From Arthrobacter sp. HMWF013 (GTDB taxonomy: Bacteria > Actinomycetota > Actinomycetes > Actinomycetales > Micrococcaceae): a DNA stretch of 38,434 bases. This document shows, one piece after another, positions 1-38,434 of the stretch. Positions within the stretch are counted from its first letter, which is position 1. The number at the start of each line of letters is the position of its first letter. Both the position numbers and the translations under genes were made by a program. The stretch spans positions 1-38,434 of the forward strand of contig NZ_QAIQ01000094.1 of assembly GCF_003061105.1 (NCBI RefSeq). The letters are read 5' to 3'. The notes below the pieces were generated by a model, which ran no database searches, was not told the origin of the DNA, and saw only the letters and a list, made by a program, of their open reading frames with translations.

Positions 1-2
1 CG

Positions 3-1034
3 AGCACCAGCTCGCTAGGTCAAGGAGTCAACAAAACCGGGGGCAGTCCCATAAAGGATTATCTCAACAACAAGTACCCCTTGACCGAGTGCCTCGTCCG
101 CTTCCGTAAGGCGACCGGTCTAACGACGCCATACAGCTCATTCAAGTATTCGATCGTTGGACCCTCGATCACCGGACGAAGAATGCACGTCACTCAGGTC
201 CAACGATCCAATGTCAGCATCTACAAGCTATATATGCAGCCCTACTGGCTGGAAGACAACGCCGTCTACTACAAGGCAAAATGGCCTGCGCTGATATCGA
301 TTGCTGACTGGGAAGACTTGCGCCGCCGCATAGTCAACTCCAAGACACCGCGCATAACGAAGCCCACAAAGAGCTTACTGGGAGGACTTGTCCACTGCGC
401 TGCCTGCGGGACGAAGATGGGGTTCGACGGGGAGAGCGACCAACTCATGCCCAGCGGAAAGAAAAGGTATGGTGCGTACGGCTGCAAGAAAGGAAATGGC
501 GGCTGCGGAAAGATGGGCATCAGCGGAAAGCAACTTGACGAGCTAGTAGTTCGCTCATATCGCGTGTTGATCAACGACGGTAAAGAACGCAAGGTATTCC
601 AAGAGGTTGTCCTAAATAAGGAATCCGTCATGGAACTGGAGAATCAGATCGCTACGCTCGACGCGGAGCTTCGAACGACAAGAAGGCTTGTGACCAAGGG
701 CCTGTTTGATGAGCACGAATATGTAGAAACGAAGACGCAGGTAGACACTGAGAAGAAAGAATTGCGCGACGCTATTCAGCGACTGAATTCCGAATACTCA
801 ACCGAGAACAAGCTCTATTCCGCTAATGAACTCTGGGATGAGTTTACAGTCCACCAAAAGCGGGACGCCTTGTCACTCCTCATAGACCGCATTGATATCC
901 GCAAAGCGCCATCGAGTCCAAAGGGACGTCAGGTCCTGAACCCGGATCGTGTGGATATCCAATGGAAGTCCACAAGCAATGCCATCGGGATAGCACCAAG
1001 GAAGCGCAAGCTTCTAGCTGTTACGACTCCCTGA
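3..1034 (+). CDS. Large serine recombinase, C-terminal part (5' end outside window)
   Basis: The frame is open from the first bases of the window, so the N-terminal resolvase domain lies upstream and the TTG at 81 need not be a real start. What is visible is the end of the recombinase DNA-binding domain, then a zinc beta-ribbon with the cysteine pairs CAAC (about residues 107-110 counted from 81) and C-x5-C (GCKKGNGGC), then a charged coiled-coil region and a basic C-terminal tail. This order is standard for large serine recombinases, which integrate or excise phages and mobile elements. The last 14 bases overlap the convergent resolvase gene. Family assignment is firm from the zinc-ribbon/coiled-coil architecture; whether the gene is intact cannot be judged here. 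Confidence 0.85.
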   Translation, partial: STSSLGQGVNKTGGSPIKDYLNNKYPLTECLVRFRKATGLTTPYSSFKYSIVGPSITGRRMHVTQVQRSNVSIYKLYMQPYWLEDNAVYYKAKWPALISIADWEDLRRRIVNSKTPRITKPTKSLLGGLVHCAACGTKMGFDGESDQLMPSGKKRYGAYGCKKGNGGCGKMGISGKQLDELVVRSYRVLINDGKERKVFQEVVLNKESVMELENQIATLDAELRTTRRLVTKGLFDEHEYVETKTQVDTEKKELRDAIQRLNSEYSTENKLYSANELWDEFTVHQKRDALSLLIDRIDIRKAPSSPKGRQVLNPDRVDIQWKSTSNAIGIAPRKRKLLAVTTP

Positions 1035-1599
1035 TAACGCGGTAGATCGTGGACTCGCTGACAACTAGTTCATCAGCGATTTCCCTGATCGTGAATTGAC
1101 GGCTCTGATACATCGCTCTAGCTGCCTTCATCTTTGCAGGGGTGAGCTTTGGCTTCCTGCCACCAACGCGTCCCCGTGCCCTAGCAGCATCGACGCCTGC
1201 TTGAACTCGGGTGCGGATGGTCTCTCTTTCCCATTCCGCTACGGAAGCAAGGAGATTGAGCTGAAAGCGACCCATCTCGGTTCGAGTGTCCAGTCCTTCT
1301 TTTATGGAGACCAGACCCACGCCCTTTTCTTGTAGCACCTTTACCAGTTCAAGCAGGTTGAGGAGTGAGCGCCCCATACGGTCAATCTTCCAGACGACCA
1401 CCGTATCTCCACTGCGCAGGTGCCTCAGCATCGCAGTCAGCTCTGGGCGTTCAGCTTTGGCTCCAGACATCGTGTCACTGTAAATGGTCGTGCAGCCGAA
1501 TTTCTCAAGAGCATCCCGCTGCAACGATGTATCTTGGTCCGCCGTCGATATGCGGGCGTATCCAAGAACGTGACCTGTTGCCTCAACCGTTGTCGTCAT
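1021..1599 (-). CDS. Small serine recombinase (resolvase/DNA invertase)
   Basis: A 192-aa protein of normal resolvase/invertase length. The catalytic serine is in YARIS (S18), followed by the conserved DQDTSLQRDAL helix and the KIDRMGRS active-site arginine motif. The C-terminal 45 residues form a helix-turn-helix of the Hin/Tn3-resolvase type (TIREIADELVVSESTIYR). An upstream GTG-like extension is possible, but ATG at 1599 places the catalytic domain at the usual distance from the start. It would resolve cointegrates or invert DNA at a nearby site. Four TGACA repeats lie immediately upstream, which is where a res or regulatory site would sit. It is convergent with the truncated large recombinase, so this end of the window is a recombinase-rich element border. 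Confidence 0.9.
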   Translation of the reverse strand: MTTTVEATGHVLGYARISTADQDTSLQRDALEKFGCTTIYSDTMSGAKAERPELTAMLRHLRSGDTVVVWKIDRMGRSLLNLLELVKVLQEKGVGLVSIKEGLDTRTEMGRFQLNLLASVAEWERETIRTRVQAGVDAARARGRVGGRKPKLTPAKMKAARAMYQSRQFTIREIADELVVSESTIYRVIRES

Positions 1600-1627
1600 G
1601 GATGCCACTCTGCCATAGAAATTGAGC

Positions 1628-1677
1628 AATTGACAGAGGGGTTTGTGACAGCTTGAATATGACACCCTAATTGACAG
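1628..1677. repeat. Four TGACA direct repeats upstream of the resolvase
   Basis: TGACA occurs at 1631, 1646, 1660 and 1672 in the same orientation, with spacings of 15, 14 and 12 bases. The outer two are part of a longer repeat, AATTGACAG. The cluster lies 30-80 bases upstream of the resolvase start. Serine resolvases bind short repeats next to their own gene, so this may be a res-type or autoregulatory site. The spacing does not clearly match a three-subsite Tn3 res, so this is inference. Confidence 0.4.
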
Positions 1678-1750
1678 TGAAAGCACCTCCGACTCCCGCT
1701 AGAAGTGGTTCGACTCCCTGCACTGTCATTACCTATAGTTTCTGGAAGGG

Positions 1751-2449
1751 CTAAAGAACGCCTTCTAGCAGAACTTTCGGGGCGCCCTCAACTTCCAGCC
1801 CCACTCGTAGGTTCTTCCGATCCATCGCGGATTGCCTTGAGGCTAACGTGGATTGGAAGCTTTCATGCCGCGCGACGTTGCTATCGGTGATGAGCTTCAG
1901 GAATTCGACCGTCACGAAATTATGCTTGGTCGCTAATTCGATCTTGCTCCATGCGTACGTATCCCCGCCGTTCCGCCACATCCAGCCGCCATCGTGTCCG
2001 CTACGGCATTTCTTTCTAGGCCCCAAGGTTTGAAGTGTGCCCACGTATCCAACCGGCACATGCAGGGCCTCGACGATTCCAAGCTCACGATTCACATGAC
2101 CTTGGGTGTAGTACTTGTGCGACGGCTCTAGCTCACCCACGAAGAACCACATTGGCATCTTCGGGAGTCTTAGCTTGCCGAGTATTCTGACCTGCTGTTT
2201 CTTATGGACTGCTTCTTCAAATGTTTGATCAAGATGACACGGAATCCAACTGCTCTTAGCATGCGTCCACAGTACCGTTGTCCGCAGCGGAGCATGGTGG
2301 AGCATTAGGCCGAATCCCATGTGTTTATTGAGGAGCGTTGTGAGGAGTACGTGTGTCAAGGAATCCCACCACGATCTATCCGGGACCGGACAGGACGCGG
2401 AAGAGTTTGACCGAAGGAGATTGTCCGGTGACGTGTCGGCCGCGATCAT
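1751..2449 (-). CDS. Hypothetical protein
   Basis: A 232-aa open frame of unknown family. It is basic and rich in Trp, His and Lys, with a compositionally normal core (MPMWFFVGELEPSHKYY, then WSKIELATKHNFVTVEF) that looks protein-like rather than an antisense shadow. No catalytic motif was recognised. The start is uncertain: GTG 2467, ATG 2449 (preceded by GAGAGA) and ATG 2320 are all in frame. The first two overlap the start of the divergent gene at 2428, which is unusual and favours caution or a later start. It could be a decayed accessory gene. Confidence 0.45.
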   Translation of the reverse strand: MIAADTSPDNLLRSNSSASCPVPDRSWWDSLTHVLLTTLLNKHMGFGLMLHHAPLRTTVLWTHAKSSWIPCHLDQTFEEAVHKKQQVRILGKLRLPKMPMWFFVGELEPSHKYYTQGHVNRELGIVEALHVPVGYVGTLQTLGPRKKCRSGHDGGWMWRNGGDTYAWSKIELATKHNFVTVEFLKLITDSNVARHESFQSTLASRQSAMDRKNLRVGLEVEGAPKVLLEGVL

Positions 2450-2826
2450 CGTTCTCTCAAGTGCCACCCTTTAGCCCCGACGTGCTAAATGCACTGATGA
2501 CGCTAGATGCCGACGACGAGATACGGCTAGCCATAGCGATGAAACCTGATGTCACTGCCGAACGACTGGATTGGATCGCTGAGACCACTGACAGCGCGTT
2601 CATTTTGAATTGCAAGGTTGCTCAGGGCATGGTCGCTACGAACACGATTCGCAATATGCGGAGCCGTGCGTTTGAACATGAGCGGGAGCCGTGGAGGCTC
2701 CTAGCCGAATATGCCAGCAACGGCTGGACGCTTCCTCCGGGGATTCCGGGCTTCACAAGCGGTCTGCGTCCCACACTGCGGCCAGCCAATAGTCTCTCTG
2801 TGACAGCAGCGCCGCCGTTCGGATGA
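2428..2826 (+). CDS. Variant leucine-rich-repeat-like small protein
   Basis: 132 aa from GTG 2428, chosen because AAGGAGA lies 7 bases upstream; the open frame itself goes back to 2353. The central part has helical repeats resembling the variant leucine-rich repeat (LRV): LNALMTLDADDEIRLAIAM followed by DVTAERLDWIAETTDSAFI, the pattern 'xLAxDxxxxVRxAVAxxPxxxxExLxxLA'. The C-terminal part (REPWRLLAEYASN) resembles the 80-aa protein at 13235 (GEHWVMLNEYAAR), so the two belong to one loosely conserved family. Function unknown; LRV proteins are thought to bind proteins or peptides. It lies directly upstream of the hsd operon with a 203-base gap. Confidence 0.6.
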   Translation: MTCRPRSSFSQVPPFSPDVLNALMTLDADDEIRLAIAMKPDVTAERLDWIAETTDSAFILNCKVAQGMVATNTIRNMRSRAFEHEREPWRLLAEYASNGWTLPPGIPGFTSGLRPTLRPANSLSVTAAPPFG

Positions 2827-3029
2827 GGCTCTGGTTAGGGGGCAGGACCCTCACACGGCTCCTTGTGGGATGCTCTTGACGAAGGGCGCAGGTGAGGAAA
2901 CGTTTAGGTCCGAGCCATCTCGGGTACCGTAGTCAATCGGACTCTGAAGGAGCGCACGCCCACTTGTGTGCCTGCGAATACGATGAGAAAAATGACATTT
3001 TGCGCTCGAAGAACTGAATAGGAACACGC

Positions 3030-4553
3030 ATGACAATCGTCGCCAACGGTGTCTCAACCACACTCACCCAACAGCAGTTGGAGAACCGACTGCTTGCCGC
3101 TGCAAACTCACTTCGTGGACCAGTAGACCCCGCTGACTTCAAGTCGTATGTGTTCCCGATCCTCTTCTTCAAATGGATTTCGGATTCGTGGGACTACGAG
3201 CACGAGCAGGCTGTAGCCGACTATGGCGATGACCTGACGATAGAGATTGAGAATCAGGACTACCATCCGTTCGTTATTCCTAACGGCTGTCACTGGCGGG
3301 ATGTTCACGAGACAAGCGTTCTCGTCGGAGTCAAGCTCAACGACGCGCTGATCCGCCTACAGAACGCCAACCCCGATTCCCTTACGGGGGTCTTCGGTGA
3401 TGTGAACTGGGCGAACACAGATCGCCTTCCCGAGGTCGCACTCAACAACCTGCTGGACGTGTTCCACCCAATCATCCTGAACCGCGAGAGGGTCCCCGGC
3501 GATATGCTCGGAGCCGCCTATGAGGTCCTCCTAAAGAGCTATGCAGACGATAGTGGTGCTAAGGCAGGGGAGTTCTTTACGCCGCGCGAGGTCGTGCATT
3601 TGCTTGTAAAGATTCTTGATCCGAAGCCCGGTGATTCCATCGTTGACCCGGCCTGTGGTTCGGGCGGAATGCTCGTGGAGACAGTAAATGCCGTTCGTTC
3701 CCATGGTGGCGATCCCCGCACCCTGAAGCTGCACGGACAGGAAATCAACCTGACCACGAGCGCGATCGCAAAAATGAACCTCTACCTTCACAACGTTGAG
3801 GACTTCAGGATCGTGCGTGGCGACACCTTCCGTGAGCCGAAGTTGCTGGATGGCGATCAACTCCAGAAGTTTGATATGGTGATCGCCAATCCGCCGTTCT
3901 CACTCCAGAACTGGGGTGAAGAAGCATGGCACAACGATCCGTACAAGCGGTCATTTTGCGGCGTTCCACCAGCCAAGAACGGTGACTATGCATGGATACA
4001 GCACATGATCGCCTCGATGAAGGCGGAAACCGGACGGGTCGGCGTCGTCATGCCGCATGGTGTACTTTTCCGAGGGGGTAAAGAGGGCGCCATAAGGAAG
4101 TGCATCCTTAAAAGTGACTTGCTCGAAGCAGTCATCGCGTTGCCGACCAACCTTTTTTACTCGACTTCTATCGGCGTGTGCCTGCTGGTCTTCCGCTCGG
4201 AGAAGTCGCCGGAGCGCAAGAATCACGTTCTTTTCATTGATGCCACAGAACGGGTTCAGCCGGGGAAAAACCGGAACAGCATGTCCGAGGATGACATAGC
4301 GGCGATTGACGCTGCTTACAAGGCTGGAATTGACCCCGACGGCGATGGCGGCGTGGGTCTGCGTCTCGTAACACTTGCCGAGATTGCAGATAACGGATTT
4401 GACCTTAGCGTCAGTACTTACGTTAAGGCTGCCAAGAATGATGAAGTGGACGTGGAGTTGGCGCTTGTCGCCTTCCGCAAATCGCAGCAGGTTTTGAGCG
4501 TTGCCGAAAGGTTGCTTACGGATCGATTGAAAGCGGCTGGTTTCGATGCCTGA
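3030..4553 (+). CDS. hsdM: Type I restriction-modification system, DNA methyltransferase subunit HsdM
   Basis: 507 aa, normal HsdM length. The N-terminal helical domain (about 15-160) contains the conserved FKSYVFPILFFKWISD. Then come EFFTPREVV (181-189), the SAM-binding motif I DPACGSGGM (206-214) and the catalytic motif IV NPPF (287-290) of N6-adenine methyltransferases. HsdM2HsdS methylates adenine within a bipartite target and protects the host; with HsdR it cuts unmethylated DNA. ATG 3030 has a TAGGAA Shine-Dalgarno 5 bases upstream. The 3' end overlaps hsdS by 8 bases, so translation is coupled. Confidence 0.97.
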   Translation: MTIVANGVSTTLTQQQLENRLLAAANSLRGPVDPADFKSYVFPILFFKWISDSWDYEHEQAVADYGDDLTIEIENQDYHPFVIPNGCHWRDVHETSVLVGVKLNDALIRLQNANPDSLTGVFGDVNWANTDRLPEVALNNLLDVFHPIILNRERVPGDMLGAAYEVLLKSYADDSGAKAGEFFTPREVVHLLVKILDPKPGDSIVDPACGSGGMLVETVNAVRSHGGDPRTLKLHGQEINLTTSAIAKMNLYLHNVEDFRIVRGDTFREPKLLDGDQLQKFDMVIANPPFSLQNWGEEAWHNDPYKRSFCGVPPAKNGDYAWIQHMIASMKAETGRVGVVMPHGVLFRGGKEGAIRKCILKSDLLEAVIALPTNLFYSTSIGVCLLVFRSEKSPERKNHVLFIDATERVQPGKNRNSMSEDDIAAIDAAYKAGIDPDGDGGVGLRLVTLAEIADNGFDLSVSTYVKAAKNDEVDVELALVAFRKSQQVLSVAERLLTDRLKAAGFDA

Positions 4554-5769
4554 GGGGTGGAAGACCGAGACGATTGAAAATGTTTGTCGTCTTATTACCA
4601 GTGGGGGGACACCGTCCCGCCAGCGGCCAGAGTACTTCTCCGATGAATCATCAGGGATACCTTGGCTGAAGACTCAGGAACTGCGCGACCGAACCGTCAT
4701 CACGACCCAAGAGTTCATCTCTGAGCTTGGCCTCAAAAGCTCCTCTGCAAAACTCCTTCCGCGCAATACCGTCATGCTTGCAATGTATGGCGGAGGCACC
4801 GTGGGCGACGTAGCGATCTTGGGTAAAGAAATGACGTGTAATCAGGCGTCCTGCGCAATGGTCGTAAAAGAAGACGTGATGCGTCCCAAGTACCTGTTCT
4901 ACTGGTTGATTCACAACCGTGACTACGTGATAAGTCTGGCGTCTGGCGCTGCCCAGCAGAATCTCAGCGCCAGAATTGTGCGGCAGTTGAAGATTAGTTT
5001 CCCACCTCTGCCTGAACAGGACCGAATAGTGGACCTGATGGCTTCTGTAGACGGTGCTATAGACGCCACGTCCCAAACGCTCGCGTCCGTTCGGGATTCG
5101 TTGGGTGCTTTCCTCGACCAAGCTGATGCGGACGAATCGGTCCAAATGGATATGCTCGCTTCAATGCGGTCTGGACCATCTTGGACTTCGGAGCAGGAGA
5201 GTCCTGTGCCCGTCGAGGGAAGCTTGCCCGTGCTTGGCATCACCAACACCAAATCTGGTGGACACTTGGACCTCTCGGATAGGCGCTTCGTTGCCGGAGT
5301 CCCTGCGTCAGCTATGCGGTTGCGCGAAGATTCTCTCATCATGATTCGAACCAACGGCAATCGCTCGCGAATTGGAAACGTGTATAGGTCTGTGCCAGAG
5401 ATAGTCGGACACGCTGTTTCCGCATTCCAGATCGCCATCCAACCGCTTGACCCTTCAATGTCGCCCTATATCTACTGGATGCTTCGTGCTCCGAAGATGC
5501 AAGCGATGATGTCCGATGCAGCGAGTGGATCGACAGGGCTTGGAAACATTGCGATCGGTTGGCTAAAGAATCTGGCACTACCTCGGATGGAATCCGAGGA
5601 ACGGGAAGACTTCGTCAACCTTTGTGAGTCATTCCATGGGGTGCACGAAGGTCTTCAAAGCAAGCTATGTAGCCTAAAACATCTCCGCTCCCAGTTACTA
5701 GCTTCCCTGCTCTCCGGTCACCACTGCATTCCATCGTCCTATGACGACCTACTGGAGACGTCAGCATGA
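4546..5769 (+). CDS. hsdS: Type I restriction-modification system, specificity subunit HsdS
   Basis: 407 aa with the two-repeat HsdS layout. Target-recognition domain 1 is residues about 1-150 (starts PEGWKTETIENV, contains SGGTPSR and IPWLKT). The central conserved helix begins FPPLPEQDRIVDLMASVDG (152-170). Target-recognition domain 2 follows (about 205-350), and a second conserved helix ends the protein (SLKHLRSQLLASLLSG). It sets the DNA target of both methylation and cleavage, which cannot be read from the sequence. The stop overlaps the ATG of the next gene (ATGA). Confidence 0.95.
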   Translation: MPEGWKTETIENVCRLITSGGTPSRQRPEYFSDESSGIPWLKTQELRDRTVITTQEFISELGLKSSSAKLLPRNTVMLAMYGGGTVGDVAILGKEMTCNQASCAMVVKEDVMRPKYLFYWLIHNRDYVISLASGAAQQNLSARIVRQLKISFPPLPEQDRIVDLMASVDGAIDATSQTLASVRDSLGAFLDQADADESVQMDMLASMRSGPSWTSEQESPVPVEGSLPVLGITNTKSGGHLDLSDRRFVAGVPASAMRLREDSLIMIRTNGNRSRIGNVYRSVPEIVGHAVSAFQIAIQPLDPSMSPYIYWMLRAPKMQAMMSDAASGSTGLGNIAIGWLKNLALPRMESEEREDFVNLCESFHGVHEGLQSKLCSLKHLRSQLLASLLSGHHCIPSSYDDLLETSA

Positions 5770-6215
5770 TCGACAGCCACGCTGTTCAAAGAGCATCGAC
5801 AATTCCATGCGACAATGACCTTCTCGAACCTATCGGAAGAGTGGTTTGGGCTGCCGTCAGGCTCCAGCACACGATACGCGACCTAATCGGCGCAATTGAA
5901 GGCGAGCTGTCAGCGCGTCCATTTGAACCGACGCTGGGAGGGGCAATTAGCAGCTTGCGAAAGCTGGCATCAACGTTGGACCCGGAGGTTCGGCAACCAA
6001 TCGAAGACTGGTGCAACGGAGTTGGCACTGAGGCCAAAAATGCCCGTGATTCTGTTCTGCACGCCGTTGCCTCGACCGCTGCGGATGGCAAACAGGCGAT
6101 TTCGAGGTATGGACGGCACGGGTCCGGTCGCTTCACCGCCGAAGAAATCAACATGATTGCACCGGTACTTTGGAGCTTGCCGCCGCTGACCTTTACGAGG
6201 CGAGCACCGGCTTGA
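5766..6215 (+). CDS. HEPN-like small protein inside the hsd operon
   Basis: 149 aa, mostly alpha-helical, of no recognised named family. It is translationally coupled to hsdS (ATGA overlap, GGAG 9 bases upstream) and ends 35 bases before hsdR, so it is a true operon member. In a helical context it has ARDSVLHA with R94-D95-x3-H99, the R[ND]xxxH pattern of HEPN ribonucleases. HEPN nucleases such as PrrC and RloC are known partners of type I systems, acting as a second line when restriction is blocked, but they are much larger. This protein has no ATPase domain, so any such role is inference. It could equally be a structural or antitoxin-like accessory; the motif could also be chance. Confidence 0.6.
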   Translation: MIDSHAVQRASTIPCDNDLLEPIGRVVWAAVRLQHTIRDLIGAIEGELSARPFEPTLGGAISSLRKLASTLDPEVRQPIEDWCNGVGTEAKNARDSVLHAVASTAADGKQAISRYGRHGSGRFTAEEINMIAPVLWSLPPLTFTRRAPA

Positions 6216-6250
6216 AAAGACCATGGAACTAATCAGGGGGAAATAGCACT

Positions 6251-9200
6251 ATGGCGTCCGTATTCAATGAAGCTGCCACCGTCCAGAAACCGACTGTTGA
6301 TCTGCTCGCCGCCAACGGCTGGACGTACGAGGCGGGTTCGGCTCTGCCGCGCGGGTTCGAAGAAGTCTTCGTTGATGACGACCTTGCTGAGGCGCTAATC
6401 AGACTCAACCCCCTGATCGCCATGAAAGAATCCCGCGTTGATGAAGTCCTTCCGCTGATCAAGTCCACGGTGCTCGCTGTGGGCGACGACGGGTTGGTAG
6501 CAACAAACCAGAAGATGATGCACTGGCTACGAGGCGAGAAGACTGTGCGGTTCGTGGGGGAGACCAGCGATACCCCGATCAAGCTCATTGATTACAACGA
6601 CCTCAGCAATAACACCTTCACTGTTTCTGACGAGGTGACTTTCGGCGTACCCGGAAATGAACGCCGGTTCGACATTGTGCTCTGGGTCAACGGTATCCCA
6701 CTGTCCGTAGGGGAGATCAAGTCCCCGATCAACAAGTCATGGGCCAACGGCGCACTGGATATTCACGCAGTCTATGAGGTCCAGAAACCGCAGTTTTTCG
6801 TACCCAACGTGCTGTCATTCGCCAGCGAGGGCAAAGAATTCCACTACGGTGCTGTCCGGTGCCCCATCGATCACTGGGAGATGTGGGGGTCCACGGCGGA
6901 CCCTTACAATCTTGGTGGCTGGGAACGCGTCAAGAACAGCGTCAACAGCCTATTGTCCCCAAAACGGCTGTTGTCCATCATTACCGACTTCACCTTGTAC
7001 GAGAACAAGGACAAAGACGGAGTGCCGCAGCTCATCAAGATCATCCCCCGGTATCCGCAGGTGGAAGCTGTCGAGGCCATCTACGAGCGCGTGCTTAGTA
7101 CCAAGGGTAGTCAGGGCTTGGTCATGCAAAATCAGGGCACGGGCAAGACTCTCGCCATGGCGTTTACCGCGATCAAGCTCTACCGCGAACGTGCTCTGAA
7201 GACTCCCACTATCGTTGCGGTGGCGGACCGGGTTGACTTGGTGGACCAGACGTTTGAGCAGTTCAAATCCACAGGCCTGCCGCGACTCATGCAGGCTAAC
7301 TCGACTGCGGAACTTCGAAATGAACTGAAGGACGAAGACCAGCGCGGGATCATCGTCACCACGATCCATAAATTTGCTGATGCTGGACTTTTGAACGACC
7401 GGAGCAACATCATTGTGCTTGTCGATGAAGCACACCGGACCACCGAAGGAATGCTCGGGCAGCAGATGCGTGAAGCACTTCCGAACGCCCAGTTCTTCGG
7501 GTTCACGGGTACGCCCATTGCCGACAAGGATCGCAACACCTTCCAGCTGTTCGGTGACTCCACTGATCCGGGCTGGGCGCTGAACACGTACACGCCGGAC
7601 CGCTCCATCGCCGACGGCACTACTGTTCCTATGCACGTTGCCGCTCGCTTAGTTGACTTCAAAATCGATAAGGAGCTTCTCGATGAAGCGTTCAAGGAGC
7701 TTGCCGAACTGAACCGGCTGTCAGACGAGATGCAGGAGTTGGTCAAGGGAAAGACCACAAGGCTCTCAACCATCATGTCCAACCCCCAGCGGGTGAAGGC
7801 AGTCTGCGCTGACATCGTCGAGCATTTCTACTCCCACATCAACCCGCTCGGGATGAAGGCACAGGTTGTCGCATATGACCGCACCCTGTGCGTCGCCTTC
7901 GAGAAAGAAATCAACAGTCTGCTTGAAGAGCGTCATCAGCTCGCGCTGGAGAAGGACACGGTGCACAAGAAGCACGAAGCCGTGGTCGTGATGAGCGCTG
8001 GGTCCAAGGACGATCCCGAAGAATGGAAACGCTACGACCTCTCGCGGCAGCAGACCAATGCGACGACAGACAGGTTCCGGAACTTCAACGACACTCTCAA
8101 GTTCCTGATCGTCACCAGCAAGCTTGGGACCGGCTTTGACGCTCCCATCGAGGGCGTCATGTATCTGGACAAGCCCCTGCGTCTGCACACGCTGTTCCAG
8201 ACGATCAGCAGGACGAACCGCAAGTGGCAGAACCCGAGGACGGGGCAAGAAAAGAAGTATGGCTTGATTGTTGACTACTTCGGTCTCGGGGACGAGATCG
8301 CCCGCGCGCTGAAACCCAGCGATCCAAACTTCAAGGGCAAACATGTCAGCGTCGAGGGACTCTTCCACGAATTCGAGATCGCGTTGGCTTCATGCTTGAA
8401 ACGGTTCGAGACCGTGGACCGGACTGACGGTGGGGCAGAAGCGTTCCATGGGGCGCTCCAGCAGATCGCCACCATCGAACAGAAAGACGCGTTCGCGAAG
8501 GAATTCGGGATGATGTCTGGTATCTGGGAGTTGTTATATCCGGACACCAAGCTGCTCAAGCACCGCGATGACTACCGCTGGCTCGCTGCGATCTATGACG
8601 CTGTGAAGCCATCAAATGCAGGGAACTTGTCACTGTGGGCGAAGCTGGGCGCTAAGACGCTCCAGCTCGTTCACGACCACATAGGGGACGTTACAGTCAA
8701 CGACAGCGGGATTGATGCGGTCATCGTAGACGAGGAGACCATTGCGAAGCTTCGGGCTCTGGGCGCTGTCAGACCGCTGGACGACAAAGACGGCGTTGAC
8801 GCAGTGGACGTTGACGACGTCATTGACAATATCTCCACGCGTCTGGCTAAGCGGCTCGCGGGGACGAACGGTGCAAGCTCGGTATACTTGAGCCTGTCGC
8901 AGCGGCTTGAGAAGCTCCGAGAGTCCGGCCTCCACCGGGCGAAGGATTCGGTTGATTTTCTCCGTAGTTTGTTGGAGTTGGCTAAGCAGCTCGTCGAAGC
9001 TGAGAAAGCTGAAGACGCACGAGGCGCGGAAGGGCTGTCGCTCCTGCCGGACGCCAATGTAGGCGCCCTGACCCAAATTCTCGAAGAGTACAAGCCGGAG
9101 AACACTCCAGTGCTAGTGTCTGCGGTCGTGGCGGACATTGATTCCATCGTTCGTGAGGTTAGGTACGACGGCTGGAGCAAGACCCGCGAGGGCGACAGGC

Positions 9201-9301
9201 TAGTCCGAAAGGAAATCCGGCTCGTCTTGAAGAAATTCATGTTGGAGACGAGCGGCCCGCTGTTCGACAGAACGTATGCTTACGTTGCTGAAAACTATTA
9301 G
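6251..9301 (+). CDS. hsdR: Type I restriction-modification system, endonuclease/translocase subunit HsdR
   Basis: 1016 aa, full HsdR length. The N-terminal nuclease domain has the PD-(D/E)XK residues D141 (RRFDIVLW) and E155-x-K157 (GEIKS). The SF2 helicase motor has Walker A NQGTGKT (294-300), DEAH (392-395), GFTGTP (motif III) and the C-terminal QTISRTNR (motif VI). The C-terminal part is helical and would bind HsdM/HsdS. It translocates DNA with ATP and cuts when translocation stalls. ATG 6251 follows an AGGGGG Shine-Dalgarno. No frameshift or missing key residue was seen, so the system looks functional. Confidence 0.96.
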   Translation: MASVFNEAATVQKPTVDLLAANGWTYEAGSALPRGFEEVFVDDDLAEALIRLNPLIAMKESRVDEVLPLIKSTVLAVGDDGLVATNQKMMHWLRGEKTVRFVGETSDTPIKLIDYNDLSNNTFTVSDEVTFGVPGNERRFDIVLWVNGIPLSVGEIKSPINKSWANGALDIHAVYEVQKPQFFVPNVLSFASEGKEFHYGAVRCPIDHWEMWGSTADPYNLGGWERVKNSVNSLLSPKRLLSIITDFTLYENKDKDGVPQLIKIIPRYPQVEAVEAIYERVLSTKGSQGLVMQNQGTGKTLAMAFTAIKLYRERALKTPTIVAVADRVDLVDQTFEQFKSTGLPRLMQANSTAELRNELKDEDQRGIIVTTIHKFADAGLLNDRSNIIVLVDEAHRTTEGMLGQQMREALPNAQFFGFTGTPIADKDRNTFQLFGDSTDPGWALNTYTPDRSIADGTTVPMHVAARLVDFKIDKELLDEAFKELAELNRLSDEMQELVKGKTTRLSTIMSNPQRVKAVCADIVEHFYSHINPLGMKAQVVAYDRTLCVAFEKEINSLLEERHQLALEKDTVHKKHEAVVVMSAGSKDDPEEWKRYDLSRQQTNATTDRFRNFNDTLKFLIVTSKLGTGFDAPIEGVMYLDKPLRLHTLFQTISRTNRKWQNPRTGQEKKYGLIVDYFGLGDEIARALKPSDPNFKGKHVSVEGLFHEFEIALASCLKRFETVDRTDGGAEAFHGALQQIATIEQKDAFAKEFGMMSGIWELLYPDTKLLKHRDDYRWLAAIYDAVKPSNAGNLSLWAKLGAKTLQLVHDHIGDVTVNDSGIDAVIVDEETIAKLRALGAVRPLDDKDGVDAVDVDDVIDNISTRLAKRLAGTNGASSVYLSLSQRLEKLRESGLHRAKDSVDFLRSLLELAKQLVEAEKAEDARGAEGLSLLPDANVGALTQILEEYKPENTPVLVSAVVADIDSIVREVRYDGWSKTREGDRLVRKEIRLVLKKFMLETSGPLFDRTYAYVAENY

Positions 9302-9452
9302 GGAAGCACAGCGGGGGAAGCGGCGACGCAGGTGGAACGGCTGTTTCTAAAGGCGTGACTTCTGGAGTCACTCGTAAGGAGTAAAAACCCCATCATCGAC
9401 GATACTCACAGAATGACTTACGTAACTGATCCATCACACCTATGGGGGACTG

Positions 9453-9758
9453 ATGTCGGATAAATTGAAGTATCCGTTCAATAAATCAACTACTTTCGTC
9501 TACATCGCGACAGTTATCTCAATTGCCATCGCTTTCTCGGTAGGTCTAGCTTCAAATACCGACCGAGGCTTGCTCATAACCGGCGTCGTAGTCGCGTCTC
9601 TTGGACAGCTTGCTGAGCTTGCGAAAGGGACCAAGGAGGCGAAGAACCACGCTTGGGTGGCCGACGGGCTCGCTTTATACGGGGCAGGGGTCAAATTCTT
9701 CGGAATTCTCATGATCGCGTTAGGAGCCATCTACGGCTTTGAAGTGAGCGCCAACTGA
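9453..9758 (+). CDS. Small membrane protein
   Basis: 101 aa with three probable membrane segments at about 16-36, 39-56 and 77-96, separated by a polar loop (AKGTKEAKNHAW). ATG 9453 has a GGGGGA-like Shine-Dalgarno upstream (TGGGGGACTG). It starts 151 bases after hsdR, across a GTGACT/AGTCAC hairpin (9355-9371), and is followed at 253 bases by a GIY-YIG-like gene. Function unknown. Small multi-span proteins are frequent in defence and mobile loci, but nothing ties this one to the hsd system. Confidence 0.7.
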   Translation: MSDKLKYPFNKSTTFVYIATVISIAIAFSVGLASNTDRGLLITGVVVASLGQLAELAKGTKEAKNHAWVADGLALYGAGVKFFGILMIALGAIYGFEVSAN

Positions 9759-10010
9759 CACTCATACCCTCCCAGCAGGGGCTTGCGTCTTCCACGACCC
9801 GTCGCGGGGCTGTTGGACGCCCGTCTAACGACGAAGTACCTGTGGCAGCTTCCTCTCAATCGCCGGCGATTCTTCCCGGATCACGCGAGCGATGCCCAAG
9901 GGTGTCGGCGACCGCAACGCCAAGGTCTGGTCCCTGTCAACCCCCCCCGATATCGAAAGCATTCTATGGTTGGGAGGAGTGCCCGTTATGCAGGTCGAGT
10001 TGGGTGTGTC

Positions 10011-10532
10011 GTGAACCTTAGGGACGAGGGTTTCGGGCTCGCCAAGCATCCGGAGGTGGCGTACGACCTATTGCCTGATGATCAGTCTGGCGTGTACGCG
10101 TGGACGGTCACAACTGATGCCCTTGACTCGTTGGTGCCCGAAAATCTTCCTCGAATCCCGTCGGGGAGTGTTGTCTACATTGGCAAAGCGAACAAATTGA
10201 GAAAGCGTGCCCCCCATCACCGCTGGACAAGCAGTTCGTCGTCGCTGCGAAGGAATTTGGCGGGGATAATGGGGTTGCAGGGCCTTTGGCTGCCGCGAGC
10301 GTCAAAGCCCCGCTTGGTGCAGGAACATGAAATGGCACTTTCGCTGTGGATGCGATCCAATCTTGCTTTGTCTTGGCGTGCCGTTGATGAAGGCTATGTT
10401 CAGTTCGAGAAATTGCTCCTGAGCAAACTCACGCCGCCCCTAAACGTCGATCCGCCGGAGACCGAGCTGCAATGGTGGGTGTACGGTCAGTTGCAAAAGC
10501 TCAAGGATGAGGCTCTGCCGCCACATCAGTGA
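10011..10532 (+). CDS. GIY-YIG nuclease-like protein
   Basis: 173 aa from GTG 10011 (the frame is open from 9783). It has the GIY-YIG order: SGVYAW (GVY at 27-29), then VVYIGKANKLRKR (YIG at 56-58, R64), a histidine/arginine loop, and near the C-terminus QFEKLLLSKLTPPLN, where the metal-binding Glu is expected. The family makes single-metal DNA cuts. An 8-codon upstream reading frame (ATG 9988, after GGAGGA) ends in a TGA that overlaps the GTG start, which suggests translational coupling and supports this start. ATG 9966 is an alternative. It sits 84 bases upstream of a KAP ATPase and may work with it. Confidence 0.7.
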   Translation: MNLRDEGFGLAKHPEVAYDLLPDDQSGVYAWTVTTDALDSLVPENLPRIPSGSVVYIGKANKLRKRAPHHRWTSSSSSLRRNLAGIMGLQGLWLPRASKPRLVQEHEMALSLWMRSNLALSWRAVDEGYVQFEKLLLSKLTPPLNVDPPETELQWWVYGQLQKLKDEALPPHQ

Positions 10533-10616
10533 GCCGCCGACTGACGCTGACGATCGGTGTCTTGCATCGTCTCAAAGAAATCGCGGGCTGAACGTCGCGG
10601 AAAGAAAGTTTGGGCA

Positions 10617-12737
10617 ATGAACGAATCAGAATCCGCCGCTCCGTTCCGGAGTTCCTATGTCGCCTTTGCCGACGAAGAGATTTCAAGTGTTGGCGACGAC
10701 AAGCTATCACGTGCTCAGTTCGCGGGGCGGGTGGCAGAGCTAATCGAAAGCATTCCCATCGGTGCGGACAGCACGGTCATCGGGCTCATAGGTCCGTGGG
10801 GCGGGGGGAAGACGTCACTCCTCAACCTCATCCGAGCGGACCTTGCTGGGAGGGAGTCGATGGGAGTGGCTCAATTTACGCCATGGGCCGTAACTGACAG
10901 TCCTGCCCTAATGGTTGAGTTCTTTTCTACCCTTCTGAGCGCTCACGAGAGTCTGAAGTCTGTTCAGCAACGAGAAAAATGGAAGTCCTTGGCTCTGAAG
11001 ATGGGACCCATAGTGGGAAGTCTCGGCAGCATGGGTAAGATCACGCAAAGCGCTGTCGAGGCCTACCTTGAGGCGGGCAACTGGCAAAAGCAATTTAGGG
11101 CCCTCGACGAATCTATATCTGCCTCCGGCGTGAGAATCCTTATCACAGTTGACGATGTGGACCGGCTTCACGGCGATGAGATTCTCACGCTGATTAAGAC
11201 CATCCGAATGCTTGGCCGCTTTCACAACGTTCACTATTTGCTTGCGTATGATCACGGGGCACTTGTGGATGCGCTTAAACCGAGTGTCGGCGGAAATGCG
11301 CGCAGAGCTGGGGAGTATCTTGAAAAGATTGTTCAGTACCCATTAGATATCCCACCTGCTCAGCAGGTTCACCTGCAAGCGATGCTGGATGAAGGACTGG
11401 CCCACTTATTCTCCGATGATCCGTTTGCGATCCTCAGCGATGCTCAGGGCAGGTTCCAAGTTGCGTTTGAGCGCGAACTCAAGTGGCGTCTTACAACGGT
11501 GCGATCCGTGAAACGGTTCGTGGCCCAAGCAAACCACTACTATGCCCTGATCTCAGGACATGTGGACGTCTGCGATTTCCTTGTTCTCACGTTTCTTCGG
11601 CTTCACTTTCCGGCGGTTTACAACGCATTGCCGCAGTGGCGCCACGAACTACTCAGCAGTTACTCGGGTAACCAGCGCGATGCGGCTGAGCATTCCCGCA
11701 ACCTGTGGAAGATCCGGCTAGAAGGCTTAGTTGCCGGGCCTGAGGACGCGGAAATTCTCTTGCGTATCCTTAAAAGACTCTTTCCTGCGCCGTTCGTTAA
11801 CGAGGGGGAAACCCTTTTGCGGGGGCGAGTTTCGAATAGACACTATTTTGACAGGCACTTCGCATTCGGCCTCCCTGAAGGTGACGTGTCCGATCTCCAA
11901 GTACGTCAAGAGTTGCTCGGGCCAGTATCGCAAGGTGTTCGTGAAGTGGAAGCGTACGTCGAAACTTTTACCTCTCCCTCCAGCAGCGTGCGAAGACTTG
12001 CCGTAGACAAGGCGGCACACGTCATACATGAACTTGATGATCGGGAAATCCCAACTCTTACTAAGTTCGTTGTCTGGTTGATGGGGAGGGAGACGGAAGC
12101 TGATCCTCGCTACATGTTTGGCGACATACTTGGTGACCTGCTGTTACGGCATCCGTCAGCTACTTCCGATGAGGACTCCGACCGATTGCTGAACGACTTG
12201 CCCGGAGTCAGGTCCCTGCGTTCTGCTCTAGATCGTGTGGACGTACTGAAGGTAAATGAGACGGAGCAAGTACCTGAGGTGTCACCCAAGCTGATCCAAG
12301 GCAAAGCATTCCGCCGGTCCCTTACGCGTGTTGGGGTGCGCGACCTAATAGGGCTTGCCAACGTCGGCGAGGCGGGATGGCGGGATTTCATTGAGACGCA
12401 CGCCGTGTTAGAAGCGCACGGAGACATGCATCTCGTTCGCGGCCTTATTAGTAAGGCTTTGTCCGCGAATGAGCTTGACCTCGGCCAAGTTTCCGCCATG
12501 TTTGTCTATCCCGAAATTATGAATACTGCTGGGGAGCAGAGACTCCTTGACCTCGACTTGGATCGGCTCATGACACTTCTAGATGACGCCGCAGCGCGGA
12601 CTGCCCCGTTGCCCTCGTCGCTAGTGAGTGATGCGCTTGGCCATACAACGGACATCAGTTGGGAGCAACGGGTTATACGTGCTGCTCACAAAATCCAAAA
12701 ATGGCGACGCACCGCCTTCGAAGTCGGAGGCGACTAG
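10617..12737 (+). CDS. KAP-family P-loop NTPase
   Basis: 706 aa from ATG 10617 (GTG 10557 is an in-frame alternative). Walker A is GPWGGGKTS (59-67), the GxWGxGKS/T form of KAP NTPases. Walker B is ILITVDDVDRL (174-184), followed by the characteristic HYLLAYDHGALVDAL segment. The insert between them, which often holds membrane helices in this family, is only weakly hydrophobic here. The C-terminal half is helical with no known domain. KAP ATPases occur in phage-exclusion (PifA) and other defence settings. It is downstream of the GIY-YIG-like gene, so a nuclease/ATPase pair is possible. Confidence 0.85.
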   Translation: MNESESAAPFRSSYVAFADEEISSVGDDKLSRAQFAGRVAELIESIPIGADSTVIGLIGPWGGGKTSLLNLIRADLAGRESMGVAQFTPWAVTDSPALMVEFFSTLLSAHESLKSVQQREKWKSLALKMGPIVGSLGSMGKITQSAVEAYLEAGNWQKQFRALDESISASGVRILITVDDVDRLHGDEILTLIKTIRMLGRFHNVHYLLAYDHGALVDALKPSVGGNARRAGEYLEKIVQYPLDIPPAQQVHLQAMLDEGLAHLFSDDPFAILSDAQGRFQVAFERELKWRLTTVRSVKRFVAQANHYYALISGHVDVCDFLVLTFLRLHFPAVYNALPQWRHELLSSYSGNQRDAAEHSRNLWKIRLEGLVAGPEDAEILLRILKRLFPAPFVNEGETLLRGRVSNRHYFDRHFAFGLPEGDVSDLQVRQELLGPVSQGVREVEAYVETFTSPSSSVRRLAVDKAAHVIHELDDREIPTLTKFVVWLMGRETEADPRYMFGDILGDLLLRHPSATSDEDSDRLLNDLPGVRSLRSALDRVDVLKVNETEQVPEVSPKLIQGKAFRRSLTRVGVRDLIGLANVGEAGWRDFIETHAVLEAHGDMHLVRGLISKALSANELDLGQVSAMFVYPEIMNTAGEQRLLDLDLDRLMTLLDDAAARTAPLPSSLVSDALGHTTDISWEQRVIRAAHKIQKWRRTAFEVGGD

Positions 12738-12971
12738 GCCGTCGAGTCCCGAATGAGGCCATTGGAAATCGATAGAACCAATCTCTTAACGGCACCTCGA
12801 TGCTGGACAACTAACGCATGCAGTAGTCAAAGACGTTGCTGTTGCCGCACCGGCCTTGCGGTCGGAGAGCGGCTGTTCCCAGTGCAGTCGGGCTCTAGCT
12901 CGCGTCGTGTTCGGGCGGGAGTCATTAGGCGCAGGAATGCCACGGCACTTGTAGATGGCACGCCTTAACGG

Positions 12972-13133
12972 GTTCCCATTGGAACCTTCTCGCCTGTCAA
13001 CGCAGTTGTCGCCGGCACTAGCTATCGACAGAAGCATCTTAGGTTGCAGCCCGCCGAGGCGGTAAGCGGTGACAAGGTGTTCGTCGATGAGGAGGAAGAC
13101 GCATCTGTTCCCCCTGAGAACGGCTGCGTGTGA
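12972..13133 (+). pseudogene. Possible HIRAN-domain remnant
   Basis: A 53-codon stretch with no start codon after its upstream TAA (12966). It reads NAVVAGTSYRQKHLRLQP, then VSGDKVFVDEEEDAS, then PPENGCV and a stop. The VAGTSYRQ...GDxV...E..N order resembles the beginning of a HIRAN domain, but the NPxDxxAV core is lost. It may be a decayed gene fragment. The rest of 12738-13234 holds no convincing gene; the short open frames on both strands are repetitive in Arg, Cys and Ser. Weak evidence. Confidence 0.25.
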
Positions 13134-13234
13134 GATCACGGCATGAAGGGGTCACGTGCGCCGAGGAGCGATACTTTCGAGAAACCGAGGACCGTTATCC
13201 CAGCAAGGACTGATCGCCGGAGCAGCTATGTTTC

Positions 13235-13477
13235 ATGATGAGTCGTGATGATGTCACCAACAATGAATGTCTTATCCATGGCTGCGAGCCTTTCGAAGAG
13301 TGGAGCGTGTATCGCCTACTTGTCGCTCATCCGAGGACACCACTCAGTACGGTCAAGGACATAAGGGACAGAGCAGCCGAGCGCGAGGGGGAGCACTGGG
13401 TCATGCTGAACGAGTACGCGGCTAGGACTGTTGATCGTCGTGTGCAGGAAGCAGGCGGTCTTCACGGCGGTACTTAA
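13235..13477 (+). CDS. Small protein related to the gene at 2428
   Basis: 80 aa starting at ATG 13235 (a second ATG follows at 13238); GGAG lies about 12 bases upstream. The core is YRLLVAHPRTPLSTVKDI followed by AAEREGEHWVMLNEYAAR, similar in layout to the C-terminal half of the protein at 2428-2826. The 'AxHPxTPxxxVxxI' part looks like a single variant-leucine-repeat unit. Function unknown. It is a single-gene unit: a hairpin terminator follows directly and there is no gene close upstream. Confidence 0.6.
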   Translation: MMSRDDVTNNECLIHGCEPFEEWSVYRLLVAHPRTPLSTVKDIRDRAAEREGEHWVMLNEYAARTVDRRVQEAGGLHGGT

Positions 13478-13486
13478 ACGACAAAA

Positions 13487-13522
13487 GAACCCCACCAAGC
13501 CAAGGAAGGCAAAGCGGGGTTC
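13487..13522 (+). terminator. Hairpin terminator after the 80-aa gene
   Basis: GAACCCC (13487-13493) pairs with GGGGTTC (13516-13522) across a 22-base loop, 10 bases after the stop. There is no long T-run, so it may be a weak terminator. It resembles the hairpin at 14086. Confidence 0.5.
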
Positions 13523-13617
13523 ATTGTGCCCGTCTGAATCGGACTGTTAGATATTACTCCGAGGTGCTCGCAAGCACGAAGTGCACATGATGGAGCCGGA
13601 GCACGTAGGATTCGACC

Positions 13618-14073
13618 GTGGATTTCTTAGCTTTCTGGATGGCGTTGGGCGCTATGGCTATCTCGGCTATTGGCATGTGGTACGGCAGTCGTCAGGCTAA
13701 CGCGGCTGAATCGTCTGCCCGGTCAGCACGAGATGCTGAGAGGCGTGCCCTGAAGATGGAGCGGATCATGGCGTACCGCTGGGAGATCGTCCCCAATGGA
13801 ACGGATAGGTATCTTGCCTTCAACGCAGGTACGCGGGTCGCGCATGACGTACGCATCGACCTCCCGGACTTTATGACAGGGGTTGAACTACGGCAGGCCG
13901 TCGTGAAGCCTCTGGAGCGGGTGCAGTTCGAGGCGCGTGTGAAACCGGGATTTCAGAGCCAAGTTCAAATCCAGCTCCCTCGTACTGCTTTCATCTTCTG
14001 GCAGGACCGCGACGAGAAGACGCCAGTGAATCGCACGTTTAAGACGAACTTAGTGGAGTACCAGCCGACTTAA
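13618..14073 (+). CDS. Membrane-anchored hypothetical protein
   Basis: 151 aa from GTG 13618. One N-terminal membrane segment (about 3-23, FLAFWMALGAMAISAIGMWY) is followed by a short Ala/Arg coiled-coil stretch (QANAAESSARSARDAERRA) and a small domain with alternating hydrophobic residues that looks beta-rich (AYRWEIVPNGTDRYLAFNAG, then VAHDVRIDLP). The pattern is like an Ig/beta-sandwich in the cytoplasm or periplasm-equivalent; no family was recognised. A clear terminator follows, so it is a single-gene unit. Confidence 0.65.
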   Translation: MDFLAFWMALGAMAISAIGMWYGSRQANAAESSARSARDAERRALKMERIMAYRWEIVPNGTDRYLAFNAGTRVAHDVRIDLPDFMTGVELRQAVVKPLERVQFEARVKPGFQSQVQIQLPRTAFIFWQDRDEKTPVNRTFKTNLVEYQPT

Positions 14074-14085
14074 ATAGCAAACGAG

Positions 14086-14119
14086 CCCCACCCGCTAGGA
14101 GGCAAGGTGGGGTTCTTTT
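14086..14119 (+). terminator. Rho-independent terminator
   Basis: CCCCACC (14086-14092) pairs with GGTGGGG (14106-14112), loop 13 bases, followed by TTCTTTT. It begins 13 bases after the stop of the membrane-anchored protein gene. Stem and T-tract make this a good intrinsic terminator. Confidence 0.8.
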
Positions 14120-14520
14120 GATACGGAAACATCCGCTGTCCTGAATCAGTCGATGGGACTCGCCAACCGCTATCACTTACGCGTCGAGCCGGGTTTACAA
14201 GCGGCGGCACCATTTGTCTTGATCGCTTGTACCGGCGCTTCCGTAGGCTTGGTCTTTTTCGCTTCACCCCGAGGTTTCCCGTTCCACGGTGTGGCGCGGT
14301 TCGTTCTGGGCCGGTGGTGATGGAAAACCCGAGAACCATGCTGACGCGTGTGCTTCGACAGGACGCCTTTCTCCAACACCGCCTCGGTTCAGTTCCGGTT
14401 GGGGGGATCAGCGTAATCCTTGAATTGCGGCGCGGAGGGTACCGACTGCAAGTGCCATCATTAGGCGCGGTTTGCGTCAGGTAGGTTTGTTTGTCGTTGT
14501 AAGTCGATGGGGGAGAAGCA
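14120..14520. other. Intergenic stretch without a confident gene
   Basis: About 400 bases. The best frame is on the minus strand at 14173-14379; its C-terminal part is Lys/Pro-rich and protein-like, but there is no good start or homology cue. It is probably leader DNA for the nuclease-like gene at 14521, whose GGGGGAG Shine-Dalgarno lies at the right end. Confidence 0.4.
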
Positions 14521-15678
14521 TTGGTATCGAATGAGTGGACAGTACCGGAGATGCTCGCCTACGCGTTCAAGAGCCACCGACGCGGTCTTTCTAGCAACGC
14601 GTCGCTACGCGGGGAAAGTTTTGTCGAATGGTGTATCCAGTATGCGTGTTGCTGGGACGAACAAGGGCAGCTTTTGCTCGATGCTGTCTATCAGGGACAG
14701 GACAACCCGATCTTTCGTCGTCTTAAATCTCAAATTGTTGACTCCTTGAAGCCGGGTAGCAGACCCGACCTAGAGATTTTCTATAGCCTCGCAACATCTG
14801 AGCAACACAGTATCCTCGTGGAGTTGAAAATTGATGCGGCGTTGACCTCGGCGCAGAAAAAGTCCGCCTACGCAGATGTCTTCGTGTGCAGTACCCCGCA
14901 GAAGTCCCGTATTTCTCTGCACCATGAGTCTGATCCGCAGGTGCGGCTGCTTTCGTGGAGCGAGCTGTTCGAGGAAATTTCTCAGTCACCTCGCGCCGAA
15001 AATACAGACCTATCGCTGTGGAGAATGATTTGCTCACTGGGGGAAGACCTCGCACGGGACGCCCGAGACCTTCAGCCGCTTTCAAGTCCGGGAGCCCTGT
15101 TCGACCAAAAAGTGGCCGACAACTACAGCACAGTGATGACCCTCATGCAGGACATCCTCGAAGTACTGGGGCACCCACCGCTATTCCCTCCGCCTCCCAA
15201 GATGAAGGGGGACATCGGGCTCATTAAATCCGGTGGTGACCGTAGCACCAGCCTGATCTTCACCCCCGAGTCCATGAGCAGTCCGATTAGCGTTGGGTTC
15301 ATTAACTACAACAAGTACCTGCATATTCTTGATGCGGGCGCCCAAGGGTCCTACGAGTCTCCCAAAACACTAACGGAGCAGCACCTCCCAGTGCGAGAAG
15401 GCGCGATTCGCCCCGCTGGAGTCTTTTTTCAGAATGAGTTGTCTGCGATCAAGTGGCAATCGCAGGACAGTGCCGTGGGTCGCTATCTTCACTCTTTCTT
15501 GCAGGAGCTACGGGACATCTTCAAGGAGAATGCAGACGTTTCAATGCACCCCGTCCCCCTCTCTGACAAGCATGTCGGGTACTTGCTGCAACGCGGGGAC
15601 CGTCGCTTTTTCGCACTCTTCGACGCGCAGCGCTGGGCTCGTATGCCTGCTGCTGGTCCGTTCGTCGTGCGCCGATAA
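14521..15678 (+). CDS. PD-(D/E)XK nuclease-like protein
   Basis: 385 aa from TTG 14521, chosen because GGGGGAG lies 6 bases upstream. Residues about 80-117 have the PD-(D/E)XK core: RPDLEIFY with D83, then the strand SILVELKIDAALTSAQ with E101-x-K103, and Q112 with a following Tyr. The spacing matches the nuclease-like families that read 'E-N/L-K-I-D-A-x-L-T-x-x-Q'. The 270-residue C-terminal region is unrecognised and has a Pro-rich loop (HPPLFPPPPKM). It is a lone gene, 650 bases ahead of the VWA/phosphatase/kinase cluster. A role in DNA cleavage is inferred; a frame-shifted tail may extend it (see 15671). Confidence 0.65.
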   Translation: MVSNEWTVPEMLAYAFKSHRRGLSSNASLRGESFVEWCIQYACCWDEQGQLLLDAVYQGQDNPIFRRLKSQIVDSLKPGSRPDLEIFYSLATSEQHSILVELKIDAALTSAQKKSAYADVFVCSTPQKSRISLHHESDPQVRLLSWSELFEEISQSPRAENTDLSLWRMICSLGEDLARDARDLQPLSSPGALFDQKVADNYSTVMTLMQDILEVLGHPPLFPPPPKMKGDIGLIKSGGDRSTSLIFTPESMSSPISVGFINYNKYLHILDAGAQGSYESPKTLTEQHLPVREGAIRPAGVFFQNELSAIKWQSQDSAVGRYLHSFLQELRDIFKENADVSMHPVPLSDKHVGYLLQRGDRRFFALFDAQRWARMPAAGPFVVRR

Positions 15679-15871
15679 CGATGCTGTCGTCGAGGCAGCC
15701 CACGTTCTCGACGGTCTTGACCCCGCTAAGACAACAGCAATACAAGTCCGGGCTCGTATAAGGACCTTCCTGTATGCAGAACTGGGGCTTCCAGAATCTA
15801 TCTCGACCGGTGACGAGGTTGGTGACAAAACGCACCCATTTCTGGTTGTTGAGCCACCGGAGCAGGGCTGA
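15671..15871 (+). other. Coding-like stretch out of frame after the nuclease-like gene
   Basis: In the frame other than that of the 385-aa gene, 15671-15871 reads DNDAVVEAAHVLDGLDP, then QVRARIRTFLYAELGLPES, and ends HPFLVVEPPEQG. This is helical, charged and protein-like, but has no start codon close to its beginning (the first in-frame ATG is 15569, within the upstream gene). It may be the original C-terminus of the nuclease-like protein after a frameshift near 15660, or a small gene starting inside it. Not certain. Confidence 0.35.
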
Positions 15872-15947
15872 ACTCAGCATCCTTTGACCGCTGCTCCTTC
15901 GAATTCCTGCCGATTCAACTTCGGGCACCCGGTTGAAATGTTGCCAT

Positions 15948-15975
15948 TCGCCGCTAAGCGGCTAGGCGATTTTTT
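15948..15975 (+). terminator. Intrinsic terminator
   Basis: TCGCC (15948-15952) and GGCGA (15965-15969) flank an inner GCCGC/GCGGC alternative pairing, followed by six T (15970-15975). It lies after the nuclease-like gene and the coding-like tail. The short stem makes it moderate. Confidence 0.5.
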
Positions 15976-16324
15976 ACGCGACTTTACCCAATACGCCTAG
16001 TCGCTCGCATGGACATTTGAGGCAACGGTGGAGTTACCTATGGGGCGGCTTTCAAGATCTCACGAAGCAATCATCACCATCTTGGCAAGACAGAGTGAGT
16101 TGTTCGCTTGATCGAGCGAGCTGGAGCCAGTGGACCTCCGGATACGGTTGGACGATACCGTTTGGTTTGAGCAAGTGACTGTAGGTGGGCCTTTCGATTG
16201 CGAAAGGGCTAAAAAATTGTTTCCGCGCAACATTTAGTATCCATGCTCAAGACCTACCCTGCTGTTGTATGCTCAGTCCAAACGATGAGGGTACCGACCT
16301 CTCGCGCCGACAACTGGGGGCATT
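15976..16324. other. Leader region of the VWA/phosphatase/kinase cluster
   Basis: About 350 bases with no convincing gene. It holds a hairpin, CCTTTCG/CGAAAGG (16190-16207) followed by AAAAAA, roughly 120 bases before the VWA gene, and a CTAGGCG/CGCCTAG pair near 15963-15999. These could be regulatory structures; no promoter could be fixed. Confidence 0.35.
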
Positions 16325-16996
16325 ATGCAGGGCATTTCTTACTCCGTTGATCTTGTGCTGTGCATTGATCAAACCGGCAGCATGGGTCATATCATCGAGA
16401 AAGTTAAAGAGCATGCACTCACGTTCGGTGCTGACGTGCGCCGGACGCTGGAGGAAAAAGACAAGTCAATAAACGCCCTGCGAGTCAAAGTAATCGGGTT
16501 TCGTGACTACTATTTTGATGGTGACGAGTCAATGGAGGAGTCCGAATTTTTCTCCTTGCCCGAAGACGATTCAGCCTACAACTCCTTCGTTAAGGGCCTT
16601 CGAGCAGACGGCGGCGGAGACGAGCCCGAAAGTGGTCTGGAAGCCTTGGCCATCGCAATGCAATCTAAGTGGGCCAAGGATACCAAACACAGACAGGTCA
16701 TAGTGGTTTGGACGGATGCAAGCGCTCATCCGTTGGAGAAGGCAGCATCGGCGCGCCCATCAAACTACCCCAGTACTATGCCGCAAAGCTTCGATGATCT
16801 GACGGATATGTGGGAGGGCCAGTCCTACATGTCGGGTAGCAACAAACGCCTCATAATGTTCACCCCTGACGCAGCGGGCTGGACCGACATCGCCGCCAAT
16901 TGGGAACAGACAGTCCATTTCCCCTCTAAGGCTGGGGCGGGGCTTCAAGACCACGAATACTCTGAGATTCTCGACTCAATTGCAAATAGTGTCTGA
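16325..16996 (+). CDS. TerY-like VWA domain protein
   Basis: 223 aa, the size of stand-alone VWA proteins of the TerY type. The metal-ion-dependent adhesion site is clear: DQTGSM (D15-x-T17-x-S19, plus M20), with GGGDEPESGLEAL and VVWTDASAH further on supplying the remaining metal ligands. It is therefore a cytoplasmic VWA protein that likely binds a partner through a divalent metal. It overlaps the downstream PP2C gene, and the kinase follows; this is the TerY-P order of VWA, phosphatase and kinase. It may be an adaptor or substrate of the kinase/phosphatase pair (inference). Confidence 0.85.
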   Translation: MQGISYSVDLVLCIDQTGSMGHIIEKVKEHALTFGADVRRTLEEKDKSINALRVKVIGFRDYYFDGDESMEESEFFSLPEDDSAYNSFVKGLRADGGGDEPESGLEALAIAMQSKWAKDTKHRQVIVVWTDASAHPLEKAASARPSNYPSTMPQSFDDLTDMWEGQSYMSGSNKRLIMFTPDAAGWTDIAANWEQTVHFPSKAGAGLQDHEYSEILDSIANSV

Positions 16997-18035
16997 GAAT
17001 ACCGTTAGTCCATCTGTTCCATGGGCGATCTGTATGGCGTCATTCAACTATGAGAAGCGCGAAGGTCGCGGCGAGGACGCTGATCCGCTCACACTCGTCA
17101 ATGACGAGAGTGTGTGGATTGGCGTCTTCGACGGCATGGGTGGCGCGGGAGCCCAAATGATCGAAACCCCTGAGGGGCTTCGTAGCGCGGCTCACGTGGC
17201 ATCAAGACATGCAGTCGGTCTTACTGCGGACTGGATTCGGAGTTCTGCGGAGATGGCTGCCAAAGAAGCTGCGCAGGACTTACACGATTTCCTGAAGGCG
17301 GGGCTTGACTCAAAACAACGGGAGTTGGCCCCGGTTGAATCGCGAATTCGGAGCAGGCTAATTAGAAAACTTCCGACCACTGCTGCCATCCTGCAAATCT
17401 GTGATCATCAGGCGGGGACGTACGAATTACGTGCCTTTTGGGCCGGGGACTCACGTGTCTTCGCCCTGACCCCGAGCCACGGACTATTGCAGCTAACGGT
17501 GGATCATCTCAAGGGGGGCCCTGACCCCTACGAAAACCTTTCCAGTGATGCGCCCATGAGCAACTGTCTGGAAGCTGATGAAGAATTCTTCATCGAGGAA
17601 GCGCTCCTCAGGCTAGAGGAGCCGTTCATTGCGATCGCTGCTACGGACGGTTGCTTCGGTTACTTCAATACTCCGATGGAGTTCGAGGAGTTGTTGGTCG
17701 AATCGGTCTACGAGGCACAGGACTTTAATGCGTGGCGCGACATCTTAATCGAAAAAATCTGTAAGGCGACCGGGGATGACGCCAGTATGGCCTTTGTTGT
17801 TGTTGGTCTGTCCTCAATCGATGAGTTCAAGGCGGCAATGCAGGAGGGGCGCTTGCGCCTTTACGACAACTTCATGAGCAAGTTGAACACTATCGAATCG
17901 ACAGTTCGCCTCACACGAGTCCAGCTTGAAGAACTTAAACGTGCGGAGGAAGAGCAGCTATCTTCGATGAAGACCCTGTGGCAACGGTACAAGGAGACCT
18001 ATCAACCTGAGTTGCCAAGGCTGCGCTCAAAGTGA
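16989..18035 (+). CDS. PP2C-family Ser/Thr protein phosphatase
   Basis: 348 aa from GTG 16989 (TTG 16980 is an alternative). All core PP2C metal-binding motifs are present: RGED near residue 30, VFDGMGG (D48), FWAGDSRVF (D154), ATDGCFGYF (D220) and GDDASMAFV (D263/D264). The last 60 residues form a coiled-coil tail rich in Lys, Arg and Glu. It would dephosphorylate Ser/Thr residues, most simply those modified by the kinase encoded next door. It overlaps both neighbours (8 bases with the VWA gene, 4 with the kinase), so the three are translated as a unit. Confidence 0.93.
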   Translation: MSENTVSPSVPWAICMASFNYEKREGRGEDADPLTLVNDESVWIGVFDGMGGAGAQMIETPEGLRSAAHVASRHAVGLTADWIRSSAEMAAKEAAQDLHDFLKAGLDSKQRELAPVESRIRSRLIRKLPTTAAILQICDHQAGTYELRAFWAGDSRVFALTPSHGLLQLTVDHLKGGPDPYENLSSDAPMSNCLEADEEFFIEEALLRLEEPFIAIAATDGCFGYFNTPMEFEELLVESVYEAQDFNAWRDILIEKICKATGDDASMAFVVVGLSSIDEFKAAMQEGRLRLYDNFMSKLNTIESTVRLTRVQLEELKRAEEEQLSSMKTLWQRYKETYQPELPRLRSK

Positions 18036-19111
18036 CGACCATAAACGGATACACTCTGACCTCAGATTTCACTACAGCCGGGGGCGGTCAGTGCAGATGG
18101 GCCTTCGCTGAGAAAGGTGGGACGTCTTACTTTCTTAAGGAGTTCCTTCGACCCACCTTCCCGCTTCCCGATGGACCGGGGTCAGAAGCGACTAAGTCGA
18201 GGAAACGGGCACAGTGTGCTGTGTTTGAAACGCGTCACAGGGAGTTGCAGCAACTGCTTGGTGAGATTTCCTCGGAAGGCGGGAATCTAATAGTTACCAA
18301 GGAATTCTTCCGCGAAAAGGCTAAGTACTACAAAGTAACTGCGAAGGTGGATGTAAGTTCATCGTCGATGAACGAAGTCAGTAGGCTCCCACCTATTCAG
18401 CGGGTCGTGCTCGCATCGACGGTCGCGCACAGCGTTGGGATATTGCACCGTCTCGGCATCGTTCACGGTGACATTAAGCCAGCAAACGTCCTTCTCAAAG
18501 TTACTGAAAAGGGCTACCACACAGCTAAGCTAATCGACTTTGACGACTGCTTCAAAGCGGGCGAACCAGCCCCCAGCGAGGAACTCGTTGTCGATCTGGC
18601 TTACGCTGCCCCTGAAGCGAATAAGTACCTGCGAGAAGAAGGGCCGGGCGAGGATGTGACTTGCGCGGCGGACATTTTCGCTCTGGGTCTGATCTTCTGC
18701 CAGTATCTCACGGGGCAAAAGCCCCAATTTGTAGGCGGCCCAGCAGCGCCCTCCGGAGCAGCGCCTGCCGACTTACTCATGGCGGGAAGTGAGCTATCTA
18801 CCGGTCTGGAACACGGCTGGCCCGATGCCCATAAGCTCATATCATCGATGCTTGCGCCGGATTTCTCCGATCGCCCCAGTATTGGCAAAGTAGCGGAAGA
18901 ACTACAGGCGATTCGGCGGTCAGATTTGACTGGCGTCAGTATAGGAGCATCAGCTCGTTCATCTCGGCTTAAGGGGCGCCTCGCGACAGTTCCCCGCAGT
19001 ACTGAGCCTAAGTCGATACGGGTAGAGACAGGGTCAAAGGCCCTGAGCGACGCCACCGCGCCGAGCCGTTTGCGCGGCTCGCTGACGCGCAAGACCAGCA
19101 AAGAATCGTAG
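18032..19111 (+). CDS. Ser/Thr protein kinase of the TerY-P triad
   Basis: 359 aa from GTG 18032, overlapping the PP2C stop (GTGA). Kinase motifs: a Gly-rich loop (AGGGQ), Lys36 (FLKEF), catalytic loop VHGDIKPAN (D147, K149, N152), DFD in place of DFG (169-171), AAPE (192-195) and D214 in ADIFALG. Asp in place of Gly at the DFG site is unusual but occurs in some bacterial kinases. After about residue 290 the tail is Ser/Arg-rich and disordered-looking, a likely site of autophosphorylation. Catalytic residues are all present, so it should be active and countered by the PP2C gene. Confidence 0.93.
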   Translation: MTTINGYTLTSDFTTAGGGQCRWAFAEKGGTSYFLKEFLRPTFPLPDGPGSEATKSRKRAQCAVFETRHRELQQLLGEISSEGGNLIVTKEFFREKAKYYKVTAKVDVSSSSMNEVSRLPPIQRVVLASTVAHSVGILHRLGIVHGDIKPANVLLKVTEKGYHTAKLIDFDDCFKAGEPAPSEELVVDLAYAAPEANKYLREEGPGEDVTCAADIFALGLIFCQYLTGQKPQFVGGPAAPSGAAPADLLMAGSELSTGLEHGWPDAHKLISSMLAPDFSDRPSIGKVAEELQAIRRSDLTGVSIGASARSSRLKGRLATVPRSTEPKSIRVETGSKALSDATAPSRLRGSLTRKTSKES

Positions 19112-19112
19112 T

Positions 19113-19880
19113 TTGACGTCGCGAGTTTGTGAGGTCTGCGATAACCCAAACCTGCCCGAGGCATCACATTGCGCTTGGTGTGAGACGACTTTGCCTCGAT
19201 CGGCGATTACTCTTACCCGTGTCGCAACTGACGGTGAGGGGACTGGCGTCAAGGCAACGCGTTACCGCATTTGGCCGTTCGCGGTAGGGGCTCTAGCCGT
19301 AACCCTAGGAGGATTCGCGCTTGCATTTAGTACCTCCACTAGCGGTCCTGACGCCGGCGACGGCAGCTCTGCCCCTGCCTCTGTGTCACTGAGCATCGGA
19401 CCTAGTGCCTCCTCTTCAGCCTCGGAGCCCACTTACTCGATTGCTGGCGCATCTGTCGGTGAATGCCTGAATACAAATCCCATTCACCTTATTCGGTCCG
19501 GATTTGAGGCCGAGCCTGTGCCGTGCGATGGTGGCGAAAGCTTGACGAGAGTCTTGAACGTAAGTGAGGTAAAACCAACAGATGAGGCGTGTTCCACTTT
19601 TGGACGTCTGTACGCCTTCCATAAAGATGCTTTTTACTGCTTTGAGGTAGTTCTTCGAGCTGGACAGTGTGTACAGGCCAAAGAAGCAAACGACGGCGTT
19701 CGTGCGCAGTTTGGCCTCGTCAATAATTGTGGAAGCCCGCTCGATGCGGAGTATCCCGTCAGCTTGAGGCTCTTGAGCGTGAGTCCTCCCATGGAAGATA
19801 CAAATGTCATTTGTTCGGCGGAAAATCTCAGATACGAACTCCCCGATCTCGGACTCATCGTATGCGCGCAAAGAATATGA
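19113..19880 (+). CDS. Zn-ribbon protein with membrane anchor and extracytoplasmic domain
   Basis: 255 aa from TTG 19113, directly after the kinase. A zinc ribbon occupies residues 6-23 (C6-x2-C9, C20-x2-C23). A short basic linker leads to a membrane helix (about 50-72, WPFAVGALAVTLGGFALAF), a low-complexity Ser/Ala linker, and a C-terminal extracytoplasmic domain of about 140 residues with conserved cysteines (VGECL, VPCDGG, AGQCVQ, NNCGSP) likely forming disulfides. Zn-ribbon-plus-membrane proteins next to TerY-P genes suggest a link between an external signal and the cytoplasmic kinase. No known receptor family was recognised. Confidence 0.75.
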   Translation: MTSRVCEVCDNPNLPEASHCAWCETTLPRSAITLTRVATDGEGTGVKATRYRIWPFAVGALAVTLGGFALAFSTSTSGPDAGDGSSAPASVSLSIGPSASSSASEPTYSIAGASVGECLNTNPIHLIRSGFEAEPVPCDGGESLTRVLNVSEVKPTDEACSTFGRLYAFHKDAFYCFEVVLRAGQCVQAKEANDGVRAQFGLVNNCGSPLDAEYPVSLRLLSVSPPMEDTNVICSAENLRYELPDLGLIVCAQRI

Positions 19881-19998
19881 ATACCGATACTTCCGGGAAC
19901 ACTTTTGGCACTAGTCGAAGTTGGGGCACATGGATAGCATTGGGCACACGCTGGCTTGGTGTCTGGCATGAGCAGAATGACTAGGAACGGAAACAAAA

Positions 19999-20253
19999 AT
20001 GGACGGTACACACGATTCGTCAGCAGCTTCAACCCCGGCGCACTCAGGACGCTCCCGGCCTGAGGCTTCAGAAGTCCGACCTGCGGAACCGGCATCGGTT
20101 GCCAAGAGCCCCTTGCGGGACTATGTAAACGATTCCATGGCGCAGCAGTATCGCTCCACGCAAGAGCGGGAGGCGCGCGAACGCCGTAAATCCTTGGATC
20201 GTGACCTGACCGCTGAGAGTCGGCGCCGGTCCCGCGAAACTAGGCAGCGGTAA
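19999..20253 (+). CDS. Small highly charged protein
   Basis: 84 aa starting at ATG 19999 with AGGAACGGA upstream. The N-terminal half is Ala/Pro/Ser-rich and disordered; the C-terminal half is strongly Arg/Glu-rich and probably helical (STQEREARERRKSLDRDL). No family was recognised. It is downstream of the Zn-ribbon gene by 118 bases and convergent with the coupling-protein gene, with only 8 bases between the stops. It may be a DNA- or RNA-binding accessory, but composition alone is weak support. Confidence 0.5.
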   Translation: MDGTHDSSAASTPAHSGRSRPEASEVRPAEPASVAKSPLRDYVNDSMAQQYRSTQEREARERRKSLDRDLTAESRRRSRETRQR

Positions 20254-20261
20254 GACAAGTA

Positions 20262-21725
20262 TCAGCGCTGTAGATCGACGAGGAAAGGCTGATCGCTGAC
20301 GGCCCATGAGTGAATCACTGCGATTCGACCATCGATCGGGGGAGACATTATTTCTCTTTGCCCCAATACGGGGACGGAAGCATAAGTGGCGGAGGAAGTC
20401 GCAGGACTTCTTCCCGCCGAACGGGTTCGTGTTACCGACGGGACGGAATGATGGCCAAGTCGGTCGGACATATGACGCGCCGTCAATGGTGACGAATTCT
20501 CCATGACAATGAGCGTCCCAGCGTTTGAAACAATCGACGAGCGTTCATTGTCGTTTTTGAAATGCGCGAGGTCCTGAACAGCCAGCACCACTGCGACCGA
20601 TGCTCCACGTGCCACGCTTAGCAGCTCGTCATAGTCGATCCGGTCGGAGAGCCGAGCGGCTTCATCGAGGACTAACAAGACAGGACAGCTCTCTATACTA
20701 AATCGATCGAATGCCTTGTGGAGCACCTGTTTGATGAAAAGGCTTGAAAATGTGACGGACATCGGTCCATCGTGCATTGGCGCAACGACGGAGACGACTT
20801 GAGGGCTGCTCAGTACGTCGGAGGTCTTGAAGGTGGGGCGGCGCGAAACCGCCTCAATGCTGGGTGAGGATATGGCATCGAGTTTGGCAAGAACGCCGCT
20901 GACTCTTTTGCTGTAGTCCTCCGGATACAAATCTGCTAAGTCCCTGAGTCGAGTGGCTGCTGGGGACCGAGGGTCTCTGGCAACAATGCGTCGAACGCTT
21001 TCCTGATCAGCAAGCGTTCTCATCAGCGTAGAAGTGGAAGTCGGCGTTTTCAGCCGCGATTCCCTCAGGGATTCCAAAAGGCCTCGCAGGCAGCGATTGT
21101 CCTGATCGAAAAAGTGTTTGTCCGTTCCGGGCGGGGCGGTTCTGCCTATTATGGAGGCACAAGCATTGTCGATTGCCCGGTCAGAGTCCAGCTCGGCGAG
21201 CCAATTCCAGCGAGCCGATGTCTCGGGTTTTCGGTAATCAATTTCGGATATTCTTGCCCCGGTTGGCAATCCGTTGGCACGAACTTGATCCATCAAGTCG
21301 CCTTTTACATCCACTGTGATGACCGAGTAACCCGCTGCAACTCCGGCGGCAATCCACGGAGCAATGATGCTGCTGGTTTTGCCCGACCCCTGTTTTCCTG
21401 CAAGGAGTACGTGGCCGTCGATCACGCTGCTCGGAAAACCGAAACTCCCTAGAGAACCTCGTCGAACATCCATGAACCTGCCGAGCCGGAAAGGAGCAGT
21501 CTCGTACTCCTTGGGAATTCGACGGACGTTGAGAAGCCCTCGGTAGTCATGAAAACCTGTGGCTGAGCCGGGTTCGGGGGAGCGATCGCCCGGAGCCAAA
21601 AATCCTCGGTACGCCGCACGGTTCGATAAATGGTTATCGAGCGCCTCGGTCGCCGCTTGTGACGCCCGACCTGTGGCTCGACCCAATGCTGCCGTGGTCT
21701 TGAACACTGCTCGCCAATAGTCCAA
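20262..21725 (-). CDS. VirD4/TraG-like type IV coupling ATPase without N-terminal membrane helices
   Basis: 487 aa from TTG 21725. Walker A is AGKQGSGKTSS (109-119), then VITVDVKGDL, where coupling proteins read DxKG(D/E), and Walker B VLLVLDEAARL (349-359). The C-terminal part keeps the coupling-protein signature (AVVLAVQDLAHF, then NAGTLIVMEN, then ARHMSDRLG). Classical coupling proteins start with two membrane helices; here the N-terminal 90 residues are polar, so the protein is probably soluble. It would pump DNA in plasmid or element transfer. No VirB4 or other secretion gene is visible, so transfer would need a helper. Start is uncertain: no ATG/GTG lies between it and an upstream in-frame TAG. 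Confidence 0.85.
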   Translation of the reverse strand: MDYWRAVFKTTAALGRATGRASQAATEALDNHLSNRAAYRGFLAPGDRSPEPGSATGFHDYRGLLNVRRIPKEYETAPFRLGRFMDVRRGSLGSFGFPSSVIDGHVLLAGKQGSGKTSSIIAPWIAAGVAAGYSVITVDVKGDLMDQVRANGLPTGARISEIDYRKPETSARWNWLAELDSDRAIDNACASIIGRTAPPGTDKHFFDQDNRCLRGLLESLRESRLKTPTSTSTLMRTLADQESVRRIVARDPRSPAATRLRDLADLYPEDYSKRVSGVLAKLDAISSPSIEAVSRRPTFKTSDVLSSPQVVSVVAPMHDGPMSVTFSSLFIKQVLHKAFDRFSIESCPVLLVLDEAARLSDRIDYDELLSVARGASVAVVLAVQDLAHFKNDNERSSIVSNAGTLIVMENSSPLTARHMSDRLGHHSVPSVTRTRSAGRSPATSSATYASVPVLGQREIMSPPIDGRIAVIHSWAVSDQPFLVDLQR

Positions 21726-22241
21726 TGTGCCCCAATCATTTTCTCCAGCGTCCCGCTGAGTCTATGTGGCGAGGTAGCTGTTTCAAAGATCGGCACGACG
21801 TCCAGAGTCCTCCTAGGTGTAGCGGGGCCCATCAGGGAACAGGGAAGAGAGCCAGCCGAAACGGGGATTTTCACCAGCCCAAAGGGTGGGTGGATGTAAG
21901 CCCGCCGCCGCAAGTGGCCATTATTCTAAGCTTTCCCGCTGGTGGGAGAACAAGGAAGCCACCTTGTCGAAGCGATTCTGCGAGGCCGCTGAAAAGCTGT
22001 ACCCATCTTGAGAGGGTGCGCGGAGTTTGAGCGTCCGCAGTGTATTCAGGTCCACAAGTTGTACCAACCCGTCGGGGGAGAGGCAGCCTCCTCCATCCTC
22101 CATAGTCCCCGCGTCTGAATCGAGGAGTTGGCGTGGGCTTGTCATGGCTCAAATCCGTTCGGTTCATCTATCACTATTAATTGACAACATTGTTGGTTAA
22201 GCTGTCCACAATTGAGCAGTTTGATTAATAGGGGACAGCAA
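21726..22241. other. Divergent intergenic region with an operator-like inverted repeat
   Basis: About 515 bases between the coupling-protein gene (minus) and the Pro/Ala-rich protein gene (plus). No convincing gene. An inverted repeat CAACA-T-TGTTG (22185-22195) sits inside a TTGACA-containing AT-rich stretch about 50 bases upstream of the plus-strand start, a plausible regulator site. A -10 box could not be fixed. Confidence 0.4.
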
Positions 22242-22940
22242 ATGAAAGATTCTGCACTGCGAGGCACGCTGATACTGAGTGGGATGCTCATTCTGATGGC
22301 GATAGCCGGAACGGCTTATGCGGCAGAAGCGCCGGGGGTTGGTTCGTCAGGGGGCGATGGTCAGACCAGCTTTGTTGCTCCGCCAGCTCCATCAGCGCCG
22401 CCCGTTTCGTCCAATCCGTTTTGCACGGTCAACATGGGGGACTGCCCTCTGACGGGGGGTACGATGCCTCAACCAATCCCAGTAGCTCCTGCGCCTGTGT
22501 ATCAGGCCCCAGCCCCGGTCTACTTGGCTCCTGTGCCTGCTGCACCCGTTTACCAAGCTCCGGGTCCAGCGCCGGTAGTTCCTGCTCCGGCGGCTTATGC
22601 TCCAGAAGTGGTCGCTCTTCTTCAGGCTCCTGCCCCAGTGATCAATAACCCCGTGGCCGTTGAGGGTGAGTCATCACTGACGTTGACCCCGGTTGAAGTG
22701 GAACCAGCAGCGGATGCTCAGGCCATCAGCGAGGAAGCAATCAGTAGGGCTCCGACTAGTAGCTCCAGTGTGAGTCCTTCGCCGTCGCCATCACCGAGTG
22801 CAAACAATGTGATCGAAGCAAGCTCGGTCAACAGCGTAGAGGGATTCAATGCATTGCCCATCGTCTTTCTTGCTGGCCTTGGTGGTGTCTTTGTTGGTGC
22901 TTTTTTCGCTTTCCAGAAATGGCGTTCTAAGCGCTTGTAA
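22242..22940 (+). CDS. Secreted Pro/Ala-rich protein with C-terminal membrane anchor
   Basis: 232 aa from ATG 22242, chosen over GTG 22212 because AGGGGA lies just upstream and the signal peptide then starts at residue 1. Residues 1-27 form a signal peptide ending in AYA-A. The middle is an imperfect Pro/Ala repeat region (about 70-130, units like APVYQAPAPVYLAP), then a Ser/Pro linker (SSSSVSPSPSPSPS), and the C-terminal helix plus KWRSKRL tail is a typical stop-transfer anchor. There is no LPxTG. This is the look of an actinobacterial surface stalk protein; in an element it could help mating-pair contact, but that is a guess. Confidence 0.75.
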   Translation: MKDSALRGTLILSGMLILMAIAGTAYAAEAPGVGSSGGDGQTSFVAPPAPSAPPVSSNPFCTVNMGDCPLTGGTMPQPIPVAPAPVYQAPAPVYLAPVPAAPVYQAPGPAPVVPAPAAYAPEVVALLQAPAPVINNPVAVEGESSLTLTPVEVEPAADAQAISEEAISRAPTSSSSVSPSPSPSPSANNVIEASSVNSVEGFNALPIVFLAGLGGVFVGAFFAFQKWRSKRL

Positions 22941-23122
22941 TAACTTGAATGTGCGAGAGCCGCTCTGTGACCCCTATAGGGCCTGCTGGGCGGTTTTACT
23001 CATGGATGATATGTAGTCGGACGTATTGCATGGAGACATTTGCTAGTCATTGGATGCGTCCAAGTGCGTCACCGCATCTCTATTCACCTCCGGACCCACG
23101 ACGCAAACATTGCTCGCGCTCA

Positions 23123-23683
23123 TCACGCCACGGCCTCTGCTGCTTCCTCCAACAGTTCGCTGATGCGAGCGGCATGCTGCGGGTTGATGAAGTACGTCTT
23201 GCCCTTGCCCGCGCCATCAGTGAGCACCAGACGACCGTCGATGAGGCGACCCATGTGACGGCCAAATACGCTGCTGGACATCACAAGCGGAATGTCGATG
23301 CGGCGTACAGGACCATCAGCGTTCAGGATGAAGTCGAGAATGTCGCGGCGAACCTTGACGTTGAGAGCGTACTTCTTCCAGTAAGGTTCCATCACCTCCG
23401 GATTACTCATCGCTTCCTGCAAGTTAGCCGCGATGTCTTCCACTGTCTCCGCAGCAGTGACTTTTCTGTGCCGCAGGGCTGCTCCCAGTGCATGAAGAGC
23501 AGTCAACTCCTGCGGCGTGTAGTCACTGTCCACAGGGAGACCGTACTCAGTACGTTCGGAGGACACGCAGCAGTGTTCCAGAACGAGGACCGGCTCACGC
23601 ACCCAGAACCTGATCAACACGCCGAGGGACAATACGAGTCCAGCAATAATGCTGGTAATCAAGAGTGATGTTTCACTGCACAT
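23123..23683 (-). CDS. Membrane-anchored winged-helix-like protein
   Basis: 186 aa from ATG 23683, chosen because TTAGGGCG lies upstream; the frame continues to 23854. A single membrane segment at 7-24 (LLITSIIAGLVLSLGVLI) is followed by a linker, helices (YTPQELTALHALGAALRH) and a C-terminal winged-helix-like domain (about 112-186: VRRDILDFILNADGP, SSSVFGRHMGRLIDGRLV, a basic wing GAGKGKTYFINP). The arrangement suggests a transcription or copy-number regulator tethered to the membrane. Family not recognised by name. Confidence 0.65.
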   Translation of the reverse strand: MCSETSLLITSIIAGLVLSLGVLIRFWVREPVLVLEHCCVSSERTEYGLPVDSDYTPQELTALHALGAALRHRKVTAAETVEDIAANLQEAMSNPEVMEPYWKKYALNVKVRRDILDFILNADGPVRRIDIPLVMSSSVFGRHMGRLIDGRLVLTDGAGKGKTYFINPQHAARISELLEEAAEAVA

Positions 23684-24010
23684 GCAATTCGCCCTAACTT
23701 CTTCAATGTCTGAGCAGCCGCGTGTGAATTCGTTTGCTCGTTCTCGACTGGTCTCCGGTATGAAGGCAAGCATGTGAGGCGACACACATAAGATAGCGGG
23801 GTTGATTTTACGAGGCTCTCGGGCAAGAAAATTGCGCTTGCGGTTTACATCCACAGCAATGCTTTCAGTACGAACGTGGTAATCACGGACATCAACATCA
23901 GCCTGTTTGCGTGCAACACAGAATTGTTTGCACCAGCAGAACGCAGCGAACCCAAATTACTGCTGTAATGGGGCTGTTAATATGGTTGTCACTTCGCTAA
24001 GGTGAGACGC
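23684..24010. other. Divergent promoter region
   Basis: About 327 bases between the winged-helix gene and the 92-aa gene. Contains the inverted repeat ATTAC-TGCT-GTAAT (23956-23969), a likely operator, about 40 bases before the plus-strand start, and a TTAATAT -10-like box (23976-23982) next to it. Nothing else recognised. Confidence 0.4.
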
Positions 24011-24289
24011 ATGGCAGCAGAACGCGTTCTCGAAAAAACGCTCATCAATGAGCGCGTCACTGTCATCACAATGGAGAAGGTCGAAGATCACGAACTCGTT
24101 GGACTGCACGCCGTGCTCAAAACATTTGTAATTGGCGTGGAGGGAATCGATCCGCAGACTACCTACGTTGCTTACACGAGTAACACTTCAGCGAGCATTG
24201 GACATCAACAAGTCGTAATGGAAATCCGAAGGTGGTTAGTTGCCATCAACGACCACATTCACCCGGCGCTTAGAGAAGGAACGCTATGA
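24011..24289 (+). CDS. Hypothetical protein (92 aa)
   Basis: 92 aa from ATG 24011, with AAGGTGAG 6 bases upstream (GTG 24002 is an alternative). Mixed alpha/beta composition with a C-terminal helix (VVMEIRRWLVAINDHIHPAL). Not recognised. It overlaps the next gene by 4 bases (ATGA), so the two form an operon, probably controlled by the inverted repeat at 23956. Confidence 0.65.
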   Translation: MAAERVLEKTLINERVTVITMEKVEDHELVGLHAVLKTFVIGVEGIDPQTTYVAYTSNTSASIGHQQVVMEIRRWLVAINDHIHPALREGTL

Positions 24290-24621
24290 TGATTCGTGAC
24301 TTACAAGGCAACGAATCGTCTGTCGAAGAGTCGAAGGAATTAGTGCGCTCGGGCAAGGTGGAGGTCGGCTACGACATCGTGCCGTACGACGACGGAGTGG
24401 TGACGATCAAATCTCGGCTGCAACCACTGGCCCACGACGAAACGGACCCTTTATTCCTTACCCACGTTCGCGGCGATAAGGTGACGGGGTGGCTGGAGTA
24501 CGGCACTAACAGCGAAGAAGAATGTAAGCGCCACCATGACGCGTTAGTTGATCGCTATAGATTGCTGGAGCGTGAACGAACTGCGGGAATACCCAAGATT
24601 CTGCTCAACGGCGTACTCTAA
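24286..24621 (+). CDS. Hypothetical protein (111 aa)
   Basis: 111 aa, translationally coupled to the 92-aa gene (ATGATG overlapping its stop). Acidic, with a beta-rich N-terminal half (KVEVGYDIVPYDDGVVTIKS) and a helical C-terminal half (EEECKRHHDALVDRYRLLERE). No family recognised. A terminator follows at 24686, closing the two-gene operon. Confidence 0.65.
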   Translation: MMIRDLQGNESSVEESKELVRSGKVEVGYDIVPYDDGVVTIKSRLQPLAHDETDPLFLTHVRGDKVTGWLEYGTNSEEECKRHHDALVDRYRLLERERTAGIPKILLNGVL

Positions 24622-24685
24622 AGCCACGGCTCCGCCCCGTTGCCGCGCGCAGCAGCCCGCCCGTTCGGTCAATCAGTGTTAAGTG

Positions 24686-24725
24686 AAAAGGCCCGGCAGC
24701 AGATGATTTCTGGGCCGGTGCTTTT
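24686..24725 (+). terminator. Intrinsic terminator
   Basis: AAAAGGCCCGGC (24686-24697) pairs at 10 of 12 positions with GCCGGTGCTTTT (24714-24725), loop 16 bases, ending in TTTT. It follows the 111-aa gene by 64 bases. Confidence 0.75.
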
Positions 24726-24770
24726 CGCAACTTCATAAGGGTGATAACTGAGAATCAACAGCAATATGGA

Positions 24771-24787
24771 ATACCCCTAGGGGGTAT
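24771..24787. promoter_or_regulatory. CsoR-type operator-like perfect inverted repeat
   Basis: ATACCCC-TAG-GGGGTAT is a perfect 7-bp inverted repeat with a 3-base centre. It matches the TACCC-N-GGGTA form of CsoR copper-sensor operators in Gram-positive bacteria. No copper gene or CsoR homologue is visible in this window, so it may serve another regulator or be part of a replication or transfer origin. Confidence 0.4.
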
Positions 24788-25050
24788 CGAATGTAGAGCA
24801 GGGGGGAGGCGAAGCATTTACCCCCCACGTGACCCGTACAGCCGCCATTTCGCATTGCGCGCCCTTCCCGCAGCTTCTCGGAGCTTCCCGTAGCAGCCAT
24901 AAGGGCCTTCAGAGCATGCATAGCCGTCAAATCCAGCCCTTTCGGTTCCACTGGCGAGAGTTCGGGTGATCCCTATCCCACTGCCGGGTACCAAGCCATC
25001 AGTGGTTATGCCGGTTAGGTTAGCGGGATATTGAGAAAGAACAGATTGGG
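24788..25050. other. Structured non-coding region, possible origin
   Basis: About 260 bases without a convincing gene. It holds a GGGGGG/CCCCCC hairpin (24801-24826), a repeated GAAGCT pattern on the minus strand near 24865-24895, and CCACTG/CAGTGG arms near 24979-25005. With the palindrome at 24771 it lies about 0.8 kb downstream of the rep stop. It could be a replication or transfer origin; nothing seen proves it. Confidence 0.3.
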
Positions 25051-25650
25051 TCAGTTCTCGTGCCACGAAGCGTCTGGCGGTGCGATTGAGAAGTACAGTT
25101 CGGCTAACTCACGCTCCACCGCCGGACACTGTTCCATTATCAGCCAGTGCAAGTACAAGGCGTTGTAGGTCGTCGTCTTCTCAACACCCTTACGGAAACT
25201 GATCAAGCGGATATCCCGCGTCCTTGAGTCGTAACCGTCAGAGAGCGAGTGCGCTACGGCATTCCTCAACTCGAACAGGCGGCTCAGTACAGGAACGACA
25301 AAGGGGTAATTATCTGTTAGCTCTTTGCGGTCCAGTATGCGTTTCAGCAAACTAATCCGTTGCTCAATGGACAGCCTGCCAAGCATCTCGTGCTGTAGCT
25401 CCTGCGCCGTCGAGGCGCTCTGACCGTAGCCAGCAGCAATGGCGCCACCGATTAACAGTTCGAGCCGCACCCCTAGCTCAAGAATCTCGGCACGAGTTCG
25501 GTGGAACGTCTGACCGACGGACCTACCCCACAAAATCTCTGTCATGAAGCGAACGTACCAGAGCGCGCCATTCATCAACGGTCGAACCTCAAGGGACTCG
25601 ATGACCATAATGCGCTCCGTGCTGGGCTTAGCAAACGCTGTCCTCATCAT
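25051..25650 (-). CDS. HEPN-like protein
   Basis: 199 aa from ATG 25650, chosen because TGGAG lies 5 bases upstream; the frame extends to 25716. All-helical appearance, with FELRNAVAHSL giving R129-N130-x3-H134, the R[ND]xxxH motif of HEPN nucleases, in a helix with suitable flanking hydrophobic residues. It starts within a small, apparently frameshifted acidic ORF upstream, a toxin/antitoxin-like arrangement. It also sits next to rep, so it may be a plasmid stabilisation gene. The helical R-N-x-x-A-H context resembles non-toxic HEPN proteins too. Confidence 0.6.
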   Translation of the reverse strand: MMRTAFAKPSTERIMVIESLEVRPLMNGALWYVRFMTEILWGRSVGQTFHRTRAEILELGVRLELLIGGAIAAGYGQSASTAQELQHEMLGRLSIEQRISLLKRILDRKELTDNYPFVVPVLSRLFELRNAVAHSLSDGYDSRTRDIRLISFRKGVEKTTTYNALYLHWLIMEQCPAVERELAELYFSIAPPDASWHEN

Positions 25651-25764
25651 TGATCTCCAGCAGCCATTCAGCGTCGCCCAGCGCCTCCGCCAGTAGTTCA
25701 TCTGCCTGAGTGTCATTTACGGCATTACCTGAGAGTCATGGACAGCTTTATCGGCTGCCATACG
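25628..25764 (-). pseudogene. Small acidic ORF with a frameshift upstream of the HEPN-like gene
   Basis: ATG 25764 has GGAG 9 bases upstream and reads MAADKAVHDSQ, but that frame stops after 14 codons. In another frame the sequence continues to a natural end (NDTQADELLAEALGDAEWLL, then EINDEDSVC, stop at 25628), overlapping the HEPN-like start by 23 bases. The break coincides with a near-tandem repeat (ATGACTCTCAGG / ATGACACTCAGG). This suggests a decayed or frameshift-dependent small partner of the HEPN-like gene. It could be a sequencing error. Confidence 0.35.
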
Positions 25765-25855
25765 CGCAATCTCCGAGTAATGCCACTGAGTACGTTGTGC
25801 TCGTGTCGTTACCCTTCCCAACTTAGTTTGAAGGATTTGTTTGCTAGTGCAGTGA

Positions 25856-27253
25856 TTAGTAGTGATCGTCGGAGTCCACGAGAGTCGCTTTCCACCGCGC
25901 CCGCTGCGCCGTACGAGCCGCCTTTCGCTGTTCAGCGGATGAGAGGCCACTCACTGCAAGAGAGTCCTTCTCTGGGACACTGACAGTCTCCACCTGAGCA
26001 GTGATTCCAACGAGGTCCAGCAGTTCGCTCAAGGGGCGAACTGCGTCAGTCTCATCTGGAATAGAAGCGACCTCCGGAGCGGCAGTTTCGACGAACAGTT
26101 CCACAACTGGGTCAGCAACCTTGTTGAAGTAGTTGATGATGCGGCGCAGTTCCAGAACCTCTTCCTCGCTGCGGGAGCCGTCCAACATGCCCCCACGGAT
26201 GCGGTTACGGGTGGTGTTCCAGAAGGAGGTATCAATCTCGACACCATTTATCTCCTTGGAGGTGACCTGCTGCCCGGAGACCTTGGCGAGGTAGTGGATC
26301 ACAGCGTCCAGAGCAGCTTTCGTGTGAATCTCGAACCGCTGCGCAGCATCAGCAGCGCGGCGCTTGCCAGTGAAACCAGCAATGCCCCAGAAGTTCACTT
26401 GCTGCGGCTTCTCAGGGTTCCTCCATGCACCCGGAACAATCTGCTGCTTACGCTTGTGAGACTGCGTAAGGTCGTTGTCCAACCGAATGTAGCCGACGGC
26501 CCGACCGAGGTAGTCATCCATGCTGTCAGCAGGATCAACCTCGTCAGCGCGAGCAAGCCACGTTGCAACACCGTGTTCAGCCGGACTCGTAATGTCCGAA
26601 CGGATGCCAAGGATTTCCGACCAGTTCAGCTCAAGCCACTCCCATAGACGCAGCCCGTTGTACTTCGCATTCCGGGCACCCTTGCCAGTCGGAGAAGCAG
26701 CCAAACGTTCCGTACCATCAGCGTTCATTGGGACGCAGAGCCATAAGTGGATGTGGGGGTTGCCCCAGTCCTGAAACTGGAGACCATAGGGTGCGTCCAA
26801 CTCCTCTCCGAAGGCAATCCTGTACCGGGTCTGCAACTTATCAAAGGACGCCATAAACGCTTTGTACGAAGGTGCCGTGTCAATCCAGAAGCCCCGGTTG
26901 CCCCAGTTCTCAGGAACCATGTCCTTGCTCTTACCGGAGCCGGGGGTCTTCAGGACAGCCATGCGTGGCGGGTTGCCCATAGTCCAGTGGGAAGTATCCA
27001 GTGAGAAGACCGCCGTCTCGAACCTGTTCTTGCTGGCAGTAGTGAATACGGTTGACTGCTTACCGGAACGATCACCTTTGCGAGCAGCATTCAATTTAGC
27101 GAATGCCTGCTTGCGTACTTCACGAATCGAAGAGGTGATATCGATAATCGCTGCATTTAGTTCAAGCTCTTGATGAGCCAGCTCATTCACGGCAAGACGA
27201 ACCTTGTTGCGGAAATTCACTGTTATGACGGAAAGAGGAGAGGGAACCTTCAT
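25856..27253 (-). CDS. rep: Replication initiator with HUH motif (Rep)
   Basis: 465 aa from ATG 27253, GAAAGG about 8 bases upstream. The HUH metal site is NPHIHLWL (H167, H169). The downstream Tyr region YIRLDNDLTQSHKRKQQIVP (Y256) and the FWGIAGF box (289-295) match the arrangement of actinobacterial rolling-circle Rep proteins, where the Tyr nicks the origin. The N-terminal 70 residues are helical and basic. Such Reps act in plasmids and in actinomycete integrative elements, and HUH proteins can also act as relaxases. With the coupling ATPase at 20262 this would make a compact replication/mobilisation module. Confidence 0.8.
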   Translation of the reverse strand: MKVPSPLSVITVNFRNKVRLAVNELAHQELELNAAIIDITSSIREVRKQAFAKLNAARKGDRSGKQSTVFTTASKNRFETAVFSLDTSHWTMGNPPRMAVLKTPGSGKSKDMVPENWGNRGFWIDTAPSYKAFMASFDKLQTRYRIAFGEELDAPYGLQFQDWGNPHIHLWLCVPMNADGTERLAASPTGKGARNAKYNGLRLWEWLELNWSEILGIRSDITSPAEHGVATWLARADEVDPADSMDDYLGRAVGYIRLDNDLTQSHKRKQQIVPGAWRNPEKPQQVNFWGIAGFTGKRRAADAAQRFEIHTKAALDAVIHYLAKVSGQQVTSKEINGVEIDTSFWNTTRNRIRGGMLDGSRSEEEVLELRRIINYFNKVADPVVELFVETAAPEVASIPDETDAVRPLSELLDLVGITAQVETVSVPEKDSLAVSGLSSAEQRKAARTAQRARWKATLVDSDDHY

Positions 27254-27630
27254 TACTGGAACCTTTCAAGGGATTGGTGCTTCGAGGTTAGCGGAAGAAT
27301 TCAAAGACGAAGTTTGGAGTCCACTCTTATCACCTACGTTGTGTTGCTGCGGGCCGAGAAGATCGCCCACAAGTACGAAGCGAAGCGCCCCGATTGTTCT
27401 AACCGATCCTCATCATTTGGCAACTGCCTGAACGATCCAGAAGCGGTCTGGAACAGTATGCAGAATGGGATCATTCAGTGAGCCATATGAATCATTTTGG
27501 TTGGATCAACAATTGGTAGGCGGACGCCCGTTTCTTTCTTTGGGTTGAAATAGATGATGACCATAGACCGGCGTCAAAAAGTTTCGTGCCGAGTGTAATA
27601 AACAGTGTTGTCATAATTGGCAGTGTCTCG
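27254..27630. other. Upstream region of rep
   Basis: About 377 bases with no convincing gene on either strand. It separates rep from the 114-aa gene on the same strand. It is expected to hold the rep promoter; none was fixed. Confidence 0.35.
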
Positions 27631-27975
27631 CTAAGCCGCCACCGGATCGGTTTGTTGATCGATATCTTCCACAAGCTCAAACGCACCAGACGAATAACCG
27701 GCGGTAATCCAACCACTCTCTTCTTCGGTCAGCGTTGGCGGCAGACCCTGCTTCTCACGAGACTTCGTGAGGTAATCCAATATTTCTGCATCTGTAAAAG
27801 CCATTGCCATTTCTCCAAGTCCATTGAGGGATTCCTTGGTTATGACTTTTCCGTCGAATGGAGGGTGACTTTTGGCTTCCGGGGTATCTTGCAATTGGTA
27901 CACGTAACTAGTGCCCATGGTGACGACCGAAATGAAGATCTCGCGGGTGGTCCACGGAGCGCTTTCGGTGCTCAT
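27631..27975 (-). CDS. Hypothetical protein (114 aa)
   Basis: 114 aa from ATG 27975, chosen because AAGGAA lies upstream; the frame goes back to 28080. A hydrophobic, aromatic N-terminal half (WTTREIFISVVTMGTSYVYQ) is followed by acidic helices (FTDAEILDYLTKSREKQG, then TEEESGWITAG). It is transcribed toward rep, so it may be the first gene of the rep operon. Function unknown. Confidence 0.6.
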   Translation of the reverse strand: MSTESAPWTTREIFISVVTMGTSYVYQLQDTPEAKSHPPFDGKVITKESLNGLGEMAMAFTDAEILDYLTKSREKQGLPPTLTEEESGWITAGYSSGAFELVEDIDQQTDPVAA

Positions 27976-28625
27976 CGTTTCCTTGTTGACCTTGCTTGCG
28001 GCTTTAGCCGCTGGGTTTGTAGCTTGGTCTTGACCACCGTCAGGTCGGTCGCGAAGAGCCTGCGGCTCACGAAGGTCCAAGAAAGATTTCGCTGTTGGAA
28101 AGGTTCCGACGCAGACCGGTGAGGACCTCAGTCCTTGATGGAACTTTCCTCTGTGATGCTCGCAAGTGGCTTGGATGACCCCGATGGCTTCCCGGCTGAG
28201 GTGTACAGGCGCAGGTCTCAGGAGTTGCCTGGCTTGTCCGGACTTGGAAGATGCGGCGAATGTTGCATCTTTTCGTGTCGGGTTGCCTCGGCCCTAGTGG
28301 TACCGCAATCGAAGCTCCGACGGCGTCGATCTCCTGCCTCTCGCTCATGCGAGGGAACAGCGGTGCCGATCTGTCATTTTTTGCCGCTGTTGCCGCAGAG
28401 CATCCATGCTGGACCGTGTCTTCGCTCTGACAGAGACGGGACGCAGCCCGCACGTGCTGGAGTTTACCCGTGTTCCCGCCATGAGGGGTACTGGGATACA
28501 GGCGGTCAAAAAGCCAATACGAGTAACGGGTCTTCGAAAAAATGCTTGTCCACAATAAGTCCTCAATCCGGTATTCGCGGCACAGAAGCCATGAAGGACT
28601 CGAAGACTTGAGCTAGGGCGCTCGG
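27976..28625. other. 650-base stretch without a confident gene
   Basis: Open frames on both strands here (28067-28555 minus, 28135-28611 plus) have implausible composition (runs of Arg, Cys, Pro and Ser) and no start signal. It may be degenerate DNA between the replication module and the STAND NTPase gene. No IS end or terminal repeat was seen. Confidence 0.4.
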
Positions 28626-31439
28626 CTAGTTATTCCCCTCGGCATCGGATGGATGCACGAGCCGTATGTCATGGCTGCCGTACCCCAAGAGTTCGGCGAT
28701 TAAATCAGAAGCAAATGCATATTGGGACCTGTTCAAAATTGCTCTGTCCGACTCATTCTCGGCGCTGATTCCAAAGAAGTCGAGAGTGTCTTCTCGGGTC
28801 AGGGGTTCGTCGGTTATGGTTACCGTCACCGCAGGCGTGGCGCTTCTAACCCGAAGGCAAGTGGCGCCGTGGCTATCTCCCCACAGTTCACGAGACGGGT
28901 AAATTACAACGTGGTGCGCAACGGCTGCTGCATCCAGTAGCGTTTCTTCCTCGCCAATACCAGCAGCCAGCATGGTCCGTGCGTCTGCTAAGCACTGGTG
29001 CTGGTGCGCTGTTATCTCGGACTCCAGATAGGATTCGTCCAAGGGTATTCGCTGCACTTTTTGGAACTTATTGAACTCTTCCAGAGCTTTGGTGACTTCT
29101 TCCACGACCTCAGTGAACGGCTTGTGCGTCCTGCTAGATTTTTCTGAGTAGGAGTTCAGCGACCAACCACGAATGCTTTCGCCCGGAAGGACGATTCCGT
29201 CTCGTGCGAGTTTAAACCCGAATAATGGATCTTCAAACGGGTTGAAGGTATATTCCGGCACATCAATTAGGTCAGCGCGGGCTACATTGCCCGATAGTCG
29301 AACCTCCATTATCGACGAAGGGGCGTGGCTTAATTCCACAAGTACCGATCGGGCTTCGAGAAGGTCGGAGGCTGCCAGTTCCGTCTCTGTGAGTATCTTC
29401 CTGACGGCTTCCAGAGCGTCCACGCGACGCTGCGCTGAAGCCAGATGGAAATGCGCGCCAACCAGCGGAGCCTGTTCCTCGGAATCGAGCAAGCCTAAAA
29501 GGTGGAAGACATTCTCTATCCGGTGCGAGCGGACCCTAGGTGTCGGCAGCCGATGCAGAGAGGAGATTGTAAGTGGTTCCTCCATTATCCGAACCTCAGA
29601 CGTCGTAAGCCGCTCCACTGCGTCATCACGGTCACTGGCAGTCTGGAAGGCGATTCCAGCGAAAAAGGGACGGCTACCAAGGCGGGCAGATACTGCTAGC
29701 GCGGCTTCGGCATGGACAGGAGAATCCCCACGCGTTTCCTCCACTGCTTGATGAGCGGCTTTTGCTAGTTCCGTGAGAGAAAGCGAACCGATACCATAGG
29801 TCGCTGCGACAAACGGTGACACGAGCGGTTGAAAATGCTGCTGGAAGAGGTTGCTCGCTATGCTAGGAATAGTCCATCGACCGAATTCGCTGGTCATCCT
29901 TCCGAGAATTGCGGCATAGGTGAGCTTGTCGGGGATCAAAGCTGTCGTTATAGAGATGGATTCGTTGCTTTTGGTGAAGGCAAAGCCCGCCTCTTCGAGT
30001 TCTTGCAGCGCATCGACGCTGTCGCCCCGCACTCCTATGACGTCCGCAGCGTAACTAAGCAGCAAAGGCGTTTGCACAAATTTGCCGCTATTGTCGCGGT
30101 TAGGCTCCATCAGTTCGAGCAATGCAAATAGCACAGCCATGCTGTCTCTAGACGCCGCGTTTAGCTTGGCAATCTGCACGTACTTCGAGCGGACGGGATC
30201 AGCTTGGGATAACTCGGGTAGGCAGGCGGCTGCCCAGAGGGGTATGTAGTTCAGCGTTTCTAGCCGCGAATCAAGGGAAGCCGTGGCTGTCGATGCGGCC
30301 TCATCCCGGTCCGAACTATTCATAATGGTTCGCCACAACAGGTCCCGTCGCCGGTCGTGGAACCAAGCCACATTTTCGTTATCGAAGATAAAGATTCGGC
30401 GGTTAAGAAGCTCATCCCGGACCGCCGACCACGCATTTTGGTCAACTTGGAGCATTTGCACTATGAAATCATCCGGCGGGCATTCGTTGAAAGCCGCTAG
30501 CTTCCGAGCAGCAGTTTTCGCGTGGACGCTCAGTTGATTCCAAGAGGTCCTCATCAACTCTTGAAACGCGACAGCCGTTTGAATATTTTCGATCCGGAGA
30601 CCAGCTTGTGCCCCGCTTATGGCTTCCACCATGAAAAGTGGATATCCGCTTGTCACTCGAAGGAATACCTCCGATGACGGGGCATCGACGTTGGCATCAA
30701 GTAACCATGCACGAATGCTTTCGAGGCTAAGTGGGAGGACTTCAACTATCTCTGCGCCATTGCCAGCTAGCTGCGCTGGAAATGTCTGGTTCTCAGCCGC
30801 CGCAGTACTCAAGCCGACAATAACTTGCACGCGCTCTGGAAGCATCTCAGCCATGTCGAGCAGAATCGCTTTGTCACCCGGCGACAGCCTCTCCGCGCGG
30901 TCAAGAACGATACGCAAGTTGCAGTCAGTAAGTTTCACGATTTCCTCGGCGAACTTGAGAACAATTTCCACCGTGCCCAACTCAGATGAACTGGCAAGGC
31001 GCTGACGCAGGGACTCATCGCCGGTCTGAAGAATGTCCTTGATCATGTTGCCGATGGATTCCCCAAATTCCGGACCCAATCTTGACTTCAGTAGGTTGAG
31101 GATCTCCGTTCCGACAACGCGAGCTAGTTCCTTCCCTCCGACAGCGCCGAGCCGTCTAGCTGCGCCACCCAGCGACTCAAGGGTCGCGTCCACGGCAGAG
31201 CGATCGGCTAAGTAAACGTCCAGAATTGCAGCCAGTTGATCGATGAGGGAATTGTGCAGTTGTCCGGGAGCCGAGCGCAGATTGGTTACGGGAGCGGTTA
31301 TCCATCCAACGCGACTATCACGAGCGACTTCGCCGAGCAGGCTTGACTTGCCGACGCCGGAGTCGCCGACAACAACAATGAAGCCCTTCTCGGCACTGTG
31401 CACTCGGCGGCGATCTTCGTCTCGTCCGTATAGACCCAT
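28626..31439 (-). CDS. STAND-like P-loop NTPase, 937 aa
   Basis: A single 937-aa protein. Walker A GDSGVGKSS (25-33) starts almost at the N-terminus. Walker B is LRIVLDRAERL (175-185), and TSGYPLFM (263-270) matches the conserved 'GxP' segment of STAND ATPases. The remaining 660 residues look like helical repeats with no recognised effector domain; a C-terminal region begins near YTFNPFEDPLFGF. STAND proteins act as signal-sensing switches, in bacteria often as antiphage sensors. ATG 31439 is preceded by AGGAG with only one base between, and an in-frame stop lies just upstream. It is divergent from a small three-gene operon with a HEPN-like gene. Confidence 0.75.
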   Translation of the reverse strand: MGLYGRDEDRRRVHSAEKGFIVVVGDSGVGKSSLLGEVARDSRVGWITAPVTNLRSAPGQLHNSLIDQLAAILDVYLADRSAVDATLESLGGAARRLGAVGGKELARVVGTEILNLLKSRLGPEFGESIGNMIKDILQTGDESLRQRLASSSELGTVEIVLKFAEEIVKLTDCNLRIVLDRAERLSPGDKAILLDMAEMLPERVQVIVGLSTAAAENQTFPAQLAGNGAEIVEVLPLSLESIRAWLLDANVDAPSSEVFLRVTSGYPLFMVEAISGAQAGLRIENIQTAVAFQELMRTSWNQLSVHAKTAARKLAAFNECPPDDFIVQMLQVDQNAWSAVRDELLNRRIFIFDNENVAWFHDRRRDLLWRTIMNSSDRDEAASTATASLDSRLETLNYIPLWAAACLPELSQADPVRSKYVQIAKLNAASRDSMAVLFALLELMEPNRDNSGKFVQTPLLLSYAADVIGVRGDSVDALQELEEAGFAFTKSNESISITTALIPDKLTYAAILGRMTSEFGRWTIPSIASNLFQQHFQPLVSPFVAATYGIGSLSLTELAKAAHQAVEETRGDSPVHAEAALAVSARLGSRPFFAGIAFQTASDRDDAVERLTTSEVRIMEEPLTISSLHRLPTPRVRSHRIENVFHLLGLLDSEEQAPLVGAHFHLASAQRRVDALEAVRKILTETELAASDLLEARSVLVELSHAPSSIMEVRLSGNVARADLIDVPEYTFNPFEDPLFGFKLARDGIVLPGESIRGWSLNSYSEKSSRTHKPFTEVVEEVTKALEEFNKFQKVQRIPLDESYLESEITAHQHQCLADARTMLAAGIGEEETLLDAAAVAHHVVIYPSRELWGDSHGATCLRVRSATPAVTVTITDEPLTREDTLDFFGISAENESDRAILNRSQYAFASDLIAELLGYGSHDIRLVHPSDAEGNN

Positions 31440-31567
31440 GCTCCTATTCTCTACTGGGGATGCGTCTTAGAAGGTCGTCGCCCCGCCGCTTGAGGACATG
31501 CGTGATGAATGGGTTCTTTCGTGGTTATCCTGCAACTGGCACATGCAAATTGCGCTCACGATGGCGC

Positions 31568-31720
31568 ATGTCCGATAAAGCGTGCACTGTTGTTGGGTGG
31601 GATCTCCCGACGGCGCGGCGCCGCTGCTCGAAGGAGAAAGCGCGTGGTAGATTCTGCGATCGGCATTGGCGGGACCGCTGCCGTGTCTTGACAGATGGAT
31701 TCGATAACTTTCAGGCGTAG
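31568..31720 (+). CDS. Possible small zinc-finger protein
   Basis: 50 aa from ATG 31568 (the frame is open from 31460). It has ACTVVGWDLPTARRRCSKEK then ARGRFCDRHWRD: C5, C19, C29 and H32, a C-x13-C-x9-C-x2-H pattern typical of small treble-clef/zinc-ribbon proteins of actinobacteria. No clear Shine-Dalgarno. It is followed after 27 bases by the acidic 115-aa gene. Moderate evidence only. Confidence 0.4.
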   Translation: MSDKACTVVGWDLPTARRRCSKEKARGRFCDRHWRDRCRVLTDGFDNFQA

Positions 31721-31747
31721 TGGCGTCAGTGGGGATGGGGCAGGAAC

Positions 31748-32095
31748 ATGGATCGAAACGAGAAGAAAAGGCTTCGTGACTCCATAGGAGAGCACCTGGA
31801 TATATCCAAAACTCGTCTCACGGACGAGGAAGCGAATGTCTTGAGCGACTTTATCGACAACTACGACTCCACGTACAAGGGGAAGACCGACACCAGAAGC
31901 AGAACTTACGACGGGTGGAGTTCGGACGGCAAGTACACTCGCCGGGAGAGTCGCACCGAAACCTTCACTGACGACATCGGTATCCGCGAAGAATACGAGT
32001 ACCACGATGACGACGGTCAGACTGGCCATCACACCCAAGAGATCAAAGACGCCCGAAGCATCCTCAACAAGTTGAAGGGCTGGCGAAATGTCTGA
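31748..32095 (+). CDS. Small acidic/charged protein, partner of the HEPN-like gene
   Basis: 115 aa from ATG 31748 (AGGAAC just upstream). N-terminal helices (EKKRLRDSIGEHLDIS, then TDEEANVLSDFIDNY), a charged middle rich in Asp, Arg and Thr, and a C-terminal helix (QEIKDARSILNKLKGWRNV). No family recognised. It overlaps the Rx5H HEPN-like gene by 8 bases, so their synthesis is coupled. This order fits an antitoxin-like partner, which is inference only. Confidence 0.65.
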   Translation: MDRNEKKRLRDSIGEHLDISKTRLTDEEANVLSDFIDNYDSTYKGKTDTRSRTYDGWSSDGKYTRRESRTETFTDDIGIREEYEYHDDDGQTGHHTQEIKDARSILNKLKGWRNV

Positions 32096-32915
32096 CGGAC
32101 CCGCCACCCACGACGTGACCGAGACTCATGAGGCACCCGAGGCCGCGACAACGCTTACGACTCCAGGCGGAGTCGAACCTTTAGACGATGAGCAGCTCAA
32201 AGCTAAGCTCGACGCTCTGCCCCCTGGAGTACGCATCGAAAATGCCATTGCGCAGTTGGGCCACGCCGCATATTCCGTTTCGTTTGCCAAGGTAGCGGCG
32301 CCCCGCCTCAGAGACGCCAGCGACCGAGTTGGACACAACCCGGTCGGTGCCGGCTTAGATCATCTGGTTGTCAGTGTGCTTCAAAAAGCGGTTGTAGACA
32401 CGGCATCGCTGTTCGATCAGACCGGCGCCGGTTCTAATTCGCTGTACAGAGCCTTGGATGTGGTTCGCACGCAACTCAAAGACAGTCCTCCGTCTCCAGA
32501 GCGCGATGCCGCTATCGACCTCGTGAACGAAATTCAAGACGTCGGTATCCAGAACAAGACTCCGGAGCTCAAGTACGTTCGTCACATGCGGAACAAGTGG
32601 GCAGCGCATTCGTCGATGGACATCTCGGTTGATCCCTGGGGACCCGGCAAATCGGTGGATTTCGGCATGCTGGAGTTGGCGATTCGGCAGATGCAGCACC
32701 ACTTCATTGAGTTGGTCATCCTGATCCAACAGGTTCCTGCGCTCGAGGGCATGGAACGAGAGGGTCGCCGAATCGACGAAAAAACTGTGCGAATGGGGAT
32801 CGATTGGGACGGCTTCGGCCGACAGGCGTTGGCCATAATGGGGGGCCACGCTGAGAACTCCGCCCGTCTGTTGCTGGATCGCATAGAACCCGAGCTAATG
32901 CAATCGGAACCGTAG
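32088..32915 (+). CDS. HEPN-like (AbiU2-type) protein
   Basis: 275 aa from ATG 32088. A disordered Pro/Thr-rich N-terminus (about 40 residues) leads to a helical domain. HMRNKWAAHSS gives R168-N169-x4-H174, an R-N-x4-H variant that is typical of AbiU2-type HEPN domains (RNKxxAH). Conserved hydrophobic positions around it (ELKYVRHM, MLELAIRQMQHHFIELV) fit two HEPN helices. HEPN proteins of this type are RNases or toxin partners in abortive infection. It is coupled to the small acidic gene upstream and divergent from the STAND NTPase, so the cluster may be one defence unit. Confidence 0.7.
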   Translation: MSDGPATHDVTETHEAPEAATTLTTPGGVEPLDDEQLKAKLDALPPGVRIENAIAQLGHAAYSVSFAKVAAPRLRDASDRVGHNPVGAGLDHLVVSVLQKAVVDTASLFDQTGAGSNSLYRALDVVRTQLKDSPPSPERDAAIDLVNEIQDVGIQNKTPELKYVRHMRNKWAAHSSMDISVDPWGPGKSVDFGMLELAIRQMQHHFIELVILIQQVPALEGMEREGRRIDEKTVRMGIDWDGFGRQALAIMGGHAENSARLLLDRIEPELMQSEP

Positions 32916-32934
32916 TAGTTGAGTGTTCTATCTG

Positions 32935-32967
32935 CTGCCCCCGCACTGGCAGTGCGGGGGGGGGCAG
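32935..32967. terminator. Strong hairpin between convergent genes
   Basis: CCCCCGCACT (32938-32947) pairs perfectly with AGTGCGGGGG (32951-32960), with CTG/CAG extending the stem. It lies between the HEPN-like gene ending at 32915 and the convergent gene ending at 32993. There is no T-run, so it would act as a bidirectional block or RNA structure rather than a classical intrinsic terminator. Confidence 0.55.
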
Positions 32968-32992
32968 AATTGGGCAGTTCAGTTCCTGTCCT

Positions 32993-33577
32993 TTAGGTAG
33001 GAATGGCTACCTGTCGGCCGTTTTGCGCGCCCTGGTCCATAGCAGCACGCAGTAGCGGGTCGATTTGGTAATTGCTTCTAACAATCTCGCCGGCCACGGC
33101 CACGGCTACGGCATCGACCGGCTCTGCATCGTCAGGAGTATCGCTGTGGTGCGTCACCCTGTTGCGCGTCCGGATCAGCCCTCCCGTAGTGTCGTCCGGC
33201 AATGGGAGGCCTATCCTCTGACAGAGGTCAACGAGGGGGCCGAACGCCTTCCCTTTCATAGCCCACCCGTAAGAATCTGAGGAGATGCTCTCGGGCTTAA
33301 GTGCCCTCTCCAACGCCTCCTTGAGTGCGGTCTCCGCCGCGCTGGCGGCGTCAAAGACCGCACGCCTGTAGTCACCCTCCGCTGCACTACGTTGAGCGGC
33401 CGCTATGAGGGGGGAAAGGGGGTAACGGGCGGACTCACCGGAGCTTGCCTTGTCTACGGCAAATAGCCACTGGTTCAGGCTCAGGGCGTAGTCAGGTCCG
33501 AGCCAGTTAAATGTCGCTCTCTGGGCCGTAGACGACTGGACCACATATATGGGCGGCAGAGCCCCGGGGCAGCTCAC
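32993..33577 (-). CDS. HEPN-like protein, probably N-terminally truncated
   Basis: 194 aa from GTG 33577, the only start after an in-frame TAG, with no Shine-Dalgarno. The sequence begins abruptly inside what looks like a longer protein, then runs into a helical domain (SPLIAAAQRSAAEGDYRRAV, then DAASAAETALKEALERAL) and RTRNRVTHHSD: R138-N139-x3-H143, the R[ND]xxxH motif. Relatives carry an N-terminal domain before such a HEPN segment. This, plus the nearby shift to GC-rich DNA, suggests truncation at an element border. It may still be expressed. Confidence 0.55.
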   Translation of the reverse strand: MSCPGALPPIYVVQSSTAQRATFNWLGPDYALSLNQWLFAVDKASSGESARYPLSPLIAAAQRSAAEGDYRRAVFDAASAAETALKEALERALKPESISSDSYGWAMKGKAFGPLVDLCQRIGLPLPDDTTGGLIRTRNRVTHHSDTPDDAEPVDAVAVAVAGEIVRSNYQIDPLLRAAMDQGAQNGRQVAIPT

Positions 33578-33908
33578 CCAAGCTGGGCCGTTCGCACGTC
33601 CTGGCGCTAAACGACGCCCGTCGCTTGCCGGTGGCCGAAGACGTCGCTATGGAACCGAATATAGTGGACGCGAATGCGCGCCGCCATCTAGCTGAACCAC
33701 TTGCGGACAACCTCCCCTCTTGAACTTCATGAGACCTCGTATTGCTTGAAATATGCCTCCATCGAAGCCCTTACCGTACCGGTGCGGGGCTTCGCCATGC
33801 TCCAGCTTTGCGCGCCACCGCCCTGCACATGCTTGTGCGTAAGGGTATGACGCGGCGCTGCACATGTACTCTGGCTTCGGATTAGTCATCACACTATTTG
33901 GGGGATCC
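33578..33908. other. Island-chromosome transition region
   Basis: About 330 bases without a convincing gene. Contains a hairpin GAAGCCC/GGGCTTC (33764-33793, 16-base loop) without a T-run. The DNA becomes GC-richer from here rightward. Confidence 0.4.
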
Positions 33909-35078
33909 TTGACCGAGAACATCCCGCCGGCGCCGCCGGCACAGCAGCCGCAGAACTACCCGGTTCCCGGTGCCAGCTTTAACCAGGCGCAAGGCCATCA
34001 GTCCCACCTGCCTGACCCGACTGCAATCGGCCAGCAGCCGTACCAGGAACCCCAGCAGGCGTCCGCATCACATTATGCTTCCGGACCTCAGCCAGGTCAG
34101 CGGTCCGCACCAGCTGGTTTTTCCGGTGAGCACAAGGTGAAGGCGTCGGCTCACAGGACCGCAGCAGGGATCATCGGAATCATCTTGGGCGTTTTGTTTA
34201 TTCTCCCGGCCTTGGTAATGCTCGAGGCCAGCCACTTAGCCTTCATGGCCTTTCTGCTATTCCTGATGGCTTTGGGCAACCTCACCGCCGGAATCCTGCT
34301 ACTGCTCAAGCGGGGCGCACAGACGCAGTGGGCCCCCGTGAGCCTGTTGAGTACAGCGGCGGGCGCTATCATGCTGGCATTGATCGGCGCGATGCTTGAA
34401 GTGTTCAACCTGGCGCTGTTCATGTGCGCTTTGCCCCTGGCCATTCCCATCGGCATCCTCCTCGGCATGGAACTCGCCAAGCAAAAGCGCCCGGCAACCC
34501 CGATGAGGTCTCCCTACTCACCGTCGCCGTACTCGCAAACGCCGGCATCTTCCGTGCCGACCACGCCGCCATACGGGCAGGGTCCGGGATGGGCGTCTCA
34601 AAGGCCACTGCGCGAGGCGCCGGTCCAGCAGGCATATCCGTACCTCGCCGGCCAGCATCATCCGCCGGCGAACTGGCAGCCAAAAGGGCCAGCCTCCCCG
34701 CTGCGGATTTCCACCGGCGTGGTGGCCCTGGTCCTTTCCGTCGTCGGAATACCGTTTGCAGGCATGCTCCTTTTCGTCAGGCACGGCGGCGATAGCACTC
34801 CGTTCAACGGATGGATGAACTTCTTCATCATTGTCGGGTCCATAGGCTGCCTCGTCACGGGAGTCATCATCATGATCAAGCAGCGGAAGCGCGGAGGGGC
34901 AACCCCTTGGCTGGTCATATCCTTCAGCGGACTGGCCGTGATTGCATGCCTTGGTTCAATGGTCTCGGGCAACGGACTGCCGGGCGGCTGGGCCATTACG
35001 TTGCTGTTTGCGTTGGCCACCATGGTCCTTGCCGTCCTCGTGATCGTTAAGGACAAGGGCGCTAAGCCCAAGCACTGA
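33909..35078 (+). CDS. Polytopic membrane protein with Pro-rich cytoplasmic segments
   Basis: 389 aa from TTG 33909 (GGGGGA upstream; ATG 33864 is an alternative). A Pro/Gln-rich N-terminus (TENIPPAPPAQQPQ, about 80 residues) is followed by membrane segments from about 85 to 210, a second Pro/Tyr-rich segment (about 210-270) and four further membrane segments to the end. This alternation is common in chromosomal actinobacterial DUF-type membrane proteins. No transport or enzymatic motif was found. GC-rich codon use suggests it belongs to the host, not the island. Confidence 0.75.
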   Translation: MTENIPPAPPAQQPQNYPVPGASFNQAQGHQSHLPDPTAIGQQPYQEPQQASASHYASGPQPGQRSAPAGFSGEHKVKASAHRTAAGIIGIILGVLFILPALVMLEASHLAFMAFLLFLMALGNLTAGILLLLKRGAQTQWAPVSLLSTAAGAIMLALIGAMLEVFNLALFMCALPLAIPIGILLGMELAKQKRPATPMRSPYSPSPYSQTPASSVPTTPPYGQGPGWASQRPLREAPVQQAYPYLAGQHHPPANWQPKGPASPLRISTGVVALVLSVVGIPFAGMLLFVRHGGDSTPFNGWMNFFIIVGSIGCLVTGVIIMIKQRKRGGATPWLVISFSGLAVIACLGSMVSGNGLPGGWAITLLFALATMVLAVLVIVKDKGAKPKH

Positions 35079-35286
35079 TTCGCTCCCCGCAAAAGGCCGC
35101 TGCTGGACTGGGGGCGCCATTTCAGTTTGCAGACGACGGCCGGGATGTCCTCACGAATGGAAGAGGGGTTTGGGGGTGCGACGGTATGGAAGGCTGCGGT
35201 GCTGGCAGCTGCTCGGTTGAGGCTTGCAGGGCGCGACAACAGGTCTCGAGATACTCAATGCATCGCATCTTCGGGGCCAAGGTGAG

Positions 35287-35642
35287 TTAGGAAATCCGTT
35301 TCAGCACATCACCGAGGTTCGAATGAAGCTCTCTCAATCCGTCGATGTCCAAATGAAGATTGCACAGAGCTTCGTAATCTCTGGCCTTGACGAATTGAAG
35401 GTCCGTCAAAGGTCGCTCGTCTTCTTCCACGTCTTGGCTTGCGATAAATTGAACCCACGCGATGTCCTTCGAACCACCCAATGCCTGGAACTGGGCGGCA
35501 AGTGATCCTTCGGCCGGCTTGGTCTCTTCCTCGTCGCCGTTGTCATATAGGACAACCTGAGTAAAGCATGAGTCCTCATATTCGCTCTTGTGGTCAGAGC
35601 GCCAGCGCACCAGAGCTTGTGAGTTTGGGCGTCGTCGGTCAT
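35287..35642 (-). pseudogene. Frameshifted small gene
   Basis: ATG 35642 has an excellent AGGAGG Shine-Dalgarno 6 bases upstream and reads MTDDAQTHKL, but the frame then turns to junk. From GTG 35610, two bases out of phase, a protein-like frame reads RWRSDHKSEYEDSCFTQVVL, then VQFIASQDVEEDERPLTDLQF, and ends near residue 107. Joined, the two make a natural 118-aa protein, so a 1- or 2-base indel around 35611 is likely. Either a pseudogene or a sequencing error; a start at 35610 (GTG, 107 aa) is the alternative. Function unknown. Confidence 0.55.
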
Positions 35643-35884
35643 AGGTTCCTCCTCAAATTGAACTGATGGTCACAGTAGTGAACTAACAAGTGCGGAATCG
35701 CTGTAACCGATGCCGGGTAAGCAGCTGAGACGGCTGATGCGAGAACAACCTGACAGGGAAACTTGCTGGCTGCCGCCAGAGCAGACCTCATGTCCGCAGC
35801 CACACGTGGTTGGTATTTGGCGGTACCAGGACCCGAACACGCACTCGAGCAGCCGCCACGATTGTTTGTGCATAGAAGACCAGC

Positions 35885-37264
35885 ATGGACAATCATCGAG
35901 AGCGCGAAAACGCCCGCGCAGCCATCTACACGCGTATTTCGAAGGACCTGACATTAGAGGGCCTGGGTGTCACCCGGCAGCTCACCGACTGCCGCGCACT
36001 CGTGGCTAAGTTCGGATGGACCATCGTGGAGGAGTTCGAAGACAACGACATATCTGCTTCGGGGGGGAAGCGTCGCCCCGCATATGAGCGACTCAAGGCC
36101 CTGATGGAGGCACAGGCTGTTGACGTCGTCGTGGTTTACGCAGCAGACCGTTTGCACCGCAATTCGAGGGAGCTTGAGGACTGGATTGATTTGGCGGCGC
36201 GGACCGGCATCAACATCCATTCAGTCACTAATGGAACAATCGATCTGAGTACTCCTGACGGTAAAACGATGGCCAGAGTCGTGACAGCATTCGCTGCAGG
36301 CGAAGTTGCGAAAACGAAGACTCGTATTTTACGGAAGCACCTGGAACTGGCAGAGTCTGGGGCGTGGTTTGGCCAGAAATGCTACGGGTTTACGGCCGAC
36401 GGGCAGATCATCGAACATGAGGCCACCATCATCAGAGAAATGGCCGCACGAGTGCTCCATGGCGAGGGCTTTAACGACATAGCCCGGGACCTGACGGCAC
36501 GCGGGATTCCTACCGCCCGCGGAGCCAACTGGCGTGCAGCGACGATACAGAACATTTTGAAGGCGCCCCGTATTGCAGGGCTCCGAGCCCACCACGGAAA
36601 GATCTCCGCCAAAGGGCAGTGGGAAGCCATCGTCTCCGAGGAGACATCAGCCATGCTGAGAGCCAAGCTGGCGCCTGGACGCTCCCAGGGCAAGAAAAGG
36701 GGCGGCCCCCGCAAGCACCTGCTCACCGGTCTCCTGGTTTGCCACAAATGCGGCACTGGGATGGTCAAGTCCATCAACGGAAAGTCCAAGAAGCCGTCCT
36801 ACCGCTGCCCCCGCAATGCAGGTGCAGCGGCCTGCGGCGGGACAACTATCGTGGCAGCCGAAACGGAGGCATGGCTGGCAGAAGCTGCCTTCCATTTTCA
36901 GGACGCACGCGTCATCGACGAGGAGGACAAGACAGGGGAGTGGCTGGAAAAGATTGGCGCTCTGGATGCGCGACTGGAAGAGCTTGCCGCGGATTACGGT
37001 ACCGGCGCCATCTCCCGCAATGAGTGGTTAGCTGCCAGAGCAGCCGTGGAGAGACACAAAGCTCAGTACCCGGTTCCGATCGTCCGCCCTAGAGAGCTGA
37101 CGACCGGTGCGATGCTGAGAGCTGCCTGGAGTGACATGCCGACAAGTGCCCAGCGCGCGGTACTGGACGACGTCTTTGTGAAAGTAGTGGTCTTGCCGCG
37201 ACGTCAGGTGACTGGTCTGAAGACATTTGATACTAGCCGGCTCGCCCCTGAGTGGAGGGTCTAG
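35885..37264 (+). CDS. Large serine recombinase (integrase), complete
   Basis: 459 aa. The N-terminal resolvase domain has catalytic S19 in YTRISKD and the active-site arginine region YAADRLHRN. The recombinase domain (about 155-260) follows, then a zinc beta-ribbon (VCHKCGTGM, then RCPRNAGAAACGG) and a helical coiled-coil region (EKIGALDARLEELAAD). All domains are present, so it should be functional and able to integrate or excise an element. ATG 35885 has only a weak AGAAG signal. By position it is the right-hand recombinase of the island, opposite the truncated one at the left edge. Confidence 0.93.
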   Translation: MDNHRERENARAAIYTRISKDLTLEGLGVTRQLTDCRALVAKFGWTIVEEFEDNDISASGGKRRPAYERLKALMEAQAVDVVVVYAADRLHRNSRELEDWIDLAARTGINIHSVTNGTIDLSTPDGKTMARVVTAFAAGEVAKTKTRILRKHLELAESGAWFGQKCYGFTADGQIIEHEATIIREMAARVLHGEGFNDIARDLTARGIPTARGANWRAATIQNILKAPRIAGLRAHHGKISAKGQWEAIVSEETSAMLRAKLAPGRSQGKKRGGPRKHLLTGLLVCHKCGTGMVKSINGKSKKPSYRCPRNAGAAACGGTTIVAAETEAWLAEAAFHFQDARVIDEEDKTGEWLEKIGALDARLEELAADYGTGAISRNEWLAARAAVERHKAQYPVPIVRPRELTTGAMLRAAWSDMPTSAQRAVLDDVFVKVVVLPRRQVTGLKTFDTSRLAPEWRV

Positions 37265-37308
37265 CTTTTCACGACCGCCGTCGTGCTGGCTCTTGCATAG
37301 AGACCAGT

Positions 37309-37485
37309 ATGAACACACACCAAGAAAGCATCGCCGCATGGATCCTCAGATCCAGGATGGCTCAGGGGCTGTCAGGCACAGTCTCGTTGGACCCAGCGCT
37401 TCACGCGAGAACGCTCGGCGCAATAGATCGAGCGACAGCAGGGAGAGGCCCGGTTGACATTTCCAAAGAAGAGCCTGCGGCTTGA
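37309..37485 (+). CDS. Small hypothetical protein
   Basis: 58 aa from ATG 37309, 44 bases after the recombinase stop. It reads MNTHQESIAAWILRSRMAQG, then LDPALHARTLGAIDRATAGR, a plausible small helical protein, in the same direction as the recombinase. No Shine-Dalgarno stands out and no family was recognised. It could be a recombination-directionality factor by position, which is a guess. Confidence 0.4.
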   Translation: MNTHQESIAAWILRSRMAQGLSGTVSLDPALHARTLGAIDRATAGRGPVDISKEEPAA

Positions 37486-37675
37486 GCCAGGTAGTCGTCA
37501 ATTTCAGCGGAGGCTCAACGCGTTGAGTGACGGCCGAGGTAGCTGCGTGCGATGAGCACAGGGCGTGATCACCGCAAGTTATGGATTCGATCTTCCGCAC
37601 CCCTGGGTGAGCACGATGGGCAGGACCGTTGAATATCCGCCGGAACAATCCTGCGCGGCTGGGTAAGCTTTGCCC

Positions 37676-38434
37676 ATGTCTCAGTTCCGCTCATCCCGTC
37701 ACCATCGTGAAATCCTTTTGGCCGACTGGCGCGATGCCGAGGAACTCGCCGCCTGGTACATGCGGGAGGACCTCGGTCTGAATGGTGCCAGGATCACAGG
37801 GGCAGGTAACGACGGGGGCATAGACGTAGTTGCCGACGGCGCGGTTGCCCAAGTCAAGCATGTCAACGCGCCAGTTGGTGCCCCACTGGTCCAGGCAGCA
37901 TTGGGAGCCGGACACGGCCGCGACTCGGTTATGTTCTTCGCCTTATCCGGTTACACCCGGCAGGCGGGGGACTTTGCCGGACGTGCCGGCGTCTGTCTCT
38001 TTCAGTACGACATCTATGGCGAAGTACGGGCGGTCAATGAGCCTGCGCGTCAAATGATCGCCAATCGGAAAAAGGCCGATGTCGTAAGCATTCAGGACGT
38101 GCGGCTGAACGAACTCAGGGCCAAGGCCGCTCCGGCCTTACGGAGGGTGGAGACTGTCCGGGGCCAAGTCGCTGCTCTCGCCCGGAAACTGGAGGGAACG
38201 GCAGGCCTGGAAACCGACAACCCGACCCTGGCGTTCATCCTGGGGGAGTATGCAACCTTTTTCGCGGAGCCGGGTGGCTATGGTGCTGTGAGGGGCTATG
38301 ACGAGGCCGTCAGAGTGATTGGAACCGCCCGGGCTGAACAAGTTCAAGGGTCGCGCGGCGGCAGTGAACGCTACTCCAAGGACGCCGTCGAGGCGGGTTT
38401 CGCCGCCCTCATAAAGCTCCACGGGGAACTGGAA
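37676..38434 (+). CDS. Mrr-like restriction endonuclease (3' end outside window)
   Basis: At least 253 aa from ATG 37676, open to the last base, so the C-terminus is missing. The N-terminal catalytic domain of the Mrr/PD-(D/E)XK type is clear: AGNDGGIDVV with D50 and AQVKH with Q59-x-K61, the D...QxK arrangement of Mrr enzymes, and an upstream helix with E22/E23. The following region is helical (LRRVETVRGQVAALARKLEG). Mrr-type nucleases cut modified or foreign DNA. Codon use is GC-rich like the membrane protein at 33909, so it probably belongs to the host side, though it could be a further defence gene. Confidence 0.85.
   Translation, partial: MSQFRSSRHHREILLADWRDAEELAAWYMREDLGLNGARITGAGNDGGIDVVADGAVAQVKHVNAPVGAPLVQAALGAGHGRDSVMFFALSGYTRQAGDFAGRAGVCLFQYDIYGEVRAVNEPARQMIANRKKADVVSIQDVRLNELRAKAAPALRRVETVRGQVAALARKLEGTAGLETDNPTLAFILGEYATFFAEPGGYGAVRGYDEAVRVIGTARAEQVQGSRGGSERYSKDAVEAGFAALIKLHGELE

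What the first reader, a model, noticed from the sequence alone, without database searches (positions are those of the whole stretch)
16325..19880. TerY-P triad (VWA, PP2C, Ser/Thr kinase) with a Zn-ribbon membrane protein and no ter genes
The VWA, PP2C and kinase genes overlap and all keep their catalytic or metal-binding motifs. This is the TerY-P order named in comparative studies of tellurium-resistance systems. The fourth gene adds a zinc ribbon, a membrane helix and a cysteine-bearing outer domain, which could feed a signal to the kinase. No TerB/C/D/E genes are visible, so it may be a stand-alone stress or antiphage module.
Basis: partly seen in the sequence, partly recalled or inferred. 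Interest (0 to 1): 0.75.

Follow-up and report, generated by a model that had tools for sequence, protein, structure and literature searches.

The report
Bacterial phospho-switch cassette with zinc-finger partner
Four joined genes encode a metal-binding adhesion domain, a protein kinase, the opposing phosphatase and a zinc-finger membrane protein; related gene sets occur in several bacterial phyla, and the zinc finger and a repeated short motif on the kinase tail suggest a simple molecular switch that can be tested.

Summary
Window 16325-19880 encodes a VWA protein, a PP2C-fold phosphatase, a Ser/Thr kinase and a zinc-finger/TM protein, nearly end to end. It is a TerY-P-type triad, but neither the published kinase-ZnR fusion nor the antiphage kinase-OB-fold form. 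Of 82 loci examined, 70 hold the full triad. Of 56 usable VWA-PP2C-STK triads, 25, in six phyla, have a RanBP2-like zinc-finger gene directly after the kinase; 36 have some zinc ribbon there. The finger is conserved, what follows it is not (a TM in 10 of 25).

Two new points. The finger resembles, weakly by score, that of archaeal ArnA, which binds the vWA protein ArnB under kinase/phosphatase control (PMC12852372). And the predicted-disordered kinase tail carries a short motif (SRLKGRL, SRLRGSL in the window) that recurs across phyla beyond shuffles.

Best reading: an Arn-like phosphorylation switch with interchangeable zinc-finger transducers. Antiphage function is possible, since the window is a defence-rich mobile element, but not shown: sampled neighbours of relatives are ordinary genes. 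Novelty: new variant of a known kind.

The parts
16325..16996 (+). TerY-like VWA protein, 223 aa, MIDAS residues kept (D15-x-T17-x-S19, T130-D131)
16980..18035 (+). PP2C-type phosphatase, 351 aa at most (TTG start, uncertain), with a predicted 62-residue C-terminal helix (280-341)
17340..17369 (+). motif-like segment SRIRSRLIRK (PP2C residues 121-130), in a predicted coil (116-132) before the strand that begins at 133
18032..19111 (+). Ser/Thr protein kinase, 359 aa; domain about 1-302, tail 303-359 mostly under pLDDT 50
18962..18982 (+). first tail motif SRLKGRL, kinase residues 311-317
19064..19084 (+). second tail motif SRLRGSL, kinase residues 345-351
19113..19880 (+). zinc-finger membrane protein, 255 aa: finger (residues 6-23), TM from about 53, part with eight cysteines after it
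19128..19181 (+). RanBP2-like zinc finger C-x2-C-x3-N-x6-C-x2-C (the usual Trp two before the first Cys is Arg here)

Best explanation
A self-contained phosphorylation switch. Shown by sequence and models: a VWA protein with an intact metal site, a PP2C-fold phosphatase and a kinase with its catalytic residues are encoded as one unit, and in relatives a small RanBP2-like zinc-finger protein is very often the next gene. Inferred: the VWA protein and the zinc-finger protein form a complex whose tightness is set by phosphorylation, in the manner of archaeal ArnB-ArnA under kinase ArnC and phosphatase PP2A; the kinase is brought to the complex by the repeated SxLRGxL motif of its disordered tail, most likely through the strongly conserved VWA protein; PP2C resets the switch. 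The part after the finger is the exchangeable input or output module. In the window it is a membrane anchor with a cysteine-bearing segment predicted outside, so the window's version would couple an envelope or extracellular signal to the cytoplasmic switch. What the switch finally controls (a stress response or antiphage defence) is open.
For: Triad in 70 of 82 loci. RanBP2-like gene directly after the kinase in 25 of 56 usable VWA-PP2C-STK triads, against 0 of 156 distant genes; six phyla by the labels. ArnA is the best PDB match of the finger profile (E 0.007), and passages of PMC12852372 report a cocrystal in which the RanBP2-type finger of ArnA binds unphosphorylated ArnB, with phosphorylation switching a loose complex to a tight one; finger spacing C-x2-C-x10-C-x2-C is the same. 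Tail motif: 29 matches in 53 tails against 1.7 in shuffles, maximum 8; model trained on non-actinobacterial tails finds 15 of 20 actinobacterial tails (0.2 expected), window included; the reverse finds 8 of 33 (0.33 expected). 36 of 70 kinases have a broad form in the last 75 residues against 3.2 in shuffles. The motif goes with the finger: 22 of 25 against 14 of 45. Tail predicted disordered. VWA is the best conserved of the three: mean column identity 59%, against 33% for PP2C and kinase.
Against: No experiment; no interaction was modelled (the tool folds one chain). The finger match to ArnA is weak, and rubredoxins and a tRNA synthetase score close to it; the window's own finger scores 0.86 against Pfam RanBP and 0.14 against DZR, both far under cut-off, and it lacks the Trp. 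The Arn system has an FHA domain, a larger vWA protein and a PPP-type phosphatase, none of which is here. 31 of 70 loci have neither finger after the kinase nor tail motif; many Clostridia have zinc-ribbon genes upstream instead. The motif was first seen by eye on all tails, so the held-out test is not fully independent, and 11 of its 15 actinobacterial successes lie in one tight clade. The association of motif and finger was not corrected for descent. Loci with VWA but no kinase show no motif in neighbours, apart from the one that has a PP2C, so the VWA as binding partner is a guess.
Confidence: 0.5

Rival explanations
1. A stand-alone antiphage system of the TerY-P kind: infection is sensed through the VWA or zinc-finger protein and the kinase then halts or kills the infected cell or blocks the phage.
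For: Three-gene VWA/phosphatase/kinase systems protect against T7-like phages (passage in PMC7699616) and against Autographiviridae in Pseudomonas (passages in PMC10889362). The window is defence-rich and mobile: type I RM 3030-9301, PifA-like KAP NTPase 10557-12737 (PADLOC E 8.3e-52), an AAA/STAND-like protein, a weak AbiU2-like hit (0.0021, under cut-off), serine recombinases near both ends. In L023 the gene just upstream is a STAND-like TPR protein (nSTAND E 5.4e-4, under cut-off) whose C-terminus carries the tail motif: the best score among 158 near and 2,903 other ORFs.
Against: 82 neighbours (of 133 candidates) from 19 finger-type loci: 13 PADLOC families at 1e-8, each in one protein; no Pfam family of the 25 shown in more than two proteins; neighbours include flagellar, ligase and metabolic genes. 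The 28 VWA proteins scanned match no PADLOC family below 0.017, although I did not check that PADLOC holds TerY-P models. No effector was identified.
Confidence: 0.3
2. A stress or envelope-signalling operon with no role in defence, the zinc-finger protein acting as a redox or metal sensor at the membrane.
For: Ordinary neighbours in relatives. Gene 4 has eight cysteines after its TM. The TerY-P literature proposes a metal-sensing phosphorylation switch (Anantharaman 2012, as cited in PMC11090510).
Against: Soluble fingers without any TM in 15 of 25 cases; the outer part of gene 4 is not conserved, and its apparent 4+4 cysteine repeat is not significant (106 of 500 shuffles as good).
Confidence: 0.3
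3. The finger binds nucleic acid, and the module is a nucleic-acid-triggered kinase, as proposed for the ZnR and OB-fold of other TerY-P kinases.
For: The proposal in PMC11090510 (passage). RanBP2-type fingers include RNA binders such as ZRANB2, which is among the PDB matches (E 0.31). In L063 a zinc ribbon is fused to the kinase; in L050 a very similar one follows the kinase stop.
Against: A TM-anchored finger is an awkward nucleic-acid sensor; in the ArnA cocrystal the finger binds protein.
Confidence: 0.15

Closest known systems
TerY-P triad (Anantharaman 2012, recalled and as cited in PMC11090510)
   Same: Adjacent VWA, PP2C and Ser/Thr kinase; a zinc ribbon tied to the kinase
   Different: The zinc ribbon is a separate RanBP2-like finger protein with a TM, not the kinase C-terminus; no TerD in the genome; not beside a CoCoNuT (no McrB-like hit among the 30 window proteins scanned with Pfam)
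Antiphage TerY-P of Gao 2020 (recalled; passages in PMC7699616 and PMC11090510)
   Same: Stand-alone three-enzyme module
   Different: Kinase with OB-fold there; here a tail predicted disordered with two short motifs, plus a fourth gene
Kinase + PP2C + vWA theme of actinobacterial GAP1-N2 systems (Kaur 2020, PMC7159879, passages)
   Different: There part of GTPase-centred systems; no GTPase/GAP1 gene was recognised here (no dedicated search was made)
ArnA-ArnB-ArnC-PP2A of Sulfolobales (PMC6509490, PMC12852372, PMC10470591, passages)
   Same: RanBP2-type finger protein plus vWA protein under a kinase and a phosphatase
   Different: FHA domain in ArnA, extra domains in ArnB, PP2A-type phosphatase, archaeal; no FHA here
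Kinase of MADS (MAD6) and Mokosh (MkoA)
   Same: Kinase-domain similarity only (PADLOC 4.9e-19 and 1.5e-20)
   Different: Partial matches; no VWA/PP2C pair in those profiles

Membership tests
TerY-P triad | Adjacent VWA, PP2C and Ser/Thr kinase genes | tested here: met
TerY-P triad | Kinase fused at its C-terminus to a zinc ribbon (form described in PMC11090510) | tested here: not met
   Tail has no cysteine pairs and is mostly under pLDDT 50; the finger is a separate ORF
TerY-P triad | Sequence match to a published TerY-P model | tested here: inconclusive
   No PADLOC family for window VWA or PP2C nor below 0.017 for 28 VWA proteins; presence of TerY-P models in that library not verified
Antiphage TerY-P (Gao 2020) | Kinase with C-terminal OB-fold | tested here: not met
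   No folded domain after residue 302 in the model
Antiphage TerY-P (Gao 2020) | Protection against phage | not testable with these tools
   experiment needed
Ter tellurite-resistance cluster | TerD-family genes | tested here: not met
   0 of 1 genome, 94.1% complete MAG; control genomes ring in 2 of 14
RanBP2-type zinc fingers | W-x-C-x(2,4)-C-x3-N-x6-C-x2-C (consensus recalled) | tested here: inconclusive
   Window keeps cysteine spacing and Asn, lacks Trp; Pfam RanBP 0.86 for the window, best zinc family in 6 of 8 finger proteins scanned but under cut-off in each
Arn (ArnA-ArnB) | FHA domain on the finger protein | tested here: not met
   No FHA family in gene 4
GAP1-N2 GTPase systems | DO-GTPase and GAP1 genes beside the kinase | not tested
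   No GTPase family seen among 30 window proteins scanned with Pfam, but no GAP1 model was used

The most novel reading that the evidence does not exclude
A competitive docking switch of a kind not described for bacteria: the kinase tail and the phosphatase present look-alike SxLRGxL segments to one hub, probably the VWA protein, so that only one of the two enzymes is engaged at a time. RanBP2-like finger proteins with interchangeable bodies are the clients, in Arn fashion, and some STAND-type sensors (L023) have taken on the same motif to plug into the switch.
Probability: 0.25. Interest if true: 0.8.

Novelty: new variant of a known kind. Interest (0 to 1): 0.58.

Why it matters
TerY-P modules are known to act against phages in two reports seen here, yet how the VWA protein, the kinase and the phosphatase talk to each other is not known to me. 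The four-gene form gives concrete, small, testable parts: a 20-residue finger, a 7-residue tail motif present twice, and a 223-residue VWA protein. It also suggests that the crenarchaeal Arn switch and a widespread bacterial cassette use the same pairing of a RanBP2-type finger with a vWA protein. If the shared-motif reading is right, clients and effectors of such modules could be found by motif.

Tried and rejected
Relatives by single-protein search: PP2C in viral contigs gave none; VWA alignment in viral contigs gave two 25-28% VWA matches only. Plasmids: VWA and PP2C of the family on two plasmids, Herpetosiphon and Calothrix. Gene-4 outer part: 5 of 396 phylum genomes, own included; the other four are short or low-complexity matches, and the one that covers the outer part (L095) lies antisense to a histidine-kinase-like frame; plasmids gave only an unrelated permease stretch. 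An internal repeat in the outer part: not significant. VWA-only loci as evidence that VWA binds the motif: 12 loci, motif only in the PP2C of L037 and in a short minus-strand ORF of L027, so no support. Covariation of PP2C and kinase motifs was seen by eye in cyanobacteria but not tested, because shared descent confounds it; in the PP2C-STK-VWA clade the PP2C segment departs from the motif. The PP2C resemblance rests on one homologous position: best match at the loop in 57 of 70, median score reached by 2.8% of 540 control ORFs, so it is suggestive only. Membership of the window in MADS: rejected, kinase and VirD4-like matches are partial. Contextual promoters and terminators: no more than in shuffles. 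Class-wide search added seven loci outside those already held, three with a full triad, all PP2C-STK-VWA with finger genes after it.

Rows dropped before counts: L009 and L011 as duplicates of L031 and L028; 12 of 82 loci without a full triad; 2 triads at contig edges; 14 kinases without the catalytic-loop pattern and 3 short tails. A wider control (346 other genes, near ones included) shows 16 RanBP2-like and 27 any-zinc cases, because further finger genes lie near the triads. Gene calls in GC-rich loci are greedy ORFs and include antisense ones. Neighbour scan: my notebook says 20 loci, the call holds 19.
Full report
1. What is there. The window is the whole contig 68 of a 731-contig MAG, 94.1% complete. 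A named relative found in the same order is an Intrasporangiaceae genome (contig length equal to that of L028), so the host is an actinobacterium of that order. The four ORFs are at 16325-16996, 16980-18035, 18032-19111 and 19113-19880, overlapping or 1 nt apart, as expected of one transcription unit; no promoter-like or terminator-like signal exceeds shuffles. Catalytic and metal residues are kept in the VWA, PP2C and kinase (with DFD for DFG). The PP2C is too divergent for Pfam on its own, but its model (pLDDT 94.0) falls on solved PP2C structures and 35 of 51 relatives match PP2C_2. TerD is absent from the MAG.

2. Relatives. Within the genus the set is not seen: 0 of 60 other genomes has more than a 32-36% match to part of another VWA protein. 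In the order, 1 of 395 other genomes has a convincing PP2C relative, and in the class 8 of 344 other genomes have a strong VWA relative. A scan of 84,980 species genomes with four VWA proteins returned 80 loci (of 268, capped). With one Calothrix plasmid locus and the window, 82 loci were examined: 70 hold VWA, PP2C and kinase; 58 in the order VWA-PP2C-STK, 10 as PP2C-STK-VWA, one each of two others. This is patchy, horizontally moved distribution (inference).

3. The fourth gene. Across the loci the strict pattern W.C..C...N.{5,6}C..C occurs 40 times within 5 kb of a triad (807,807 bases) and not at all in the remaining 376,354 bases. In 25 of 56 usable VWA-PP2C-STK triads a RanBP2-like finger gene begins at the kinase stop, and in 36 some zinc ribbon does; distant genes of the same loci give 0 and 2 of 156. 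The 25 are spread over Actinomycetota, Bacteroidota, Chloroflexota, Pseudomonadota, Spirochaetota and Bacillota (labels), with 8 label changes on the VWA tree against 20.8 in shuffles; the window's own place on that tree is not resolved. The cysteines and the Asn are invariant in 15 aligned finger proteins, the rest is not alignable; a TM follows in 10 of 25. The window's finger keeps the cysteines and the Asn but not the Trp. In L063 a zinc ribbon is part of the kinase and in L050 a very similar one follows its stop codon, which suggests that fused and separate forms are versions of one design.

4. The kinase tail. After the kinase domain the window protein is predicted disordered (residues 303-359), but it holds SRLKGRL and SRLRGSL. 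Such motifs recur in tails that otherwise do not align: [LI][RK]G[KST] 29 times in 53 tails against a shuffled mean of 1.7 and maximum of 8. Trained on tails outside Actinomycetota, a position model recovers 15 of 20 actinobacterial tails at a 1% false rate, the window among them; the reverse recovers 8 of 33. The motif pattern had been noticed on all tails beforehand, and 11 of the 15 are one clade, so the independent support is smaller than the counts. Of 25 finger-type triads 22 have the motif, of the other 45, 14. Three further loci outside the first set carry related pairs such as SRLRTNL and SRVRINW. Clostridial kinases mostly lack it; several end in a different shared form, roughly FFxxAGDL.

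5. Look-alike segments elsewhere. The same position model has its best match in the PP2C proteins at one place, a loop just before the PTT strand, in 57 of 70; in the window it is SRIRSRLIRK in a predicted coil. Since all PP2Cs are related this is one event, and 2.8% of control ORFs score as high. The highest score of any non-triad ORF is the C-terminus of a STAND-like TPR protein directly upstream of the L023 triad.

6. Mechanism. RanBP2-type fingers and vWA proteins are a known pair: in passages of PMC12852372 the finger of ArnA is seen bound to unphosphorylated ArnB, and kinase ArnC and phosphatase PP2A move the pair between loose and tight states; ArnA is also the best, though weak, PDB match of the finger profile. 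The cassette has all four roles in one operon. I therefore propose an Arn-like switch in which the tail motif recruits the kinase and the finger protein carries the signal in or out. The steps shown are gene content, conservation and folds; binding, phosphorylation and output are inferred.

7. Defence or not. The window island has type I RM, a PifA-like NTPase, an AAA/STAND-like gene, a VirD4-like gene and serine recombinases near both ends, and its GC (mostly 0.53-0.60) is below that of three readable host stretches (0.626-0.663). But 82 neighbours of 19 related loci show no repeated defence family. TerY-P modules of other builds do protect against phages (passages in PMC7699616 and PMC10889362). 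I hold defence at about 0.3.

8. Known or new. A separate zinc-ribbon or TM partner of such kinases is touched on in PMC7159879 (passage) and a fused ZnR in PMC11090510. I found no paper that joins a RanBP2-type finger with bacterial kinases or reports the tail motif; these were two narrow searches of an open-access library that lacks the founding TerY-P paper.

Noticed in passing
window 35885-37264 (+), 81-1034 (+), 1021-1686 (-): Large serine recombinase, a second fragment with only a recombinase zinc ribbon, and a resolvase lie near the contig ends: the contig looks like a mobile element.
   Followed up: partly
window 3030-9301: Type I restriction-modification genes (HsdM, HsdS, HsdR families) with a 149-aa ORF of no known family between HsdS and HsdR.
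   Followed up: partly
window 10557-12737 and 9783-10532: KAP NTPase resembling PifA, preceded by a GIY-YIG protein.
   Followed up: no
window 20262-21725 (-): VirD4/TraG-like coupling protein that also matches MAD8 of MADS partially; no relaxase was seen among the proteins scanned.
   Followed up: partly
window 14521-15678: 385-aa protein with a VELKID segment that looks like a PD-(D/E)xK nuclease motif (by eye); no hit in the libraries tried.
   Followed up: no
window 28626-31439 (-) and 32088-32915: AAA/STAND-like 937-aa protein and a weak HEPN_AbiU2-like protein, both possible defence genes.
   Followed up: no
L054, L056, L069, L077, L082, L087 and others: Clostridial kinases of this family end in a shared form like FFxxAGDL; zinc-ribbon proteins upstream in L053 and L056 end in a similar one.
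   Followed up: no
L023:6819-9992: STAND-like TPR protein directly upstream of a triad, with the kinase-tail motif at its own C-terminus.
   Followed up: partly
L016, L017, L018, L022, L024, L027: Bacteroidota with a close VWA relative (56-59% identical) but no PP2C or kinase of the family in the stretch held.
   Followed up: partly
L063, L050: The same kind of zinc ribbon fused to the kinase in one and placed after its stop codon in the other.
   Followed up: no
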